DNA of 64,000 nt from Maricaulis sp. (lineage in GTDB: Bacteria; Pseudomonadota; Alphaproteobacteria; Caulobacterales; Maricaulaceae). Position 1 is the stretch's first letter. Every line of letters begins with the position of its first letter. The DNA is taken from the NCBI RefSeq assembly GCF_017643475.1, contig NZ_JAEPNI010000001.1:1302001-1366000 (forward strand), read 5' to 3'. The notes beneath the pieces were generated by a model. The model saw nothing but the letters and a program-made list of their open reading frames with translations. It was not told where the DNA came from and made no database searches. Positions 1 through 64,000 of the stretch are shown here, piece after piece. The translations under genes and the position numbers were made by a program.

Positions 1-350
1 AGACCGACTATATCTTCACCGCCCTGGGCGAGGAGTTCGGCTTTGTAGGCGGGATTTCCGTACTGGCGATCAATGCGCTGATCATGGCGCAGGGTGTCGG
101 CGTCGCCGTGAGCTGCAAGAGCCCATTCCTGCGTCTTTTGACGATGGGCCTGATCACGACCTATGCGCTTTATGTCTTCATCAATATCGGCATGGTCTCG
201 CGCCTGATGCCGGTGGTGGGCGTGCCTTTACCGCTGATTTCCTATGGTGGCACCGTGGTGCTCTCCATCCTGGTGGCCTTCGGATTGATCCTGGGCGCGC
301 ATATCCACCGCAATGCCGAGCCGCCACGCGGTGTCGGACTGTTCGGCTGA
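1..350 (+). CDS. rodA: RodA (MrdB) peptidoglycan polymerase, C-terminal part
   Basis: The reading frame enters from the left edge (first full codon at base 3) and ends with TGA at 348-350. The visible 115 residues contain FTALGEEFGFVGG and, near the end, LMPVVGVPLPLISYGGT, both conserved in SEDS-family polymerases. The phrase PVVGVPLPLISYGG is nearer RodA than FtsW, which usually has a different residue set before LP(F/L)ISYGG. RodA polymerises glycan strands at the inner membrane during cell elongation, working with a class B PBP. Two hydrophobic segments are visible. The start, and any mrdA neighbour, lie outside the window. Confidence 0.85.
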   Translation, partial: TDYIFTALGEEFGFVGGISVLAINALIMAQGVGVAVSCKSPFLRLLTMGLITTYALYVFINIGMVSRLMPVVGVPLPLISYGGTVVLSILVAFGLILGAHIHRNAEPPRGVGLFG

Positions 351-464
351 GCAACATCCTCTGCGCTGTCAAGCTTGACCGGGCCTTCCGCATGGGGAAG
401 TGTGCGCGGCGATTTGTAGCAATACGAGGTGGCCGGTGAGGGGCTGCCCGGAGGGGAGAGTATC

Positions 465-1841
465 ATGGCGGCAACACCAGCACCGGGTGCCCATGCGCAC
501 TGGTCGTCGCGTTTTGCATTTATCATGGCTGCGGTCGGTTCCGCAGTCGGTCTCGGCAATCTCTGGCGTTTCCCGTTTGAAACGGGACAGAACGGCGGAA
601 GTGCATTTGTTCTTGTATATTTGGCGTGCGTCTTCCTAATCGCATTTCCAGTTTTGATGTCCGAATTCGCGATTGGACGACATGCCCAGAAGTCGGCGGT
701 TTCGTCTACCCGCCAGATTGCCATGGATGCAAAGAAGTCTGCCCGTTGGTCGATAGTCGGCTGGGTTTGCATGATTGGTGGATTTCTCGTGCTCACCATC
801 TACTCGGTTATTGCGGGTCGCATCATGGCGTACGCGACCGGCGGATTCATGGGGCTATTCGCTGTCGACGGCGGGATTGAAACCTTCCTTAACGGCGCGA
901 GCGGAGAGGCCGGCATCTCGCGCGGGTTGGCGTGGCACTTCGTCTTCATGCTGCTGACTGTGATGATTGTTGCCCGGGGCCTGAAAGGCGGCATTGAGCG
1001 AGTTGTAACTATTCTGATGCCGCTGTTCTTCGTGATGCTTATCGGTTTGACCCTGTTCGGAGTTGTCCGAGGGCTTGGTGATGGTTCGACGTGGGAAGCG
1101 GCAAGGTACCTTTTCACACCCAACTGGAGTGCGGTCGACGCATCAGTCGTAATTGCAGCGCTCGGCCAAGCATTCTTTTCCGTAGGAGTGGCGTCGGCAA
1201 TTATGATTACCTACGGTTCGTATCTTACGAAGGATACGAACATTGGCGAGAACGCCTTTTTCATCACAAGTGCTGACACGGTCGTGGCATTGATCGCAGG
1301 ATTCATGATCTTTCCGGTGTTGTTCTCCGCAGGCGCACCACTGGACGGAAATCCGATCTTTGATGCTCTCCCGGGCTTGTTTGCACAAATGCCCGCAGGG
1401 CAGTTTATCGGCGGCGCCTTTTTCTTTCTCGCTGTGATTGCAGCTTTGACTTCGTCGATTTCATTGTTGGAAGCCACAGTCGCGTTTTTTGATGAGCATT
1501 CTGATTTCGGTCGGCCAACGTCGGCTTGGCTGTTAGGTGGATTTGCATTCATGATTGGCGCAGGGGCTGTCCATTCGCCGGAGTTTGATGGTTGGGTCAA
1601 TTTGCTCTCAGGCGAGACACTGCTGCCGCTGGGTGGATTCCTGATCGCAGTATTCGTCGGCTGGGTGATCCCGAAAAAACTCCTCCGCGAGGAATTGAGT
1701 CATGCATCACCACGACTGTTCGGCTTCTTCCACTTCATGATGCGGTGGGTCGTACCAGTTGCAGTGGGAGCTGTGTTTGTGCTGGGCGTGGACGCAAATT
1801 TCAACGGTGGCCAACTTAACGAGGCCCTCGGACTGGGCTAG
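465..1841 (+). CDS. Sodium-dependent transporter of the NSS/SNF family
   Basis: A 458-residue inner-membrane protein with many hydrophobic segments. Residues 25-38 read GSAVGLGNLWRFPF, the unwound first helix that forms the Na+ and substrate sites in LeuT-type transporters; ETGQNGGSAF and SEFAIGR follow as in the family. It should couple Na+ influx to uptake of an amino acid or similar solute; the substrate cannot be read. The ATG at 465 is preferred to 429 because a GGAGGGGAG-like ribosome site lies just upstream and the family motif then sits at the usual distance. Codon use is less GC-rich at third positions than in the neighbours, which suggests separate acquisition. It ends in a CTAG shared with the convergent peptidase gene. 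Confidence 0.9.
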   Translation: MAATPAPGAHAHWSSRFAFIMAAVGSAVGLGNLWRFPFETGQNGGSAFVLVYLACVFLIAFPVLMSEFAIGRHAQKSAVSSTRQIAMDAKKSARWSIVGWVCMIGGFLVLTIYSVIAGRIMAYATGGFMGLFAVDGGIETFLNGASGEAGISRGLAWHFVFMLLTVMIVARGLKGGIERVVTILMPLFFVMLIGLTLFGVVRGLGDGSTWEAARYLFTPNWSAVDASVVIAALGQAFFSVGVASAIMITYGSYLTKDTNIGENAFFITSADTVVALIAGFMIFPVLFSAGAPLDGNPIFDALPGLFAQMPAGQFIGGAFFFLAVIAALTSSISLLEATVAFFDEHSDFGRPTSAWLLGGFAFMIGAGAVHSPEFDGWVNLLSGETLLPLGGFLIAVFVGWVIPKKLLREELSHASPRLFGFFHFMMRWVVPVAVGAVFVLGVDANFNGGQLNEALGLG

Positions 1842-2806
1842 CCCATCTGATCTGCAAAGGCGTCGGTCGCGCGCACCAGTGCGTCGACCACGCCGGGCTC
1901 GCCGGCCGCATGGCCGGCATCGCCAATTAACTGGAGCCTTGCTCGCGGCCAGACCCGGGCAAGGCTCCAGGCCGTTTTGGGCGGCGTCACAACGTCATAC
2001 CGACCTTGGACGATGACACCGGGCACCCGGTTGAACTTGCCCACATCCTCGAGCAGCTCGCCGTCGCGTTCGAAAAAGCCCTTGTGCGCGAAATAATGCG
2101 TTTCCATCCGTGCCAAGCCGTCGGCCCGCATCGGGTCTGCCAGCGGCGCGCTGGGATCACCTGCCAGCGAGATCAGGGCGCTTTCCCAGCGTGCCCAGGC
2201 GAGAGCATCCGGGCGTCGGCGCACCACGTCATTTTCCAGCATGCGGGCATAATAGGCCGCGACGACATCCTCTCGCTCTTCGCTGGTCAGTGAGCCGACC
2301 AGGCGTTCCCAGGCGTCCGGAAACATGACATTGGCGCCGTGTTTGTAGAACCAGTCCAGCTCGGCCTGCGTGCAGGTGAAAATCCCGCGCAGGATCAGCC
2401 CGAGGCAGCGATCCGCATGGTCGCGCGCATAGGCCATGGCCAGCGTTGCACCCCAGGACCCGCCAAACACGATCCACTTGTCGATACCGGCCTGGACCCG
2501 GATTTTTTCCATGTCTTCGACCAGGGCCTGTGTGGTGTTGTTTTCCAGTGAACCATGCGGCGTGGAGCGTCCACAGCCGCGCTGGTCGAACAGGATGATG
2601 CGATAGCGCTGAGGATCGAAAAAGCGCCTCAGGGCAGGAGAGATGCCTCCGCCCGGGCCGCCATGCAGGGTGACGATCGGTAGACCGTCAGGCCGTCCGC
2701 ATTCCTCGACATGCAATTCATGCCCGTCGCCGACATTCAGGCGATAGCTGCGATACGGTTGTATCGGGGGGTAAAGCAGGCGTCGGGTGTAACCAGCGTC
2801 CATCAT
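1838..2806 (-). CDS. pip: Proline iminopeptidase (alpha/beta hydrolase)
   Basis: This 322-residue cytoplasmic serine peptidase should release N-terminal proline from peptides. HGGPGGG at residues 48-54 is the oxyanion-hole region, DQRGCGRS at about 74-81 is a family signature, and GGSWGA at 115-120 carries nucleophile Ser117. A C-terminal Asp in GRYDVVTP and His in GDAGHAAGEP complete the triad. Length matches the peptidase S33 family (about 310-330). Translation can start at either of the two adjacent ATG codons (2806 or 2803). It stands alone and shares the CTAG stop region with the transporter. Confidence 0.93.
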   Translation of the reverse strand: MMDAGYTRRLLYPPIQPYRSYRLNVGDGHELHVEECGRPDGLPIVTLHGGPGGGISPALRRFFDPQRYRIILFDQRGCGRSTPHGSLENNTTQALVEDMEKIRVQAGIDKWIVFGGSWGATLAMAYARDHADRCLGLILRGIFTCTQAELDWFYKHGANVMFPDAWERLVGSLTSEEREDVVAAYYARMLENDVVRRRPDALAWARWESALISLAGDPSAPLADPMRADGLARMETHYFAHKGFFERDGELLEDVGKFNRVPGVIVQGRYDVVTPPKTAWSLARVWPRARLQLIGDAGHAAGEPGVVDALVRATDAFADQMG

Positions 2807-2933
2807 GAAATATGCCGCAATAGCAAGTTATTTCGTTAGGCAGTTCTAAACGGAATAAACCATAGCCTATTCGCTCAACACTCGATACTGTCACGGTATT
2901 GGGGCCGTAGTATTTTTTGTGGGACATTCGACG

Positions 2934-3623
2934 ATGAAGAAGTCCGGGATCGTAACCGCTGCCATTGCCGCGTGTTTGACGATCAGCGCGTGTGCAAGCG
3001 CACCGATTTCTGTTGCAGGATCGGTGTTGCCGTCCATGCGCGATGCCCAGAATGTCCATCAGTCTGCCCTCAGAACATCCGTGACGCGTCTTGAAGACAC
3101 CTATGTCGAACAGGGGTGGGTTCACCGAGTTCAGTCCATGACGTCGGCCGGCGGCTGGATGAACCGCCTGACGGGTCAAAGCGAGAATTCCGATACCCCG
3201 ATCGAGCGCGGCGTGCCGGTCGCGTATCTGGTCGAGATCCCGTACATGATCAGCACGAATACCGGTTCGCTGGTCGCAGACGCATCCATGGCCAGACTGG
3301 CGTCTGACCTTGACGAAGCCGATGCGCTGATCCGGGACGTGAACTTCGCGGCCCAGGTTCTGATCCGTGAACCCTCCGCCGTGACGCGAGCATCTCTGGC
3401 GGAAGACATTGAACATCTCGAACGGGCCGTCGGATATTCGCGGCAAGCCCTGGATACGTTCAATTCTGCCATGGCCGATATCGCAGGCGGGCTGGAGCAA
3501 AGCCAGCTTGCCCAGCTGGAAACCCGCCGTGCTCGCTTCGCCCGCGACGCGGAAGCCCTGCGTGACCGGGCCGATGACATTGCCCAGCTGCGCCGCACGC
3601 TGATGACCGGCGCCTCTTCCTGA
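2934..3623 (+). CDS. Predicted lipoprotein, function unknown
   Basis: A 229-residue protein that starts with a lipoprotein signal peptide: two lysines, a hydrophobic stretch, then ISAC with the likely lipidated Cys20. The mature part is mostly helical and charged, with heptad-like stretches between about residues 110 and 225. No known family is recognised. ATG 2934 is chosen over the in-frame GTG at 2919 because it gives a normal signal peptide. The stop overlaps the next gene by one base (TGATG), so the two are probably translated together and may be functionally linked. Confidence 0.7.
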   Translation: MKKSGIVTAAIAACLTISACASAPISVAGSVLPSMRDAQNVHQSALRTSVTRLEDTYVEQGWVHRVQSMTSAGGWMNRLTGQSENSDTPIERGVPVAYLVEIPYMISTNTGSLVADASMARLASDLDEADALIRDVNFAAQVLIREPSAVTRASLAEDIEHLERAVGYSRQALDTFNSAMADIAGGLEQSQLAQLETRRARFARDAEALRDRADDIAQLRRTLMTGASS

Positions 3624-4228
3624 TGCTTTCACCTGACGACGTAAAAGGTTTCCTCGCTCCCGAGGAAGGCGACCGCCTTGCCGAACTGGCACGTGAGGCT
3701 GGACGCCGGGGCCCGGTGCTGGAAATCGGAACCTATTGCGGCAAGTCCGCGCTCTATCTCGGACCGGCGGTCCGTGAGGCTGGAACTGTACTCTATACGC
3801 TGGATCATCACCGCGGTTCGGAAGAGCACCAGCCGGGTGAGGAGTATCACGATCCCGCTCTTTTCGATGCCGAGCTGGGCGCCGTGGAGACGCTGCGCGA
3901 ACTGCGCCGAACGCTCCACCGCGCCAGGCTGGAAGATTGCGTGATCCCGCTCATCGGGCGTTCCGGGACCGTCGCTGCGAACTGGACCACGCCTTTGGGC
4001 ATGGTGTTCATCGATGGCGGGCATTCCATGGAGGCCGCGTTGACCGATTATCGCGGCTGGGCCGGGCGCATCGTCACCGGCGGTATCCTGGCCATACACG
4101 ACGTCTTCCCCAATCCGGAAGATGGCGGGCGGCCGCCCTATGAGATCTGGAAGCTGGCGCGCGATAGCGGCCTGTTCGAGGTCGTCAGTCGAACAGGAAC
4201 GCTGGAAGTCCTTCGCCGTCTGGCTTAG
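3623..4228 (+). CDS. Class I SAM-dependent methyltransferase (Methyltransf_24 type)
   Basis: A 201-residue Rossmann-fold methyltransferase. Motif I is VLEIGTYCGKSA at residues 32-43, and VFIDGGHS is the acidic motif typical of Methyltransf_24 enzymes, which often sit in glycan or secondary-metabolite loci. The substrate is unknown. It starts inside the stop codon of the upstream lipoprotein gene (TGATG) and its last 44 bases overlap the 3' end of the convergent terpenoid-cyclase-like gene. A second, different methyltransferase lies in that opposing operon. Confidence 0.8.
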   Translation: MLSPDDVKGFLAPEEGDRLAELAREAGRRGPVLEIGTYCGKSALYLGPAVREAGTVLYTLDHHRGSEEHQPGEEYHDPALFDAELGAVETLRELRRTLHRARLEDCVIPLIGRSGTVAANWTTPLGMVFIDGGHSMEAALTDYRGWAGRIVTGGILAIHDVFPNPEDGGRPPYEIWKLARDSGLFEVVSRTGTLEVLRRLA

Positions 4229-5291
4229 GGGCTGTCTCCCGAAGTTCTGGTAACACCGTTCGGATCAGCAGGTTCGACCCCGGTGTCAGGGCTTCAACTG
4301 CGTCGAGTGCCATGATCATTGCCCCGGCCGTCCAGGACGGGCGCTCATAAGGCCAGATGACGTCCTCGGCGAACTGCCACCCCATCCAGTATCCACCGTC
4401 GTTGGCTCGCAAGGGCTCCAGGTTCTCCAGCAAATCACGGGCTTCCTCGCGCTTGCCCGCTGCGAGGCAGGCAAGGGCGAGTTCCGCTGTCTCAGCTGCA
4501 GTGACCCACGGCTCATCCGTCACGCAGCGACATCCCAGCCCCGCCTCGACAAACTCGTTCCAGCGCGCATAGAGGCGGGCCCGACCTGCCCCGGTCGGCA
4601 ATACACCGGTCAGGACCGGGTAGTACCAGTCCATCGCATATCGACGACGGTCCGTGCCGAAACGATCAAAACGCGCATCATTCTCGCGCAGCGTGGCGCC
4701 AATCGCGCGCCGGGCACTTTCCCAGTGTGGGCGCTCGGCGCCGACCATGCGGGCCAGAAGCAGGGCGCATTCAATGGACTTATAGAGGCTGGCATTACCG
4801 GCGCGCAGGCTGTCGACGTCTTCCAGGGCCTCGTACGGATCGAGGCCACGCCAGACGATATCGCCGCGTTCGGTCTGGTGCCGCAGGACAAACTCAATTG
4901 CGCTGTCGACCATTGGCCAATAACGCTCGGCCTTGTCCGCGGCTTGCAATGCCAGCAGGCTGCGCAGCACGGTAACCGCCACATAGCCGGTGAAATTGGT
5001 GTCGCGGGCCTGTTCCGGGGTTCCCGGAACGAGGCGGCGATTGTCGTCATCCAGTGGTACCGAAGCACCCAGGTCACCGGTAAATCCGCCATCGGCGTCC
5101 TGTCGCTCGACCAGGCAATCCAGACCCCGCAGCGTATCGGAGGCATGTCCCGCGATGGCCAGTCCCATGACACTCTCGCCATGGTTCCAGGCGTCCCAGA
5201 TGCCACGGTCAATCCACGGGATGGATCCGTCTGGACGCTGCAGCGTGCGGATATAGGCTGCGCTTTCGACGATGATACGGGGCGTGTTCAT
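4185..5291 (-). CDS. Terpenoid-cyclase/prenyltransferase-like alpha-toroid protein
   Basis: A 368-residue soluble helical protein. DGSIPWIDRGIWDAWNHGES near the N-terminus, QDADGGFTGD, and repeated helices with aromatic/Gly turns resemble the alpha/alpha toroid of squalene cyclases and protein prenyltransferase beta subunits. The catalytic DXDD of hopene cyclases is not obvious, so it may bind or act on a polyisoprenoid or sugar rather than cyclise. The start is the ATG at 5291, which overlaps the stop of the upstream methyltransferase by one base. It is the last gene of a three-gene operon (glycosyltransferase, methyltransferase, toroid). Confidence 0.65.
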   Translation of the reverse strand: MNTPRIIVESAAYIRTLQRPDGSIPWIDRGIWDAWNHGESVMGLAIAGHASDTLRGLDCLVERQDADGGFTGDLGASVPLDDDNRRLVPGTPEQARDTNFTGYVAVTVLRSLLALQAADKAERYWPMVDSAIEFVLRHQTERGDIVWRGLDPYEALEDVDSLRAGNASLYKSIECALLLARMVGAERPHWESARRAIGATLRENDARFDRFGTDRRRYAMDWYYPVLTGVLPTGAGRARLYARWNEFVEAGLGCRCVTDEPWVTAAETAELALACLAAGKREEARDLLENLEPLRANDGGYWMGWQFAEDVIWPYERPSWTAGAMIMALDAVEALTPGSNLLIRTVLPELRETAPKPDGEGLPAFLFD

Positions 5292-6013
5292 CAGCTGGCC
5301 TTGCGGAAATACATGACGACGGACTTGCCCATGACCGGGTTCAGCAGCCAGTCGAGGAAGCGCGTCAGCCAGGGGCGTTGCAACAGATCCCACTCCAGGA
5401 ATTTGCGGTAGGTATTGACGAGGCCGCTGTCCTCGCGCTTGTCCCAGAGCGCACATTGCAGCCACCAGTAGGGGCTGTGCAGGCTATGGGCCCAGTGGCG
5501 CGCAAAGCGTTTGAAACCCTGCTGCTCGACGGACTGCCTGAGCTGGGAGGAGCGGAAGATGCGCACATGCCCGCCCGGCGTGTTCTGATAACCTTCCGAG
5601 AGGCTCCAGCAGATCTTTTCCGGCCAGTAACGCGGCACCGAGGCGATGAACAGGCCGCCGGGTTTCAGGATGCGTGAGATTTCCGAAAGAACCAGGTCCG
5701 GATCCGGCACGTGTTCCAGGACCTCGGAACAGATGATGCGGTCGAAACAAGCGTCCGGGAAAGGCAGACGGCCGGCGTCGCCGGCTGTGACCGAGGCGGA
5801 GCGCTGGTCGGAAGCCGGCTCGGGAGGAGGCAACTCGAAAAAGCCTTCCCAGGCTGCCTTGACCTCGCCGTGCGACAGGTCCAGTCCGACCACGTCCAGC
5901 GGAATGTCGTTCCAGTAGAGTGCGTGCAGGTGTCGGCCACGGCCACAGCCGAGATCGAGAACGCGCATTCCGGGCTCGAGGTCCATGTCCTCGAGACGAA
6001 CCGTGACCATCAT
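5291..6013 (-). CDS. Class I SAM-dependent methyltransferase (Methyltransf_11 type)
   Basis: A 240-residue methyltransferase. VLDLGCGRGRH at residues 18-28 is motif I (SAM-binding glycine loop), and LDLSHGEVKAA follows the acidic end of strand 2. FDRIICSEVLEHVPD and LKPGGLFIASVP are the classic motif II/III region of the UbiE-like group. The acceptor is unknown; the operon suggests a glycan or glycolipid. It begins in an ATGA overlap with the glycosyltransferase gene and ends in a TGATG overlap with the toroid gene, so all three are translationally coupled. Confidence 0.87.
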   Translation of the reverse strand: MMVTVRLEDMDLEPGMRVLDLGCGRGRHLHALYWNDIPLDVVGLDLSHGEVKAAWEGFFELPPPEPASDQRSASVTAGDAGRLPFPDACFDRIICSEVLEHVPDPDLVLSEISRILKPGGLFIASVPRYWPEKICWSLSEGYQNTPGGHVRIFRSSQLRQSVEQQGFKRFARHWAHSLHSPYWWLQCALWDKREDSGLVNTYRKFLEWDLLQRPWLTRFLDWLLNPVMGKSVVMYFRKAS

Positions 6014-7308
6014 GAGCGGGCTCCCCGTTCAGCAAGGGCTTCGGTATAAAGACGCGAGGCGGCGAGGGCGTGGTGTTTCCACTGAAACACGTCCTGCGCC
6101 CGGGCGGTGGCACGCTGACCTATTTCGCTGGCCATGTTCGGATCATCCAGAAGGCGCGCCAGATTGGCCGCCATCGCGCCGGCATTCCCGACAGGAGAGA
6201 CAAGGCCGCAATCACCGACCACTTCCGGCAGGGCACCGCCATCACTGGAGACAACTGCTGCCCCGCAGGCCATGGCCTCGGCGGCCGGGAAACCGAACCC
6301 CTCGAACCGAGCGGGGCAGGCGACGACATGCGCACGGCGATAAAGATCTGCCACATCCTCGCGGCTGAGACCGCCACCATCGATAACGCGGGAGGTCAGC
6401 CCGTGTTTCTCCAGAGCACGCCTGGCCGGTCCCTTGCGCAGGGTGCCGACGATCCGCAGTTTGACGTTCGGGCGCGCTGCCGCGACGCGGGCAACTGCCT
6501 CCAGCAGGACATCCAACCCCTTGATCGGTGCATCGGCGCTGGCCGTGGTCACGATCAGGCCCGGCTCGCGTTCCACTGCGCTGTCGGGATGGAAAATGGA
6601 GTGCTCGATGCCGTTGAACGCAACCCGCACACGTTCCGTGGGTGTCGCGTAGTGCTCGGCATGACTGTCCCGTGCCGCGGCAGAGACCGCGAGCATGCGC
6701 GGCAACTGCCGCGAGGTGCGCGCCTGCATTTTCACGAAACTGTACCAACGGCGTGTCAGGGCGCGTTTCCACCAGCTTTCGCCAGCGGCAACGGCATAGT
6801 CCAGATCGATCGAGATCGGATGGTGGATCGTGGTGATGACGGGCAAAAGCTCATCAATGCGCACAAATGGTGAGGCGAGGGTCTGGTTGTCGTGCAGCAC
6901 GTCGTACTCGCCGGCGTGGTCGCGCAGGTATTTCTCCAGTCGCAAGCCAAATGAATACAGCTCACCGAATGCCCCGGAATTATGCGCCAGCCATTCCGAC
7001 AGATCCGCACGATTGGTGAGATGCTGGGGGCGCAAGGCAAGGAAGGCGTTGTCTTCTTCGAACAGGTCGAGTGAGGGCAGTTCGATCAGCTCAACGCCGT
7101 CATCCAGTTCGGGGTATGGCGGGCCGGAAATGACCGTGACCTTGTGTCCAAGTCCTGCCAGCGCGCGTGTCAGCTCGCGAATGTAAACGCCCTGTCCGCC
7201 GACATGCGGGTGGGAGCGATAACCGCTGACCAGTACCCGCAGCGGTCGAACTGGATCGCTGTCTGCTGCCATCTTGGAGGAGGAATGTGCAGTCGTTTCG
7301 AAAGTCAT
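6010..7308 (-). CDS. Glycosyltransferase family 4 (GT-B fold)
   Basis: A protein of about 432 residues with an N-terminal acceptor domain (VGGQGVYIRELTRALAGLGH) and a C-terminal nucleotide-sugar domain containing CPARFEGFGFPAAEAMACG, the EX7E-type motif of retaining GT4 enzymes. It should transfer a sugar from an NDP-sugar to a lipid or glycan at the cytoplasmic face of the membrane. Starts at 7308, 7272 or 7377 are all possible; none has a strong ribosome site, and 7308 is a compromise. It is first in a coupled three-gene operon and is divergent from the MFS gene. Confidence 0.87.
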   Translation of the reverse strand: MTFETTAHSSSKMAADSDPVRPLRVLVSGYRSHPHVGGQGVYIRELTRALAGLGHKVTVISGPPYPELDDGVELIELPSLDLFEEDNAFLALRPQHLTNRADLSEWLAHNSGAFGELYSFGLRLEKYLRDHAGEYDVLHDNQTLASPFVRIDELLPVITTIHHPISIDLDYAVAAGESWWKRALTRRWYSFVKMQARTSRQLPRMLAVSAAARDSHAEHYATPTERVRVAFNGIEHSIFHPDSAVEREPGLIVTTASADAPIKGLDVLLEAVARVAAARPNVKLRIVGTLRKGPARRALEKHGLTSRVIDGGGLSREDVADLYRRAHVVACPARFEGFGFPAAEAMACGAAVVSSDGGALPEVVGDCGLVSPVGNAGAMAANLARLLDDPNMASEIGQRATARAQDVFQWKHHALAASRLYTEALAERGARS

Positions 7309-7430
7309 CTGATGAGGCTGTGTCCGATTTTGCGGGGAACCTATAGAAGTGAACGCTGTTCGCCAAGCGTTTGACACCTATGCAGCGCTGTCGGGAAAGG
7401 TTATGGCGTGCGCTTCGGGACGCAAAACAC

Positions 7431-8600
7431 ATGAACGCCAACACACTCAGATTTTCCGCCTATTTTGGAGCTTTCTACCTGACCCTCGGGGCGTTCCTGC
7501 CCTATTTCCCGGTCTGGCTGGAGGGGCGCGGGATTTCGGCGGAGTGGATCGGCTGGATCGGGGCCGCGGGCTATGCCGGGCGTTTCCTGATTTCACCAAT
7601 AGCCGCGCGCTGGTCTGACAAGGCGCGCCTGCAACGCCATCCGATCCGGGCCATGGCGCTGACGGCGCTGGTGGCCTTTGCCATGCACCTGCCAACCAGC
7701 TCGCCCTGGCCCCTGCTGGTACTGGCGTTTTTTGCCTCGGCCTGTTTCTTTGGCCAGATCCCGCTGGCAGATGCGTTTGCAATGCGGGAATCGCGAGCGG
7801 GCAAGATCCCGTTCGGACCTGTGAGAGCCTTTGGTTCCGCGGTGTTTGTCATCGCCAATTTCACCGCTGGCGCCTTGCTGGACCTGACGGGCAGCGAGAG
7901 CGTGATCGTGTTTGTCGTCACCGGTGCCGCCTTTGTCGTCGTGTCCGCCTTCACCTTGCCGGACGGCGAGCCGGCTGATGCTGAAGCCGGGCAGAAGATT
8001 GACTGGGTGCAGTTTGGTCGCCTTGTGCGCGGCCCGCTGGGCTGGGCGCTGCTGGCATCGGCCTGCATTCAGGGCGGGCACGGATTTTACTACTATTTCT
8101 CGACGCTTGCCTGGGAGGCGCAGGGGCATAGCAAGCTCATCATCGGAGCGCTCTGGGCGACCGGAGTGATGATCGAGATCGCTTTTCTTTGGTGGTCCGG
8201 CAAGGGTGTGCTTGGGCGCATGTCGCCCGCGCAGCTTCTGGGTGTCGGCGCGCTGGGTTCGCTTCTGCGCTGGGGGCTGACCGCGCTGGGTCCGCCGTTG
8301 CCCTTCCTTTTCATGCTGCAGCTATTGCACGCGCTGACCTATGCAGCGACCTATATCGGTTTCCTGCGTTTCGCTGTTGAGGCTATCCCGCAGCGTCATA
8401 CGGCTACAGTCCAGGCGATCAACTCGGCGCTTTCTGGTGGGGTGGTCATGGCGCTCGCGTCAGTGGCGTCCGGGTACGCCTTTGCTTGGGCCGGTGCCGG
8501 GGGCTTCGTCATTATGCTGGTACCAGCCGCAATTGGTCTGGTTGCAGCAATTGCACTTCACCGCGTTTCAGCACTCCCGTCGGGCAAAGAAATCGACTAG
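7431..8600 (+). CDS. MFS transporter (MFS_1-like, HcaT-type)
   Basis: A 389-residue integral membrane protein with about 12 hydrophobic helices. The opening FGAFYLTLGAFLPYFPVWLE is typical of the MFS_1-like group that includes 3-phenylpropionate and nucleoside symporters, and ARWSDKARLQRHP matches the MFS loop 2-3 motif. The substrate is unknown. The ATG at 7431 starts just before the first membrane helix; an in-frame ATG at 7371 would add 20 residues unlike the family. Only 11 bases separate its end from the MlaE start, so it may be co-transcribed with the Mla operon. Confidence 0.82.
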   Translation: MNANTLRFSAYFGAFYLTLGAFLPYFPVWLEGRGISAEWIGWIGAAGYAGRFLISPIAARWSDKARLQRHPIRAMALTALVAFAMHLPTSSPWPLLVLAFFASACFFGQIPLADAFAMRESRAGKIPFGPVRAFGSAVFVIANFTAGALLDLTGSESVIVFVVTGAAFVVVSAFTLPDGEPADAEAGQKIDWVQFGRLVRGPLGWALLASACIQGGHGFYYYFSTLAWEAQGHSKLIIGALWATGVMIEIAFLWWSGKGVLGRMSPAQLLGVGALGSLLRWGLTALGPPLPFLFMLQLLHALTYAATYIGFLRFAVEAIPQRHTATVQAINSALSGGVVMALASVASGYAFAWAGAGGFVIMLVPAAIGLVAAIALHRVSALPSGKEID

Positions 8601-8611
8601 GCTGCGATCCC

Positions 8612-9766
8612 ATGAGGGGAAAAGCGTTATCTCAGGTTGATGCTGCCGGGTCCGTCATACGTCAGGACGGCGCTAAGACGGTTGTTGAGCTGCATGGTGA
8701 CTGGACGGTCGAAACAATCGGCAGCACGGACGCAGATCTGCGCCGTGTTGAAGAGACAACTGCGCCCGGCGATATTGTCATCGACCTGACCCATCTGGGG
8801 CGCGTGGATACAGCGGGAGCCTTCATCATCGGACGGGTCACCCGCCGATGTGGAGAGCCCGATGGCGATTTCCATTTCATCGGGGATCACCCGACCGCGC
8901 GACGACTGATCGAGGAAGTGCGTGCCCGTACGACGGTTTGTTCCGAAGAGGCGCCACCCACGTTCGGGTTTGGCAAGGCTCTTGCGCGAATTGGTGCTGG
9001 TCTGGAAGCCATGGCGAGGGAAATCCTTGATACGCTGGGTTTCCTCGGCCGGACGATGATCACCGGTGTAACCAGCCTGTTCGTGCCCTCGCGCCTGCGA
9101 TTGACCCCGACGATCTGGGCCATGGAAGAAGTCGGCGTGAACGCGATGCCTATCATCGCTACCTTGTCTTTCTTCATCGGTGCCGTGGTTGCGTACATGG
9201 GTGCCAACCTGCTGCAAAGTCTGGGTTTCTCGGTCTTCACGGTCGAGCTTGTCGGTATTGCCGTCCTGCGCGAATTCGGTGTCTTGATCACGGCCATCAT
9301 GTTGGCGGGCAGGTCTGATTCCGCCTTCACCGCCCAGATCGGTGCGATGAAAATGCAGCAGGAGGTCGACGCCATGCGTGTTCTCGGCCTTGACCCGTTT
9401 GAGGTCCTGGTTCTGCCGCGTGTAATCGCCTGTACGCTGATGGCTCCACTGTTGACGTTCGGTGCCATGATCTCCGGTGTTTTTGGCGGCATGCTGGTCG
9501 CCTGGAGTGCCCAGGATATCTCGCCCTCACTCTTCATTACCCGTTTTCACGAACAGCTCGACTGGAGCCACTTCCTGGTGGGCATGTCCAAAGCACCCGT
9601 CTTCGGCCTTGTCGTCGCGATCATTGGCTGTCGCCAGGGCATGCAGGTCGGAGGTGATGTGGAATCGCTGGGGCGCCGCGTAACTGCGTCCGTGGTTCAG
9701 TCGATCTTCGCGGTGATCGTGCTGGAGGCCCTGTTTGCCATGCTCTACCTGGAGCTGGGAATATGA
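8612..9766 (+). CDS. mlaE: MlaE-type lipid ABC transporter permease with N-terminal STAS domain
   Basis: A 384-residue protein made of two parts. Residues about 15-100 look like an STAS (MlaB-like) domain, with IDLTHLGRVDTAGAFIIGR. From about residue 115 on is the MlaE permease, with LAGRSDSAFTAQIGAMKMQQ and VDAMRVLGLDPFEVLVLPRV, the cytoplasmic coupling region. In enterobacteria MlaB and MlaE are separate; here they are fused. The complex moves phospholipids between the inner membrane and the MCE protein. It overlaps mlaF by four bases (ATGA). Confidence 0.92.
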   Translation: MRGKALSQVDAAGSVIRQDGAKTVVELHGDWTVETIGSTDADLRRVEETTAPGDIVIDLTHLGRVDTAGAFIIGRVTRRCGEPDGDFHFIGDHPTARRLIEEVRARTTVCSEEAPPTFGFGKALARIGAGLEAMAREILDTLGFLGRTMITGVTSLFVPSRLRLTPTIWAMEEVGVNAMPIIATLSFFIGAVVAYMGANLLQSLGFSVFTVELVGIAVLREFGVLITAIMLAGRSDSAFTAQIGAMKMQQEVDAMRVLGLDPFEVLVLPRVIACTLMAPLLTFGAMISGVFGGMLVAWSAQDISPSLFITRFHEQLDWSHFLVGMSKAPVFGLVVAIIGCRQGMQVGGDVESLGRRVTASVVQSIFAVIVLEALFAMLYLELGI

Positions 9767-10536
9767 CGCAGGACGCTCTCATTTCCGTGCGGGACCTGCG
9801 AACCGCCTTTGGACCGCACGTCATCCACGAAAATCTGGATCTGGATATCCGTCGCGGGGAAATCCTGGGACTGGTCGGCGGTTCCGGCACGGGCAAGACC
9901 GTACTGCTGAACACGATCCTGGGGCTCAAACAGCCCGATGGCGGGGATGTCTTTTTCGAGGGGCATCGCTATGGCGGCCTGTCGGTCGCTGAGCGCCGCA
10001 AGGTCAATTCACGCTGGGGCGTCCTGTTTCAGAACGGCGCTCTGTTCACCTCGCTGACCGTGCGTGAAAACGTCATGGCGCCGCTGCGCGAGCATGTCTC
10101 CATGCCACCGGCCCTGATGGAAGAAATCGCCGGCATGAAGATCGGCCTGGCAGGCCTGTCTCCGGAAGCAGCGGATCGTTACCCGTCAGAGCTTTCCGGC
10201 GGTATGCGCAAGAGAGCGGCCCTGGCTCGCGCCTTGGCGCTGGATCCGGACATCCTGTTCCTGGACGAGCCGACAGCCGGCCTCGACCCGATCGGCGCGG
10301 CGGCGTTTGACAGCCTTATTCTGGAACTTTCACAGGCCCTTGGCCTGACCGTGTTGATGATTACGCACGATCTCGACAGTCTTCACGCCATCTGCGACCG
10401 TGTCGCGGTGCTGGCAGACAAGAAAGTCGAAGCCGTTGCGCCAATTGAAGCCTTGATGCGCAATCCGCATCCCTGGATTCAGGAATATTTCCATGGACCG
10501 CGCGGCCGAGCCGCACTTGCGGGACAAGGGGGGTAA
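9763..10536 (+). CDS. mlaF: MlaF-type lipid ABC transporter ATPase
   Basis: A 257-residue ABC ATPase. The Walker A motif GGSGTGKT is at residues 39-46, the signature LSGGM at 144-148, Walker B ILFLDEP at 164-170 and the H-loop THD at 201-203. It powers the MlaE permease for transport between the inner membrane and periplasmic MCE protein. It starts inside the end of mlaE and is followed three bases later by mlaD, so the order is permease-ATPase-MCE-lipoprotein as in other alphaproteobacteria. Confidence 0.94.
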   Translation: MTQDALISVRDLRTAFGPHVIHENLDLDIRRGEILGLVGGSGTGKTVLLNTILGLKQPDGGDVFFEGHRYGGLSVAERRKVNSRWGVLFQNGALFTSLTVRENVMAPLREHVSMPPALMEEIAGMKIGLAGLSPEAADRYPSELSGGMRKRAALARALALDPDILFLDEPTAGLDPIGAAAFDSLILELSQALGLTVLMITHDLDSLHAICDRVAVLADKKVEAVAPIEALMRNPHPWIQEYFHGPRGRAALAGQGG

Positions 10537-10539
10537 GAG

Positions 10540-11487
10540 ATGGAAACCAAAGCACATCACATACTCGTCGGCCTGTTTGCCGTGACATTGATCACCGCAG
10601 GCATCCTGTTCACCCTGTGGATGGCCAAGGTCACCTCGGAGGAGTTTTCCCAGTACGACATCGTCTTTGACGGGCCGGTGCGAGGGCTTCGCGAGTCTGC
10701 CGAGGTGCGTTTCAACGGCATTCAGGTCGGTGAGGTGAAGGAGTTGGGACTGGACGAGCAGAGCCGGGTGATCGCGCGGATCGAGGTTCTTTCGCAGACC
10801 CCGGTTCGTGTTGACAGTTTCGCCCAGCTCGAACCCCAGGGCCTGACCGGCCTGTCCTATATACTGATCTCCGGGGGCTCCCCCGAAGCGCCACGCCTGG
10901 AAAGCCAGATTGGCCGACCGCCGCCACGCATCTTTGCCCGGCGCGCCCAGCTCGAGGGGCTGGTGGAAGGATCCGAGGACGTTCTTGATGCAGCACAGAT
11001 CGCGCTTATCCGGCTGTCCGACCTGCTAAGCGAGGAGAATGTGGATGAGGTCGCAGAGACGCTGACTAATCTGCGGGAGATCACCGATCGCCTGTCCGAA
11101 GAGGGGGCGCTGATCGAGGACGCCCGGGAAACCCTCGCCCAGATCAATACGGCGGCACAGGACATCTCGGTGGCCGCGCAATCACTGCAGGAATTCTCGG
11201 AGACCACGACGACCTTCGTGGCCAATGACCTCACCGCTGCGGTCAACGAGACGACGCTGGCGGCGATGGCCGTAAACCAGGCGGCGGTGGACACCAATAC
11301 ACTGGTGCAATCCGTGACCCCGGCGCTGGAAGACTTTGCTGATAATGGCCTCAATAACATCACCCGTTCGGCGGCCAATCTGCAGCGCCTGACGGAGGCG
11401 CTGGAACGCATTTCAGCTGATCTTGAAAACAATCCCGGCGGTTTCATCGCCGGCTCACCGCGTGAGACCGTGGAGATTCCGCAATGA
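10540..11487 (+). CDS. mlaD: MlaD-type MCE domain protein
   Basis: A 315-residue periplasmic protein anchored by an N-terminal helix (about residues 8-31). The MCE domain spans about 40-120 and contains VRGLRESAEVRFNGIQVGEV. The following 190 residues are a long helical, coiled-coil-rich tail, longer than in E. coli MlaD (183 residues) and typical of single-MCE proteins in alphaproteobacteria. It binds lipids as the periplasmic part of the Mla transporter. It overlaps the downstream lipoprotein gene by four bases. Confidence 0.9.
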   Translation: METKAHHILVGLFAVTLITAGILFTLWMAKVTSEEFSQYDIVFDGPVRGLRESAEVRFNGIQVGEVKELGLDEQSRVIARIEVLSQTPVRVDSFAQLEPQGLTGLSYILISGGSPEAPRLESQIGRPPPRIFARRAQLEGLVEGSEDVLDAAQIALIRLSDLLSEENVDEVAETLTNLREITDRLSEEGALIEDARETLAQINTAAQDISVAAQSLQEFSETTTTFVANDLTAAVNETTLAAMAVNQAAVDTNTLVQSVTPALEDFADNGLNNITRSAANLQRLTEALERISADLENNPGGFIAGSPRETVEIPQ

Positions 11488-12110
11488 GTGCATCGCGTTC
11501 AATCAAACTTCTCCTGGCCGGCCTGACGGCGCTGTCCGCCTCGGCCTGTGTATCGCTTTTGCCTGAGACCGAGCCAGTCGCGGTTTATCGTCTGTCTTCG
11601 CCGACGCCGCGCGCCAGCGATAATCCGCCGGGTATCATTGTTGAAATCGAACGCCCGAGCGCTCCGGCTGGACTGTCCGGTGATGAGATCGCCATCGAAC
11701 GAGTCGAAGGTCATCTTGCCTATCTGTCCGGCGCGGCCTGGATATCTCCGGCGCCAAACGCATTGCAGGGCCTGGTCGTGGATACATTCCACGCGACGGG
11801 AAATGGCGTGGACCCGGTCTATCCGACGGATGCCGTGCGCAGCGAGTACGAGCTGAGGATGGACCTGCGTTCCTTCGAGGCGGTTTATGATCAGGGCGAG
11901 AATAGCGCCCCACTGATCCGTGTTCGCATCATGGCGCGCCTGGTCGAGGAACGTGGACGTGAAATGGTCGGCTCGCGTGTGTTCACGGTTACTCGGCGCG
12001 CCAGCGATAACCGCGTCAGCGCCATCGTGGATGCGTTCAACGCGGCTTCAACCGATCTTGCCGGTGATCTAGCAGAATGGACCGGAACGGCCGTCCGGGC
12101 GCGCGGCTAG
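11484..12110 (+). CDS. ABC-type transport auxiliary lipoprotein (PqiC/YmbA-like)
   Basis: A 208-residue lipoprotein. The signal peptide ends in LSASACVS with the lipidated Cys at about residue 22. The sequence around LPETEPVAVYRLSSP and IVEIERPSAPAGLSGDEIAI fits the ABC_trans_aux family (PqiC-like), outer-membrane lipoproteins that accompany MCE transporters. It probably forms the outer-membrane end of the Mla pathway here, replacing MlaA/MlaC, which are not seen in this operon. Its stop lies in a CTAG shared with the convergent coiled-coil gene. Confidence 0.85.
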   Translation: MSASRSIKLLLAGLTALSASACVSLLPETEPVAVYRLSSPTPRASDNPPGIIVEIERPSAPAGLSGDEIAIERVEGHLAYLSGAAWISPAPNALQGLVVDTFHATGNGVDPVYPTDAVRSEYELRMDLRSFEAVYDQGENSAPLIRVRIMARLVEERGREMVGSRVFTVTRRASDNRVSAIVDAFNAASTDLAGDLAEWTGTAVRARG

Positions 12111-14086
12111 CGCCCGCCCGAATTTCCGTCATCCTCCTCCGGCATGGAGGAGAGAAGGTCCTTCCAGCGCCAGCCCGGATCCTTGCGCGCAGCGTTGTTC
12201 TCGCGTTCCGGGAAGCCGACACTCTTATCTGCCGCGCCCTTCATACCGGTCAGCGGGCGATGCATCTCGTCTTTTGAGGGGGCCTCGTCATTATCGGCAC
12301 TGGGGGGCGAGTCCTCGACCGTTTCATTGCGCGGACGGCGCGGCAGTGGTGAGGGCACTTCATTGAGGCCCAGTTCGGGCGCGCGGCGGCCGCCCGCAAC
12401 AGAACCCATGCGCAACATGAAATCACTCAGCAATTCGTAGTTCTGGCGGATGCGTGCCTGGAAGGCGGCATCGATTTCCTGTGCCTCTTCGGCAGCGGTC
12501 ATAGCTGCTGCATTGAGGCCTTCCAGCCCCCGGCGAAGGGCATCGGCGGCCTCCTGGGCGCGGCGACGAGCCAGTTCCGGCAGCTCGTCGAGGCGTTCGG
12601 TCATGCTTTCGACCTGGCGTTCGACCGTCTGGGTCTCGGCGCGAGCAGAAGCCAGAACCGCTTCAAGGCGGCGACGTACGGACTCGGCTGCATCGTCGGC
12701 GGCCTGGGAGGCCTTCGAGGTCAGTTTTTCAGCCTCTGCCAGACGCATTTCGAAAGCCTGGTCCGAGCGGTTTGCAGCCTCATAGGCGGCTTCGTTTGCT
12801 TGTTGGACCTTGGAGGCCACGGCATCGGCCTGGTCCTCAATGGCTTCGATCGCTGCCTGGGAGATGGACTTTGCTTCCTGGGCGGAGGCCACCAGACGTG
12901 CCAGTGCACTTTCGTGTTCACGGGCAGCGTATTCGGATTCCTGGCGGATATTGCTGGCCAGATCCCGCGAGCGTGTCAGCGCGTCCTCAACCGCATCGCG
13001 GAAGGCCGAGGCACCGTCCGTGGTCGCGGTGTTGAGGGCTTCCGCACCATCGCGAGCGGTGGTGACCATCGTCTCCAGTTCGGCACGGTGGAAGTCGAGC
13101 GCGGCGGCGATCTTTTCCTGCTCCTGGCGCAGGGCTTCGCCCGCATCGTTCAGACGCTTGCGGTGTTTGACATAGGCCGCGTCCAGATTTTCCGCGCGCT
13201 CCTTGAGCGTGTCGGACATCTCGCCGAGATTTTCGACGCGCTCGGCGATCTTGGTGGAGACCATCTGGCCGCGGTCGGATATTTTCACGCTGGCATCATT
13301 GAGCGTTTCAACGCTGGCCAGGATTTTCTGTTCGGTGTCGTTGGCCTGAGTGGCGGCAAGTTCCGCCGCAGCAGCGACCATCTTGGACTGATCGGAGATC
13401 GCAGCGGCTATCAGCGCCGCCTTGTCATCCAGGGATTCTGATACCTCGCTGAGACGCAAACGCTCCTTGCGCAGGCCGCCCAGCAGCGTTTCGGTGCGCA
13501 TGTGGGCGTCGCCGGCAGACTGTTCCAGCGTCTCGGCGTGGTGGCTGATCACTTCTTCCATGGCCGCGAGCCGGGCGAGGGCGCTGTCCATGGATGAATT
13601 GATGCGCTCGACCTCACCGGAAACCGCGGTCGCCAGATTGCGCACCTGACCCTCGGTATAGGCAGCCGGGTCAGCAAGGCGGTGGATGGCTTCTTCCACG
13701 CGGTCAGTATTCTGGGAATTGCGGGCAATCTCCCGCGCCATAAGGCCACACATTACAAAGAGCAGGGCGGGTGTGAGTGCGAAGGCCGCAAGGCCCGTCA
13801 GCTGGCCAAAGCCGAACTGGGTAAGGTTTTCAAGGCTCTGAATGCCGAGATATCCCCACAAAAAAGCGCCTGCAGCACCAATCCAGAGCAGGCCGAAGGA
13901 ATTGCCGATCCAGACCAGCCAGGCGCCGGGCGATGCGGTTCCGGCCGGTTTGCGTCGCCGGTTTGCGCGATCCGATTCGTCGCTGATCGCCTGGTCGATG
14001 CTGGCCATCAAGGGCGCGTCGGCGGCGTCCGGCAGGACGTCGATATCTGACAAAGTGCTTGTTTTGTTTTTCGTATTTCCGGTCAT
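12107..14086 (-). CDS. TipN-like coiled-coil membrane protein
   Basis: A 659-residue protein with a short charged N-terminus, two hydrophobic helices (about 53-78 and 90-118), then an almost continuous Ala/Glu/Arg-rich coiled coil to about residue 560. A disordered acidic stretch and a C-terminal WRWKDLLSSMPEEDDG follow. The topology (two N-terminal membrane helices plus a long cytoplasmic coiled coil) matches the Caulobacter polarity protein TipN, which marks the new pole and helps place the flagellum. That identity is inferred from architecture and from being in the same region as flagellar genes; other coiled-coil envelope proteins could look alike. A weak CtrA-like box lies 66 bases upstream. 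Confidence 0.5.
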   Translation of the reverse strand: MTGNTKNKTSTLSDIDVLPDAADAPLMASIDQAISDESDRANRRRKPAGTASPGAWLVWIGNSFGLLWIGAAGAFLWGYLGIQSLENLTQFGFGQLTGLAAFALTPALLFVMCGLMAREIARNSQNTDRVEEAIHRLADPAAYTEGQVRNLATAVSGEVERINSSMDSALARLAAMEEVISHHAETLEQSAGDAHMRTETLLGGLRKERLRLSEVSESLDDKAALIAAAISDQSKMVAAAAELAATQANDTEQKILASVETLNDASVKISDRGQMVSTKIAERVENLGEMSDTLKERAENLDAAYVKHRKRLNDAGEALRQEQEKIAAALDFHRAELETMVTTARDGAEALNTATTDGASAFRDAVEDALTRSRDLASNIRQESEYAAREHESALARLVASAQEAKSISQAAIEAIEDQADAVASKVQQANEAAYEAANRSDQAFEMRLAEAEKLTSKASQAADDAAESVRRRLEAVLASARAETQTVERQVESMTERLDELPELARRRAQEAADALRRGLEGLNAAAMTAAEEAQEIDAAFQARIRQNYELLSDFMLRMGSVAGGRRAPELGLNEVPSPLPRRPRNETVEDSPPSADNDEAPSKDEMHRPLTGMKGAADKSVGFPERENNAARKDPGWRWKDLLSSMPEEDDGNSGGR

Positions 14087-14152
14087 GGGAGTCTCTTCTT
14101 GACCGGGCGCGCGACTTCTTCACGCCAGCCCTGCGTCGGAAAAACCATCGGG

Positions 14153-14167
14153 TTAATCAATCTATAA
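14153..14167. promoter_or_regulatory. Weak CtrA-like box upstream of the TipN-like gene
   Basis: TTAATCAATCTATAA fits TTAA-N7-TTAA with one mismatch in the second half-site. It lies 66 bases before the TipN-like start. The match alone is weak; the position is similar to the better boxes elsewhere in the window. Confidence 0.25.
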
Positions 14168-14257
14168 CAAGCTTACGCGGTCTGGCGCAGCTTAGACACA
14201 GATAAACTATGCAAACTCGATATTTGCCCGGGGAAATTGGAGCGAAATTGTTAGGGA

Positions 14258-14512
14258 TCAGCTTTTGTAGACAGTCGTCAGCGCAGCGTTGACGGTCTCG
14301 TAGCGGATATCCTCTATGGCGCCGGTATTACAGTCATCGAAGACGTAGGCGATCCGGTCACCCGGAATAAACTCAACGATTTCGCGCGTGTTGCCGATTA
14401 CCGAGAAGTCCGTACCGCCCTCGGAACATCCGTCCGTTCGCGTCAGCTCGACGCCCATCAGGGACATCGAGAAGATGGCTAACCACTCAATCAGATCTGC
14501 AATCCAGGCCAT
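14258..14512 (-). CDS. Small hypothetical protein
   Basis: An 84-residue product starting MAWIADLIEWLAIFSMSLMG, a hydrophobic amphipathic opening that may be a membrane anchor or weak signal. It continues with two cysteines that could pair (DGCSEGG and FDDCNTG). AAGGA lies four bases before the ATG at 14512, which decides the start. No family is recognised. It is divergent from the DUF418 gene and could also be a short exported protein. Confidence 0.4.
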   Translation of the reverse strand: MAWIADLIEWLAIFSMSLMGVELTRTDGCSEGGTDFSVIGNTREIVEFIPGDRIAYVFDDCNTGAIEDIRYETVNAALTTVYKS

Positions 14513-14657
14513 AGGATCCTTAGCTCCCGCACGAATAAGGACGATTGCGTTATGCGCTTGCGCCACAGCCGATACAATTCACAATAGGGGTGATGCCGGT
14601 GAAAAATCTGTAAGATTGGGGCAGAATCCGGGCGGAATCACTTTTTGGGGGAATTTG

Positions 14658-15854
14658 ATGCCGACTTCGCCGCGAGCGACACGATTTGAGTGCCTGGACA
14701 CGCTGCGCGGTCTCGCAGTGCTCGGCATTTTGATGGTGAATATCCAGTTCTTCGCCATGACGTATGTCGCGGCGGACCATCCCTACATTCAGGGAAATTT
14801 CGACGCGCCGGCCAACCAGGCAGTCTGGTGGTTTGTGCACACCTTCTTCTCCATGAAGTTCATCACCCTGTTTTCGGCCATGTTCGGGGCTGGCATCGTC
14901 CTCATGCTGGGTACGGGAGATGCGGCTCATAAACGTCATTGGCGCCGCATGGGCTGGCTGCTCATGTTCGGCATGATCCACGCCTATGTGTTCTGGTATG
15001 GCGATATCCTGGTGCCGTACGCCTTGGCAGGAATGGTGGTCGTCACCGCACGCCGCATGACGCCTTTCGGCCAGATCGGTCTGGGACTCGGCCTGATCGC
15101 GTTCACCGGCTTGTTGATGGTGTCGGGTGCCGCTATCCAGGGTCTGCTGGGCGATGATGTTTCCGGTGCCGAGGCCATGGGCTTCACCGCTGAACGTGTC
15201 AATGACATCACGGCGCTCTATCAGGCCGGTTTCCTGGATCGTCTGCCTTACAATATGGGCAATGCGGTCATGTTCCAGCTGATCCAGCTGGTTTTCTTCG
15301 GTGGCCGTATCGCGGGCGTCATGCTGTTGGGCATGGCCCTGTTCCGTCTGGGTTTCCTCACCCTTGGTTGGTCGCGTGAACGTTATATGCGCTCGGCCTT
15401 GATCGCGGTGCCGGTCGGTCTCCTCCTGTGTGGCTGGAGCGCCAGCTACGCGCTTGCCACGGGGTTCGCACCCACATCCGCCTGGATAACGATGCTGTCT
15501 CAATATGTGGGCTCTCTGGTGCTGGCCTTCGGCTACGCGGCAGTGGTTATGCTGATCTGCCAGGCCGGCTGGTTACAGCCAGTCACCAATCTTCTGGCGC
15601 AGACGGGACGAATGGCCTTTACCAACTATCTCAGCCAGACACTTCTGATGACACTGGTCTTTGTCGGACTGCCGGGGCTGGGCCTGTTCGGTCAGGTCGA
15701 CCGGGTGGGGCAGTTGATCATTGTGCTGGCGGTATGGGGGCTGCAGCTAGTCTGGTCGCCCTTGTGGCTGGCGCGCTATCGTTATGGCCCTCTTGAATGG
15801 GCCTGGCGGTCCATGACCTATGGTCGCCAGCTGCCGCTGTCCCGGTCACAGTGA
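14658..15854 (+). CDS. DUF418 family membrane protein (YeiB-like)
   Basis: A 398-residue integral membrane protein with about 9-10 hydrophobic helices. The N-terminal RFECLDTLRGLAVLGILMVN and the C-terminal LAQTGRMAFTNYLSQTLL with GPLEWAWRSMTYG are diagnostic of the DUF418/YeiB family, whose function is unknown but which resembles membrane acyltransferases. A GGGGGA ribosome site precedes the ATG at 14658; in-frame upstream codons lack one. It stands alone between a small divergent gene and a secreted protein gene. Confidence 0.85.
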   Translation: MPTSPRATRFECLDTLRGLAVLGILMVNIQFFAMTYVAADHPYIQGNFDAPANQAVWWFVHTFFSMKFITLFSAMFGAGIVLMLGTGDAAHKRHWRRMGWLLMFGMIHAYVFWYGDILVPYALAGMVVVTARRMTPFGQIGLGLGLIAFTGLLMVSGAAIQGLLGDDVSGAEAMGFTAERVNDITALYQAGFLDRLPYNMGNAVMFQLIQLVFFGGRIAGVMLLGMALFRLGFLTLGWSRERYMRSALIAVPVGLLLCGWSASYALATGFAPTSAWITMLSQYVGSLVLAFGYAAVVMLICQAGWLQPVTNLLAQTGRMAFTNYLSQTLLMTLVFVGLPGLGLFGQVDRVGQLIIVLAVWGLQLVWSPLWLARYRYGPLEWAWRSMTYGRQLPLSRSQ

Positions 15855-15955
15855 CGTGAACAACATCACCGAATTGACACTCTCCTGCTGACGTTGCTGG
15901 CGGTAGGTTTGGATCAGGTGCGGCGACACTTAGTACTAACATCAAGGAGTGTACT

Positions 15956-16768
15956 ATGCGTCGAACGCTTGTCGCCCTGTGCGCAGGATTCGCCCTTTCA
16001 CCATCCGGCTGGGCTGAAGACCCGCAGACCGAAACCGCCCTCAGGCCACTCGCCGAAACATTTGCCCACGGCTTCTACTCTCGGGATGCCGATTTGGTCC
16101 TTTCCGTGGTGCATCCGGAATTGTTGAAAATTGGCGTGTGGAGCAATTTTCGCGGAACCGGTATCGATATCACCGAGGAACTGCCGCCCGGAACGCTGCG
16201 TGTTCTTGGCCAAGTCTATAATTATGATAACCGGCTGAGCGTTGAACACTCGACCGTTGGTGTCGACTTTTTCGATTCAACGGCAAATGTCGGCGTGTTT
16301 CAGCTGACCGCGGATACGGATTGGTATGATTTCTTCCTGGGGACCCATATTAACGGGCAATGGGTGTTGGTGAACTGCGCCTATGGAGGGCATTCGCAGA
16401 TCGATAACCCGAACCGTGCCGCCGATATGGCGGACGTGCACGACGTCGTGATGCGCTATGCGGCCGGCTGGGACACCGCTGATTATGATTTGATCGAGAG
16501 TGTCATCTATCCAGATGCCGACCGGCGCCATGTGGTTCGCGGCGGCGAGCTGGAATTCCTGCAACATGAAACGCTGGAGATGGTGCAGCAACAACTCCTG
16601 TCACGACCGGAACACCGCTCGGCTTCGCAGGCCATGGTGTTTGAAGCGAACCGCCGTACGGCAGCGGCGCGGATTGACGCGCCGGACCGGTCGGAATGGG
16701 TGTTTCTTCAGCGCCTCAACGATGAATGGAAGACCGTGAACATGTTCTGGGAAGCTGTTCAGACCTAG
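15956..16768 (+). CDS. Secreted NTF2-like (putative lumazine-binding) protein
   Basis: A 270-residue protein with a cleavable signal peptide ending near GWAED. Two similar alpha+beta halves follow (about 28-140 and 145-270), each with the cone-like NTF2 pattern: helix with YSRDADLVLSVVHPEL or YAAGWDTADYDLIESVIYPD, then strands ending in WVLVNCAYG or WKTVNMFWE. This matches the Lumazine_bd_2/SnoaL-like superfamily. The specific ligand is unknown. It terminates on a CTAG shared with maiA. Confidence 0.65.
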   Translation: MRRTLVALCAGFALSPSGWAEDPQTETALRPLAETFAHGFYSRDADLVLSVVHPELLKIGVWSNFRGTGIDITEELPPGTLRVLGQVYNYDNRLSVEHSTVGVDFFDSTANVGVFQLTADTDWYDFFLGTHINGQWVLVNCAYGGHSQIDNPNRAADMADVHDVVMRYAAGWDTADYDLIESVIYPDADRRHVVRGGELEFLQHETLEMVQQQLLSRPEHRSASQAMVFEANRRTAAARIDAPDRSEWVFLQRLNDEWKTVNMFWEAVQT

Positions 16769-17415
16769 TCCGCCACGGCGTCCGGTTGAGCTTCCGGTAT
16801 TGCATCGGCAAATGCCGCAAGCTCCCGGCACGCCGTGTCCGCTGCCAGCAGGGTTGGAAAGGCCTCGACCTCAACTCCCCATCGCCTGGCGTTGTAGAGC
16901 TGGGGCACCAGATAGACTTCGGCCATGCATGGTGCATCTCCGAACAGGTACGCGCTGGAACGCTTATGAGAGGCGACCAGGGCTTCCAGGCCTTCCAGCC
17001 CCGTCGTGATCCAGCGATTGGCCCAGGCTTTCATTCCGGCCAGTCCGGAGCCGTCGATTGCAGCTGCCGCCTTGAGGATGCGCAGGTTCTGGACCGGGTG
17101 GATGTCACAGCCTATGGCCGCTGCCCAACCCCGGACCAGGGCACGATCAGCGGCATTGCCCGGGAGGAGGGCAGGCTCGGGCCAGGTCTCCTCGATCCAC
17201 TCCAGCACGGCAGGTGATTGCACCAGACGGTGATTGTCGGCTTCAAGCACCGGCACGAGGCCCTGCGGCTGCATCTTCAGCCACGCTTCGCCGTTCTGTT
17301 CGCCATCCTTCAGATTGATCGAGACCTGGTCATAAGCGACGCCCTTCAGGTTGAGCGCAATGCGCAAGCGATAGGCTGCGCTGGATCGCCAGTAGCCATA
17401 CAGTTTCACGTTCAT
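16765..17415 (-). CDS. maiA: Maleylacetoacetate isomerase (zeta-class GST)
   Basis: A 216-residue zeta GST. YGYWRSSAAYRLRIALNLKG contains the SS-x-x-x-R catalytic motif that binds glutathione, and PQGLVPVLE and QSPAVLEWIEETWP complete the thioredoxin-like domain. The enzyme isomerises maleylacetoacetate (tyrosine/homogentisate pathway) or maleylpyruvate (gentisate pathway) from cis to trans. It starts four bases inside the end of the fumarylacetoacetate-hydrolase gene, so the two catabolic steps are coupled. Confidence 0.9.
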   Translation of the reverse strand: MNVKLYGYWRSSAAYRLRIALNLKGVAYDQVSINLKDGEQNGEAWLKMQPQGLVPVLEADNHRLVQSPAVLEWIEETWPEPALLPGNAADRALVRGWAAAIGCDIHPVQNLRILKAAAAIDGSGLAGMKAWANRWITTGLEGLEALVASHKRSSAYLFGDAPCMAEVYLVPQLYNARRWGVEVEAFPTLLAADTACRELAAFADAIPEAQPDAVAD

Positions 17416-18059
17416 TGTGCGCGTTCCTTAATCTGAAATCTCAACTTTGGCAGGCCTTCAATCTCGCCCTCAACAATGTCTCCCGGCTGCAAGGCGCCGA
17501 CGCCTGCTGGGGTTCCGGTGAAGATGAGGTCGCCGGGCAACAGGTCAAAATACTGCCGGAGTGCCGCAACCATATCGTCGGGCGGCAGGATCATGTCTTC
17601 GAGCCTGCCGGATTGCCGTTCCTGACCGTTAACCGACAGTTTTATATAACCTTCTCGTGGTCCATTCCCGATCTGGAGGGGGGCGAGAATGGCGGAATTA
17701 TCGAAACCCTTGCCGATTTCCCAGGGCGCGCCCTTGCTTTTCATCCGGGCCTGCAGGTCCCGCCGCGTCAGATCCACGCCAGCGCCGCAGGCGATGATCT
17801 CGCCATCCTTGCCCAGGGCGAGAACCAGCTCGATTTCGTGGTGCAAATCCTCAGTCTGGCCCGGGTAAGCAATTTCAACAGCTTGCGTAGCGGCGCTGCC
17901 AGGTTTCATGAAGAAGATAGGTTCCGGCGCCGAGCCCATTTCCGCTGCGTGTGCCGCATAATTGCGGCCGATACAGAAGATGCGCCCGACCGGGAAGCTC
18001 CGGTCATCGCCGTTTATCGTGAGCCGGACCGGTGCCGGCAGGTCTGTCAAATCGGTCAT
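17412..18059 (-). CDS. Fumarylacetoacetate hydrolase family enzyme
   Basis: A 215-residue FAH-fold hydrolase. FCIGRNYAAHAAEMG and FFMKPGSA open the domain, and EIELVLALGKDG and TRRDLQARMKSKGAPW carry the acidic metal ligands. LIFTGTPAGVGALQPGD is the C-terminal signature. The short form fits fumarylpyruvate hydrolase or acylpyruvase rather than the 420-residue FahA. With MaiA it would cleave the trans isomer to fumarate plus acetoacetate or pyruvate. The start at 18059 avoids a 31-residue extension unlike the family. A MarR gene is divergent 84 bases away. Confidence 0.87.
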   Translation of the reverse strand: MTDLTDLPAPVRLTINGDDRSFPVGRIFCIGRNYAAHAAEMGSAPEPIFFMKPGSAATQAVEIAYPGQTEDLHHEIELVLALGKDGEIIACGAGVDLTRRDLQARMKSKGAPWEIGKGFDNSAILAPLQIGNGPREGYIKLSVNGQERQSGRLEDMILPPDDMVAALRQYFDLLPGDLIFTGTPAGVGALQPGDIVEGEIEGLPKLRFQIKERAQ

Positions 18060-18131
18060 GGGGCTCACATAGCCTGCCTGGGGGGTGTCGGTCGAGGAGC
18101 GGAAAGGCTTGTCCACAAGCGAAACTGTGTG

Positions 18132-18145
18132 ATTTGTATACGCAT
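18132..18145. promoter_or_regulatory. Candidate MarR operator
   Basis: ATTTGTATACGCAT is a partial palindrome around GTATAC (10 of 14 positions symmetrical). It overlaps the marR start codon in the 84-base divergent region with the FAH-maiA operon, a usual site for MarR autoregulation. This is inferred from symmetry and position only. Confidence 0.3.
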
Positions 18146-18611
18146 GACCCAATCGAATCCCGCGCTTCGTCTGTCCGAATACCTGCCTTATCGCCTGGCC
18201 ATCACGTCCAACCGGGTTTCCCGAATGGTGGCTCGTGCGTACCGGGCGCGTTTCGGGCTGTCGATCTGGGAGTGGCGGACGCTGGCAATTCTGGGGGAAG
18301 GGCGGTCCATTACCGCTCAGGACCTGGCTGACATGGCGGCAATGGACAAGGTCGCTGTCTCACGCGCGGTCAAGAACCTGGTGGATCGTGGACTCGTCGA
18401 GCGTGTCGCACATGAGGGCGATGGGCGCTCGCGGCTATTGCACCTGACGGCGGCCGGCAAGGATGTCTACCAGGACGTTGTGCCCATGGCACGGGAGGCC
18501 GAGGGGCGATTGTTGGAGCGGCTGAGTGCTGTGGAGCGGGAACAGTTGGCCAGATTGCTCGAAAAGGTACGGGCAAGCGCCCAGGAATTGCTCGATCAAT
18601 CTGACGGTTGA
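18144..18611 (+). CDS. MarR family transcriptional regulator
   Basis: A 155-residue winged-helix regulator. The helix-turn-helix covers about residues 55-80 (ITAQDLADMAAMDKVAVSRA), and the wing contains HEGDGRSRLLHLTAAG, the D-x-R-x-R signature of MarR proteins. It likely represses the divergent FAH-maiA operon and responds to an aromatic intermediate. The ATG at 18144 is chosen because it begins the conserved N-terminal helix; the reading frame stays open far upstream without coding character. Its 3' end overlaps the convergent PqiA-like gene by 16 bases. Confidence 0.9.
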   Translation: MTQSNPALRLSEYLPYRLAITSNRVSRMVARAYRARFGLSIWEWRTLAILGEGRSITAQDLADMAAMDKVAVSRAVKNLVDRGLVERVAHEGDGRSRLLHLTAAGKDVYQDVVPMAREAEGRLLERLSAVEREQLARLLEKVRASAQELLDQSDG

Positions 18612-19078
18612 GCTTCACGGCTGGCGATCCGGCCGGAAGCCATCATGGCGAAGAAGACTGACAGGCTAAAGGCGATAAGGCCCGGCGCGATTGAAACGTC
18701 GAGGATGGAATTGCTGCGCGCCGAGAAGACGATCAGCGCGATGATGAAGACATCGCCCATCGACCATTTACCAAACCATTCCAGTCGCCGGATCATCGGA
18801 CGTGATAACTCCCCGGTCCGCTGATTGAGGCGCCACATCCAGACCAGTTTTGCAGTCGGGAAGATGACGGAGAAGGACCACACCGCGCCGGCAAGCAGGT
18901 ATTCCTCACCTTCCAGAAGGCTGATGCCCACCCCGATGATCGAGTGTTCGCCGCGCCAGAATGCGAACTGTGTGGTTTCCAGTGAGGGCAGGAAGAGCCC
19001 GAGCGGCAAAAGGGCTGTAGAGAGGACCAGCAGCGCTGTGGTCATGCCGTTGGCAGGCTTTTTCGGTCTTGCAGTCAT
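18596..19078 (-). CDS. PqiA-like (paraquat-inducible protein A) membrane protein
   Basis: A 160-residue protein with four hydrophobic helices. KLVWMWRLNQRTG and EWFGKWSMGDVFIIALIVF match the PqiA domain, here as a single copy without the cysteine zinc-ribbon of E. coli PqiA (two domains, 417 residues). PqiA proteins partner MCE proteins in envelope lipid transport, yet no MCE gene is adjacent; the Mla operon is 6.5 kb away. The start at 19078 follows a run of signal-free residues; an upstream in-frame ATG at 19177 is less likely. Confidence 0.75.
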   Translation of the reverse strand: MTARPKKPANGMTTALLVLSTALLPLGLFLPSLETTQFAFWRGEHSIIGVGISLLEGEEYLLAGAVWSFSVIFPTAKLVWMWRLNQRTGELSRPMIRRLEWFGKWSMGDVFIIALIVFSARSNSILDVSIAPGLIAFSLSVFFAMMASGRIASREAQPSD

Positions 19079-19328
19079 GGTTCCCCCGCTTGCGGGCAGG
19101 GCAACACGTGAAAAAGGCAAAATGACGACGCATACATCTCCGAGTTGTTTGGTCGCCTGGTTTCGAGCAAAAAACAACAGGAAGTTGACGCAAGGTTTTA
19201 GGAGATAAACAACTTTTCCGCGTGATGTATAGGATATGACTACACAAAAAATTTATGGTTAATACTTGAGGGCCACAATCCCCGGGAAGTTGAGGCGATC
19301 AACCTCAATATCCGCAAAAGGGACAATC
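19079..19328. other. Non-coding stretch before the gene scar
   Basis: About 250 bases without a supported gene. It includes an AT-rich patch near 19235-19260 that could hold a promoter and a TTGAGG/CCTCAA inverted repeat near 19288-19305 just before a truncated reading frame. The first copy of a 14-base direct repeat lies at 19219. Confidence 0.5.
19219..19232 (+). repeat. 14-bp direct repeat, copy 1
   Basis: CGCGTGATGTATAG, identical to bases 19360-19373. The second copy lies on the junction between two gene fragments. Confidence 0.9.
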
Positions 19329-19373
19329 ATGCGCAACATACTCCTCCCCGCGATTGCTGCGCGTGATGTATAG
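19329..19373 (+). pseudogene. 5' fragment of an exported protein gene
   Basis: After an AAAAGGGA ribosome site, an ATG opens MRNILLPAIAARDV and then hits TAG. The first 11 residues look like the start of a signal peptide; the frame breaks inside the 14-base repeat. It appears to be the preserved leader and first codons of a gene whose remainder has been lost. The original product cannot be named. Confidence 0.5.
19360..19373 (+). repeat. 14-bp direct repeat, copy 2
   Basis: CGCGTGATGTATAG, 141 bases after copy 1 and exactly where a 5' gene fragment meets a 3' chemotaxis-receptor fragment. It is consistent with recombination or slippage at a short repeat. Confidence 0.9.
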
Positions 19374-19503
19374 CTTTCGGGCCCAGCAGACCGGCGAGGC
19401 GTCGCGGGATGTTCTTGAATCCGTACGCACCGTGACCGAGCGCGCCGAGCGCCTTCACCAGACCGTTGAAAGTTTCCTCACCGAGGTTCGCAAGGCAGGC
19501 TGA
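19363..19503 (+). pseudogene. 3' remnant of a methyl-accepting chemotaxis protein
   Basis: An open frame of 46 residues, with GTG then ATG at its start, ends in SVRTVTERAERLHQTVESFL and TEVRKAG. This is the usual tail of alphaproteobacterial chemoreceptors, where helix residues alternate and the protein ends FL.EVR.A. All upstream receptor domains are missing. A strong terminator follows, as expected for the end of a real former gene. It might still be translated as a short peptide, but function is unlikely. Confidence 0.6.
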
Positions 19504-19536
19504 TCTCTCCCCCCTTGATGTCGCCTTGTTGAACGC

Positions 19537-19580
19537 AAACGCCCGGACCGTCTCCCCCTTTCGATCCGGGCGTTTGTTTG
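19537..19580. terminator. Bidirectional intrinsic terminator
   Basis: AAACGCCCGGA at 19537-19547 pairs perfectly with TCCGGGCGTTT at 19565-19575 (11 bp, 17-base loop), followed by TGTTTGT. It ends transcription from the receptor remnant and can also serve the convergent hypothetical gene. Confidence 0.8.
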
Positions 19581-19581
19581 T

Positions 19582-20001
19582 CTACTGGAAGGCCGGGACG
19601 AGGCGCTGCCAGCGGCGGGGCGGATCGTCCTCGCGATCCACTTCCAGCCGTTCGACGATGACGTCGAGACGTTCGGTGTCCAGGCATTCAATGCGCAAGG
19701 TGTCGAGATCGCGCGGGGCATCATTGAGACGGTTGCGGAAGTCGAACCGGTCAAGCGCGTTCAGCTCGCCTGGCACCAGTTCTATCACATGGCGATAGCC
19801 GAAACGCCCGCGATCAGAGGACAGTTCGATGATGCATTGTTCCAGAACATAACCGCCTTGATTTGAGATCAGGACCCGCCAGCTGGTCGGGTCGAATTCG
19901 ACCACGGCCTCGATCCGGGCATACGGTCGATACTCGTCCTCACGGGGTTCCGGACAATTCCCCACAAACAATCCAAGGATCAGATGCGTACACTCAAGCA
20001 T
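19582..20001 (-). CDS. Hypothetical protein
   Basis: A 139-residue acidic and arginine-rich soluble protein without signal peptide or membrane helix. It contains strand-like stretches such as RVLISNQGGYVLEQCIIEL and IECLDTERLDVIVERLEV, suggesting a beta-sandwich or small alpha/beta domain. No family is recognised. Codon third positions are GC-rich like the neighbours, which supports a real gene. It ends right beside a bidirectional terminator. Confidence 0.5.
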   Translation of the reverse strand: MLECTHLILGLFVGNCPEPREDEYRPYARIEAVVEFDPTSWRVLISNQGGYVLEQCIIELSSDRGRFGYRHVIELVPGELNALDRFDFRNRLNDAPRDLDTLRIECLDTERLDVIVERLEVDREDDPPRRWQRLVPAFQ

Positions 20002-20261
20002 ACAAGTCCATCACGCTTCCACGCCCCCACCATTGAAAGGAGACCGGCCAAAACAGGCGGTTATGGGGCAGGTGTGATCACAAATTGCATTCGCGGCATT
20101 TTTCGCCTGCGGATAATGACCTGGAAACTGCCGATGTCCCCTCGACTGGCCAGACCTGTTCCCCAACAGGTCCGCGCCATCCGTGACTGCCACAGCTTTC
20201 AGGTTTCAAGAAGTGAAATCTGGGTGACGGGCTGATGCCATTCAACCACAGCGGGACGTTC
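20002..20261. other. Intergenic stretch without a supported gene
   Basis: 260 bases. Short open frames exist on both strands but lack a ribosome site and a protein-like composition. No hairpin terminator or recognisable promoter was seen. Confidence 0.5.
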
Positions 20262-20702
20262 CTAGTAGCGTCCGCGCCGACCCCGGCGATCGATGAAGTG
20301 GATCAGGCGCGCCGACCCCCGTTCAACATAGAGAAAGCCTCGACGATCCCGGCACACGCGTTCTGAAATGAGGGCCGGGCGGCCGCGGAAATGCCCGTAC
20401 CGCTCCTCGCGCCAACAGCGTCGGCCCTGATAGCGGCTGGGTCCATAATAACCTCGGCCATAGCGGCCTCGATCATAATAGCCGTGCCGATGGCGCGGAT
20501 TGCGGTAACCGTCCCGGTCGCGGTGGTGATCATGGCGACCGCGATAGCCGTGACGACGATCCTGTGGATGGGCCACCTTGGCAGTCGTCAGCTGATTCTG
20601 TTTGAGAGCCGGTGCGTCGCCGGGCAGTGCACTTGCATGCGCGGAAGTTCCAGCCAGGCCAAGCCCGGCAGCAGCGATAAGGGCAGCGAGAATGATCTTC
20701 AT
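20262..20702 (-). CDS. Secreted His/Arg/Tyr/Gly-rich protein
   Basis: A 146-residue protein with a clear signal peptide (MKIILAALIAAAGLGLAGTS, cleavage near SAHA-SA). Residues about 45-95 are a low-complexity region of repeated Arg, His, Tyr, Gly and Asp (for example RHDHHRDRDGYRNPRHRHGY) that could bind metals or polyanions. Two cysteines in the C-terminal part (RRCWREE and ERVCRDR) may form a disulphide in a small RcnB- or YXWGXW-like domain. The start at 20702 gives the signal peptide. No operon partner. Confidence 0.65.
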   Translation of the reverse strand: MKIILAALIAAAGLGLAGTSAHASALPGDAPALKQNQLTTAKVAHPQDRRHGYRGRHDHHRDRDGYRNPRHRHGYYDRGRYGRGYYGPSRYQGRRCWREERYGHFRGRPALISERVCRDRRGFLYVERGSARLIHFIDRRGRRGRY

Positions 20703-20849
20703 GCTTCGGCTCCTTCTTGCGAGTAAAGCATAATGCATTTTCCCGCCTGACGCGAAGCTGAACGAAAAATTCACCTCGATAAACGTTTCCCGCGTTGGTC
20801 GCCGGGGGGTAAGCGGGATGTTAAGAACAGGCCGGATAATCTCGCTGGC

Positions 20850-21191
20850 ATGGTTGCAGAACTCAAATCCGGCGGCTCACCGCTTTTCGATCACGCACAT
20901 CTGCTTCGTTATACCGGCGAGGATGTCGAGCTTCAGCGCGAGCTGGTCTCATTGATGCTTGACCAGGCGGATCGCTGTGTCGGCATGATGGGTTTGGCGC
21001 GTGAGCGTTCGGAGTGGCGTACGGCCGTGCATACGCTCAAGGGATCGTCTCGCGGTGTTGGGGCATTTGCGCTGGGAGATCTGTGCGACGAGGCCGAGGA
21101 ATTGCCCGCACTGGCCTGGCCGGGAGCGCGTGTGCAGATCGAACAGATGGTCGCTCAGACCCGCTCGGCCTTTGGAGAGCTGGCCGATTAA
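20850..21191 (+). CDS. Histidine phosphotransfer (Hpt) domain protein
   Basis: A 113-residue single-domain protein. VHTLKGSSRGVGAFAL (about residues 60-75) is the Hpt signature with the phospho-accepting His in HTLKG. The rest forms a four-helix bundle pattern. It should shuttle phosphate between a hybrid kinase and a response regulator; the partners are not in the window. It ends in TTAA shared with the convergent chorismate mutase gene. Confidence 0.87.
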   Translation: MVAELKSGGSPLFDHAHLLRYTGEDVELQRELVSLMLDQADRCVGMMGLARERSEWRTAVHTLKGSSRGVGAFALGDLCDEAEELPALAWPGARVQIEQMVAQTRSAFGELAD

Positions 21192-21511
21192 GTTCGGGTC
21201 TTGTCCCAAATGGTGAATTCATAGGCGATTGAGCGTTCCACCAATTCCCGCCAGACGGGCTCGGAGATACGAGTGCTCAGACCGACACGTTCGGATTCGG
21301 CCACGACCTTGGAAATCACATCATTGATGCGCCACTCGTCCCGCACCACACCGCGATTGGGTTTGATGCGAGCAGCGGCTTCCATGTATCTGGCCCGCGT
21401 GGCGATCAGGGCGACCAGCTCGCGGTCCAGCGCATCCACACCCTCGCGTACCTGCGCCATGTTTTCACAGTCTTCCGGAGCGGTGATATTGAGGTCGGAC
21501 ACGGTTGTCAT
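21188..21511 (-). CDS. Chorismate mutase, AroQ class
   Basis: A 107-residue helical enzyme. MAQVREGVDALDRELVALIA and RARYMEAAARIK form the long first helix with the substrate-binding arginines, and VVRDEWRINDVISKV is the second helix. It should convert chorismate to prephenate for Phe/Tyr synthesis; the related PchB isochorismate-pyruvate lyases are an alternative. The ATG at 21511 starts a leader of normal size; upstream in-frame codons extend 24 residues with no resemblance to the family. Confidence 0.83.
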   Translation of the reverse strand: MTTVSDLNITAPEDCENMAQVREGVDALDRELVALIATRARYMEAAARIKPNRGVVRDEWRINDVISKVVAESERVGLSTRISEPVWRELVERSIAYEFTIWDKTRT

Positions 21512-21685
21512 GCGGTTTGATCCTTGTGATTTGCCCTGCTTTATAGAATGCCTCTGCGACGGGCCCAAGCGACGAGCTGTCACACACCGGTAAAGCGCCC
21601 GGCGAAATGCTTTCGATGATCCTTATTCCGGCTCGACCTTTGTCGCCGCCCCGCTATGGTGCATCGTAACGATCAGGAGGCCCGC

Positions 21686-22309
21686 ATGAACCAGCCCATT
21701 CAAGTCTATGGCGACCAGCGCAGTGGAAACTGTCTGAAGGTGAAGTGGACGGCCGATCGCATGGGCCTGACCTATGACTGGCAGAATGTCGACATTCTCA
21801 AGGGTGAGACACGCACCGAGGATTTTCTCGCTATCAATCCGGCCGGTCAGGTGCCGTGCCTGGTTCGCCCGGACGGCCGTATCCTGGCCCAGTCCAACGC
21901 CATATGCTTCCATCTTGCCGAGGGCTCTGCGCTCATTCCCGAGGACAGTTTTGATGTCGCCAAAATGCTCGAATGGATGTTCTGGGAACAGTACAGCCAC
22001 GAGCCGGCCATCGCTGTTCGCCGTCTCCAGAAAGCCTACAAAGGCCTGGATGATGACCAGATTGATCCGGAGTTGATGGCCAAGGGCCGCCGTGCCCTGG
22101 GCGTTATGGAAATGCGGCTCCTGTCCCGCGACTTCATCGTCGCCGAACAGCTCTCTCTGGCAGACATCGCGCTGGTTGCCTATACGCGGGTGGCTGATGA
22201 GGGTGGTTTCGACCTGGACGAATTCCTCAACGTTCGCGGCTGGGTCGCGCGTGTGGAGAACGAGCTTGGTATCGACGTCAATGACGGCCGGTTCGACCCG
22301 GTTGGCTAG
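21686..22309 (+). CDS. Glutathione S-transferase family protein
   Basis: A 207-residue soluble GST. The thioredoxin-like N-domain includes VYGDQRSGNCLKVKW, NPAGQVPCLV and LAQSNAICFHLAEG (cis-Pro and the E/QS glutathione contact), and the helical C-domain has LSLADIALVAYTRVA. A strong AGGAGG site eight bases upstream fixes the start at 21686. The substrate is unknown. Its last four bases (CTAG) are shared with the convergent VWA gene. Confidence 0.87.
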   Translation: MNQPIQVYGDQRSGNCLKVKWTADRMGLTYDWQNVDILKGETRTEDFLAINPAGQVPCLVRPDGRILAQSNAICFHLAEGSALIPEDSFDVAKMLEWMFWEQYSHEPAIAVRRLQKAYKGLDDDQIDPELMAKGRRALGVMEMRLLSRDFIVAEQLSLADIALVAYTRVADEGGFDLDEFLNVRGWVARVENELGIDVNDGRFDPVG

Positions 22310-23481
22310 CGCGCCAATTCCTTCATCGCATCATCGACACCTTCAAGTGTCAGCGGGAACATGCGGTGGGGGCCGATAATGTCCTGGATGAGGCGGGTGG
22401 AGTAGGAATACTCCCACCAGTCTTCCTTTTGCGGATTGAGCCAGATCAGGTTGGGCCAGGTATCGACGAGGCGCTGCAGCCAGACGGCGCCGGCCTCTTC
22501 ATTCCAGTGTTCCACCGAACCGCCCGGATGCGTGATCTCGTAGGGTGCCATGGCGGCGTCTCCGACGATGATGACTTTCCAGTCCGCCGGGTATTTGTGC
22601 ATCAGGTCAAAAGTTGGCACGGTCTCGGCGCGTCGGCGCAGATTGGACTTCCACATCCCTTCATAGGGACAGTTGTGGAAGTAAAGATATTCCAGGTTCT
22701 TGAACGTGCCGCGGGCCGCTGAGAACAGCTCCTCACACATGCGCACATAGGAATCCATGGATCCGCCGACATCAAACAGGGCGAGGACCTTGATGGCATT
22801 TCGGCGTTCCGGGCGCATGATCACGTCCAGCCAGCCCTGTTTCGCCGTCGCGTCGATCGTGCCACCCAGGTCCAGCTCTTCCTGCGCCCCGTCGCGGGCA
22901 AACTTGCGCAGGCGGCGCAGGGCGACCTTGAGATTTCGTGTGCCCAGCTCGCGCTCGCCATCCAGGTCCTTGTAGCGGCGCTGTTCCCAGACTTTCACGG
23001 CCTTCTTGTGCTGGCTCTGACCGCCAATGCGCACGCCAGCCGGATTATAGCCGGAATGGCCATAGGGCGAGGTGCCGCCGGTGCCGATCCACTTGTTGCC
23101 GCCTTCGTGGCGTTTTTCCTGTTCCTCGAGGCGTTTTTTGAGCGTCTCCATCAGCTCGTCGAAGGGCAGGGCCTGAAGCTCGGCCATTTCCTCCTCGGTG
23201 AGCAGACGTTGCATCATGGCCTTGAGCCATTCGTCCGGGATCTCCTCGGTCTCGAACAGGGCGCCAAGCGCTTCCACGCCCTTGAAGACATGACCGAAGA
23301 CCATGTCGAACTTGTCGAAATCCTTCTCATCCTTCACCAGCGCGGCGCGACTGACCGAGTAGAAATGCCCGATACTCGGATCGATGGCGCCCTTGTCGAG
23401 CGCTTCCAGCAGGGTCAGGTATTCGCGGGTCGTAACCGGGATCTTGGCGGCGCGGAGCTCGGTGAAGAAATGATGCAGCAT
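22306..23481 (-). CDS. VWA domain protein, CoxE-like
   Basis: A 391-residue cytoplasmic protein. The N-terminal half is helical and charged, with LHHFFTELRAAKIPVTTREYL as in CoxE-like proteins. The C-terminal VWA-type domain has VLALFDVGGSMDSYVRM, a D-x-G-x-S variant of the MIDAS metal site. CoxE proteins normally work with a MoxR AAA ATPase encoded next to them; here the MoxR gene lies 3.7 kb upstream on the same strand with other genes between. The pair is thought to help assemble or activate metalloproteins. Confidence 0.83.
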   Translation of the reverse strand: MLHHFFTELRAAKIPVTTREYLTLLEALDKGAIDPSIGHFYSVSRAALVKDEKDFDKFDMVFGHVFKGVEALGALFETEEIPDEWLKAMMQRLLTEEEMAELQALPFDELMETLKKRLEEQEKRHEGGNKWIGTGGTSPYGHSGYNPAGVRIGGQSQHKKAVKVWEQRRYKDLDGERELGTRNLKVALRRLRKFARDGAQEELDLGGTIDATAKQGWLDVIMRPERRNAIKVLALFDVGGSMDSYVRMCEELFSAARGTFKNLEYLYFHNCPYEGMWKSNLRRRAETVPTFDLMHKYPADWKVIIVGDAAMAPYEITHPGGSVEHWNEEAGAVWLQRLVDTWPNLIWLNPQKEDWWEYSYSTRLIQDIIGPHRMFPLTLEGVDDAMKELAR

Positions 23482-23597
23482 GACAAGAGACTAGGGTGCT
23501 CACAGCTTCTTTTCCAGCACCGTGATGCCGCCTTTCATCAGTCGACGACAAACGGCTAGATTTGTTTGAGGCTTTCAATCGAACTGGGACCAACACC

Positions 23598-24059
23598 ATG
23601 CCCAAAAACCTCACCCTCCGACGGGCCCGCGCCGACGATCTCTCTGCGATCATCAACATGCTGGCCGATGACGCATTGGGGGCGAGCCGGGAGGTCGTCG
23701 CCGATCCGGTGCACGGTGACTATGTCGAGGCATTTGCTGCCATCGACACCGATCCCAACCAATATCTGGCCGTTGCCGAGGACGGCGAGGGCATCGTCGG
23801 ATGTCTACAGCTCAGCTTTATTCCCGGTCTGTCGCGCAGGGGAATGTGGCGCGGTCAGATCGAGAGTGTGCGCATCCATTCACGCGCTCGGGGCGAGGGC
23901 TATGGCCAGGTTTTGTTCGAATGGGCAATCGAGCAGTGCCGCCGGAAAGGCTGTGGCCTGGTCCAGTTGACCACCGACAAGAGCCGGCCCGACGCACTGC
24001 GCTTCTACGAACGCCTCGGGTTTGTTCCCAGCCATGAAGGCATGAAGCTGGGCCTTTAA
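23598..24059 (+). CDS. GNAT family N-acetyltransferase
   Basis: A 153-residue acetyltransferase. The beta-4/beta-5 region contains IESVRIHSRARGEGYGQVLF, with the acetyl-CoA pyrophosphate loop R-x-x-G-x-G, and the end has RPDALRFYERLGF, a standard GNAT motif B. The substrate is unknown; it does not resemble PseH. The start at 23598 follows spacing after a GGGACC-like site and begins the fold correctly. It ends in TTAA shared with the convergent receptor gene. Confidence 0.87.
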   Translation: MPKNLTLRRARADDLSAIINMLADDALGASREVVADPVHGDYVEAFAAIDTDPNQYLAVAEDGEGIVGCLQLSFIPGLSRRGMWRGQIESVRIHSRARGEGYGQVLFEWAIEQCRRKGCGLVQLTTDKSRPDALRFYERLGFVPSHEGMKLGL

Positions 24060-26125
24060 AATTGCCAGCGGATTGCGGCGCGAATCTGTCGCGGTTCAAC
24101 GCTGCGAAGGTGACGATCTTCAACCGCAGTCGCTTCTGTAGCGAGCCGGCTTTCGATGAAGTACGTGATGTCCGCATCTTGTGCGTCGAAGAGATTGAAA
24201 ACGTCGACAGACAGCGCGGCTGAACCGAAGCGGTATTCACCGCCCAGATTTACCAGGGTTGTCGGATCCGAGAGGACTGACCCGTCCTCGATCAGAGGCG
24301 CTTCGCCGAAGTGACGCACCCGTACAGACAGGGTGAAATCGTCCCAAGTGCCAATAAGGCCTCCACTGAGCACGGTCTCCACCGCGCCGGGAATGTGATC
24401 CTCGCTGCCATTGGTCTTGAAGCGGGCGTCAGTCCAGGAGGCTTCCAGGTCGGCGACCAGCCAGTCATTGATCGTCCAGAACATGGCCGCTTCGAAACCA
24501 TGACGTTCGGATCCATCATTGGGTTCTGTGGAGCCGCCATCGCCGACAAAAACCAGCTCACTGTCGAGCTCCAGCCAGAACGCAGCCGCCGTGAAATGAA
24601 CGTGGTCGGTCTGCCAGCGGACGCCCAGCTCGGCGACATCGCCCGGGACTAGCAGCGGAACAGCGACTGCAGGTGCATTTGGCTTTCCGCCCGGCACGTG
24701 ATGGGCCGGGTTCAGCGGCTCAGCCGGATCCGTGATCACGACCGTGCTTGGGTCCAGCGTAATAGTGGCGCCACGGGCATCATTGGAGTGAAAACCACGG
24801 CCGTAATTGGCGTAGAGTTCAACGGCCGGGGAGGCGCGCCAGGCCAGTCCGAACTTTGGTGCAAGCAGGGCGTCATCTGCGGTGCCGCCATTGGCAGCGA
24901 GGGTCCGGGCGTCAACATCGACCTGCATCCAGTCTGCGCGGAGTCCCCCCATAACGCGCAGTGCGTCGGTCGCTTGCCAGTTCAGCTCGATGTGCGTCGC
25001 GAAGCTTGTCTGTTCGATGGCGTCTTCGCGGACCGTGTCCAGTCGTTCGCGCTCACGAGAGTGGTGCAGGCCGATTTCACCGATGTCGTCATGACGAAGC
25101 TCGGCACCCCAGCTGAGCTGAAGAGAATCTGCGACGTGCGCGTGCTGACGATAGCGTGCCCCGTACATCCAGCGTTCGTCTCGTTGTTCGAATTGGTCGC
25201 CATTGACCGGGCCTTCGAGGAAATAGGTGAAATTGGAGTAGAGCGTAAAGTCGGACCGGACGATCCAGGCGTTGACCTCAGCGAGGTGATTTTCCCAACG
25301 TGCTGTGGCAGCGAGGCGTTCCGATTGCCCCCCGAGCGTCGGGTCGATAACACCAAAACGGCCATACACATTCAATGCTCGTTCTGGAATTTGGTCGGCG
25401 CCGCGCCAGTCGGCATCGTAATACATGAGGGTGAAGCTGGCATCACCACCAAAGGCCGGGGCCACGTAGCGGGCGAGCAGATTGATGCGCTCTGCGTCCT
25501 CCTGCGTGCTCCATGGGCCGTCATACAGGACATGTTCACCGCCGAAGGTCAGTGCGCCGGAATCGGTCTCATGGCTGACGCCTGCAGCGGCTCGGCTGTA
25601 TCCAAATTCGCCGATCTCCAGGCTGGCGAAGTTGGATGGCAATTGCTGATAGAGGGCGAAACGGGCCGACCCGGCGAGTGAAAAATCACCATCATCTGCA
25701 CGATAGGCACCCTTGCGAAAACGAATTTCAGATACGAATTCCGGGATGAGTGGATTGAGATCCAGATAGCCCTGGCCATGGCCATGGCTGCGCATATTGA
25801 CCGGCGCACCATCGATGAAGCCGGCGAAATCTGTACCGTGATCCAGATTGAAACCCCGCATGAAATACTGGTTCGCCTTGCCCGTTCCGGAGTGCTGCGT
25901 CGCGATCATGCCCGGGATGACTTCAACGAGTTCACCCACTCTCCCGATCGGTCGTGTCGAGATGTCATCATAGCCGACGACCCCTTCGGTCGCAGATTGA
26001 GCCACGCCAATCTGGTCCATTCCCTGGCCCCAGATGTGAATAATATCAGCCGTCGATGTGTCCTGGGCAGCAGCGGTGGCGGAAAGGGTGACGAGAAGGC
26101 AGGCGGAGACAAGCGGTCTATTCAT
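24056..26125 (-). CDS. TonB-dependent outer membrane receptor, probably zinc-regulated
   Basis: A 689-residue protein with a signal peptide (MNRPLVSACLLVTLSATAAAQ), a possible TonB box near DIIHIWGQ, and a plug domain with GRVGELVEVIPGM, YFMRGFNLDHGTDFAGFIDG and PVNMRSHGHGQGY. A beta-barrel follows and ends in an aromatic residue (IRWQF) as barrel proteins do. The plug has an exposed HGHG. A near-perfect Zur operator sits 6-18 bases before the start, which suggests zinc-repressed expression and a role in zinc or zincophore uptake, although no ZnuD-type His-rich loop is evident. No Shine-Dalgarno is visible there. Confidence 0.85.
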   Translation of the reverse strand: MNRPLVSACLLVTLSATAAAQDTSTADIIHIWGQGMDQIGVAQSATEGVVGYDDISTRPIGRVGELVEVIPGMIATQHSGTGKANQYFMRGFNLDHGTDFAGFIDGAPVNMRSHGHGQGYLDLNPLIPEFVSEIRFRKGAYRADDGDFSLAGSARFALYQQLPSNFASLEIGEFGYSRAAAGVSHETDSGALTFGGEHVLYDGPWSTQEDAERINLLARYVAPAFGGDASFTLMYYDADWRGADQIPERALNVYGRFGVIDPTLGGQSERLAATARWENHLAEVNAWIVRSDFTLYSNFTYFLEGPVNGDQFEQRDERWMYGARYRQHAHVADSLQLSWGAELRHDDIGEIGLHHSRERERLDTVREDAIEQTSFATHIELNWQATDALRVMGGLRADWMQVDVDARTLAANGGTADDALLAPKFGLAWRASPAVELYANYGRGFHSNDARGATITLDPSTVVITDPAEPLNPAHHVPGGKPNAPAVAVPLLVPGDVAELGVRWQTDHVHFTAAAFWLELDSELVFVGDGGSTEPNDGSERHGFEAAMFWTINDWLVADLEASWTDARFKTNGSEDHIPGAVETVLSGGLIGTWDDFTLSVRVRHFGEAPLIEDGSVLSDPTTLVNLGGEYRFGSAALSVDVFNLFDAQDADITYFIESRLATEATAVEDRHLRSVEPRQIRAAIRWQF

Positions 26126-26130
26126 GAGAT

Positions 26131-26143
26131 GTTATAATATAAC
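26131..26143. promoter_or_regulatory. Zur box
   Basis: GTTATAATATAAC is a palindrome apart from its central base and equals the core of known proteobacterial Zur operators. The flanks (GAGAT before, GTTTTA after) also resemble the longer operator form. It lies 6-18 bases upstream of the receptor ATG, where bound Zur would block transcription or initiation. Confidence 0.75.
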
Positions 26144-26225
26144 GTTTTAGGTCCGCTGCATGTAGCCGAGCTTTCTTTGTGTGGCAAATGACAGGTTTGT
26201 AGGATTTAAGGGGCGCCCGACGGCG

Positions 26226-27098
26226 TTAATCCGGTTGCTGGCTGACAAAGGCCTGCAGCAACACCGCTCGCGCAGCGGCGTCTTGTCCGGCCGGGTATTG
26301 CACGGTGACAGTCCAGGGCTGGAGCGGGTGTTCCAGGGTCATGGCGAATTGTTCCGGCGTGCCCGGGCGAGATGCGCCCAGTGACCAGGAGGTCAGGGGC
26401 GCGTTTTCGCCTGTGCCCGTCGTGACGATCTCGAACCGGGTGCTTTGCAAGTCCGGATAGGTTTCGCCCATGCGTTCGGCCTCTGCTGAAGCATGACTGC
26501 CCTGGGTCAGGCGAAGCCCGATATCCTCGTGGTTCCAGTAAAGGCAGGCCGGGTCGCCCTCGCTGCCGCCATAAACGTCGAAGCGCAGATGGTCGGCAAT
26601 GAAAAGCGGGCATTGCAGGCCCTGCATGTGGCGCGCGCCCTGATCGCCCTGGACTTGCCAGCCGGGGCTGGCCTCCGGGTGATCGCGCAGCATGCGGGCA
26701 TTGGCGTCTGCCAGGCGAGCCGTGTCGCCCGGATGCCAGGCAGCGCGGGCCTCTTCGGCGGCCATGTGGGAGGCCATGACCATGCGGGTCGCTGCAAGCT
26801 CTGCATCACCGTGGATGACGTCCGCAGCCTGCCTCGCATACCGCCCGGTCGCCTCCCAATACCCCAGGCGCGCATTGATATCCGTGAGCATGTGGCGAAT
26901 GCGATATCGATCCATCGGCGTGTCGGCCAGGGCCAGAGCGGTTTCTGCCGGCGCCAGCGCGGACTCCCAGTCTCCGGCCATGACATGTGGAATCACCTGC
27001 CGGAAGGCGGACATGAAATCGGCTGGGGCCTCGTCCTGTGCGAAGGCCGGCATGGCAAGGCTGGCTGCCAGAATACCGGCACAAAATGCGTGTTTCAT
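26226..27098 (-). CDS. Periplasmic helical-repeat protein, function unknown
   Basis: A 290-residue protein with a signal peptide (KHAFCAGILAASLAMPAFAQ). Residues about 30-150 look like TPR-type helical pairs (AGDWESALAPAETALAL and YWEATGRYARQAADV). The C-terminal half is a distinct domain with two cysteines (GLQCPLF and ACLYWNHED). A GGAGGAC site fits either ATG 27101 or 27098; spacing favours 27098. No family is recognised. It lies between the MoxR gene and the receptor gene on the same strand. Confidence 0.6.
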   Translation of the reverse strand: MKHAFCAGILAASLAMPAFAQDEAPADFMSAFRQVIPHVMAGDWESALAPAETALALADTPMDRYRIRHMLTDINARLGYWEATGRYARQAADVIHGDAELAATRMVMASHMAAEEARAAWHPGDTARLADANARMLRDHPEASPGWQVQGDQGARHMQGLQCPLFIADHLRFDVYGGSEGDPACLYWNHEDIGLRLTQGSHASAEAERMGETYPDLQSTRFEIVTTGTGENAPLTSWSLGASRPGTPEQFAMTLEHPLQPWTVTVQYPAGQDAAARAVLLQAFVSQQPD

Positions 27099-27170
27099 CA
27101 TGTCCTCCCGATGTGCGGGAAGAGCATGAAAACACTCGCCGAGCACCGAGTGAATAAGCGGTAAGCTGGC

Positions 27171-28067
27171 TCAGATCGCGCCCGGGTCACGCGGTCCGCC
27201 AGCCGGAGCGCCGCCAGGTTCGGGATTGCGCCGCATCATGAAGGAAAGCTTTTCGAACAGCATGACGTCCTGCTCGTTCTTCAACAGGGCGCCGTGCAGC
27301 GGCGGGATCAGCTTGCGCGGATCACGTTCGGTCAGCACGGAAGGATCAACATCCTCGACCAGCAGTAGTTTCAGCCAGTCGAGCAGCTCCGACGTCGAGG
27401 GCTTCTTCTTCACGCCGGGGACCTGGCGCACGTCGTAGAACAGCTTGAGCGCCTCTGCGAGCAACCGGCCCTTCAGCCCCGGGAAATGCACCTCGACGAT
27501 GGCGCGCATCGTTTCCTCGTCCGGGAAGGCGATGAAATGGAAGAAACAGCGGCGCAGGAAGGCGTCCGGCAATTCCTTCTCATTGTTCGAAGTGATGATG
27601 ACGACCGGGCGCTGTTCCGCCTTGATGGTCTCACCTGTCTCGTAGACGTGGAATTCCATCCGGTCGAGCTCCTGCAGGAGATCGTTGGGAAACTCGATAT
27701 CGGCCTTGTCGATCTCGTCGATCAGCAGCACGGAGCGTTGTTCGGCCGCAAAGGCCTCCCACAGCTTGCCCTTGCGGATGTAGTTGTTGATGTCATGGAC
27801 CTTGTCATCGCCCAGCTGGCTGTCGCGCAAGCGGGCAACGGCATCGTATTCGTAAAGGCCCTGGCGCGCCTTAGTCGTCGACTTGATGTGCCATTCGATC
27901 AGCGGCATGCCCATGGCAGCGGCGACCTGTTTGGCCAGCTCGGTTTTACCGGTGCCCGGCTCGCCCTTGACGAGCAGCGGGCGCTCCAGAGCGATCGCCG
28001 CATTTACCGCGGCGCTCAGCTCAGCATCAGCGACGTAATTGTCTGTACCTTCAAAGCGCATGGTCAA
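27171..28067 (-). CDS. MoxR family AAA+ ATPase
   Basis: A 298-residue AAA+ protein. Walker A GEPGTGKT is at residues 35-42, Walker B VLLIDEID at 113-120, and ITSNNEKELPDAFLRRCFFH gives sensor 1 plus arginine finger. The MoxR group acts with VWA proteins as chaperones for enzyme assembly. Its natural partner is the CoxE-like gene at 22306-23481 downstream on the same strand. The C-terminus is Pro/Gly-rich and probably disordered. Confidence 0.92.
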   Translation of the reverse strand: MTMRFEGTDNYVADAELSAAVNAAIALERPLLVKGEPGTGKTELAKQVAAAMGMPLIEWHIKSTTKARQGLYEYDAVARLRDSQLGDDKVHDINNYIRKGKLWEAFAAEQRSVLLIDEIDKADIEFPNDLLQELDRMEFHVYETGETIKAEQRPVVIITSNNEKELPDAFLRRCFFHFIAFPDEETMRAIVEVHFPGLKGRLLAEALKLFYDVRQVPGVKKKPSTSELLDWLKLLLVEDVDPSVLTERDPRKLIPPLHGALLKNEQDVMLFEKLSFMMRRNPEPGGAPAGGPRDPGAI

Positions 28068-28253
28068 GACCTAGCGCGTTGCAAACGGCTTGGGTAGGTG
28101 TGACGTAGGCGTCAAGCTGCAGCGTGCCCAGGGGGAGGTTCGAGACCTTGAATGCGGCACATTGCCCCAATCACCTTTCTCTGCTTGCGAAATTAAGGGA
28201 CTGTAAAGGCGAATCTCTGGGATACTCATCGTGATAGATTAGAGGTGGCCCCG

Positions 28254-28967
28254 ATGGCTGATGGAATGATCCACACGCAGAACTTCTACGCATTCGAATG
28301 GATGACCGGCAAGGTTGCCGATTGCGATCCGAATTTCCCAACAACTCTGCATGCTTGGGACAATCAGGATCTTGATCTTGACGCGACGGATACGGCCTAT
28401 TTCGGTTTTGTCCAGGATGGCGATGCCATCGTGAATACGGATGCGGGCAGTTTCACCCTCAAATCGGGTATGTATTTCTCAGCCAACAATGCCGTCAGTA
28501 TTTCCGGCGGCCGGGGCATCGTCATGGCGCGCGCCAAGCACCAAGCCTTCTTCTCGATTGGTGGTCCGGTCGAGGACAAGGGGCGGCTGAAATATATCGA
28601 TGGCTGTACCGACAGCCTGTTGATCTCACCCATCAAGATGGGTGACCCCTGTCTCAACCTGCTCTACTTCCCGCCTGGCATTGACCAGACGTCGCACACG
28701 CATCCTTCCGATCGGATTGGCGTGGTCTTTTCCGGCAAGGGCGAGTGCGTCACGCCGGAAGGCATCATCCCGCTGGAGCCGGGAGTGATGTTCCGGATCC
28801 CCTATGAGGGGCACCACAAATTCCGGACCTATGACAGCGAGATGCGGGTCATTGCCTATCACCCCGATAGTGATTTTGGCCCCCAGGACGAAGATCACCC
28901 GATGATCAACCGCACGATTGTTGACGGTGTCTCTGCATCCAAGATCGACGCGATCCGAACGAAATAA
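28254..28967 (+). CDS. Cupin domain protein
   Basis: A 237-residue protein with two beta-rich halves. The second contains QTSHTHPSDRIGVVFSGKGE and PYEGHHKFRTY, the two cupin motifs with metal-binding His residues. Binding of Fe or Mn is likely; the substrate is unknown. An AGAGGTGG site precedes the ATG at 28254; an in-frame GTG at 28245 is an alternative. A strong terminator follows directly and also closes the convergent neuB operon. Confidence 0.75.
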   Translation: MADGMIHTQNFYAFEWMTGKVADCDPNFPTTLHAWDNQDLDLDATDTAYFGFVQDGDAIVNTDAGSFTLKSGMYFSANNAVSISGGRGIVMARAKHQAFFSIGGPVEDKGRLKYIDGCTDSLLISPIKMGDPCLNLLYFPPGIDQTSHTHPSDRIGVVFSGKGECVTPEGIIPLEPGVMFRIPYEGHHKFRTYDSEMRVIAYHPDSDFGPQDEDHPMINRTIVDGVSASKIDAIRTK

Positions 28968-28987
28968 GGGGCTTTGGGCCCACTACG

Positions 28988-29016
28988 AAAAAGGCGCCTC
29001 TCACGGCGCCTTTTTT
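28988..29016. terminator. Bidirectional intrinsic terminator
   Basis: AAAAAGGCGCC, TCTCAC loop, GGCGCCTTTTTT. The symmetric A and T runs let it act on both strands: it ends the cupin gene on plus and the flmG-neuB operon on minus. Confidence 0.9.
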
Positions 29017-29027
29017 GTGTCTGTGTG

Positions 29028-29957
29028 CTATTCCGCCCGATCATCGGCGGCGTGCTGCGGGCGCAGCCACACACCGTCATTTCCCGTTGTGGGGCCGCCG
29101 TGTTCAGCGTCATAGAGGCCGCGGCGCAAATTGCGACGGCGATTGATTTCGCTCGCTGCTGGCCGCTTCTCGGACGAGCCCAGCGCGACGCACAGATCGG
29201 TGATGTCGTGCGCCATTCTCGCGAATTCTTCCATCTCCATCGCGAAGGGGTGATCCGGCCCGGGATTGGAGCGGTCAAAGGTCACATGTTTCTCGATCAC
29301 TCTGGCACCCAGCGCGATCGAGGCGATCGGAGCCAGGCTGCCTGGCGAGTGGTCTGAGAGGCCCAGGGGCGTGTGCGGAAACGCCGCCCGCAGGGACGTC
29401 AACGCGTTGAGGTTCATATCCTCCCAGGCAGGTGGATAACTTGCTGTACAATGCAACAGGGTAAGCTCGTTACAGCCCTTGGCGCGGAGGAAGCTGGCCG
29501 CCGCCTCGACTTCGTCGAGATAGCTGGCGCCGGTGGACTGGATCACGGCCTTGCCGGTTGCCGCGATCTTTTCCTGCATCGCGCGGAAAGTCATATCCCC
29601 GGATGCGATCTTGTAACGGCTGACGCCGACATCCTCGAGCAGGTCCACCGCTTCCAGAGAGAAGGGCGAGGACATAAATTCGATGCCGTTATCGTCAGCA
29701 CAGGCCTTGAGAGTGTAGTGCCAGTCATCCGGCAAGCCCTGATTGCCGAACGCGGCGTATTTCGGATTGTCGACAATGTCGTCGCTGCCGGGGTCCTTGA
29801 TGCGTCGTGCGATCAGGCCGTCCCGGCTCAGGCTCTGGAATTTGGCAATATCCGCGCCTGCTTTCGCACTGGCTTCGATATAGCGTTTGGCGAGATCGAG
29901 ATCGCCATCATAGTTCGACCCGATCTCCGCGATCAGGGTCACGCGCTCTGCGTTCAT
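29028..29957 (-). CDS. pseI: NeuB/PseI-family nonulosonic acid synthase, short C-terminus
   Basis: A 309-residue TIM-barrel synthase that should condense phosphoenolpyruvate with a 6-carbon amino sugar to make pseudaminic, legionaminic or a related acid. LIAEIGSNYDGDLDLAKRYI, DIAKFQSL, YKIASGDMT, STGAS, LLHCTASYP and LGLSDHSPG are all family motifs. The C-terminal SAF (antifreeze-like) domain, usually another 40 or so residues, is cut short after VWLRP, although a terminator follows within 12 bases, so this is the true end. It overlaps spsF by one base and is last in the operon that starts with flmG. Confidence 0.85.
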   Translation of the reverse strand: MNAERVTLIAEIGSNYDGDLDLAKRYIEASAKAGADIAKFQSLSRDGLIARRIKDPGSDDIVDNPKYAAFGNQGLPDDWHYTLKACADDNGIEFMSSPFSLEAVDLLEDVGVSRYKIASGDMTFRAMQEKIAATGKAVIQSTGASYLDEVEAAASFLRAKGCNELTLLHCTASYPPAWEDMNLNALTSLRAAFPHTPLGLSDHSPGSLAPIASIALGARVIEKHVTFDRSNPGPDHPFAMEMEEFARMAHDITDLCVALGSSEKRPAASEINRRRNLRRGLYDAEHGGPTTGNDGVWLRPQHAADDRAE

Positions 29958-30682
29958 CAGGCAATGTCCTCGAAGCGGTTTTGTTCGGCCACCTGTTCGC
30001 TGATCAGCTTGCAGATGTGTTCTGCATCGATGGGCCAGTCGCGTTCGCTCATCTGTGCGTAAACGGAGCGGACGAAGTCCAGGTCCTCACGTGTGTCGAC
30101 CGAAAAATCATAATCGGGATAGTGAAGCGTGTCGGCGAACCGCACCATGTGTGTCCGGAAGGCTTCATAGTGTTCACGTATGAACAGGGTGACGTGCTCG
30201 CGGTGGCGGGCGGTGACTTCCGGATCAGCGGCAAGATGTTGAAGCACACGCGTTTGCACGACTTCCGCGCGCAAGCCCCGCGGCAGATGCTTGTCAACGG
30301 GCCGCGTGTATTCGGAAAGATTGTCGTGATGGTCCGACACGCATCGCGCAATAATCATGGGGTCACGGAAGGGACTGTCCGATGTAATGCGCACAAGGGT
30401 CGTGGCCAGGGTTCGTTCGGCGACGACGAGGAAGCGATCAAGAACGTCGTGCTCTGAACCACGAATGACGCGAATGCCTTCGGCCTGTCCCAGCTGTTCG
30501 ACGGTATCATCATTGGGGTGTGTCGTCGTGGCGATCACCAGCTCGTCCACGCCTGGAATATTGCGCAAGTGTCGACACTGGTAAGCGAGCAGGGAAACAT
30601 CATCGAAAAGCGGTTCGAGAATCTTCCTCGGAAGCCGATTCGAGCCTGTTCGTGCCTGAATTACCGCGACGGTTCTTTTCAC
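29957..30682 (-). CDS. SpsF/PseF-type sugar cytidylyltransferase
   Basis: A 241-residue nucleotidyltransferase. VIQARTGSNRLPRKILEPL is the CTP-binding signature of the SpsF/NeuA/KdsB group, and VRITSDSPFRDP and PDYDFSVDTREDLDFV hold the acidic metal ligands. In this neighbourhood it is the best candidate for activating the nonulosonic acid as a CMP-sugar (PseF/FlmC role). It overlaps the ATP-grasp gene by four bases and neuB by one. Confidence 0.83.
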   Translation of the reverse strand: MKRTVAVIQARTGSNRLPRKILEPLFDDVSLLAYQCRHLRNIPGVDELVIATTTHPNDDTVEQLGQAEGIRVIRGSEHDVLDRFLVVAERTLATTLVRITSDSPFRDPMIIARCVSDHHDNLSEYTRPVDKHLPRGLRAEVVQTRVLQHLAADPEVTARHREHVTLFIREHYEAFRTHMVRFADTLHYPDYDFSVDTREDLDFVRSVYAQMSERDWPIDAEHICKLISEQVAEQNRFEDIA

Positions 30683-31743
30683 ACCGTGTCCTCTTCATTC
30701 TGGCTGCCTTGGACAGGGATTTCGACATCCATCCAGGTCCGCGTCATCCGAGTCGCATTATACGGAGGAATTCTACCGGGGATATGGTTACCAAGATCTG
30801 GATCATTCGCCAGCATGCGCACGAGCAGGGCCGGAATGTTGAGGCCCGCCAGGGTCATTAGATATCCAAACCCCCACATGCGCGGATTGATCTCCAGCAA
30901 ATAGGCAGGTTCGCCCGCAGCCGGCCGTTTCAGCTCGACTGCCGCAAGACCGTGCCAGGGGCCACTGGCCTGCAGAACATCAAGCCCGGCCTGCATCAGG
31001 ACCGGGTCATCCACGGTTTCCCCGGCGACCGCGACGCCCCCTGTCGGAGGATTGGTCTGCAGCTTGCGGTGCAGGGTGGAGATGATGAGTTCGCCATCGC
31101 GCCACAGCGAGCCGATCGTGTAGACGGTCTCGGCACCGCCCGGAATGTATTGCTGGACCACACAGGGGCCATGATCGCGGTGGGTTTCGGTCCAGATCTG
31201 GGCCAGCTCGATCGCATTGGCCGGATAGCTCACACCGCGTGCACCGCGTGATGTGCGGGGTTTGACGACGCAGGGATAGCCGCCATCCCAGGCATCCAGA
31301 TCGTCGACGCTGTTGGGCTGTAGTGTCGCCGGTATCGGCAGTCCGCGGGCCTTGGCACGGGACAGGAGCTTGCCCTTGTCGAGACCATATTCGAGCACAT
31401 CCGGAGCTGGCACGGGCACACGAATACCGTCCTTTGCCCAGGCGTCCACGACCGGCGCCAGGGCCTTGGCTTCAGCTTCCGAACCCGGAATGATGGTGTC
31501 ACAGCCATGATCTGCCATCACCTTCAGCACAGCGCTCCGATAGGCCTCCGCATCTGCAGCGGAGGGCAGGGTTATCCCGGAACAGCCGGGTTCATACAGC
31601 CCGCCCGCGAGTGCGTTCAGGTCGGCGGCGACAAGCGTCAGCTCTGGATCGGCCTGTCTCAGCGAGCGCAGGGTGCCCAGGCCCGGAGGGGCGCCGACGC
31701 CCGTGACCAGCACGCCACCGGAGATGTTATGAAGCGCACTCAT
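30679..31743 (-). CDS. ATP-grasp ligase, carbamoyl-phosphate-synthase-like
   Basis: A 354-residue protein with an N-terminal Rossmann-like part (GVLVTGVGAPPGLGTLRSLR) and an ATP-grasp domain: YPCVVKPRTSRGARGV, VVQQYIPGGAETVYT and LLEINPRMWGFGYL (metal-binding E and N). Such enzymes join a carboxylate to an amine or thiol with ATP. Its place between a sulfotransferase and a cytidylyltransferase suggests it decorates the flagellin sugar or its precursor, which is inference. ATGA overlaps on both sides show tight coupling. Confidence 0.85.
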   Translation of the reverse strand: MSALHNISGGVLVTGVGAPPGLGTLRSLRQADPELTLVAADLNALAGGLYEPGCSGITLPSAADAEAYRSAVLKVMADHGCDTIIPGSEAEAKALAPVVDAWAKDGIRVPVPAPDVLEYGLDKGKLLSRAKARGLPIPATLQPNSVDDLDAWDGGYPCVVKPRTSRGARGVSYPANAIELAQIWTETHRDHGPCVVQQYIPGGAETVYTIGSLWRDGELIISTLHRKLQTNPPTGGVAVAGETVDDPVLMQAGLDVLQASGPWHGLAAVELKRPAAGEPAYLLEINPRMWGFGYLMTLAGLNIPALLVRMLANDPDLGNHIPGRIPPYNATRMTRTWMDVEIPVQGSQNEEDTV

Positions 31744-32687
31744 TTGCGCCAGAAATCCAGTGATCGTCCGAGCAGCGCCTCGACCTCCCGGATCGAGGGC
31801 TCGAACTGTGTCTGCAGGCGGGCGCGCATGCTGCTGGCCATTGGCGGAATCGAGACCGGCGTGTTGTCGAGTGGCGGGTAAACGCCGTCAGCGGTCTTGG
31901 CGCTGGTGGTGCCGGAAACGGGGGCGATCAGCTCGGCATGAAGCCGATCAAAATCCTCGCCGATACGGTCGTCGAAATGGCCATCGATGATCATCTTCTT
32001 GGCCGCGGGTATGCCACCGGTGTTATAGCGCGCCTCGACTGTGATGGGGTGTGGGGGCAGGTCAAGGAAGTCAACAATCTGGGCGACGGTTCCCGGGCCG
32101 TCTGCGTCGAGGTCATCCTGGAGAAGGACCAGCATGTTCGGGAAGTGAGCCTGCCAGATCTTCAAGCGCTCGGGATAGGTGGAAGTGTGCGCGTAAAGCC
32201 ACTGGAACCCCCAGTTTTCCGCGATACGGCGCGGCTGGTCTTCCAGCGCTTTTTCAAACGAGAGAAATTCTGCATCACGTCGGACATTCTGCAGATAGTG
32301 GGAATAGGTCCGGTCGACGGGATTGCGCAACAGGGCGATAATGCGGGTGTCAGGGCCACACAATTCGCGCGCCCGCGGAGCTGCAAGCGACGCATAGGCA
32401 TAGTAATCCGGCGAGACGTCCCCGACCCGCGCCTGGCCAGAATAATCCGCCATCAGCGCTTGATAGTCAGAGATCTCCGGCGCGGTGTCGAAGTGGTAGA
32501 ATTCGGGCCAGTAGACCTCCCCTTGTCCCACTCGGGAAAAGAAGCGCCCTTCCTTGCGAACCCGGGACAGGAAAACATCGGGATGCTGGCTTAGATAGTG
32601 GTACAGCGAGGTCGTGCCCGCCTTTGGTGCGCCGATGACCAGAAAGTTTGGCCAGATGTCGCCGACTGTGGGTGAGGAATCGGTCAA
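31740..32687 (-). CDS. PAPS-dependent sulfotransferase
   Basis: A 315-residue sulfotransferase. LVIGAPKAGTTSLYHYLSQH carries the 5'-phosphosulfate loop (PKAGTTSL, residues 21-28), and IIALLRNPVDRTYSHYLQNV is the 3'-phosphate binding motif with RNP and S-x-Y. It should transfer sulfate from PAPS to a sugar hydroxyl or amine. It sits inside the flagellin glycosylation operon, so a sulfated glycan is a reasonable guess. It overlaps the ATP-grasp gene by four bases and follows pseG by 38. Confidence 0.87.
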   Translation of the reverse strand: MTDSSPTVGDIWPNFLVIGAPKAGTTSLYHYLSQHPDVFLSRVRKEGRFFSRVGQGEVYWPEFYHFDTAPEISDYQALMADYSGQARVGDVSPDYYAYASLAAPRARELCGPDTRIIALLRNPVDRTYSHYLQNVRRDAEFLSFEKALEDQPRRIAENWGFQWLYAHTSTYPERLKIWQAHFPNMLVLLQDDLDADGPGTVAQIVDFLDLPPHPITVEARYNTGGIPAAKKMIIDGHFDDRIGEDFDRLHAELIAPVSGTTSAKTADGVYPPLDNTPVSIPPMASSMRARLQTQFEPSIREVEALLGRSLDFWRK

Positions 32688-32725
32688 TTCTGTCTCTTCG
32701 CTTCAGGTTTCTGCTTCAAGCCGTT

Positions 32726-33697
32726 TTAGGACGATTCTGGCGGCGACGGCTCACCGGGCCAGGTCGTGTGGATGAATTGGGCGACCCGCTGCGCGCCAAG
32801 CCCGTCAACGCTGGCTGCCATTTTTTCGATCGCGCCCTGGCGGATCTCCACGTCCGTGTGAAACCGGTTGAAAGCCGTGGCGAACTGGCTTTCCCAGTGC
32901 GGCGTGTCCGGAACAATGCTGACGCCAAATCCGAGGGCCTCCCAGCTGCGGGCCCGGTCCAGCTGATGCGGAACAATCGGCAGGCATATCGCGGGCAAAC
33001 GGCAGGCTGCAGCCTCGTGCAGGCTCGTGCCGCCCGCCATGACGGCAAAATCAGCCGCGCGCATTCGCTCTGCAACGTCCTGTGCGCGATGGGGTGTGCC
33101 GCGGCTGTCCGGGCGCAGGATATCCACTTCCAGGTTACGTTGTCGGCAAAGCTCTTCGCAAAGCGCCAGGCAATGGTCGATCAGTTCGCTCTGGCTTCCG
33201 CCCAGGGAGACGAAGACGGATTGCGCCTGCGTGACGGCGACGGGGGGAGTCAGGGCGCTGAACGCAGCAGGCAAGAGCAGATGTTCCGGACCATCAAGAT
33301 AATGCACTCCACGCGTTTCGGGTTGGGGAACAAAGCGTTGTTTGACGATCAGATCGGCCCGCGCAGCGCCGGTCTGGTTGCCCAGCAGTGCGACTGGCAG
33401 GCCGGTGCCCCGCAGCCTTTGCACCAGGATCGGGTCGGTGTCCTTCCAGTCCCCGATCAGCACCGGGGCTTCGTGCCTACGGGCCAGCGTGGAGAGCGCC
33501 TCGAACTCGTCGGTCTGCGTCACAGATACAATCTCGCACAATGCTTTCACATCTGCGGGTAGAACGTCTGGCGTTCGGGTGATCCAGAGCACCTGGCGCC
33601 CAAGCTCGTGCAGCGTGCGCGCCAGCGCGCGGCAGCGTGTGACATGGCCGAAACCAATTGTCGGTCCGCCGTCCGCCCGTATCAGGATGACAGACAT
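32726..33697 (-). CDS. pseG: UDP-2,4-diacetamido-2,4,6-trideoxy-beta-L-altropyranose hydrolase (PseG)
   Basis: A 323-residue GT-B-like hydrolase that removes UDP before the NeuB step. IRADGGPTIGFGHVTRCRALA matches the PseG start, including catalytic His18. LGNQTG, VFVSLGGSQSE and AVMAGGTSLHEAAA correspond to the nucleotide-binding C-domain. In Caulobacter the counterpart is FlmD. It begins three bases after the stop of flmG, so it is in the same operon. Confidence 0.9.
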   Translation of the reverse strand: MSVILIRADGGPTIGFGHVTRCRALARTLHELGRQVLWITRTPDVLPADVKALCEIVSVTQTDEFEALSTLARRHEAPVLIGDWKDTDPILVQRLRGTGLPVALLGNQTGAARADLIVKQRFVPQPETRGVHYLDGPEHLLLPAAFSALTPPVAVTQAQSVFVSLGGSQSELIDHCLALCEELCRQRNLEVDILRPDSRGTPHRAQDVAERMRAADFAVMAGGTSLHEAAACRLPAICLPIVPHQLDRARSWEALGFGVSIVPDTPHWESQFATAFNRFHTDVEIRQGAIEKMAASVDGLGAQRVAQFIHTTWPGEPSPPESS

Positions 33698-33700
33698 GGC

Positions 33701-35488
33701 CTAGCCGGTAGCCTTGACGTGTGCTGCCAGCTCGGTGGCGACCCGCCCCATCGTGTTCTCCCAGTCCTGGAAGCCTTCGCCAAAGAAGGAGCGTGTCTGC
33801 GGATACCAGAGTGACCGCCCGGCGCCCAGCATGGTCCAGGTCGAGGAGCGCGCGTGGATGAACCAGACATTTGCACCACTGGCAGCGGCCAGGTTGGTGG
33901 TCGCATTCATCGGGCCGATGACCAGATCACAGGCAGAAGACAGCGCGGCGACCCCGTCGAGATCCATCTTGAGGTCGATGCCTTCGGGCTGGTGAACCGT
34001 GACCCCGAAATGCTCGCGGGCGATCTCCAGCTCGTCTTCGACCTTGCCATACTGCAGATTGACGAACTCCACACCCTCTACGTCCAGGACCGGTTTCCAG
34101 GCGTCGAATGCCGAGAAAAACCGGGCGCGCCGTGCGTTCATTTTCAGCGATTTCCAGAGGATGCCGACCTTGAGGCCCGGGCCGAACGCGGCGAGTTGTT
34201 GCCGGAACTCTTTCTGGCGATCCGGATCCGGGGTCAGGAAACCTGCATCCTTGGGAAAGCTGTCGACACTGTTGCGAAGCGAGCGCAGGGGCGTCGCCAT
34301 CGGCGTCCAGTAATCGGAGGCCTTGTCGATCTTTGGCAGGACACGCACATCGCGGCCTTCCACATGGGCGGAACGGTGGCTGTAGACCTTCGCCTTGGGG
34401 AAGGACCGGGCGACCAGGTCCACCAATCGATACTCCACGGCGATGCGCAATTCGCCATCCGGGCCGACCGCGTCGATCAGGTCATTGGCCTGGTTGAGAA
34501 ACAGGACTTCATCGCCCAGCCCCTGTTCGCCGATCCAGACCAGAGACTTGTCCCGGATCTCGTCCAGATCATCGCCTTCCCACATTGGACAGTTCATGAC
34601 AAACAGTGTGGCCTGGGTATTGTCGGGGTCGAGGCGAATGCGTTGCGCCTTCCAGCCTTCAGCGAGGCGGCCCGACGCGAGCAATGCCAGTGAGTGCCCG
34701 TGCAGCATCGTGGCCCGGTCGATCTTGTCCTGGGGATTCTTCAGTGCTTCTTCGAAATGCGTGATGGCATTCTCGGGTTCGCCGATCAGCTCGTAGACAT
34801 TCGCGAGGTTGTTATGTGCCCGTGCGAAATTGGGCTTAAGCCGTAAGGCTTCAGTGTAAAAGGGCACCGCGCCGACCGGGTCGCCGGAATCCGACAAAAC
34901 TGTGCCCAGGGAATTCCACAGCTCGGCATTTTCCGGGTGCAGGTAGATGCGCTCTCGTAGCAATTCGATCGCATCTTCAAACTTGGCCTGGTCGCGCAGG
35001 ACACTCGCCAGGTTGATCATGCCGCTCATACTGTCCGGATTGACCTGGACGCAAAGGCGATAGAATTTTTCCGCGGCCTCGAGCATGTCCAGCTTCCAGG
35101 CCACAATCCCCATATTGAGATAGATTTCATCGTCGGCGGGATCGAGTTTCCAGGCGCGTTCATAAAACTCGAGAGCGCGGGATAGTCGTCCCAGGCGAAA
35201 CAGGAGCAGGCCGACCGTATGGTTGGCGAGGGCGGTGTCCGGCCCTGCATCGAGCGCCTTGAGCGCGTGTTTCGCAGCGCCGATATGGTCGCCTTCATCA
35301 GATATCTTGATGGCGCGTTTGCACAGGGCAGCGACCTTGCGATAGGTCGCGCGCTGATCCTTGGGGATCACGCCCAGTTTGGTTTCAGCCTTGAAGTGTC
35401 CGGAATCGCCCACAGCCCCGCGGGTTTCATTCTTTTCCGCTTCAGCCTCGGCGTTGAATTCTTCTAACAGCGCGCTGTCGGTCATCAT
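33701..35488 (-). CDS. flmG: FlmG-like TPR flagellin glycosyltransferase
   Basis: A 595-residue soluble protein in two parts. Residues about 45-270 hold at least six TPR units (for example LEFYERAWKLDPADDEIYLN and VPFYTEALRLKPNFARAHNN). Residues about 290-595 resemble a GT-B/GT41-like glycosyltransferase domain with VWIGEQGLGDEVLF, LKVGILWKS and CDLVIGPMNATTNLAAASG. Caulobacter FlmG has this architecture, lies near flbT-flaF, and attaches pseudaminic acid to flagellins; the context here is the same. Start is one of two adjacent ATGs (35488/35485). First gene of the glycan operon; a CtrA-like box is 52 bases upstream. Confidence 0.8.
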   Translation of the reverse strand: MMTDSALLEEFNAEAEAEKNETRGAVGDSGHFKAETKLGVIPKDQRATYRKVAALCKRAIKISDEGDHIGAAKHALKALDAGPDTALANHTVGLLLFRLGRLSRALEFYERAWKLDPADDEIYLNMGIVAWKLDMLEAAEKFYRLCVQVNPDSMSGMINLASVLRDQAKFEDAIELLRERIYLHPENAELWNSLGTVLSDSGDPVGAVPFYTEALRLKPNFARAHNNLANVYELIGEPENAITHFEEALKNPQDKIDRATMLHGHSLALLASGRLAEGWKAQRIRLDPDNTQATLFVMNCPMWEGDDLDEIRDKSLVWIGEQGLGDEVLFLNQANDLIDAVGPDGELRIAVEYRLVDLVARSFPKAKVYSHRSAHVEGRDVRVLPKIDKASDYWTPMATPLRSLRNSVDSFPKDAGFLTPDPDRQKEFRQQLAAFGPGLKVGILWKSLKMNARRARFFSAFDAWKPVLDVEGVEFVNLQYGKVEDELEIAREHFGVTVHQPEGIDLKMDLDGVAALSSACDLVIGPMNATTNLAAASGANVWFIHARSSTWTMLGAGRSLWYPQTRSFFGEGFQDWENTMGRVATELAAHVKATG

Positions 35489-35539
35489 GTCTCGCTATCG
35501 CTAGGGTCGCTCGCAACCAGACTGACGCACCGATTCGAC

Positions 35540-35554
35540 TTAACGTTTGGCTAA
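35540..35554. promoter_or_regulatory. CtrA-like box between flmG and flbT
   Basis: TTAACGTTTGGCTAA matches TTAA-N7-TTAA at 7 of 8 half-site bases. It is 52 bases from the flmG start and 190 from flbT, similar to the distance of the boxes before fliX and flgB. Confidence 0.4.
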
Positions 35555-35575
35555 GGTTTTCCAGGCGGCCTGTCA

Positions 35576-35679
35576 CAGGCGATCACGCGCGATCAGTCGG
35601 ATCGGTGAGGGCGGTTTGACGCGTATTAAATATGCATGACCGTGATCGCCTGGTTTCGCGATGATTGGCGAAACCTTTT
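35576..35679. promoter_or_regulatory. Nested inverted repeats upstream of flbT
   Basis: CAGGCGATCACG at 35576-35587 is the exact reverse complement of 35641-35652 (12 bp, 53-base spacer). It touches a second hairpin, GGTTTCGC (35652-35659) with GCGAAACC (35668-35675), followed by TTTT. The second could be a terminator or attenuator in the flbT leader; the first could be an operator pair or long-range stem. Confidence 0.5.
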
Positions 35680-35744
35680 GTTCATCAGCCTTTGGCAGAT
35701 TCTCCGCCTGTCTAATGCGCACTCATAGTTCTGGGAGAGACTGA

Positions 35745-36131
35745 ATGCCGCTCAAAATCTCGCTAAAACCCGGCGAGAAGTTCGTTCTGAACGGCGCGGT
35801 GATCGAGAATGGCGATCGCCGATCAGTGCTCGTCCTGCAGAACAAGGCTTCGGTGCTGCGTGAGAAAGACATCATGCAACAGGAAGAGGTGACGACTCCG
35901 GCGCGTCACATCTATTTCCCGATCATGATGATGTATCTGTCTGACAAGCAAAACGATGCCATCTACGAACAATTTGTCGTGCGGATGAATGAGTTCATGA
36001 GCGTGATCCAGTCACCGGAAGTGTTGGCGGAATGCGTTGCGGTGAGCAGGGATGTGATGGCGGGTGAGTACTACAAGGCTCTCATCCGGTGCAAAAAGCT
36101 CATCGCTTATGAAGAGGAGCGACTGAAGTAA
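35745..36131 (+). CDS. flbT: FlbT flagellin mRNA regulator
   Basis: A 128-residue cytoplasmic protein matching FlbT over its whole length: [24 protein letters not shown]-typical [20 protein letters not shown] and a helical C-terminus with [16 protein letters not shown]. In Caulobacter FlbT binds the 5' leader of flagellin mRNA and promotes its decay until the hook is complete. GGGAGAG precedes the ATG. The stop overlaps flaF by one base (TAATG). Three flagellin genes with hairpin leaders follow. Confidence 0.95.
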
Positions 36132-36499
36132 TGTCCTTCCAGGCCTATCAGCAAGCTGCGACCCGTAGCGAGGATCCGCGTTCAACCGAGTACCGCCTGT
36201 TCGCGCAAGTGACGCGCGCGCTAATGGAGGCGTCACAGGCGGACAAGCTTGAGATCACCAAGCGTGCAGAAGCGCTGGACTGGAACCGTCGCATGTGGAG
36301 CAATTTCGCTCTGGACTGCTCGAGTGAGGAAAATCAATTGCCCGAGCAATTGCGGGCCTCGATCATCTCGCTGTCACTTTTCGTCTCCAAGCACACATCC
36401 GTCGTCATGCGCGGCGATGATGATTTTCAAACCCTGATTGATATCAATCGAACGATTATGCAGGGGCTCTCGCCCCAGGCCCAGGCGCCCGCCGCGTAG
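36131..36499 (+). CDS. flaF: FlaF flagellin synthesis/secretion factor
   Basis: A 122-residue helical protein of the FlaF family. [36 protein letters not shown] and [20 protein letters not shown] are typical. FlaF is needed for flagellin production or secretion, and counters FlbT. It is translationally coupled to flbT through TAATG. A rho-independent terminator ends the pair 25 bases downstream. Confidence 0.95.
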
Positions 36500-36523
36500 A
36501 GGCCCGCAGATCGCTGAACAGGG

Positions 36524-36547
36524 AGCCGCCCACGGGCGGCTTTTTCT
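36524..36547 (+). terminator. Intrinsic terminator of flbT-flaF
   Basis: AGCCGCCC and GGGCGGCT form an 8-bp stem followed by TTTTCTT, just after the flaF stop. Confidence 0.88.
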
Positions 36548-36557
36548 TGCCTGCTTG

Positions 36558-36588
36558 TTCGCCGGGAAACATCTGCCGGGGCGGCAAG
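36558..36588. promoter_or_regulatory. Candidate ftr/FlbD enhancer of flagellin gene 1
   Basis: TTCGCCGGG (36558) and TCTGCCGGG (36572) followed by CGGCAAG lie 95-125 bases before a sigma-54 promoter. They are weaker versions of the TTGCCGGG elements found at the same distance before the other two flagellin genes. Confidence 0.35.
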
Positions 36589-36680
36589 AAAGGCGCTGCA
36601 GATCCGTCCGTACTCTGTGTTCCTGAGGCGTTTTGGTCCAAAAAGTGTCGTGAAAACAGCATTATAGCATATTCACCGCT

Positions 36681-36695
36681 CGGCATAGCGCTTGC
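36681..36695 (+). promoter_or_regulatory. Sigma-54 promoter of flagellin gene 1
   Basis: CGGCATAGCGCTTGC fits TGGCACG-N4-TTGC with invariant GG and GC at the right 10-base spacing. Transcription would start near 36706, giving a leader of about 62 bases. Confidence 0.75.
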
Positions 36696-36708
36696 GAAGC
36701 TTGCGGCA

Positions 36709-36738
36709 GGACAAAACGTCCAGGCCGAAAAAGTCGGC
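36709..36738 (+). promoter_or_regulatory. Leader hairpins of flagellin gene 1
   Basis: GGAC-AAAAC-GTCC (36709-36721) and GCCGA-AAAAG-TCGGC (36724-36738) lie in the leader between the sigma-54 promoter and the ribosome site. The first is identical to one in the flagellin 2 leader. Candidate FlbT target, by analogy with Caulobacter fljK. Confidence 0.55.
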
Positions 36739-36767
36739 TTCATCGCTTCCAGAACGGAGGAACAATT

Positions 36768-37592
36768 ATGCTTTCTGTGAACACCAACGCTGGGGCCATG
36801 GTGGCCCTGCAGAACTTGAACGCTACGAACCAGTCGATGAACGAAGTTCAGAACCGCATCAATACCGGCCTGAAGGTCGCGGGCGCGAAAGACGATGGCG
36901 GTACATTCGCCATCGCGCAGCGCATGCGTGCTCAGGTAGCGGGTTATGGTGTTGTTCAGCAGAGCCTCGATCGGACCCGTTCTGTTGTCGATGTCGCCCT
37001 GGCGGCAGGCGAGGGCATTTCGGATCTGCTCATCGAAATGAAGGAGAAAGCCCTCGCTGCTTCGGATGTATCTCTCGATGCTGCGTCCCGCACAGCCCTG
37101 AACGAAGATTTCAAGGCCCTGCGTGACCAGATCGGCAAGATGGTATCCACGGCCGAGTTCAACGGTACGAACCTGATCAATAACTCAGTGACCTCGATCT
37201 CCGCCCTGGCTAACCAGGACGGATCGAGCACGATTTCTATCATTGACGAGAACCTCTCGCTCGGTGGTGGTGTTGTGACGCTGGCTGCAACGGCTTCCTT
37301 CGCGTCTGCCGGCGCGGCGGGCACTCTTGCGGGTACGATCTCGACGTCCTTGAACAATCTCAACTCGTCTCTGGCGCGCCTCGGTACGGCCGCCAAGTCT
37401 CTCGAGATCCACAAAGGCTTTGTGCAGCAACTGAGCGACTCCCTGGAGACCGGCATCGGAAACCTGGTCGACGCCGATCTGGCCAAGGAAAGTGCACGTT
37501 TGCAGTCGCTGCAGGTCAAGCAGCAGCTGGGCGTACAGGCGCTATCCATCGCCAACCAGGCGCCGCAGACGATCATGTCGTTCTTCGGATAA
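36768..37592 (+). CDS. Flagellin 1
   Basis: A 274-residue flagellin with conserved ends and almost no variable D2/D3 insert, as in Caulobacter. The N-terminus has VNTNAGAMVALQNLNATNQ and VQNRINTGLKVAGAKDDGG (D0/D1 helices). The C-terminus has ARLQSLQVKQQLGVQALSIA followed by NQAPQTIMSFFG. The middle (Ser/Thr-rich, TSISALANQDGSSTISI) gives possible O-glycosylation sites. A GGAGGAA site precedes the ATG. Own sigma-54 promoter and own terminator. It shares long near-identical blocks with flagellin 2. Confidence 0.95.
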   Translation: MLSVNTNAGAMVALQNLNATNQSMNEVQNRINTGLKVAGAKDDGGTFAIAQRMRAQVAGYGVVQQSLDRTRSVVDVALAAGEGISDLLIEMKEKALAASDVSLDAASRTALNEDFKALRDQIGKMVSTAEFNGTNLINNSVTSISALANQDGSSTISIIDENLSLGGGVVTLAATASFASAGAAGTLAGTISTSLNNLNSSLARLGTAAKSLEIHKGFVQQLSDSLETGIGNLVDADLAKESARLQSLQVKQQLGVQALSIANQAPQTIMSFFG

Positions 37593-37602
37593 CCGTAAGC
37601 GC

Positions 37603-37638
37603 GCTGGGATCGCTTTCGAGCGATCCCAGCATTTTTTT
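37603..37638 (+). terminator. Intrinsic terminator of flagellin gene 1
   Basis: GCTGGGATCGCT, TTCG loop, AGCGATCCCAGC (12-bp perfect stem), then ATTTTTTT. Confidence 0.95.
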
Positions 37639-37714
37639 CTGCGTCCACAGCGGAGGCACGGACCCATGTCTGAATTCGAAAATTAACTCATTATTAACCA
37701 AACATTTTTGCCGA

Positions 37715-37767
37715 CCGGTAGTTTTTGCCGGGCGATTTTTACGTGTTGTTGGGCAGTTTTTGCCGGG
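37715..37767. promoter_or_regulatory. Tandem ftr/FlbD-like enhancer elements of flagellin gene 2
   Basis: Two aligned 18-base elements, CCGGTAGTTTTTGCCGGG (37715-37732) and TGGGCAGTTTTTGCCGGG (37750-37767), are 35 bases apart. A shorter ATTTTTGCCG lies at 37704. They are about 90-140 bases before the sigma-54 promoter, the position of ftr elements bound by FlbD in Caulobacter. This explains most of the 349-base gap 37593-37941. Confidence 0.6.
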
Positions 37768-37855
37768 TGAATGGTTACCCGGAAATTCCGACTCGGCAGA
37801 AAACTCCCAGTGATTCGGGGCGATCCGGGATTAACCAAGTAGGTCAAGCAAAAAC

Positions 37856-37870
37856 TGGCACTTCCTTTGC
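37856..37870 (+). promoter_or_regulatory. Sigma-54 promoter of flagellin gene 2
   Basis: TGGCACTTCCTTTGC is a near-consensus -24/-12 element (TGGCAC and TTGC intact). The start would be near 37881, with a leader of about 61 bases. Confidence 0.88.
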
Positions 37871-37883
37871 TGTGTAAAGCGTC

Positions 37884-37914
37884 GGATCAGAAGATCCAGC
37901 GGACAAAACGTCCG
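37884..37914 (+). promoter_or_regulatory. Leader hairpins of flagellin gene 2
   Basis: GGATC-AGAA-GATCC (37884-37897) and CGGAC-AAAAC-GTCCG (37900-37914). The GGACAAAACGTCC core is identical to the flagellin 1 leader although surrounding bases differ, which argues for selection on an RNA structure. Confidence 0.55.
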
Positions 37915-37941
37915 AGAAACCAGAAAGGAAAGGGCCAAGAA

Positions 37942-38766
37942 ATGGCTACTATCAATACCAATGCTGGCGCCATGGTTGCGCTGCAGAACCTCAACTCTAC
38001 GAACCGTGACATTGAGCAGGTTCAATCTCGCATCAATACGGGTCTCGCCGTTGCATCTGCCAAGGACAATGGTGGTGTTTATGCGATCGCCCAGAAAATG
38101 CGTGCCGACGTGAAAGGCTATGAAGCCGTTGGTAACTCGCTGGACCTGGCTGCTTCGACCGTAGACGTTGCGCTGGCTGCTGGTGAAGCTGTCTCCGATC
38201 TCCTCGTTGAGATGAAAGAGAAGGCTCTGGCGGCTTCGGACGCTTCGCTTGACTCCGCTTCGCGCACCGCGCTGAACGAGGACTTCAAAGCGCTGCGTGA
38301 CCAGATCGGCAAGATCGTTTCGAACGCTTCGTTCAACGGTACCAACCTGATCAACAACTCCGTGACCTCGATCTCCGCACTCGCTAATGCTTCGGGTTCG
38401 TCCACGATTTCCATCGTCGACGAGAACCTGTCACTCGGTGGTGGTGTCGTCACGCTCTCTGCAACGGCTTCCTTCGCGTCTGCCAGCGCAGCGAGCACGA
38501 TTGCGGGTACGATCTCTACGTCCATCAACAACCTGAACGCTTCTCTGGCGCGCCTGGGTACGGCTTCCAAGTCTCTGGGCATCCACAAAGACTTCGTAGG
38601 CAAGCTGTCTGACTCCCTCGAAAAGGGTATCGGCAACCTGGTCGACGCGGACCTGGCCAAGGAAAGCGCTCGCTTGCAGTCTCTGCAGGTCAAGCAACAG
38701 CTTGGTGTACAGGCTCTGTCCATTGCGAACAGTGCTCCGTCCACCATCCTGGGTTACTTCCGTTAA
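37942..38766 (+). CDS. Flagellin 2
   Basis: A 274-residue flagellin. ATINTNAGAMVALQNLNSTN opens the D0 helix, IGKIVSNASFNGTNLINNSV lies in D1, and ARLQSLQVKQQLGVQALSIA followed by NSAPSTILGYFR closes it. Codon use is more biased than in flagellins 1 and 3 (many GCT, TCC, GGT, GTT), as in highly expressed genes, so this may be the main filament subunit. The ATG at 37942 is preceded by AAAGGGCCAAG; the frame is open upstream but lies in the leader. Near-consensus sigma-54 promoter. Confidence 0.95.
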   Translation: MATINTNAGAMVALQNLNSTNRDIEQVQSRINTGLAVASAKDNGGVYAIAQKMRADVKGYEAVGNSLDLAASTVDVALAAGEAVSDLLVEMKEKALAASDASLDSASRTALNEDFKALRDQIGKIVSNASFNGTNLINNSVTSISALANASGSSTISIVDENLSLGGGVVTLSATASFASASAASTIAGTISTSINNLNASLARLGTASKSLGIHKDFVGKLSDSLEKGIGNLVDADLAKESARLQSLQVKQQLGVQALSIANSAPSTILGYFR

Positions 38767-38776
38767 TCCCGGAAAT

Positions 38777-38802
38777 GGAAGGTGGGTTAGCGCCCACCTT
38801 CC
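38777..38802 (+). terminator. Hairpin after flagellin gene 2 (weak terminator)
   Basis: GGAAGGTGGG, TTAGCG loop, CCCACCTTCC: a perfect 10-bp stem directly after the stop. No T-run follows, so it may stabilise the mRNA 3' end or allow partial read-through into the FlaG-like gene. Confidence 0.55.
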
Positions 38803-38834
38803 GCTTCCCGGAAGCTGATGACGGGAACCAATAT

Positions 38835-38852
38835 GGAGGCGCTGGCGCCTCC
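38835..38852 (+). promoter_or_regulatory. Hairpin just upstream of the FlaG-like gene
   Basis: GGAGGCGC-TG-GCGCCTCC ends 17 bases before the ATG at 38870 and close to its AGGAAA ribosome site. It could limit translation initiation. Confidence 0.4.
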
Positions 38853-38869
38853 GCGTCGGCGAATAGGAA

Positions 38870-39262
38870 ATGGCAGAAACAGGATTTAATCCAGCATCTG
38901 TCACGGCGGTCTCGGCCACGGACAATCGAGAGAAGATTGTCGAGCGTAACCGTCAGGACAGCACACGCATCCAGCCTGTCGAGGAACAGGACGGGAGTGG
39001 TGCATCCAAATCACCCACAGAGCAGATGGACCAGTCCGAGCGCCATGAGGTGGTCGAGCAGAAAATCCAGGAACTCTCTGAGACCCCTTTTGCAAACTCG
39101 CGTTTGAAGATCACGCAGGACAATACGTCCGGAGAATACGTCTATCTGATGATTGACGACGAATCCGGGGAGACTGTCCGGCGATGGCCGCCCGAGAAAC
39201 ATTCCGACTTGCTGGAATACCTGCGTACAAGCACGGCAGGCTTGATCAACCAGCGCGTCTGA
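38870..39262 (+). CDS. FlaG-like flagellar protein
   Basis: A 130-residue protein with a disordered polar N-terminal half and a C-terminal domain: ANSRLKITQDNTSGEYVYLM then IDDESGETVRRWPPE and a final helix LLEYLRTSTAG. The pattern 'L.F..D...G...V.V.D..TGEVIRQIPPE' is that of FlaG, an exported protein that affects filament length. It lies directly after flagellin 2 without its own obvious promoter, so it may be expressed by read-through. Confidence 0.8.
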   Translation: MAETGFNPASVTAVSATDNREKIVERNRQDSTRIQPVEEQDGSGASKSPTEQMDQSERHEVVEQKIQELSETPFANSRLKITQDNTSGEYVYLMIDDESGETVRRWPPEKHSDLLEYLRTSTAGLINQRV

Positions 39263-39265
39263 CCA

Positions 39266-39305
39266 CCCGGCAATATTAGCCGCCCGGGCAATCCACGCCC
39301 GGCAA
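39266..39305. promoter_or_regulatory. ftr/FlbD-like enhancer elements of flagellin gene 3
   Basis: Three CCCGG(G)CAA elements (39266-39273, 39283-39291, 39298-39305) are the reverse complement of the TTGCCGGG core before flagellin 2. They lie about 85-125 bases before the sigma-54 promoter. Confidence 0.5.
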
Positions 39306-39318
39306 ATCTAAGTTTTCG

Positions 39319-39345
39319 CCCCTCTCGAAATTCGAGTGGGGTTTT
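39319..39345 (+). terminator. Intrinsic terminator of the FlaG-like gene
   Basis: CCCCTCTCG and CGAGTGGGG pair with one T-T mismatch around AAATT, followed by TTTT. Confidence 0.75.
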
Positions 39346-39388
39346 GTAATTTATTGAATTCATTAAGGTTACTTATCAGTTGGCAAAG

Positions 39389-39403
39389 CGGCACGCCGCT
39401 TGC
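39389..39403 (+). promoter_or_regulatory. Sigma-54 promoter of flagellin gene 3
   Basis: CGGCACGCCGCTTGC matches TGGCACG-N4-TTGC at all but the first base. Transcription would start near 39414. Confidence 0.87.
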
Positions 39404-39421
39404 GCATAGGTCTGCGAATGC

Positions 39422-39437
39422 GCTGCAAAACTGCAGC
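39422..39437 (+). promoter_or_regulatory. Leader hairpin of flagellin gene 3
   Basis: GCTGCA-AAAC-TGCAGC. The stem differs from those of flagellins 1 and 2, but the loop is again A-rich ending in C, and it lies at a similar position between promoter and ribosome site. Confidence 0.5.
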
Positions 39438-39460
39438 AGGACTTTGCGGGAGAATGTCGC

Positions 39461-40294
39461 ATGACGATGAGTGTCCACACCAACACCGGAGCCATGATCG
39501 CTCTGCAGAATCTCAACAAGACCAATGTTGAGATGGATCAGACCCAGAACCGTATCAATACCGGCCTGAAGATTGCCGGTGCCAAGGATAACGCCGCGAT
39601 CTACGCCGTTGCCCAGGGCATGCGGGCTGATGTGAGTGCACTTGGAGCGGTTCAAACCGGCCTCGACCGAGCCGCCACGATCGGCGACGTTGCCCTGGCT
39701 GCCGGTGAAGCGATCTCGGATCTTCTGGTGCAGATGCGCGAGAAAGCCGTCGCGGCGATGGACCCGTCTCTCGATACCTTCTCCCGTGCTGCCTATGACA
39801 GTGACTTCAAGGCCCTGGTTGACCAGGTGCAGGGCATTATCGCAAATGCCGAGTTCGACGGCGCCAATATGATCAATGGTGCGGTTACTTCCGGTATCGA
39901 ATTTCTCGCTGACGCTGAGGCCACCCGGTCGGTTACGCTGAAAGCGCAGGATATGAGCCTGGGCGGTGCTATCATTACCCTCGCGACAACCGCATCGCTG
40001 GGCACCACGACCCTGGCCAGCACTGTGGCCTCGCAGATCCAGACCAGCCTCGACAATGTGAACCAGGCCCTCGCCAATCTGGGGTCTGACGTGAAGAAGC
40101 TGGAGGCTCACTCCGGTTTTGTTGGCAAGCTTATGGACAGCCTGACCAAGGGTATCGGCGACCTCGTTGATGCGGATCTTGCCGTCGAGAGTGCCAAGCT
40201 TCAGGCCTTGCAGGTGAAGCAGCAACTCGGCGTACAGGCGCTGTCGATCGCGAACAGCCAGCCTCAGATCATCCTCAACCTGTTTAACGGCTAA
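39461..40294 (+). CDS. Flagellin 3
   Basis: A 277-residue flagellin that is more divergent. VHTNTGAMIALQNLNKTNVE opens it, NAEFDGANMINGAVTSGIEF is the middle, and AKLQALQVKQQLGVQALSIA followed by NSQPQIILNLFNG closes it. It contains an extra Met-rich stretch and fewer Ser/Thr in the centre than flagellins 1-2. It could be a minor or proximal subunit. ATG 39461 or 39467 are both possible; GGGAG upstream fits 39461. Own sigma-54 promoter, ftr-like elements and terminator. Confidence 0.94.
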   Translation: MTMSVHTNTGAMIALQNLNKTNVEMDQTQNRINTGLKIAGAKDNAAIYAVAQGMRADVSALGAVQTGLDRAATIGDVALAAGEAISDLLVQMREKAVAAMDPSLDTFSRAAYDSDFKALVDQVQGIIANAEFDGANMINGAVTSGIEFLADAEATRSVTLKAQDMSLGGAIITLATTASLGTTTLASTVASQIQTSLDNVNQALANLGSDVKKLEAHSGFVGKLMDSLTKGIGDLVDADLAVESAKLQALQVKQQLGVQALSIANSQPQIILNLFNG

Positions 40295-40325
40295 TCGCCG
40301 TTTTCGGTCTCCACCACCACGGAAG

Positions 40326-40354
40326 CGGCTCCCTTCGGGGGGCCGTTTCTGTTT
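40326..40354 (+). terminator. Intrinsic terminator of flagellin gene 3
   Basis: CGGCTCCC, TTCG loop, GGGGGCCG (8 pairs, one G-T) followed by TTTCTGTTT. Confidence 0.85.
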
Positions 40355-40392
40355 AGGCGACTCGCGCCACTATCCCGGCAAAGGAGTGCTGC

Positions 40393-41559
40393 ATGTCCGA
40401 CAACTTCCTTCCCTATGGTCGTCAATCCATCGCCGAGGACGATATCGAGGCCGTGGTTGATGTGCTGAAGAGTGACTGGCTGACCACGGGGCCGGCTGTC
40501 AGCGACTTCGAAACAGCGTTTCGGTCCGCAACTGCTGCGCCGCATGCCCTGGCCTGTTCCAACGGTACAACGGCCTTGCATCTCGCACTGGCCGGGCTGG
40601 GCATCGGCGAGGGGGATGTGTGCATCGTTCCGGCGATTACCTTCCTCGCAACAGCGAATGCCGCGCTTTTCTGCGGCGCCGAGGTTGTGTTCTGTGATGT
40701 GGATGCCGACACCGGCTTGATGACCCAAGCGCATCTGGAAGAGGCGCTGGGACGCGCGGGCGACCGCGCCGCCGCTGTCTTGCCAGTGCATCTTGCCGGG
40801 CAGGCGGTGGACATGGCTGCGATATCGAGCATCGCTCGAACCGCGCAATTGCGGGTCGTCGAGGATGCGTGTCACGCACTCGGGACAGTTCACGCAGGCC
40901 TACCGGTCGGGGCCTGTCATCACTCGGACGCGGCGACATTCTCTTTCCACCCGGTCAAGACGATCGCCGCGGGTGAGGGCGGAATGGTCACAACGCGTGA
41001 TGCGGTTCTGGCAGAGCGCATAGCCCGACTGCGCAGTCATGGCATGGAGCGTTCACCAGAACATCTGGAGCGGGGCGCCGACGAGCCCTGGTGGTACGAG
41101 ATGCAGTCCCTAGGCTGGAACTATCGTTTGACCGATATCCAGGCGGCCTTGGCCCGGTCGCAGATCAAGCGGCTGGATCAGTTCAAGCGTGCGCGCCAGG
41201 CGCTGGCACAACGGTATGACGAGGCGCTCGCCGAGCTGGCGCCGCATATTCTGCCGATCCAGAGGACGCCGGACACGGATTCCTGCCTGCATCTCTACCC
41301 GGTGAGAATTGACTTTGAGGCGGTGGGGGTGACGCGGGCCGAGCTGATGAATGCGCTGCGCCAGCGCGGTATCGGAACTCAGGTCCACTACATTCCGCTC
41401 TACAAGCAACCCTTCTATCGCCAACGCTATGGCCAGACGGCTCTGGACGGTGCGGAGCGCTATTATGCGCGCACATTGAGCCTGCCCCTCTACGCCGGGC
41501 TGGACGCTGACGCTACCGATCGGGTCGTCAATGCGCTGAGCGAAGTGCTGGGGCTCTAG
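40393..41559 (+). CDS. pseC: UDP-4-amino-4,6-dideoxy-N-acetyl-beta-L-altrosamine transaminase (PseC)
   Basis: A 388-residue PLP aminotransferase of the DegT/DnrJ/EryC1 group. LPYGRQSIAEDDIEAVVDVL and LTTGPAVSDFE are PseC-typical, SNGTTALHLAL binds the PLP phosphate, VEDACHALG holds the ring-binding Asp, and FSFHPVKTI carries Lys189 that forms the Schiff base. It makes the second intermediate of pseudaminic acid synthesis (FlmB in Caulobacter). AAAGGAG precedes the ATG. It meets pseB tail-to-tail in a shared CTAG. Confidence 0.93.
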   Translation: MSDNFLPYGRQSIAEDDIEAVVDVLKSDWLTTGPAVSDFETAFRSATAAPHALACSNGTTALHLALAGLGIGEGDVCIVPAITFLATANAALFCGAEVVFCDVDADTGLMTQAHLEEALGRAGDRAAAVLPVHLAGQAVDMAAISSIARTAQLRVVEDACHALGTVHAGLPVGACHHSDAATFSFHPVKTIAAGEGGMVTTRDAVLAERIARLRSHGMERSPEHLERGADEPWWYEMQSLGWNYRLTDIQAALARSQIKRLDQFKRARQALAQRYDEALAELAPHILPIQRTPDTDSCLHLYPVRIDFEAVGVTRAELMNALRQRGIGTQVHYIPLYKQPFYRQRYGQTALDGAERYYARTLSLPLYAGLDADATDRVVNALSEVLGL

Positions 41560-42629
41560 GCTGCCTTGCGCCCGTTGAGGTAATCGCGAAGTTCCTCCGG
41601 GCTGAAATGCTCTCGATTGGTGTGCGAGGCGTAACAGAAGAATTCCGGCACTTCCTTGCCGCCCTCTGCCAGATAGCGTCGCATGATGCGTGCATTATGG
41701 GCAGGCAGGATGGCATAGCGATCCTCCAGTTCCACTGTGGTGCGCGCGTCATCCTCGGGGATCATCACCTCGTGCAGCTTTTCACCCGGGCGGATGCCGA
41801 TGATCTTGATGGGCAGGTCCGGCGCCATGGATTTGGCCAGTTCCACCATGGACATGGACGGGATCTTCGGGACGAAGACCTCGCCTCCGCGGGCCATAGC
41901 CAGGCTGGACAGGACGAAATTCACCCCCTGTTCGAGCGTGATCCAGAACCGTGTCATGCGCTCATCGGTGATCGGCAGGTGGTCGGCACCTTCATCGATC
42001 AGCTTGCGGAACAGCGGAATGACAGAGCCCCGCGACCCCACGACATTGCCGTAGCGGACCACGGAGAAAATCGGTCCGCCTTCCCCGCCCATATGCTGAG
42101 CGGCGGTGAATATTTTATCCGCTGCCAGTTTGGACGCGCCATAGAGATTGATCGGGCTGGCGGCCTTGTCCGTGGACAGTCCACAGACATGACGCACCCC
42201 ACGCCGGATAGCAGCGCGAACAACATTCTCGGCACCGATCACATTGGTCTTGATGCATTCGAACGGGTTGTATTCGGCGATCGGTACGTGTTTCAGAGCG
42301 GCCGCATGGATGACGATGTCGACGTCGCGCATAGCCATGTCGAGGCGGCTTTCATCTCTCACATCGCCAATGAAGTAACGCAGGAACGGATAGTCACTGG
42401 GTGAAAATTCCTGAGCCATTTCGGACTGTTTGAGCTCATCGCGTGAGAAGATGATCAGCTTGCGGGGCTTGTATTCCCGGCAAATGGTTTCAGCGAGTTG
42501 CTTGCCGAAAGAGCCGGTGCCGCCGGTGACCAGGATCACCTTGCCATTCAGGTCCATGCGCGGTTCGCGGAAAGTCCGGTTAAAGGCCATCGAGTTCAGG
42601 GCGTCCATGGGGGGCGTGATGTCAGACAT
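41556..42629 (-). CDS. pseB: UDP-N-acetylglucosamine 4,6-dehydratase, inverting (PseB)
   Basis: A protein of up to 357 residues, an extended SDR. VILVTGGTGSFGKQLAE has the NAD-binding GGTGSFG (36-42), and STDKAASPINLYGASK provides the TDK plus Y-x3-K catalytic set, which replaces the usual SDR Ser. RYGNVVGSRGSVIPLF and RFWITLEQGVNFV are PseB markers. It starts pseudaminic acid synthesis (FlmA in Caulobacter). The usual length is about 335; a start at 42557 (MDLNGK) would match that better than 42629. A CtrA-like box is 50 bases upstream. Confidence 0.93.
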   Translation of the reverse strand: MSDITPPMDALNSMAFNRTFREPRMDLNGKVILVTGGTGSFGKQLAETICREYKPRKLIIFSRDELKQSEMAQEFSPSDYPFLRYFIGDVRDESRLDMAMRDVDIVIHAAALKHVPIAEYNPFECIKTNVIGAENVVRAAIRRGVRHVCGLSTDKAASPINLYGASKLAADKIFTAAQHMGGEGGPIFSVVRYGNVVGSRGSVIPLFRKLIDEGADHLPITDERMTRFWITLEQGVNFVLSSLAMARGGEVFVPKIPSMSMVELAKSMAPDLPIKIIGIRPGEKLHEVMIPEDDARTTVELEDRYAILPAHNARIMRRYLAEGGKEVPEFFCYASHTNREHFSPEELRDYLNGRKAA

Positions 42630-42678
42630 GGTTTGGTTCCGCGATTCGTTAATCGGTATCGACGCTGCTCCCGTTGGG

Positions 42679-42693
42679 TTAACGGGTCGTTAG
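42679..42693. promoter_or_regulatory. CtrA-like box between pseB and the SpsF-like gene
   Basis: TTAACGGGTCGTTAG matches TTAA-N7-TTAA at 7 of 8 bases. It sits about 50 bases from pseB and 58 from the divergent gene. Confidence 0.45.
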
Positions 42694-42751
42694 GCTGGGC
42701 CCGCGATCCTAAAGCCTGGGCAAGCGTCGTCGGGGCGCGGGAGGAAGTTCC

Positions 42752-43537
42752 ATGACCACAGCTGTGATCGTTCAGGCTCAAACCGATTTTCAAACTGACA
42801 CCTCACCGGTGTTGGCTGATCTGGGCGGGCGAACCGTCCTGAACCGCGTTCTCGATCGTTGTGCATCCATCCCGGGTGTCGATAGCGTGATTTGCTCGAT
42901 ACCGGAAACGGAATTAGAAACCTCGCTGGCGCTGGAGGTTCTACGGGCCGGGCATTGTCTTTCGGTTGGCCCTGCAGGTGATGCCCTGGCCAATCTCTCC
43001 CATGCGGCCAAGGATTATCACGTCGACACGGTTGTCCGGGTCGGTGCCGAGGCGGCCTTTGTCGACGCCCAGCTTGCTGGCCGCGTGCTTGAGCTCATGC
43101 ATGATTCCCGGGCGGATTTCGCAACCAATGCGATGCCGACCGGCTATCCGCGCGGTCTTGAGGTCGAGGTTATTCCGGCCGTATTGCTGCACAAGGCGCA
43201 TGATGTTGCCTCGTCCGACGAGGAACGCGCGGATCCAACCTTGTGGATGCGTCAGCATGCCTATTTGCAGAAAGCCAATCTGCGGGGCCCCGGCGGAGCG
43301 CTCGAAGCGCTGGACTGGCGGGTTTCCAGTGCGGATGGCATCCGGTTCGCGCGGGCGATTTTCGACGAACTGGGCGAGGGCGCTGCAGCGGTGTCCGCCG
43401 CTGAACTTGCGGCGCTTTGCCTGCGTCGCCCGGACCTCCAGCGACCGGTGGAGCATGCTGGCGAGGTAAATCCCGTGGTTCCGTTGCAGGCAGCCGATAT
43501 CGAGAGTGCGATCGAGGCGCTGCGCATTGCGGTTTGA
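42752..43537 (+). CDS. Degenerate SpsF-like cytidylyltransferase
   Basis: A 261-residue protein with the overall order of SpsF/NeuA nucleotidyltransferases: RTVLNRVLDRCASIPGVDSV, a GDALANLSHAAKDYHVDTVV segment and FATNAMPTGYPRGLEVEVI. The N-terminal CTP-binding signature A-R-x-G-S-x-R-L-P-x-K of the paralogue at 29957-30682 is replaced by AQTDFQTDTSPVLADLGG, so catalysis is doubtful. It may be a regulatory or structural partner. A GGAGGAAG site precedes the ATG. It runs into the FlaEY-like gene 81 bases later. Confidence 0.65.
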   Translation: MTTAVIVQAQTDFQTDTSPVLADLGGRTVLNRVLDRCASIPGVDSVICSIPETELETSLALEVLRAGHCLSVGPAGDALANLSHAAKDYHVDTVVRVGAEAAFVDAQLAGRVLELMHDSRADFATNAMPTGYPRGLEVEVIPAVLLHKAHDVASSDEERADPTLWMRQHAYLQKANLRGPGGALEALDWRVSSADGIRFARAIFDELGEGAAAVSAAELAALCLRRPDLQRPVEHAGEVNPVVPLQAADIESAIEALRIAV

Positions 43538-43618
43538 GTGCCGCATTAACCTCATTTCTCAACGCTTTGTTTGTGTTCATGCGCCACATTGGGCAGCAGA
43601 ACCAAAAGGACTGCGTTG

Positions 43619-46378
43619 ATGTCAATCATCGGACTGGACATGAATGTGCTGACGGGCTGGTACAATGCCAAGCTCTCCAGCTCGCTCGCCTCCAGTTCAT
43701 CGCTGTCTGGCGCCAGCCGGTCCAGCGCATCGTCTGCAGCCGACGTGGTGACGCCCTGGGATGTGCGTGGCGATGTCAGCTCGTTGGAGGAAATGCGCCG
43801 CAGCGTCCTGGCGACGGGTGTTTTTTTCAAGGACCCGACACGCGAGTTTTCCGCGCTCGACGCCCCCGCTGATCACAAAAGCCTGTTCTCTCTGCACCAG
43901 GGGCTCAAGCGCCTTGCAGCCCTGGCCGAAGAAGCCAAGGACACGGAGACGGATGCGTCGCGTCGCACATTTCTGGAAAACCGTTTCCAGGAGGGCATGG
44001 GTCAGCTGGATACGTATTTCCAGTCCCTGGATCTGACGGAAGTCAATCTCCTGAAGGGCGAAGAGCTGCGCAAGATAGAGAGCGAGGTCGCGATTTCCCG
44101 TGGTAGCTCGACCTTCACGACGGGATTAGTGCATTCCGGGGATTTCGACGCCGAAGTCGCCAGTCTGACCGGCGATGTCCAGTTTGATATCTCGGTGGTC
44201 AAGAATGGCGTGACGACCAATATCGCCATCGATCTTGCCGATATGGGCGCGACGACCCGAAATCTCGACAATATCGCCGAGCACATCAATACGCAGCTCG
44301 AGGCAGCCGGCATGCTGACCAAGTTCAGCCGCGTGAAGCTGGGCGAGAAGAACGAGTTCGGCGTCGTCGAGGGCAATGATTTCGGCTTCAAGGTCAGCGG
44401 GATCTCGACCGAGCGGATCAGTTTCAGTTCTCCGACCGGCGAGGCGGCCGTCTATCTGACAGGCGCCTCGGGCCTCAATGACACGGCAGGCGGCCAGTTT
44501 GTCAAACTGACCGATCTGGCCAGTGGCGACCCGACTGTAGGAGCATCCTCGCGCTGGGAAGCTGACGCGACAACGAGTGAAGTGGATGTGGTTGGTGGCG
44601 AGGACGGCGAGACCCGGACCAAGACCGAAAGCAATCCGCTTGAAATTCACGCCAGCGCCGCGTCTGCGGACGGGGGCATCTACGTCGTGGGCGAAACCTC
44701 CCATACGGTTGATGGCCAGGTGATCAAGGGTGAGCAGGATCTCGTTCTTGCCAAGTATGACAGTCTTGGAAACAAGCTTTGGAGCCGCGTGCTGGGCGCA
44801 TCAGAGGATGCGGCCGGTACGACCATCAATGTTGATGATGACGGCAATGTCGTGATCGCAGGCCAGGTGTCTGGCGGTCTTGGCTCCACAACCGATATCG
44901 GCGGTACGGACACGGTCGTGGCCAAGTATAATGGCGATGGCGTTGAACAGTGGATGCAGCGTTTCGGCAGTCGCGATGATGACACTGCGGACAGTGTGGC
45001 GATCGGGGCGGACGGTACGGTTTATGTCGCCGGTCGCAGCGAATCGACCTTTGGCGACCAGACCCATCTGGGCGGGGCTTCGGATGGATATATCCGCGCC
45101 ATCGGGTCGGATGGAACAACCCAATATACGCGCCGCATTGGCGGGGCTGGGGAGGACAAGATCGCCTCTCTGGCCATCGCCGATGATGGCAGCCTGCTGG
45201 TCGCCAGCGAGGAAGACGGTGTCGGTGTCGTGCGCAAGTATGATGCAGCCGATGGTACGTCTGCCGCGAGCTGGGAGCAGAGACTGGGCGATCTGGAAGA
45301 TGGCCGGATCGGACAGATCATCAGCGATGGCACGGATATCTATGTGGTAGGATCTGCCGGATCCAGTTTCGCGCCGAGTGCGCCCCTGAGCGGCCATGCC
45401 GGCGGTGTCCGCGATGCCTTCCTGGTCAAGATGACCGACGGCGCCACCCCAAGCTTGAACTACACGACTTTCGTGGGATCAGCGGGTGACGAAATGGCCA
45501 ATGCGGTAACCGTCAGCGACGGCAAGGTCTATCTGGCGGGCAAGACGGATGGCACACTGCCTGGCGCGACCCTGAACGGTGACCGCGACGCTTTTGCCGC
45601 GCGGGTGGATGCGACAACGGGTGCGCTGGACTGGGCGACCCAAATTTCCGGTCGCAGCGGCATCGCAGAGTCCACGGGCATCGTTGTTCAAAGCCAGGGT
45701 GACAGCGTGCTGGACGCCATGGGGCTGCCCTCGGGATCCCTGACCTATTCCGACAGTCGGGTGATTACCGACCGGAGTGCGGCCCGCGAAGGCGACCATC
45801 TCTACATTTCCGTGGACGGTGGCCGACGCAAGAAGATCTCCATCGACGCCGATGACACGATGCGGTCGCTGACATTCAAGATTAACGCGCATCTTGTGCT
45901 GGATGGCACAGCGGATGTACGCCGCAGCAGTGCGGGCGATCAGCTGCGGATCAAGGCTGCGGAGGATCACCGGATCGAATTGTTCGCCGGCGAGACCGGT
46001 CGCGATTTGCTCAAATCGCTGGGCATCGAGCCGGGCGCTGTGGTCAATACCGGTTCCCTGCTTGATGACGATGATGACAAGTCGGTCGATGCGCCACCGC
46101 TCTTCTCGCTGGACCTGCCCAACGTCCTGTCACTGGCGGATGAAGATACGTCCGAGGACGCCATGGATGCGCTGCAGGCGGCCATGTCCAAGGTCCAGCG
46201 TGCTTATCGCGATATCACCACGGACCCGGCATTGAAGGCGCTGCTTGAAGGTCCCCAGAACGGCAAGACCGGTGGGACGGTGCCTGCGTATTACAATGCC
46301 CAGCTGGCGAACTACCAGGCCGGTTTGTCCCGCCTGGCCCAAGGGCCCTCCGGCGCGACGGGCGCGCTCTTTTTCTAG
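43619..46378 (+). CDS. FlaEY-like flagellar regulatory protein with beta-propeller repeats
   Basis: A 919-residue protein without signal peptide. The N-terminus (SIIGLDMNVLTGWYNAKLSS) and the C-terminal helix around TVPAYYNAQLANYQAGLSRL look like exported flagellar proteins. Residues about 345-700 hold repeated SBBP-type blades (GGIYVVGET, GNVVIAGQVSGG, GTVYVAGRSEST, TDIYVVGSAGSS, GKVYLAGKTDGT). This layout and the flagellin neighbourhood fit Caulobacter FlaE/FlaY (about 950 residues), which influence flagellin assembly; the exact role is not known. AAAAGGA lies eight bases before the ATG. A 12-bp terminator follows. Confidence 0.6.
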   Translation: MSIIGLDMNVLTGWYNAKLSSSLASSSSLSGASRSSASSAADVVTPWDVRGDVSSLEEMRRSVLATGVFFKDPTREFSALDAPADHKSLFSLHQGLKRLAALAEEAKDTETDASRRTFLENRFQEGMGQLDTYFQSLDLTEVNLLKGEELRKIESEVAISRGSSTFTTGLVHSGDFDAEVASLTGDVQFDISVVKNGVTTNIAIDLADMGATTRNLDNIAEHINTQLEAAGMLTKFSRVKLGEKNEFGVVEGNDFGFKVSGISTERISFSSPTGEAAVYLTGASGLNDTAGGQFVKLTDLASGDPTVGASSRWEADATTSEVDVVGGEDGETRTKTESNPLEIHASAASADGGIYVVGETSHTVDGQVIKGEQDLVLAKYDSLGNKLWSRVLGASEDAAGTTINVDDDGNVVIAGQVSGGLGSTTDIGGTDTVVAKYNGDGVEQWMQRFGSRDDDTADSVAIGADGTVYVAGRSESTFGDQTHLGGASDGYIRAIGSDGTTQYTRRIGGAGEDKIASLAIADDGSLLVASEEDGVGVVRKYDAADGTSAASWEQRLGDLEDGRIGQIISDGTDIYVVGSAGSSFAPSAPLSGHAGGVRDAFLVKMTDGATPSLNYTTFVGSAGDEMANAVTVSDGKVYLAGKTDGTLPGATLNGDRDAFAARVDATTGALDWATQISGRSGIAESTGIVVQSQGDSVLDAMGLPSGSLTYSDSRVITDRSAAREGDHLYISVDGGRRKKISIDADDTMRSLTFKINAHLVLDGTADVRRSSAGDQLRIKAAEDHRIELFAGETGRDLLKSLGIEPGAVVNTGSLLDDDDDKSVDAPPLFSLDLPNVLSLADEDTSEDAMDALQAAMSKVQRAYRDITTDPALKALLEGPQNGKTGGTVPAYYNAQLANYQAGLSRLAQGPSGATGALFF

Positions 46379-46382
46379 ACAC

Positions 46383-46410
46383 AATAAAGCCCGCCGAAGC
46401 GGGCTTTATT
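46383..46410. terminator. Bidirectional intrinsic terminator
   Basis: AATAAAGCCCGC, CGAA loop, GCGGGCTTTATT: a perfect 12-bp stem with A and T runs. It serves the FlaEY-like gene (plus) and the flgI-cheL-flbY operon (minus). Confidence 0.93.
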
Positions 46411-46428
46411 CTTGGGATGCAACCAGTA

Positions 46429-46878
46429 TCAGGCGGTCTGGTTCAGCGCGATGTTCATCGCGCCCGGGGCCACCGCACGATGGCCGGCGCCAGGGCCATA
46501 TCCACCCCCCGCTGATTTCTGACGTGCGGCCTCGTCGGCGATGGCCTTGACCACGCCTTCGGTCAGCGTCTTCATCGCAGCCACGGCATGACCGTTTTCC
46601 GCGAGGGCCTTGTGGAACATTTCCGTTGCCTTGCGCAGGGCGTCCTTGACCGGCGCGCTGGCACCGGCAAATCGCTGCGGCTCCTGGCGTGCCCGAGACA
46701 CCTCCACCCGATAGATGTTGGCCAGTTTCGATTTCTCGTCCTGCAGGTGCAGGGCATCCTGCGGACGACGCTCCTGAAACAGCGATGTTTCCTGGCGGAT
46801 CAAATCCGTCAAACGCTGTGTCAGCTTGAGCAGGGCCTGCGCCCGTTCGGCACCATTCGCAGCTGCCAGTTCCGTCAT
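46429..46878 (-). CDS. flbY: FlbY-like flagellar protein (FlgN-like)
   Basis: A 149-residue helical protein. AQALLKLTQRLTDLIRQETS, DEKSKLANIYRVEVSRARQE and PVKDALRKATEMFHKALAEN resemble the helical hairpins of FlgN-type chaperones. The position after flgI and cheL is that of flbY in Caulobacter. The C-terminal 30 residues are Gly/Ala-rich. It probably chaperones hook-filament junction proteins. It overlaps cheL by four bases; the symbol rests mainly on synteny. Confidence 0.65.
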   Translation of the reverse strand: MTELAAANGAERAQALLKLTQRLTDLIRQETSLFQERRPQDALHLQDEKSKLANIYRVEVSRARQEPQRFAGASAPVKDALRKATEMFHKALAENGHAVAAMKTLTEGVVKAIADEAARQKSAGGGYGPGAGHRAVAPGAMNIALNQTA

Positions 46879-47210
46879 GCTTGTTCTCCCCCTGCTTCCT
46901 GATAACGCAGGATTTCTGATGTCAGCCGATCCGCCAGTCCAAGTCCGCCGGACTGGGCCATGACCTTGGCGTATTCCTCGTGCAGCAATCCGGCGAAGGC
47001 CTTTTCGCCTGCACCGCCGCCAAACGGATTTTCCTCGCCGACATTCGCGAACATCGCTGACACCATCTGGGACAGGAAGAAGCTCTCGAAATCTTCGGCG
47101 ACCGCACGCGCTTCCGCTTCGCTGCGCGCACCCCCGATGTTTGGCGCCTGGGTATTGGAGCGTGCCGCTCCAACCGCATTGGCCATCTGAAGGTTGAGGA
47201 GCTCGTCCAT
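46875..47210 (-). CDS. cheL: CheL/FlgJ N-terminal rod-binding protein
   Basis: A 111-residue protein. AVAEDFESFFLSQMVSAMFA and GEKAFAGLLHEEYAKVMAQS with GLADRLTSEILR match the rod-binding domain of FlgJ, without a muramidase domain. In Caulobacter the stand-alone form is called CheL. It should cap or help assemble the rod in the periplasm; a separate transglycosylase would open the wall. It overlaps flgI by one base and flbY by four. Confidence 0.87.
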   Translation of the reverse strand: MDELLNLQMANAVGAARSNTQAPNIGGARSEAEARAVAEDFESFFLSQMVSAMFANVGEENPFGGGAGEKAFAGLLHEEYAKVMAQSGGLGLADRLTSEILRYQEAGGEQA

Positions 47211-48325
47211 TACAGCACCTCGATATCGGCTTGCAGGGCGCCTGCGGCCTTGATGGCCTGCAGGATCGTGATCATGTCGCGCGGGGTGACGCCCAGCGCG
47301 TTGAGACCGTCGACCAGTTCGCGCAGGGAAACCGTATCATCCAGCACGCCCAGCTGCATGGCGTCTTCCTCAACCGTCACATCCGTGCGCGGCAGGATCG
47401 CCGTCTCGCCTTCTGAGAAGGGCGCCGGCTGGCTGGCGACCGGGCTCTCGGACACGGTGATGGTCAGATTGCCCTGGGCGATGGCGACCATGGACACGCG
47501 AACATTTTCGCCCATGACGATGGTGCCGGTGTTTTCATCGATGATGACGCGGGCCGGCATATCGGCCTCGACGCGCAGCTGCTCGACTTCGGCCAGCAGG
47601 TCGATCATGTCGCCGTTGAAGCTGGCCGGACGTGTCAGCTCGACCGTGCTCGGATCAACTGCGCGGGCGGCGTCTCCACCCATATAGGCGTTGATGGCAT
47701 CGGCCATGCGGCGCGCGGTGGTGAAGTCCGGATTGCGCAGGGAGAGGCGCAGGGATGCGCGGTTGGCGATATCGGCCCATGGGTCAATGCCGGAGCCGGC
47801 AAACGGGTTCTCGACCAGGGCGCCATTGGCGATCCGACCGGAGGTGGGAACACCGCGGGTGATGGTCGCGCCGTCGCCACCAGCAGAAAAGCCGCCGACG
47901 GTCATCGTACCCTGGGCAACGGCCCAGGTGCGCCCGTGGCTGTCAAACAGCGGCGTGGCGACCAGGGTGCCACCTTGCAGGCTGGAGGCATCACCAATGG
48001 CGGAGACTGTGACGTCTATGCGGGTGCCCTGCGAGGAAAACGCCGGCAGGCTGGCCGTGACCATAACCGCGGCAACATTGCGCGTATTCAGATTGGCGTC
48101 GCGCGTGTTGACGTTGAACTGTTCCAGCATCGCGTTCAGGGACTGGTTGGTGAAACTGGAATTGCGCAGGCTGTCGCCGGTGCCGTCCAGGCCAACTACA
48201 AGGCCATAACCCACAAGATGGTTTTCCCGAACATCTTCGACATCGACCATATCCTTGATCCGTGACGAGGCATGGGCCGGCGTGACAAGCATGAGGGCGG
48301 CGAAGGCGAGGGCGATGATGCGCAT
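47210..48325 (-). CDS. flgI: FlgI flagellar P-ring protein
   Basis: A 371-residue periplasmic protein with a signal peptide (MRIIALAFAALMLVTPAHAS). RIKDMVDVEDVRENHLVGYG and GLVVGLDGTGDSLRNSSFTN open it, NTRNVAAVMVTASLPAFSSQ follows, and LRELVDGLNALGVTPRDMIT with ILQAIKAAGALQADIEV ends it, all FlgI hallmarks. It forms the P-ring around the rod with FlgA as chaperone. First gene of flgI-cheL-flbY with its own sigma-54 promoter. Confidence 0.97.
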   Translation of the reverse strand: MRIIALAFAALMLVTPAHASSRIKDMVDVEDVRENHLVGYGLVVGLDGTGDSLRNSSFTNQSLNAMLEQFNVNTRDANLNTRNVAAVMVTASLPAFSSQGTRIDVTVSAIGDASSLQGGTLVATPLFDSHGRTWAVAQGTMTVGGFSAGGDGATITRGVPTSGRIANGALVENPFAGSGIDPWADIANRASLRLSLRNPDFTTARRMADAINAYMGGDAARAVDPSTVELTRPASFNGDMIDLLAEVEQLRVEADMPARVIIDENTGTIVMGENVRVSMVAIAQGNLTITVSESPVASQPAPFSEGETAILPRTDVTVEEDAMQLGVLDDTVSLRELVDGLNALGVTPRDMITILQAIKAAGALQADIEVL

Positions 48326-48362
48326 TTTGCGGTCTCCGAACTTTGGTTCTGGAAACCCCGTT

Positions 48363-48377
48363 GCGAATGGTGTGCCA
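48363..48377 (-). promoter_or_regulatory. Sigma-54 promoter of the flgI operon
   Basis: On the minus strand TGGCACACCATTCGC matches TGGCACG-N4-TTGC at 9 of the 11 specified positions, with GG and GC intact. The start would be near 48351, about 26 bases before the flgI ATG. Confidence 0.7.
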
Positions 48378-48480
48378 AACGCCGTTTCAGTGCGAATAAA
48401 AAATGCCGATTAAAAACAATATGATAGGAATTGAATTGCCGGGGTTTGCAGGGGAAAAAATGGCCGGGTGCGCATGCGGC

Positions 48481-48496
48481 CGGGTAGAATTTTCCC
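48481..48496. promoter_or_regulatory. ftr/FlbD-like element between flgI and fliX
   Basis: CGGGTAGAATTTTCCC shares GG(C/T)AGAATTTTCC with an element upstream of flgF/fliL and aligns with GGCAGTTTTTGCC before flagellin 2. It lies about 112 bases upstream of the flgI sigma-54 promoter. Confidence 0.5.
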
Positions 48497-48511
48497 AGCG
48501 ATAGCGTAGGC

Positions 48512-48526
48512 TTAAGTTTCTGTTAA
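48512..48526. promoter_or_regulatory. CtrA box of fliX
   Basis: TTAAGTTTCTGTTAA is a perfect TTAA-N7-TTAA. It ends 48 bases before the fliX ATG, fitting class II flagellar control by CtrA as in Caulobacter. Confidence 0.75.
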
Positions 48527-48574
48527 CGGCGCAGGTTCATGCCTTAACAGGTAGCCACAGGATGTGATTCTGCC

Positions 48575-48985
48575 ATGAAAATCTCGGGAACAAGCTCGAC
48601 CGGATCGATCTCATCGACCAAATCCAAGTCTGCCAGGAAGGCTGGCGGGCAGAGTTTTTCCGTGGATGCCCAGACCCAGACTCAGGCTGCAGTGAATACC
48701 CAGGCTGCGTCTTCTATCCAGTCCGTTGACGCCATTCTGGCTTTGCAGTCCGTCGGCGATTTTACCGAGGCCCGCAAGCGTGCGACTGAGCGTGCCTTCG
48801 ACATGCTGGACGTTCTTGATGAGCTGAAGCTGGCCCTCCTGGAAGGGGGGCTCCCGCGTGCCAAGCTGGAAGCGCTGATGAAACTGCTCCAGACACGCCG
48901 CGACGATACCAATGACGCGCAGCTGGAAGCAGCGCTCAATGAAGTCGAGACTCGCGCAGCGGTGGAACTGGCCAAGTTCAGCTAG
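48575..48985 (+). CDS. fliX: FliX flagellar assembly regulator
   Basis: A 136-residue protein. The N-terminus is Ser/Thr-rich (KISGTSSTGSISSTKSKSAR) and the helical C-terminal half has SVDAILALQSVGDFTEARKR and AFDMLDVLDELKLALLEGGL, as in FliX. In Caulobacter FliX couples completion of early basal-body structures to activation of FlbD, and is encoded divergently from flgI with a CtrA site, the arrangement seen here. Confidence 0.93.
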   Translation: MKISGTSSTGSISSTKSKSARKAGGQSFSVDAQTQTQAAVNTQAASSIQSVDAILALQSVGDFTEARKRATERAFDMLDVLDELKLALLEGGLPRAKLEALMKLLQTRRDDTNDAQLEAALNEVETRAAVELAKFS

Positions 48986-49070
48986 CGCTTTGGCAGGCCT
49001 GCCATGCTTACTTTTTTGTGAAAAACGCGTTGGATTTTAACGGTTTGTCCAGCTCAACAGCTACTGCGCG

Positions 49071-49098
49071 TTGACTCAGGCTTCCGGGTGAATATTCT
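49071..49098 (+). promoter_or_regulatory. Candidate housekeeping promoter of dksA
   Basis: TTGACT, 16-base spacer, TATTCT, ending 54 bases before the dksA ATG. Confidence 0.4.
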
Positions 49099-49152
49099 CC
49101 GCTCCGCTTTCGGGGAGTGCGGCTTGTCCGCTTGAAGTGAGAAGAAAGCGTC

Positions 49153-49581
49153 ATGAGCGACGAAAATCGTATCGAGTTGCCCAAGGGCTACATGCCGTCC
49201 GACGACGAGCCGTTTATGAATGAACGGCAGCAGGAGTATTTCCGGCTCAAGCTGGAAGCCTGGAAGGACGAAATCCTGCGTGAGAGTAAATCTACCATCT
49301 CCGCGCTTCAGGCAGACATGGGCGCGTTGCCGGATCTGGCGGATCGCGCGTCTACCGAGACGGACCGTTCTCTGGAACTGCGTGCCCGTGATCGTCAGCG
49401 CAAGCTGATCTCCAAGATCGACAGTGCCATTCGCCGTATCGAAGAAGGCGAGTACGGCTATTGCGAGGAAACCGGTGAGCCTATCGCCTTGGCCCGCCTC
49501 GACGCCCGTCCGGTTGCCACGCTCAGCCTCGAGGCGCAGGAACGCCACGAGCGCAAGGAACGCGTCCACCGGGACGACTGA
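49153..49581 (+). CDS. dksA: RNA polymerase-binding transcription factor DksA
   Basis: A 142-residue DksA. The N-terminal helix leads to a coiled coil with DLADRASTETDRSLELRARD, containing the acidic D-x-x-D tip that enters the polymerase secondary channel. The C-terminal finger GEYGYCEETGEPIALARLDA keeps one cysteine instead of four, as is usual for alphaproteobacterial DksA. It works with ppGpp in the stringent response. The stop TGA abuts the TCA of the convergent gene to form TGATCA. Confidence 0.93.
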   Translation: MSDENRIELPKGYMPSDDEPFMNERQQEYFRLKLEAWKDEILRESKSTISALQADMGALPDLADRASTETDRSLELRARDRQRKLISKIDSAIRRIEEGEYGYCEETGEPIALARLDARPVATLSLEAQERHERKERVHRDD

Positions 49582-50529
49582 TCAGTCCGTTGTCGGCGGG
49601 AGCGGGTTTCCGAACTGTTCCGCCAATTCACGATAGCTCGCGTTGTAAATCAGTTGCGCTCGACGCTCGAGTTCTGTCCAGTATTCCGGGTCGGAAAAGC
49701 CGGCCGATACGGCGGCGTTCATTTCATCTGCCGGGCCCAGCAACAGGAAGGCGTCGATCGTTTCCTGATAGGTCGCGTCGCCACCGAACTGGCTGCGACG
49801 GTCCGCACTATCCTCGCCAGCTGTCTCTACAGTCATCGGGTCCATGCTAGGCCGTGTCAGGGCCTGAAGGGCCGGCGCGGTATCAGTCAGCAGGTGAATG
49901 ATATAGCTCGCGCCCGGGTGTGACTGGTCGAGCTGGTATCCCAGAGCCGCCTCATCGCCATTGCCCCGGGTATGCGTCAGGTGGGAACGCCCGCGCAGCA
50001 GCAGAGCCGTGTCGCCGGTATCAAGAGCGCGGCTCCGGATCTGGTCGACGCAGAAAGCGTTCCGGCTGCTCATTGCTGCCCAGAACGCGGGCGCGCTGTC
50101 CATGTTCGCCCAGTCGATCGCAGGATCGCAGGCAATGACCCGCACAGGTGAAACATCATCTCGATTATTCTCCCGAACTGCCGCGAGCAGGCGTGCGTAG
50201 TGGGTATTGTCTCCGCCAGCCAGCAGTGAATTGACTGCGTCACGCCAGACCGGAGCAAGCGCATCTTCCGGGATGTCGTCCCCGCTCACATTGCGGTCGA
50301 TGAGGTTTTGGTGGGCGGCGCTCGCGTTTTCCAGGATGAGAACATCAAACTGCTCACCAAATTCATCATCGCTGACCAGCGCCTCGATGAACTCTTCCAT
50401 CGCAGGAACGCCATGACGCTCACCCAGAGCAATGATCTGGTAGTGGGCGGCCTGTTGAAGAATAGCTGGTGCGGCGGGCTGGGTCTGCGCAGCAGCGACC
50501 AGCGCCATGCCTGCGAGCAAAACGATCAT
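49582..50529 (-). CDS. Secreted ChaN/esterase-like protein, function unknown
   Basis: A 315-residue protein with a short signal peptide (MIVLLAGMALVAAAQTQPA). The start IIALGERHGVPAMEEFIEAL, with the G-E-x-H-G pattern, FDVLILENAS and LLLRGRSHLTHTRG resemble the ChaN/TraB/erythromycin-esterase-like haem or metal hydrolase superfamily. The assignment is tentative. The start at 50529 is chosen for the signal peptide; the frame is open 18 codons further. Confidence 0.6.
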   Translation of the reverse strand: MIVLLAGMALVAAAQTQPAAPAILQQAAHYQIIALGERHGVPAMEEFIEALVSDDEFGEQFDVLILENASAAHQNLIDRNVSGDDIPEDALAPVWRDAVNSLLAGGDNTHYARLLAAVRENNRDDVSPVRVIACDPAIDWANMDSAPAFWAAMSSRNAFCVDQIRSRALDTGDTALLLRGRSHLTHTRGNGDEAALGYQLDQSHPGASYIIHLLTDTAPALQALTRPSMDPMTVETAGEDSADRRSQFGGDATYQETIDAFLLLGPADEMNAAVSAGFSDPEYWTELERRAQLIYNASYRELAEQFGNPLPPTTD

Positions 50530-50614
50530 GGTGTCTTTCCCGAGTGTGCCGCGCGTTACAGCTAACCTGTCGGGGGCTGACAAGTAACATTACTGATCTG
50601 ACAGACTGCTGTGG

Positions 50615-51541
50615 CTAGATCGCCAGCAGAACGGAGCTGGACCCGATGATCCAGAAGGCCGTCATGATCTTCAGCCGGGTGGCCCCCAGTGCATGTGCCA
50701 GGCGACGAGCGAGGAATCCGCCGACCGCAACCGCTGGCGCGGCAAAGACCAGTACTCGCCAGTCCAGATGTTCGGCCTGCAGGTGGAAGATCACACCGAC
50801 CCAGACAGTGATTGCGGAGACGATGACCGCGCTGGCGACGCTGACATCGACCGGATAGCGCCGCAGGAATAGGGTCAGTGCTAGCAACTCGCCGATCCCG
50901 ACGGAGAAGAGGGCGGTCGCCATGCCTCCCACCGCTCCAATCGCCAGCGCCGCTTGTTGGTCGAATTCTGCAAGGTTTTCACGATCACTGTGCGGCTGGC
51001 GCAGGACGAACACCTGGACCAGCAGCAAGACACCCAGGGTGATCGAGAAGAGCTTGAACATCAGAAAGGCCAGGTCGCCATCCACCCGGATGACGAATTG
51101 CGTGAAAAGCAGGGCCGGAAGACCAGTGAGCAGAGTGCGTAAAACCAGTTTGCGCACAATCGGGCGATGTTCGATCTCGACCGGTTTGACGTCACGTCTG
51201 TAAAAGCGGTTGGCCCAGGTCAGGGCGCCAATGGTCATGCCGAAACACTGGATGGCGAAACTGATCCCGACGGCCGCGGTCGGTGAGAGGTCGAGGTGTC
51301 CGGCCTCTCGCATCAGGGCAAATACCGGCACAAACACGACGCCGCCACCCACACCCGTGGAATTGGCCACGAGCGCTCCGCCAATTCCGACCAGGCTGAA
51401 TGGCCAGAACTGGCCGGCGGTCTCCAGAGTGGGCGAGGCCAGGGAGAGAACACCGATATAAGCCAGCAGCAACAGGGCGAGAATGCCCAGTGTGATGGTC
51501 TGGATCGGTCGAAGCCGCTTGGATTTCAGTGTCGCGATCAT
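50615..51541 (-). CDS. TauE/SafE family sulfite or anion exporter
   Basis: A 308-residue membrane protein with about eight hydrophobic helices. GIGGALVANSTGVGGGVVFV and the repeat at IGAVGGMATALFSVGIGELL are the paired TauE/SafE motifs, and LSPTAAVGISFAIQCFGM fits as well. Members export organosulfur anions such as sulfite or sulfoacetate. The substrate is unknown. It follows the flgH terminator and stands alone. Confidence 0.87.
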   Translation of the reverse strand: MIATLKSKRLRPIQTITLGILALLLLAYIGVLSLASPTLETAGQFWPFSLVGIGGALVANSTGVGGGVVFVPVFALMREAGHLDLSPTAAVGISFAIQCFGMTIGALTWANRFYRRDVKPVEIEHRPIVRKLVLRTLLTGLPALLFTQFVIRVDGDLAFLMFKLFSITLGVLLLVQVFVLRQPHSDRENLAEFDQQAALAIGAVGGMATALFSVGIGELLALTLFLRRYPVDVSVASAVIVSAITVWVGVIFHLQAEHLDWRVLVFAAPAVAVGGFLARRLAHALGATRLKIMTAFWIIGSSSVLLAI

Positions 51542-51589
51542 GCCGGCAAGTTAGTGTCGGTACGCGCTTCAGCAAGCACCAAGCACACA

Positions 51590-51623
51590 AAAAAGAAGGC
51601 CGTCATGGCGAACCATGACGGCC
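51590..51623 (-). terminator. Intrinsic terminator of flgF-flgG-flgA-flgH
   Basis: GGCCGTCATGG and CCATGACGGCC (11-bp perfect stem, CGAA/TTCG loop). Read on the minus strand it is followed by TTCTTTTTTG, 34 bases after the flgH stop. Confidence 0.92.
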
Positions 51624-51656
51624 AGGTGGATACCCGATGGTGGCGGGATTTCGGTC

Positions 51657-52400
51657 CTAGAACGGCATCAGGATGTTGTAGAGTTCCTGGCCGTAGGAGG
51701 GGCGTTGAACATCGGAGAGATGTCCGCGGCCGCCATAGGAAATGCGGGCTTCGGCGATCTGCGTGTGGCTGATCGTATTGTCCGAACCAATGTCTTCAGG
51801 GCGGGCAATGCCGGAGATGAGGAGTTCGCGTACCTCGTTGTTGACGCGGACTTCCTGGCGGCCGGCGATGACCAGATTGCCGTTCGGCAGAACCTGGGTG
51901 ACCAGGGCTGCAATCGTCAGCGAGACCGTCTCGGTACGATTGACGGAACCGGCACCGTCCAGCGATGAGGTCGAGCCGAAGCTGCCCAGATTGGTCTGAT
52001 CGATACTGTCGTTGAAGAAACCGGTCAGGTCGATACCGAACAACTGGGTCAGGTCGCTGTCTTCCGCAGAGGTGCGTGAGCGGCTGGTCGTGTTCGACAA
52101 CTGGGCGCGATCGGCAATGTCGATATTGACCGTCAGAATGTCACCAACACGCGCGGCACGCGGATCACCGAAGAAGGTCGGCGAATTGGCATTCCACAGC
52201 GAGTTGTTGGAGCGGACCATCTGGTTTTGTTGATAGTTCTGAACCGGCATGGGGATCTGCGATGCGCCGGTACCAACCAGATGGTTCGGGTTGGCGATAG
52301 GGGTCATGGCCGGCGTCTGGCCGACCTCGCGGATACGGTCAGTGGCACAAGCCTGAAGGCCAAGACCCAGAAGAGCGACGATAGCGAGTTTCTTGAACAT
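51657..52400 (-). CDS. flgH: FlgH flagellar L-ring lipoprotein
   Basis: A 247-residue lipoprotein; LGLGLQACATD is the lipobox with Cys18. SLWNANSPTFFGDPRAARVG and DILTVNIDIADRAQLSNTTS are the FlgH core, and VTQVLPNGNLVIAGRQEVRV and SDNTISHTQIAEARISYGGR close it. It forms the L-ring in the outer membrane. It is last of a four-gene operon and is followed by a strong terminator. Confidence 0.97.
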   Translation of the reverse strand: MFKKLAIVALLGLGLQACATDRIREVGQTPAMTPIANPNHLVGTGASQIPMPVQNYQQNQMVRSNNSLWNANSPTFFGDPRAARVGDILTVNIDIADRAQLSNTTSRSRTSAEDSDLTQLFGIDLTGFFNDSIDQTNLGSFGSTSSLDGAGSVNRTETVSLTIAALVTQVLPNGNLVIAGRQEVRVNNEVRELLISGIARPEDIGSDNTISHTQIAEARISYGGRGHLSDVQRPSYGQELYNILMPF

Positions 52401-52417
52401 GGGTTGATCCTTCGGGA

Positions 52418-53347
52418 TTAAAAGCTGGCGGGCGCTGAAGAGCCGACACGGGCGCGGCCGGCGCCGTCCGCCAGGGCTTCAATCGTGCGGTTGGACTGGA
52501 GATTGACGAAGCGAGCGACTTCGCCGTCCGCAACGTCTTCAAGGGCGCGGGCGCGAACCGTCAGCTGGATGCCCGGAGCATCAAAGACCAGCGTGACCGT
52601 CTCGCCGCGGCTGATCACAATCGGCATTTGCAGGTCATAGCTGCGCAGCGGTTCGCCAGCGCGCAGGGCGCGGCGGCTTTCCCGACCGATGATCGCTTCG
52701 GGATCAAGCACGGCGTCCGGGCGCACCCGGTCCGCACGCAGGGAGATCCAGTCGATATCGTGCGAGGTGATCTCTTCCCCGGCAGACACCAGGCGGCCGA
52801 GGACCGGCACTTCCATCGTTTGATACGCACGACCGGTGATGCGGACAGTCTCGGCGCCATCATAGGGACGAACCTCGGCGGCCAGCATGTTCGAGCGCGG
52901 GTCGAAGTTCACAGACAGGACTTCCAGTCCGCCAAAACTGTCGACCGGTGCATGTACGCTGAAGGCGGTGTTGGCGAGGCGGACTTCGTGGCGCACGCCT
53001 TCATTCATGAACAGCTCGCCTTCCAGGATGTCGGACAGGACATCACCGGTGATGACGCGGCTGGCGCGGGTGATGGTCACGCGACGCATGCCGGAAGCAT
53101 TGGCCCAGTCGAGATCATTCTCAGCCGCCAGACGGCGAATGTACTCAACGTTCAGCGACGTGCGCTGACCCGGTGCCGGAGCGCGGGCAATAACGGTGTC
53201 AGCGGCTTCGCCTGCGCCTTCGAACAGATCGCCGAGCGTGACCTGGGCGCCTTCGATGGTGAGGCGCTCGCGCAGCACGACCGTATCGCCGGCAAAGGCC
53301 GGGGCCGTTGCGAGGCAGGTCAGTGCGAGGAGGGTGGATCGGATCAT
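52418..53347 (-). CDS. flgA: FlgA P-ring assembly chaperone
   Basis: A 309-residue periplasmic protein with a signal peptide (MIRSTLLALTCLATAPAFAG). The middle has a BON/strand-rich part and the end has the SAF domain: VPVLGRLVSAGEEITSHDID, GRESRRALRAGEPLRSYDLQ and IVISRGETVTLVFDAPGIQL. FlgA assists FlgI polymerisation into the P-ring. It is longer than E. coli FlgA (219), as common in alphaproteobacteria. Gaps of 12-17 bases separate it from flgG and flgH. Confidence 0.93.
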   Translation of the reverse strand: MIRSTLLALTCLATAPAFAGDTVVLRERLTIEGAQVTLGDLFEGAGEAADTVIARAPAPGQRTSLNVEYIRRLAAENDLDWANASGMRRVTITRASRVITGDVLSDILEGELFMNEGVRHEVRLANTAFSVHAPVDSFGGLEVLSVNFDPRSNMLAAEVRPYDGAETVRITGRAYQTMEVPVLGRLVSAGEEITSHDIDWISLRADRVRPDAVLDPEAIIGRESRRALRAGEPLRSYDLQMPIVISRGETVTLVFDAPGIQLTVRARALEDVADGEVARFVNLQSNRTIEALADGAGRARVGSSAPASF

Positions 53348-53359
53348 CTACCGGCTCCC

Positions 53360-54145
53360 TTAGCGAAGGTTGGAAGAGGTGGCGAGCATCTCGTCGGCGG
53401 CTGTGATCACGCGTGCATTCATCTCATAAGCGCGCTGGGCGGAGATGAGGGCCGTGATTTCAGCGACCGAATTGACGTTCGAACCCTCCAGGAAACCCTG
53501 GTTGATTTCGCCAAAGCCCGGTGAGCCAGGCGTGCCGGTCGTTGCTGCGCCGGATGCAGCGCTTTCCAGGAAGAGATTATTGCCGATCGCTTCGAGGCCA
53601 GCGCTGTTGAGGAAGCTGGAGAGTTCCAGCTGGCCAACCGTTTGCGGCGCGGTCTGACCATCGATCAGGACCTGGACCTGGCCCTGGGGATTGATGTTGA
53701 TGTCGCGAACGCCGTTCGGGATGGCGATGCCCGGAGCGACAACATAACCCTGAGCGGTGACCAGCTGGCCGTCCGGGCTCGTGGCAAAGCTGCCAGAACG
53801 GGTGAAGGCGTCGCTGCCATCCGGCATCTGGACCCGGAAATAGCCCTGGCCGGAGATGGCGAGATCGTAGTCATTCCCGGTATTGTTCAGCGAACCCTGT
53901 TCGGTAATGCGGTAGATAGAGGAGGTGTCGACACCTAGGCCGACCTGGACGCCGGTCGGGACGATGGTGCCGGCGTCCGAGCTGTCCACGCCCATGGACT
54001 GGACGTTCTGGTAGAGAAGGTCCTGGAATTCGGCTCGCTGGCGCTTGAACCCCGTAGTGTTCATGTTGGCCAGGTTGTTCGAGATGACCTCGACGTTGAG
54101 CTGTTGGGCTTCCATGCCCGTCGCGGCGGTAGAGAGTGCGCGCAT
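53360..54145 (-). CDS. flgG: FlgG distal rod protein
   Basis: A 261-residue rod protein. RALSTAATGMEAQQLNVEVI and SNNLANMNTTGFKRQRAEFQ form the D0 N-helix, DYDLAISGQGYFRVQMPDG and AFTRSGSFATSPDGQLVTAQ the D1 domain, and QGFLEGSNVNSVAEITALIS the C-helix. Length equals the FlgG family (about 260). It follows flgF by 15 bases and precedes flgA by 12. Confidence 0.97.
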   Translation of the reverse strand: MRALSTAATGMEAQQLNVEVISNNLANMNTTGFKRQRAEFQDLLYQNVQSMGVDSSDAGTIVPTGVQVGLGVDTSSIYRITEQGSLNNTGNDYDLAISGQGYFRVQMPDGSDAFTRSGSFATSPDGQLVTAQGYVVAPGIAIPNGVRDININPQGQVQVLIDGQTAPQTVGQLELSSFLNSAGLEAIGNNLFLESAASGAATTGTPGSPGFGEINQGFLEGSNVNSVAEITALISAQRAYEMNARVITAADEMLATSSNLR

Positions 54146-54160
54146 GATAGGGCTCCTTCC

Positions 54161-54907
54161 TTATGCCTTGCCGAGGCGCTCGATGGCGCGACGGTTCAGG
54201 TCTTCTGCATCTTTCAAGAATTTCGACACCGAGGCGTAGCTGCGCATGATCTGCATCATGTCCGTCAGCTCGACGACGGAGGAGACGTTGGATCCCTCCA
54301 CATAGCCCTGGTGGACAACCGCATCGAACATGGCCAGCGGCTCAGCTTCCTCCGGTGCCAGTTCGAGCGAGTAGCGGCCATTGCCTTCCTTGGACAGGTT
54401 GCCACGATTGACGATGTCAAACACACCGATCCGGCCAACCTGGACGCCGTCCTCGACGACAGCGCCGCCATCCATGACGCGGATGTTCTCGGCATTCGGA
54501 TTGAGAATGATCGGGGCGCGGGTGTCTGCATCGAGGACGGGGGAGCCGTCCGCGCTGACCAGCTGACCGATATTGTCGACATTGAAACGGCCATCCCGTG
54601 TGTATTCGGTGCCGTTATTGGTCTCCAGGCCGAAGAAGCCGTCGCCTTCGATGGCGAAGTCATAGGTGCGGTTGGTGAGTTCCAGCTCGCCCTGGCTGAA
54701 ATCGCGGCCCATGCCCCACGTATTGACGTATTGGAGCTCGGATGGGCCGTCGGAATGTTCCGCGGTGCGCGCCGGACTGTTTTCCAGCAGCAGCGTTTCG
54801 ACCTTGAAGCCGGTCGTGTTCGCGTTGGCAATATTGTTGGCCACAACATCCATAGACCGTCGAAGGGTCATCTGGCGCGTCAGGCCGATCATCAGTGCGT
54901 TGTCCAT
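54161..54907 (-). CDS. flgF: FlgF proximal rod protein
   Basis: A 248-residue rod protein. NALMIGLTRQMTLRRSMDVV and ANNIANANTTGFKVETLLLE mark the start, TYDFAIEGDGFFGLETNNG and EYTRDGRFNVDNIGQLVSAD the middle, and HQGYVEGSNVSSVVELTDMM the C-helix. The ATG at 54907 has a GGAG site and gives the normal N-terminus; the frame is open for 33 more codons through the promoter. First gene of the flgFGAH operon with a sigma-54 promoter. Confidence 0.96.
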   Translation of the reverse strand: MDNALMIGLTRQMTLRRSMDVVANNIANANTTGFKVETLLLENSPARTAEHSDGPSELQYVNTWGMGRDFSQGELELTNRTYDFAIEGDGFFGLETNNGTEYTRDGRFNVDNIGQLVSADGSPVLDADTRAPIILNPNAENIRVMDGGAVVEDGVQVGRIGVFDIVNRGNLSKEGNGRYSLELAPEEAEPLAMFDAVVHQGYVEGSNVSSVVELTDMMQIMRSYASVSKFLKDAEDLNRRAIERLGKA

Positions 54908-54968
54908 CGGGTGGTCTCCATTCTGGATGACACGTCCACCATCATCTGTGGCGGTTGCTGACCATGCT

Positions 54969-54983
54969 GCACAGGGCGTGCCA
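54969..54983 (-). promoter_or_regulatory. Sigma-54 promoter of the flgF operon
   Basis: On the minus strand TGGCACGCCCTGTGC matches TGGCACG-N4-TTGC with a single mismatch. The start would be near 54957, leaving about 50 bases of leader. Confidence 0.85.
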
Positions 54984-55068
54984 AGGTTAACGCCCAAGGA
55001 AAACAAGGGTTAAGCGGGACAGGTCTGCGTGGGGCGGAAAGTGTTGCCGGAACCAATGGTGCCTGTGC

Positions 55069-55085
55069 TGGGCAGAATTTTCCCC
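55069..55085. promoter_or_regulatory. ftr/FlbD-like element between flgF and fliL
   Basis: TGGGCAGAATTTTCCCC shares AGAATTTTCCC with the flgI/fliX element and TGGGCAG with a flagellin 2 element. It lies about 95 bases upstream of the flgF sigma-54 promoter. Confidence 0.5.
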
Positions 55086-55162
55086 TCTGCGCGCAAAAGC
55101 TACGGAAGGTTAACGACTCTGGCCGTTAATAACTTCAGATGATTCCCTAGACGGAGTTCGCA

Positions 55163-55723
55163 ATGTCGGACGAAAACGACGATATCGAGGAAGAAGGCGC
55201 TGAGGGCGAGGAGGGCAAGAAGAAAGGCCTTCCAAAGATTGTGCTGTTTGGCGGCCTGGGCGGAGTGATCCTGCTGCTGGGCGCTGCTGCTGCCTTTTTT
55301 CTGCTGTCCGGTGGTGACGACGAACACGCTGTCGCCGAAGGCGAGCATGGCGAAGAAGGCGGCTATGAGAGCGCCGACGCGCATCATTCCGACGAAGTAT
55401 ATTATTACGACCTGCGTGACGGCGACGGCACGGAAGAGACCATCACCACGAATATTCGTGCTGTGGATGGCCGTCCGGTCATTGTCCAGTTCAAGCTGAC
55501 CTTTGAATCGTCTCGCGACGATCTGGGGCCAATCCTTGAAGAGCATGTCGACCCGATCATGGACCAGTTCATCGTCTTCCTGCGCGAGCTGCGCGAGGAC
55601 GATCTCTACGGCTCTGCCGGCATGCATCGTGTACGACTGGAATTGCTCCGGAGAGTGAATCTTGCCATCGAACCTGCACAGGTCGACGCCGTGTGGATTC
55701 AAGAATTTATGATTGTTGATTAA
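55163..55723 (+). CDS. fliL: FliL flagellar basal-body-associated protein
   Basis: A 186-residue single-pass inner-membrane protein. A charged N-terminus (about 20 residues), one helix (IVLFGGLGGVILLLGAAAAF, about 29-50), an acidic Glu/His linker, then a periplasmic domain with VIVQFKLTFES and RVRLELLRRVNLAIEPAQVD. It supports stator function around the motor. ATG follows GACGGAGTTC. It precedes fliM by 11 bases. Confidence 0.93.
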   Translation: MSDENDDIEEEGAEGEEGKKKGLPKIVLFGGLGGVILLLGAAAAFFLLSGGDDEHAVAEGEHGEEGGYESADAHHSDEVYYYDLRDGDGTEETITTNIRAVDGRPVIVQFKLTFESSRDDLGPILEEHVDPIMDQFIVFLRELREDDLYGSAGMHRVRLELLRRVNLAIEPAQVDAVWIQEFMIVD

Positions 55724-55734
55724 GGCAAGCGAGA

Positions 55735-56871
55735 ATGTCTGAAGACGATCCAATGGACCAGGATGCCCTGGCCGCAGAATGGGAGGCCATGGCCGAAGAC
55801 GGCGATGACCTTGATCTTGCGTCCGAATGGGAAGCCATGGTTGGCGCCGAGGAGGACGAACAGGACCTCCCGACCGTCGGCGGTGGCCCCGAGCGCATCC
55901 TCAACCAGGATGAAATTGACAGCCTTCTGGGCTTCTCCCTGTCTGATGATGACGGGGCGGACAAGTCCGGTATCAGGGCTATTATCAATTCGGCACTGGT
56001 CTCCTACGAGCGCCTGCCGATGCTCGAGATCGTCTTTGATCGCCTCGTGCGTTTGATGACGACCTCGCTGCGCAATTTCACCTCGGACAATGTCGAGGTC
56101 TCCCTCGACAATATCTCTTCCATTCGTTTCGGAGACTACCTCAACTCGATCCCGCTGCCGGCGATCCTAGCAGTGTTCCGTGCGCAGCAGCTGGACAATT
56201 ACGGTCTGCTGACGGTCGACTCCAACCTGATCTATTCCATCGTGGATGTTCTGCTCGGCGGTCGCCGGGGCACGTCGGCGATGCGCATCGAGGGGCGTCC
56301 CTACACAACGATCGAGCGCATGCTGGTGCAGCGCATGATCGAAGTGGTCCTGGAAGACGCGAAGGCGGCATTCCAGCCGCTGACCGAGGTGGATTTCGAT
56401 CTCGAGCGTGTTGAAACGAACCCGCGTTTTGCGGCGATCGCCCGCCCGGCCAATGCGGCCATTCTGGTCAAACTGCGCATCGACATGGAAGACCGCGGCG
56501 GACGCATCGAGCTGATGCTGCCCTACGCCACGCTGGAACCCATTCGTAAAATGCTGCTGCAGCAGTTTATGGGTGAGAAATTTGGACGCGACAATATCTG
56601 GGAAGGTCACCTGGCAACCGAGCTGTGGTCTACCAAGATGGAAGTGCACGCTGTCCTCGACGAACAGAAGGTTTCGCTGGGAACCGTTGCCGATCTCAAG
56701 GTCGGTGACACGCTCTTCCTGGATGCGTCACCGATGAGTGAAGTGGAACTGCGTTGCGGTTCCGTACCCCTGACCCGCGGCCGTATGGGTCGTATCGGAC
56801 ATAATGTTGCCCTGCGTCTGAGCGGACCGCTCTCGCCGGGGGCCAAGCGCGCAATGATGAGGTTCTCATGA
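55735..56871 (+). CDS. fliM: FliM flagellar switch protein, extended N-terminus
   Basis: A 378-residue C-ring protein. RILNQDEIDSLLGFSLSDDD (about 54-73) is the conserved FliM opening that normally lies at the very N-terminus. ISSIRFGDYLNSIPLPAILA and GRRGTSAMRIEGRPYTTIER form the middle domain, and the SpoA-like end has VPLTRGRMGRIGHNVALRLS. Ahead of it are about 50 acidic residues with two related blocks (ALAAEWEAMAEDGDD and DLASEWEAMVGAEED). Usual length is about 330-340. It overlaps the next gene by four bases. Confidence 0.95.
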   Translation: MSEDDPMDQDALAAEWEAMAEDGDDLDLASEWEAMVGAEEDEQDLPTVGGGPERILNQDEIDSLLGFSLSDDDGADKSGIRAIINSALVSYERLPMLEIVFDRLVRLMTTSLRNFTSDNVEVSLDNISSIRFGDYLNSIPLPAILAVFRAQQLDNYGLLTVDSNLIYSIVDVLLGGRRGTSAMRIEGRPYTTIERMLVQRMIEVVLEDAKAAFQPLTEVDFDLERVETNPRFAAIARPANAAILVKLRIDMEDRGGRIELMLPYATLEPIRKMLLQQFMGEKFGRDNIWEGHLATELWSTKMEVHAVLDEQKVSLGTVADLKVGDTLFLDASPMSEVELRCGSVPLTRGRMGRIGHNVALRLSGPLSPGAKRAMMRFS

Positions 56872-57257
56872 CCCTGGCTGGACTGGTATTCGAAGGTGTC
56901 GTCGCAGGTTTGCTGCTGCTGGCTGTCATCATGTGCTGGCGCGTAGATCGCCGTCTGAATGCGCTCAAGACGGGCCAGGATGGTGTGCGTGAGTCAGTCG
57001 TTCAGCTCAATGATGCGACAGATCGTGCACGTGCTGCGCTTGCGGCGCTGGAGCGTGCCACCCGCGAGAATGGTGACATTCTCGAGCGGCGCGTCCAGGA
57101 CGCACGAGCCCTGTCCGACGAGCTTCGCCTGATGACGGGCAAGGCCGACCGATCGGCGGACAGCATGACACGTCGCCCGGCACGCAAGCGAGCCGCGGAC
57201 ATTTTCCCGCAGGGCGCGGGTTCCTCGGTTCTCAATGATCTCAAGGATGTAAGGTAA
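56868..57257 (+). CDS. DUF6468 flagellar-operon membrane protein
   Basis: A 129-residue protein with one N-terminal membrane helix (GVVAGLLLLAVIMCW) followed by a short charged coiled coil (VVQLNDATDRARAALAALER) and a basic C-terminus. It fits DUF6468 proteins found between fliM and motE-like genes in alphaproteobacteria. Caulobacter encodes the flagellum-positioning protein PflI close to fliL-fliM; whether this is its counterpart cannot be told from sequence here. It starts inside the end of fliM. Confidence 0.7.
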   Translation: MTLAGLVFEGVVAGLLLLAVIMCWRVDRRLNALKTGQDGVRESVVQLNDATDRARAALAALERATRENGDILERRVQDARALSDELRLMTGKADRSADSMTRRPARKRAADIFPQGAGSSVLNDLKDVR

Positions 57258-57261
57258 GATC

Positions 57262-57975
57262 ATGGCTCAGCCGATCCGCCTCTTCTCAATCATCGCAATT
57301 CTGGCCGGCGGTCTGTTCGGTCTGAAAGCGATCTCGGTCACCAACAACGCCATCGACTTCTTCACAGCTGAAGCCGTGGCGATGGAGGCCGCGCCGCCTG
57401 CGGAAGAGGCTGGTCAGGATGATGACCAGGCCGACGATGAATACGCTGAACCGGAACAGCCGCTGGCGGAGGTTCCCGACGTCAATTCTGCCTTCCAGCA
57501 GCGCCTCGCCAATCGCGTGCGCAGCGGCGAGGAAGAGGATGTACTCCGGGCGCTCCGCGATCGTCGCGATGAACTCGATACCCGCGAAGCGGAGCTGGAT
57601 ACCCGCGAGGCCATGATGCTCGCGATGGAACAGCGCGTTGATGACCGTATTGCCGAGCTGGAGAACCTGCGCAACGAGATCAATGTGCTGTTCGGCCAGC
57701 TCGATGACATGGAAGAGCAGGACATGACCCGCATCATCAACTGGTACAGTTCGATGGCCGATAACGATGCGGGCGGGGCAGCTACACGTTTTTCCGCGCT
57801 TGACCCCCAGGTCCAGCTGCAGATTGCCTCGCAGATGTCCGAGCGAAAATTCGCCCCTATCCTGGCTGAAATGCAGCCGAACGAGGCGGCGACCCTGACC
57901 CAGTTGATGGCGAGCCGCGGAGATCTGCCGGAAACCCTGGATGAGCTGGAGGCCCGGCTTGCCGAAGAGAATTAG
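57262..57975 (+). CDS. motE: MotE-like flagellar motor chaperone
   Basis: A 237-residue periplasmic protein with an N-terminal membrane anchor (LFSIIAILAGGLFGLKAIS), an acidic Glu/Asp linker (about 45-70), a coiled coil (LRDRRDELDTREAELDTREA), and a C-terminal MgtE_N-like domain: IINWYSSMADNDAGGAATRF, LQIASQMSERKFAPILAEM and LTQLMASRGDLP. Rhizobial MotE is a chaperone for MotC. The symbol is given by domain order and context. Its last 35 bases overlap the next gene in another frame. Confidence 0.75.
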   Translation: MAQPIRLFSIIAILAGGLFGLKAISVTNNAIDFFTAEAVAMEAAPPAEEAGQDDDQADDEYAEPEQPLAEVPDVNSAFQQRLANRVRSGEEEDVLRALRDRRDELDTREAELDTREAMMLAMEQRVDDRIAELENLRNEINVLFGQLDDMEEQDMTRIINWYSSMADNDAGGAATRFSALDPQVQLQIASQMSERKFAPILAEMQPNEAATLTQLMASRGDLPETLDELEARLAEEN

Positions 57976-60900
57976 ACACAATCGTCTACTCTACGGAGCC
58001 GCGCTGGCACTCGTCCTCAGCACACCGGCTCTGGCCCAGGCGCCCGCCGACATCCGTGTCGAGCGGGCGGGTGCCAATGTGCGTCTGATTCTGGACTATC
58101 CCGACAGCTATCAGGACAGCCTTCCGACGGCTGATGTCGACATCGAACACACGGTTCTGATCGCCGCGCTCAGCGAGCCAATTTCCGCCGATGTCGCTGA
58201 TTTGGTTGACGAACTTGGCAGTGTCGCCGCGCGCGCGAGACTCGATCCGGATGGTCGAACATTGCGTATCGCGCTTAACGGCCAGGCGGATACCCATACC
58301 TCTGCAAGCTATGATCATATCGCCATCGATATCGTGCCGCGTGGTGCTGCAGCGCCCGCCGGTATCATCTCGCCGCGCGAGCAGGCCGAGATCGATGCGG
58401 CCGTTGAAGCCGAGCGACTGGCGCTGGAAGAGGCCAATGCCGAGCCGGAAGGCCCACCACCGGTTCCGCCGCTGCCGGTCGAACTGCGGGTCGGTCAGGC
58501 GACGGAATACACCCGGGTTGAACTGATCTGGCCGGAAATGGTCGATTACGCAATCCGCCAGAATGACAATGTTGCCGAAGTGCGATTCTCGCGTCCGGCC
58601 GAAATTGATCTGGCCCGGCTGGCTGGGTCCCCGCCGCGTTTTCTTCGCAATGCCTCAGGGCGTCGGGAAGGCGATGAATGGGTGCTGCGCCTGGTCATGG
58701 AAGAGGGCATCCGTGCCGGCGCCTGGAGCGAGGATGGTCGGGTTTCTATCGATATGGTCGATCCGGACGCTGACAACACCCAGGCCTTGCTGGCCCAGCT
58801 GGCAGAGCTGATCCCGGAAAACCAGCAGCAGGAGGCGGATGATTCCGGCTTCGAGCCAGCCCCCGAAAGCTATGCCGGTGAGACCGCGCTTGCCGAGGAC
58901 CGTTTCGACAGCTTTGCCGAAGACGGGTTGGAAGATGTCACCGAACTGCCGGATGCGCCCCTTGAACCCGATCGCGATCCCGTGCCTGAAGACGGTGTGG
59001 TGCATGTCGCTGTTACGGAGTTCAATGGTGACCTGCGCACCGAATTTGCCTGGGCCGGTCCGGTGGGCGCGTCGGTCTTCCGTCGCGGTCGCGCTATCTG
59101 GATCGTCTTTGACGCCGCCGCCGATCTCGACCTGAACGAGCTCGGGCACCGCGATCGCCGTCATGTCCAGGGCTATCAGATTGTGCGCGGTGAGGATTTT
59201 GTCGCTGCTCGCCTGGAGGTTCCCGAGACAACCCAGGCAGAGGCCCGCCTGGAGGGCGATGAGTGGGCGGTTGTTTTCTCTGAGCGTATTGATTCCCCGC
59301 CGCGCCCGGTCAATGTCCGCCGCGATGCCCGTCGTGGACGTCTGGGGCGGATTCTCGTTGGTCTGACGGCTCCGAGCGCGGTGAGATGGGTCGATGATCC
59401 AGTCGTGGGCGATCGCCTCGGTGTGATAACAGCGGATGGCCCGGTCCAGGGGCTGGCGTCCCGTCGCGCCTTTGTTGGCGGAGCTCTGCTGCCTTCAGCA
59501 CAAGGTGCTGCGGTAGAGGCGCTGGCAGAGGATCTGTTGATCTCGATCAACGGGGCCGGCGCCATTATCGGGCGCCCCGAAGGGCTTGACCTGACGCCAT
59601 CGAGCGACGGCAGTCGCTCGCAGGGTGGTAGCTCCGTTCTCGCCAATATCGCGTCTCCGGCGCTGATGGATTTCGATAACTGGCGTGGCGAGGGCTATTT
59701 CGCTGATGAGTGGGCTGACCGCCTGCGGCGTGCAGCCATGGAAAACGGGCCGGACGGGCATATTACCCTGGCGCGCTTTCTGTTGGCCAACAACCTGGCC
59801 CCCGAAACGCTTGGCATGCTCAACCTGGCTGTCAGCAATGAACCCGAGCTGGGTGCCGACCATCACATCCGTGCCATGCGCGGGGTTGCCAGTTACATGC
59901 TGCACCGTCTGGATGATGCCGAGGCCTATCTGTCCAATGCCGGGCTTGTGGCTGATCCGGCGACAGACATGTGGCGTGGCCTGATCGCGGTCGAGCAGGA
60001 GCGCTGGGAAGATGCGCGGCGTCGTCTCGGCGCTGGCGCGGATGCCGCCTATTTCTACCCGCCGGTCTGGCAGGCGCGTTACGAGGCTGCCCTTGCCCGC
60101 GCGACGCTGGAACTGGGTGACTTCGCAGCGGCGGAACAGCATCTGTACGCCATCGAGGCCGGTGAACCGGACGAGCAGACCCAGCTGGACGCTGCCTATG
60201 TCGCGGCCCGTCTGGATGAGGCGCGCGGCAACCTCGACAGCGCGATCGAGCAGCTCGAAGTGCTGGCGCAATCGGGCAATCCGCCCATGGAAGCCCGCGC
60301 CATCTATGAACTGACCCGGGCCCGTCTGGCGGCCGAGCAGATCACGCGCGAACAGGCGATTGATGAGCTGGAAAACCTGCGTTTCCGCTGGCGCGGGGAC
60401 AGCATTGAATCCGACACGATCCGCACGCTGGGCGAGCTGTATGTCTCGGCCGGCGAGTTTGGTCTGGGTCTGGAGGTGATGGCGCGCGGCCAGACCCGTT
60501 TCGAAGACAATGAAGCCGGTCGCCGGATCTTCGACGACATGAATTCGACCTTCCGCCGTCTCTTCCTGGACGGTGAGGCGGATCGCATGGACCCGGTCGA
60601 GGCCGTCGCGCTGTTCTATCAATACCAGCACCTCGCGCCGATTGGTACGGATGGTGATCGCATGATCCGCCGCCTTGCCGACCGGCTGATCGCCTTTGAC
60701 CTGCTGGACCCGGCCTCGGAATTGCTGCAGCACCAGGTCGACAATCGTCTGCGCGAACCGCTCGCCCGTGCGCGTGTCGCCACCGATCTGGCCGTCGTCT
60801 ACCTGATGGACCATCGTTATGAAGACGCGATGCGCACGATCCAGGGCTCCCGGGTCGCCGGTCTGCCGCGTCAGCTGGTCAATGAGCGTTACCTTCTGGA

Positions 60901-61348
60901 AGCGCGCGCGCTGTCAGAGCTGGGACGCGCGGATACCGCGCTGGAACTGATTGCCGGCGATACCAGCCCCGAAGCCATTCGGCTGCGTGCCGACATCGCC
61001 TGGGAAAACCGCGACTGGCCGGCCACGGGCCGCCGTCTCGAGCGCATCCTCGCTGACCGCTACCAGGACGCAGCGCCGCTGACCCCGTCTGAACAGAATG
61101 ATCTCATGCGCGCTGCCATTGCCTATTCGCTCTCCGAGGACCGTGACAGCTCTGCGCGTCTGGGTGAGCGTTATGGTGCGGCCATGGACCTGACCGACCA
61201 GGCTGCGGCCTTCGAGCTGCTGACGGACAACTCGCTGCCTGCCGGCAATGTCCGCTTCAACGACTTGGCTGGCCAGATCGCCGGTATCGACACGCTGGAC
61301 GCCTTCATGGAGCCCTTCCGTCGGCGATTTGATGGCGGCGGGGCTTAG
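57941..61348 (+). CDS. Large exported AMIN-like and TPR protein of the flagellar operon
   Basis: An 1135-residue protein with a signal peptide (RLLYGAALALVLSTPALAQA). Three beta-rich segments at about 33-120, 180-275 and 355-460 share a pattern like VRLILDYP, TRVELIWPE and LRTEFAWAG, suggesting AMIN-like domains that bind cell wall. From about residue 600 to the end are helical TPR-like repeats (for example WADRLRRAAMENGPDGHITL and ATLELGDFAAAEQHLYAIEA). It overlaps motE by 35 bases and is last in the fliL operon. The role is unknown; it could tie the motor to peptidoglycan. Confidence 0.75.
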   Translation: MSWRPGLPKRIRHNRLLYGAALALVLSTPALAQAPADIRVERAGANVRLILDYPDSYQDSLPTADVDIEHTVLIAALSEPISADVADLVDELGSVAARARLDPDGRTLRIALNGQADTHTSASYDHIAIDIVPRGAAAPAGIISPREQAEIDAAVEAERLALEEANAEPEGPPPVPPLPVELRVGQATEYTRVELIWPEMVDYAIRQNDNVAEVRFSRPAEIDLARLAGSPPRFLRNASGRREGDEWVLRLVMEEGIRAGAWSEDGRVSIDMVDPDADNTQALLAQLAELIPENQQQEADDSGFEPAPESYAGETALAEDRFDSFAEDGLEDVTELPDAPLEPDRDPVPEDGVVHVAVTEFNGDLRTEFAWAGPVGASVFRRGRAIWIVFDAAADLDLNELGHRDRRHVQGYQIVRGEDFVAARLEVPETTQAEARLEGDEWAVVFSERIDSPPRPVNVRRDARRGRLGRILVGLTAPSAVRWVDDPVVGDRLGVITADGPVQGLASRRAFVGGALLPSAQGAAVEALAEDLLISINGAGAIIGRPEGLDLTPSSDGSRSQGGSSVLANIASPALMDFDNWRGEGYFADEWADRLRRAAMENGPDGHITLARFLLANNLAPETLGMLNLAVSNEPELGADHHIRAMRGVASYMLHRLDDAEAYLSNAGLVADPATDMWRGLIAVEQERWEDARRRLGAGADAAYFYPPVWQARYEAALARATLELGDFAAAEQHLYAIEAGEPDEQTQLDAAYVAARLDEARGNLDSAIEQLEVLAQSGNPPMEARAIYELTRARLAAEQITREQAIDELENLRFRWRGDSIESDTIRTLGELYVSAGEFGLGLEVMARGQTRFEDNEAGRRIFDDMNSTFRRLFLDGEADRMDPVEAVALFYQYQHLAPIGTDGDRMIRRLADRLIAFDLLDPASELLQHQVDNRLREPLARARVATDLAVVYLMDHRYEDAMRTIQGSRVAGLPRQLVNERYLLEARALSELGRADTALELIAGDTSPEAIRLRADIAWENRDWPATGRRLERILADRYQDAAPLTPSEQNDLMRAAIAYSLSEDRDSSARLGERYGAAMDLTDQAAAFELLTDNSLPAGNVRFNDLAGQIAGIDTLDAFMEPFRRRFDGGGA

Positions 61349-61418
61349 AGCGCGGGCTGGGATTGCCGGCTCAGGTGTTGAAGTTGAAAATGCCAGTGGC
61401 ACATGCTTAAGCTGAGTG

Positions 61419-61745
61419 ATGATCTGGATTATTGGTCTCGGTATCGCGAGCCTTCTTGCGTACTTCATTTTGATATCTGTTTCGCGCCCTGCGTTGAAAC
61501 GTGATCTGTTGCGGATCATGCGCTGGGGCCTTGTCATTTCCGGCGCGCTTTGGTGCGGAGCATTCGGTCTTGAGTTGATGTTGGTGGATGAGTATCGGCA
61601 CGACGTCAGACAGGTCTATTTCTCGATTCAGATCGTTTGGTTTCTTGGCGGCGTCTTCTATTGGGTCGCCAAGAGCACACGTGCAGCGAGGGCTGAGACG
61701 TCGCGTGACGCGACGGTCAGCGAGCCTTTCCCGTCGAACAAATAG
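61419..61745 (+). CDS. Small hypothetical membrane protein
   Basis: A 108-residue protein with three hydrophobic helices: MIWIIGLGIASLLAYFILIS, WGLVISGALWCGAFGLELML and IQIVWFLGGVFYWVAKSTRA. The C-terminus is charged and likely cytoplasmic. No family is recognised. ATG 61419 is preceded in frame by GTG; no strong ribosome site. GC content is lower than the flagellar genes on either side. Confidence 0.5.
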   Translation: MIWIIGLGIASLLAYFILISVSRPALKRDLLRIMRWGLVISGALWCGAFGLELMLVDEYRHDVRQVYFSIQIVWFLGGVFYWVAKSTRAARAETSRDATVSEPFPSNK

Positions 61746-61856
61746 GAATCCCGTCTCGTGGCGCGACCGCGAAGCTGGCGTATTCCGGGAGCTGTTGGGG
61801 GCCTGGTCTGCGCCCCGCTGCGTCAGCTGAGCACTCAGGTTTGCGCGTCGAAAAAG

Positions 61857-62228
61857 TTAGAAGATGAGTTGGGAGACGATCGACCAAGTTGTCATAAAGG
61901 CAATGCCAAAATAGACGAGTTCGGCTTGCCAACCGAACACAGTTCCAACTGCGTAAACAGCTACGCTTGAGGCAACACCGGCAATCGTCATCAGCGGCGC
62001 CAGCTTCCAGCAGCGAATATTCTCTCCCATGAGAGGCTGAAGACGAAGAGCTGAAACGCGAAACACCGTGTAGGCCAGCGCAGATAAGCAGAAATAGGGA
62101 ATTAGATCTGGTGGAAAGCCTACAAAGATTGGCATGAAGCAGAAGAACACGGGTAACCAGACGGTCGCCAATCCAATTTCGAACCTAATCGAGTGCGGTC
62201 TTAATTGGTCACTTGCTTGGTCAGTCAT
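61857..62228 (-). CDS. Small hypothetical membrane protein, atypical composition
   Basis: A 123-residue protein with about four hydrophobic helices (for example FEIGLATVWLPVFFCFMPIF and MTIAGVASSVAVYAVGTVFG). No family is recognised. Third codon positions are much less GC-rich than in fliP next to it (TTA, AGA, CAA and ATT codons occur), suggesting recent acquisition. It is on the fliOP strand, 27 bases after fliP, and could be read through from it. Confidence 0.5.
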   Translation of the reverse strand: MTDQASDQLRPHSIRFEIGLATVWLPVFFCFMPIFVGFPPDLIPYFCLSALAYTVFRVSALRLQPLMGENIRCWKLAPLMTIAGVASSVAVYAVGTVFGWQAELVYFGIAFMTTWSIVSQLIF

Positions 62229-62255
62229 CGCTCATCTTTCAACGAAAGTACCAAT

Positions 62256-63011
62256 CTACCCCGGTAATGTCCCGAAACTCTGCACCAGCGAGCCGGTCAC
62301 CAGTCTCCAGCCATCCACAAGCACGAAGAAAATCAGCTTGAAGGGCAGGGAGATGACGACCGGTGGCAGCATCATCATGCCCATCGACATCAGGATCGAG
62401 GCGACCACGAGGTCGATGATCAGGAAGGGGATGAAGAGCAGGAAGCCGATCTCGAAGGCGCGGCGCAGTTCGGAGATCATGAAGGCAGGCGTGACGACCC
62501 AGAAAGAGGTCTCTTCCGGCGTGGCCGGGATCGGGTCCTGGGACATATTGATGAACAACTCGAGATCATCCTCGCGTACATGGCTGAGCATGAAGGTCTT
62601 CAGCGGCGCTGACGTGCGTTCGAAACTTTCCGTCAGCTCGATCTGGTCGTTCAACAGCGGCTCGATGCCCTCATTGTAGGACTCGGTAAAGACCGGTGCC
62701 ATGATGAAGGCGGTCAGGAAGAGTGACAGGCTGACCAGAACCGCATTGGGCGGGCTTTGCTGCAGGCCAAGGCCGGTTCGCAGCAGCGACAGGACCACGA
62801 CAATCCGCACGAAACTCGTCGTCATGATGACGATCGACGGCGCCAGCGACAGCACTGTGATCAACGCGATCAGTTGCAGCACGCGCTCGGTCAGCTCGCC
62901 TTCAGAACCGGTGTCGATGGTCACGCTCTGCGCTTCGGCGCCGCCGGCGCCCAGGAGCATCATCAGGCCGATAACGAAGAGAGCAAAAGTAAGCCAGAAG
63001 CCTTTGCGCAT
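62256..63011 (-). CDS. fliP: FliP flagellar export gate protein
   Basis: A 251-residue membrane protein with a cleavable signal peptide (ending near GGAEAQ), as in FliP. LSLAPSIVIMTTSFVRIVVV, LSLLRTGLGLQQSPPNAVLV, AFMISELRRAFEIGFLLFIP and ASILMSMGMMMLPPVVISLP are family hallmarks. It forms the FliP5-FliQ4-FliR1 export channel. ATG 63011 overlaps the fliO stop by one base; a GTG at 63014 is possible. fliQ/fliR are not adjacent here. Confidence 0.96.
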   Translation of the reverse strand: MRKGFWLTFALFVIGLMMLLGAGGAEAQSVTIDTGSEGELTERVLQLIALITVLSLAPSIVIMTTSFVRIVVVLSLLRTGLGLQQSPPNAVLVSLSLFLTAFIMAPVFTESYNEGIEPLLNDQIELTESFERTSAPLKTFMLSHVREDDLELFINMSQDPIPATPEETSFWVVTPAFMISELRRAFEIGFLLFIPFLIIDLVVASILMSMGMMMLPPVVISLPFKLIFFVLVDGWRLVTGSLVQSFGTLPG

Positions 63012-63316
63012 CACGGCATCTCCGCACGGCTGGGGACCGGCTTGGCCGGCTGGGATTTGATGACGGTCTCGCTTTCCACGCCCAGAAGCACGATGTGTTC
63101 CTCGTCATCGGCCTGGAGAATGACCAGGCGCCGACGCGGGTCGATGATCAAGCTCTCGCGTACTTTGAGGCGCCGGTCATCGATGGCGACCATGCGGGTC
63201 AGACCGGTCAACTGGTTGAAAATCCAGCCCCTCTGTATCGCCATGGCCAGGAGGCCGAATGCCCCCAGCAAGCCGGCCAGCACAACGAGTGCGAGGAAGT
63301 ATTGCGTCATATCCAT
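63011..63316 (-). CDS. fliO: FliO flagellar export assembly protein
   Basis: A 101-residue single-pass protein. One membrane helix (YFLALVVLAGLLGAFGLLAM) is followed by a small strand-rich domain with VRESLIIDPRRRLVILQADD and EEHIVLLGVESETVI, the FliO pattern. FliO helps assemble FliP. The frame could begin at a TTG (63340), ATG 63316 or ATG 63310; 63316 leaves a short N-terminus before the helix. It is coupled to fliP (TGATG) and divergent from flgB. Confidence 0.87.
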   Translation of the reverse strand: MDMTQYFLALVVLAGLLGAFGLLAMAIQRGWIFNQLTGLTRMVAIDDRRLKVRESLIIDPRRRLVILQADDEEHIVLLGVESETVIKSQPAKPVPSRAEMP

Positions 63317-63385
63317 CGTAACCGTCACCGAAACCGGCAAATCGCCTGCTGAGTCATGGGATATCCGTCTTTTGCGGTGCGCCGG

Positions 63386-63400
63386 TTAAACCCTCGTTAA
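63386..63400. promoter_or_regulatory. CtrA box between fliO and flgB
   Basis: TTAAACCCTCGTTAA, followed by CC, is a perfect TTAA-N7-TTAA. It ends 45 bases before the flgB ATG and 69 from fliO, so it could control both early flagellar operons. Confidence 0.77.
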
Positions 63401-63445
63401 CCGTGCGGGCGCAGCCTAGTCACAGGTTATTAAGGGGATTCGCTC

Positions 63446-63877
63446 ATGCGGCCCGATGATGTGCCCCTCTTGGCACTCCTTCGACAGGAAATGAACTTCA
63501 GCTCGGAACGCCAGCGCGTCATTGCCAACAATGTCGCCAATGCGAATACGCCGGGTTTTGTCGCTCAGGACCTCGACCGCGCCGAATTCGAGCGCACCGT
63601 CAGCGAAGTGATGAGCCAGCGCCGCAGCGCCAACGGCATGCGTCTGCGCACCACGCGCGATGGTCACATGTCCGGAACCGCTCCTGTGGACACGTCTGCG
63701 CGGACCTGGTCGACCCAGGATACTCCGGACAGTGAAACGACGATCAACGGCAATTCCGTTGTCCTGGAAGAACAGATGGTCAAGGCGAATGAAACGCGCA
63801 TGCGTTACGAATCCGCCCTCAGCCTCTATCAGAAAAGCCTCGGCCTGATCCGGACCGCGATCCGGACACCGACATAG
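63446..63877 (+). CDS. flgB: FlgB proximal rod protein
   Basis: A 143-residue rod protein. LLRQEMNFSSERQRVIANNV and ANANTPGFVAQDLDRAEFER are the N-terminal rod signature (ANNVANANTPG), and NSVVLEEQMVKANETRMRYE with ALSLYQKSLGLIRTAI the C-terminal helix. Length matches FlgB. AAGGGGA precedes the ATG. It is followed by flgC after 18 bases and is headed by a perfect CtrA box. Confidence 0.96.
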   Translation: MRPDDVPLLALLRQEMNFSSERQRVIANNVANANTPGFVAQDLDRAEFERTVSEVMSQRRSANGMRLRTTRDGHMSGTAPVDTSARTWSTQDTPDSETTINGNSVVLEEQMVKANETRMRYESALSLYQKSLGLIRTAIRTPT

Positions 63878-63895
63878 GCGGGAAAGGGATAAGCC

Positions 63896-64000
63896 ATGGC
63901 TGATCCTCGCGATTCGATGATGGTTTCCGCGATGGGCATGCGAGCCCAGTCCGCGCGCATGCGCATCATTTCGGAAAATATTGCGAATGTGAATTCTACG
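63896..64000 (+). CDS. flgC: FlgC proximal rod protein, N-terminal part
   Basis: The first 35 codons are present; the gene runs off the right edge. MADPRDSMMVSAMGMRAQSA and MRIISENIANVNST show the rod-protein D0 helix with the ENIANVNST motif of FlgC. GGGAAAGGGA lies upstream of the ATG. It is the second gene of the flgBC operon. Confidence 0.92.
   Translation, partial: MADPRDSMMVSAMGMRAQSARMRIISENIANVNST

What the first reader, a model, noticed from the sequence alone, without database searches (positions are those of the whole stretch)
29028..35488. Flagellin-glycosylation operon with built-in sulfotransferase and ATP-grasp ligase
flmG, pseG, sulfotransferase, ATP-grasp, SpsF-type transferase and neuB are all on the minus strand with gaps of 3 and 38 bases and otherwise 1-4 base overlaps. 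The FlmG/PseG/NeuB part is a known nonulosonic acid pathway. The sulfotransferase and the ATP-grasp enzyme are not part of standard pseudaminic acid synthesis. Their coupling suggests that the flagellin sugar, or its lipid/nucleotide precursor, is sulfated and joined to an amino acid or similar group. This would be an undescribed flagellin glycan.
Basis: partly seen in the sequence, partly recalled or inferred. Interest (0 to 1): 0.72.

Follow-up and report, generated by a model that had tools for sequence, protein, structure and literature searches.

The report
Maricaulis flagellin sugar operon, rewired
In Maricaulis bacteria the gene set that makes the sugar placed on the flagellum appears to have swapped its usual acetyl-adding enzyme for an amide-forming ligase and gained a sulfate-adding enzyme, which predicts a flagellin sugar not yet described.

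Summary
The six-gene operon is real and as described; the genome is a Maricaulis. The order flmG-pseG-sulfotransferase-ATP-grasp-spsF-neuB is kept in 11 of 11 family genomes with an orthologous ATP-grasp (one has an insertion); outside Maricaulis it was seen once, in an Oceanicaulis. PseB and PseC lie nearby. In 49 other family neuB loci, an ATP-grasp and a recognised acyl-transfer gene do not share a cluster (0 of 7 loci with ATP-grasp, 33 of 42 without). (2) The operon NeuB lacks the SAF domain in 11 of 11; 48 of the 49 others have it. (3) A second cytidylyltransferase is intact in the 3 genomes with another Pse-type cluster, broken in 3, not found by pseB in 5. Best reading: the ATP-grasp ligase fills the PseH slot, the sulfotransferase adds sulfate, and FlmG puts the product on flagellin. 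Acyl group, sulfate position and product are not shown. ATP-grasp enzymes in flagellin glycan pathways are known, so this is a new variant of a known kind.

The parts
33701..35488 (-). FlmG-like flagellin O-glycosyltransferase (595 aa): N-terminal TPRs, C-terminal part without a family match
   Evidence: 53 of 99 family genomes have a relative at E 1e-30 or better
32726..33697 (-). PseG-like UDP-sugar hydrolase (323 aa), diverging fast (28-52% to the nine relatives other than the near-identical sister)
   Evidence: TIGR03590 76 bits, cut-off 153.6; alignment A3
31740..32687 (-). PAPS-type sulfotransferase (315 aa), similar to heparan sulfate sulfotransferases
   Evidence: PF13469/PF00685; PDB 3rnl 6.8e-28, 1t8t 2.5e-13; K22, K45-E46, R121 and S129 invariant in 11 of 11
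30679..31743 (-). ATP-grasp carboxylate-amine ligase-like enzyme (354 aa), proposed to fill the PseH slot
   Evidence: PF02655; E270, E284, N286 invariant in 11 of 11; fold like L-amino acid ligase, PurT, GAR synthetase, 2pn1
29957..30682 (-). SpsF/CTP_transf_3 cytidylyltransferase, signature QARTGSNRLPRK intact; proposed CMP-NulO synthetase
   Evidence: PF02348 88.9 bits
29028..29957 (-). NeuB-family NulO synthase without SAF domain (309 aa); the only NeuB found in the genome
   Evidence: PF03102
28245..28967 (+). Cupin protein (240 aa), convergent to neuB and seen only in loci with this operon; role unknown
40393..41559 (+). PseC aminotransferase, proposed supplier of the 4-amino sugar
   Evidence: TIGR03588 490.9 bits, cut-off 423.5
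41556..42629 (-). PseB 4,6-dehydratase (inverting)
   Evidence: TIGR03589 488.2 bits, cut-off 407.8
42752..43537 (+). Second SpsF-like protein with lost cytidylyltransferase signature; probably a decayed older copy
   Evidence: PF02348 21.4 bits, cut-off 22.6
36768..40294 (+). Flagellin genes (36768-37592, 37867-38766 and 39461-40294), the presumed acceptors

Best explanation
The operon is a self-sufficient, rewired nonulosonic acid pathway for the flagellins of Maricaulis. PseB and PseC make the UDP-4-amino-4,6-dideoxy-L-AltNAc precursor (by family; inferred). Instead of PseH acetylating the 4-amine with acetyl-CoA, the ATP-grasp ligase joins a carboxylic acid, perhaps an amino acid, to it at the cost of ATP (inferred). 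The PseG-like enzyme removes UDP, the SAF-less NeuB condenses the substituted hexose with PEP, the SpsF-type enzyme makes the CMP sugar, the sulfotransferase adds sulfate from PAPS to a hydroxyl of the sugar or of its acyl group at an unknown stage, and FlmG transfers the product to flagellin in the cytoplasm. Shown here: gene content, conservation, a single NeuB, no detected PseH, absence of SAF, a broken second cytidylyltransferase in the window genome. Inferred: every reaction, its order and the product.
For: Six-gene order in 11 of 11 genomes with the orthologue, among 99 family genomes. Own genome: one NeuB, no PseH over cut-off, none with a PseH profile from the same family (PseH in 2 of 11 operon genomes, G026 and G092, both beside a second SAF-type neuB). 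In 49 other family neuB loci an ATP-grasp is not seen within 6 kb of PseH, formyltransferase or PglD-like acyltransferase (0 of 7), while 33 of 42 loci without an ATP-grasp have one (Fisher p 1.3e-4, not corrected for kinship; G026's second neuB, which abuts the operon, was counted without the operon's ATP-grasp). SpsF2-type gene intact in the 3 genomes with another Pse-type cluster (G026, G046, G092), signature-broken in 3, not found in the stretch by pseB in 5. APS kinase (PAPS supply) in 10 of 11 including own. Ligase-type fold.
Against: No biochemistry. PseH is hard to detect: its curated model is passed by only 1 of 14 control genomes, and Caulobacter flmH can be deleted, even with two paralogues, without the phenotype of the other pathway mutants (passage), so an unrecognised acetyltransferase could do the step. 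In two alphaproteobacterial neuB clusters of other families (L209, L251) an ATP-grasp lies with a PIG-L-like deacetylase, and in L209 PseG begins with a GNAT-like part (my reading), so there an ATP-grasp is probably a later decoration. The ligase's more distant relatives (22-36%) had no NulO gene of the window's kinds nearby except L173 with neuB and a few with pseB- or pseC-like genes. In G026 and G092 the intact SpsF2 lies with the second cluster, not by pseB, which weakens the decay argument. APS kinase was not found in sister genome G056.
Confidence: 0.5

Rival explanations
1. Late decoration: an unrecognised acetyltransferase performs the PseH step, a Pse5Ac7Ac-like NulO is made, and the ATP-grasp and sulfotransferase decorate the NulO or a group attached to it.
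For: Caulobacter tolerates loss of flmH; weak GNAT hits exist in the own genome; C. difficile uses an ATP-grasp gene for a cap built on a finished glycan; two clusters with both ATP-grasp and a deacetylase-like gene.
Against: ATP-grasp and acyl-transfer genes exclude each other in the family census; absence of SAF in NeuB suggests an altered NeuB substrate; the two weak GNAT hits read as generic acetyltransferases (my reading).
Confidence: 0.31
2. The sulfotransferase (and perhaps the ATP-grasp) makes another cell-surface or small molecule and only shares the transcript with the flagellin pathway.
For: No direct link between sulfation and flagellin; weaker sulfotransferase matches occur in 7 of the 88 family genomes without the operon.
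Against: Complete synteny, with genes overlapping or nearly touching, across sequences down to about 50% identity, including the Oceanicaulis.
Confidence: 0.13
3. Ordinary pseudaminic acid flagellin glycosylation with two genes of no consequence.
For: PseB and PseC are standard.
Against: No PseH and no SAF-type NeuB found in the own genome, and the operon's cytidylyltransferase is not of the PseF kind (PseF was not sought genome-wide); both extra enzymes keep presumed catalytic residues in 11 of 11.
Confidence: 0.06

Closest known systems
FlmG pathway of Caulobacter crescentus (PMC7591256, passages only)
   Same: Soluble glycosyltransferase FlmG, NulO made from PseB/PseC-type enzymes, PseG-like hydrolase, NeuB, and a cytidylyltransferase without homology to PseF.
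   Different: Caulobacter has FlmH (PseH) with a locus tag next to that of flmG and a NeuB that R322A inactivates (that R322 lies in the SAF domain is recalled); Maricaulis has an ATP-grasp and a sulfotransferase in the operon, no PseH detected, and a NeuB without SAF. Caulobacter sequences were not compared directly.
C. difficile type B flagellin sulfonated peptidylamido-glycan (PMC5207245 outline with abstract; PMC5207246 passages)
   Same: An ATP-grasp gene (CDR20291_0245) is required for a sulfur-containing peptidylamido cap on a flagellin glycan.
   Different: The cap holds taurine, alanine and glycine; the authors found no sulfotransferase gene there; the glycan reported is not a NulO.
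Shewanella oneidensis sfmABCDE (PMC3765264, passages)
   Same: ATP-grasp_4 protein SfmE in one operon with SfmA, whose N-terminal part resembles PseI, in flagellin modification with a putative NulO.
   Different: A section heading names only SO_3261-SO_3264, not sfmE, as needed for normal motility; no sulfotransferase, PseG or SpsF in the passages seen (SO_3262 was not seen described); substituent is a 236-264 Da moiety with methyl groups.
Sulfated archaellin N-glycans of Halobacterium salinarum (PMC6591318, PMC11980604; search listing with starts of abstracts only)
   Same: Sulfotransferase-modified glycans on archaeal glycoproteins, archaellins being glycosylated.
   Different: Archaeal, N-linked tetrasaccharide.

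Membership tests
Standard pseudaminic acid pathway | PseB and PseC | tested here: met
   Both over NCBIfam cut-offs
Standard pseudaminic acid pathway | PseH N-acetyltransferase | tested here: not met
   TIGR03585 best 27.5 of 93.1 bits (model over its cut-off in only 1 of 14 controls, so insensitive); family PseH profile no match in own genome at E 1e-5. An unrecognised acetyltransferase is not excluded
Standard pseudaminic acid pathway | PseG hydrolase | tested here: inconclusive
   TIGR03590 76.2 bits, cut-off 153.6
Standard pseudaminic acid pathway | PseI synthase with SAF domain | tested here: not met
   TIGR03586 230.6 bits, cut-off 340.3; no SAF in 11 of 11; NeuB/PseI barrel fold present
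Standard pseudaminic acid pathway | PseF cytidylyltransferase | tested here: inconclusive
   Operon protein: TIGR03584 18 bits, cut-off 205.7, SpsF-type instead; PseF not sought in the whole genome
FlmG flagellin glycosyltransferase | N-terminal TPRs and place in the flagellin locus | tested here: met
FlmG flagellin glycosyltransferase | C-terminal glycosyltransferase domain | tested here: inconclusive
   No Pfam match and no credible PDB match; Caulobacter FlmG sequence not available to compare
ATP-grasp carboxylate-amine ligases | ATP-grasp fold and metal-binding E/E/N | tested here: met
   (role of E/E/N recalled)
ATP-grasp carboxylate-amine ligases | Amide-forming activity | not testable with these tools
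   needs assay; the fold is shared with carboxylating enzymes
PAPS-dependent sulfotransferases | 5'-PSB and 3'-PB motifs | tested here: met
   (motif meaning recalled)
PAPS-dependent sulfotransferases | PAPS supply in the cell | tested here: met
   APS kinase in own genome and in 10 of 11 operon genomes
C. difficile type B sulfonated cap | Taurine-containing peptidylamido cap made with an ATP-grasp gene and without a sulfotransferase | not testable with these tools
   Glycan unknown here; a sulfotransferase is present here; sequences not compared (passages only)

The most novel reading that the evidence does not exclude
A NulO pathway in which acetyl-CoA-dependent N-acylation has been replaced by ATP-dependent amide ligation, with a NulO synthase that has shed its SAF domain to accept the bulkier sugar, yielding an N-aminoacyl (or similar), O-sulfated nonulosonic acid on flagellin. 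It may be one case of a wider pattern in this family, where the N-acyl gene of NulO clusters is exchanged among GNAT, formyltransferase, hexapeptide acyltransferase and several ATP-grasp types.
Probability: 0.41. Interest if true: 0.66.

Novelty: new variant of a known kind. Interest (0 to 1): 0.52.

Why it matters
It predicts a flagellin sugar with an added negative charge and an amide-linked group, made by a pathway in which one conserved step has been swapped. It makes testable how NulO pathways diversify (exchange of the N-acyl enzyme), whether NeuB works without its SAF domain, and what FlmG tolerates as a donor. It would also provide enzymes for making sulfated NulOs.

Tried and rejected
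Operon of broad spread: not supported; with the ATP-grasp profile only the own genome of 385 class-level genomes reached E 1e-50, and among 72 loci in named genomes 13 (11 named Maricaulis, one unnamed alphaproteobacterial MAG that is G066, one Oceanicaulis) are close. That scan used two short peptide patterns, so diverged relatives can be missed.

Haloarchaeal relatives of the ATP-grasp as NulO genes: no neuB, pseG, spsF or sulfotransferase of the window's kinds nearby, so they say nothing on function.

ATP-grasp or sulfotransferase as a common companion of neuB: in 60 stretches around the 61 best other hits of the class sample (of 103) an ATP-grasp was seen in 2 and a weak, different sulfotransferase match (26 bits) in 1.

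Cupin as a clue: no relative at E 1e-15 in 384 other class genomes and only weak PDB matches; role left open.

NeuB truncation as a frameshift: rejected, same length class (301-327 aa) and conserved tail in 11 of 11.

Direct comparison with Caulobacter Flm proteins: not done, their sequences were not reached.

Limits of the census: 49 of 58 non-operon NeuB matches were examined; 9 were not fetched, and 2 duplicate rows (L077, L083) were dropped. G026's second neuB was counted as PseH after leaving out the abutting operon's ATP-grasp; kept in, ATP-grasp with acyl gene would be 1 of 8. L293, one of the 6 'none' loci, has a PseH-like domain fused to PseG. One formyltransferase hit (L276) is weak (23 bits). 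Profile seeds came largely from the same family. The SpsF2-type gene was sought only in fetched stretches, not genome-wide; two non-operon genomes (L294, L299) also seem to have broken copies.

Odds: on rechecking I lowered the best explanation from 0.52 to 0.50 and the novel case from 0.42 to 0.41, because the intact SpsF2 genes of G026 and G092 lie with their second clusters and not by pseB; the two first rivals rose by 0.01 each.
Full report
Observation. Family scans confirm sulfotransferase, ATP-grasp, cytidylyltransferase and NeuB; PseG is weak and FlmG is recognised by its TPRs only. PseC and PseB lie beyond the flagellin genes and pass their curated cut-offs.

Organism. The window is in a 3.26 Mb genome. 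The nearest relative, 97% in the ATP-grasp, is the MAG Maricaulis sp. HCUG1438-2.

Conservation. Among 99 genomes of the family, 53 have a FlmG relative at E 1e-30 or better. An ATP-grasp match at E 0.001 is in 35, but 24 of these are weak (67 bits or less); 11 are orthologues, namely the window's and ten at 48-97% identity: all 10 Maricaulis genomes and G029. All 11 keep flmG-pseG-sulfotransferase-ATP-grasp-spsF-neuB. G026 carries four more genes (an SpsF2-like, a PseG-like, PseH and a SAF-type neuB) between flmG and the operon's pseG. One search adds four Maricaulis contigs; three show all six genes and one ends after the ATP-grasp. The strong sulfotransferase matches (over 500 bits) fall in the same 11 genomes; 7 of the other 88 have weak ones (80 bits or less).

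The undetected PseH. The own genome has one NeuB, the operon's. The PseH model gives only weak hits (27.5 and 24.4 bits, cut-off 93.1), but it passes its cut-off in only 1 of 14 control genomes; the two proteins read as generic GNAT enzymes (my reading). A profile of two PseH proteins from the same family finds PseH in 2 of 11 operon genomes, G026 and G092, each beside a second neuB, and in 3 of 5 other family genomes tried, one of them weakly. G046's second cluster has a formyltransferase (PF00551). A census of 49 other family neuB loci, of 58 listed, gave within 6 kb: PseH 15, PglD-like hexapeptide acyltransferase 14, formyltransferase 3, both of the latter 1, ATP-grasp 7, HisH-like 3, none found 6. 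ATP-grasp with one of the three acyl genes: 0 of 7; loci without ATP-grasp that have one: 33 of 42 (Fisher p 1.3e-4, kinship not corrected). Two choices matter: G026's second neuB abuts the operon and was counted without the operon's ATP-grasp, and L293, counted as none, has a PseH-like domain fused to PseG. The seven ATP-grasps are of two other kinds, from five genera. This is the main argument that an ATP-grasp can take the N-acyl slot. Against a general rule, L209 and L251 from other families combine an ATP-grasp with a deacetylase-like gene, and L209 with a GNAT-like part of PseG (my reading).

NeuB without SAF. In 11 of 11 operon NeuBs Pfam finds no SAF domain; an ordinary NeuB of the same genus has it. 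With a SAF profile made here, 48 of the 49 other family NeuBs examined and 67 of 67 NeuB ORFs in the 60 class-sample stretches have it (the exception, L303, is a 275-aa ORF). The predicted model (pLDDT 78) still matches PseI and NeuB barrels. In Caulobacter R322A inactivates NeuB; that this residue lies in SAF is recalled. Absence of this domain fits an altered substrate.

The second cytidylyltransferase. Beside pseB lies a second SpsF-like gene (42752-43537); a gene of this type by pseB is also seen in many family genomes without the operon. Among operon genomes its signature is intact in G046 (by pseB) and in G026 and G092 (with the second cluster, none seen by pseB), the three with another Pse-type cluster; broken in the window genome, G056 and G066; and not found in the stretches by pseB of G009, G029, G038, G076 and G084. 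G066 has a second neuB, but in a PglD-type cluster. So the operon's own SpsF seems to have taken over; this was not checked genome-wide, and two non-operon genomes also seem to have broken copies (L294, L299).

Enzymes. Presumed catalytic residues are invariant in 11 of 11 for the ATP-grasp (E270, E284, N286) and the sulfotransferase (K22, K45-E46, R121, S129); their roles are recalled. The ATP-grasp model (pLDDT 79.5) resembles 2pn1, L-amino acid ligases, GAR synthetase, PurT and biotin carboxylases, a fold shared by amide-forming and carboxylating enzymes, so the acid used cannot be told. The sulfotransferase is closest to 3rnl and to heparan sulfate 3-O- and N-sulfotransferases. APS kinase is in 10 of 11 operon genomes, own included, and was not found in G056.

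Literature. Searches for sulfotransferase with flagellin and nonulosonic acid, for sulfated flagellin, for Maricaulis with flagellin, for pseudaminic acid with sulfotransferase, and for flagellin, glycosylation, sulfotransferase and Caulobacter listed no description of such a glycan (titles and starts of abstracts, 15 of 112 papers); the library is open-access only. Known relatives in kind: an ATP-grasp gene needed for the taurine-containing cap of C. difficile type B flagellin (abstract and passages) and SfmE of Shewanella, whose own need for motility is not claimed in the heading seen (passages).

Verdict. A real, genus-wide, rewired flagellin NulO operon; the chemistry is inferred. New variant of a known kind.

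Noticed in passing
window 28245-28967 (+): A cupin protein convergent to neuB accompanies the operon in the 12 of 12 loci whose contig reaches that far (71-99% identity where not the window itself) and was not seen among the ORFs called in 28 flmG stretches without the operon; no relative at E 1e-15 in 384 other class genomes.
   Followed up: partly
window 42752-43537 (+): SpsF-like gene beside pseB that has lost the nucleotidyltransferase signature in the window genome, G056 and G066.
   Followed up: yes
window 43571-46378 (+): 935-aa ORF downstream of the flagellin glycosylation genes with repeated segments (by eye) and no Pfam match.
   Followed up: no
window 32726-33697 (-): PseG diverges fastest among the four operon proteins aligned (28-52% to nine of ten relatives) while ATP-grasp and NeuB stay at 48-82%.
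   Followed up: no
L173 7538-9208: A gammaproteobacterial MAG has a broken ATP-grasp of similar type directly before a neuB with a full-length C-terminus.
   Followed up: partly
L102, L076, L078: Some family flmG loci carry a HisH-like gene (in L102 also a HisF-like one; my reading of the sequences) with neuB and pseG, suggesting an amidino-type NulO on their flagellins.
   Followed up: partly
L282 3710-8726, L298 7595-12531: NulO clusters with an ATP-grasp (PylC-like N-terminus PF21360 in L282) and an aminotransferase-like ORF (my reading), in two other genera.
   Followed up: no
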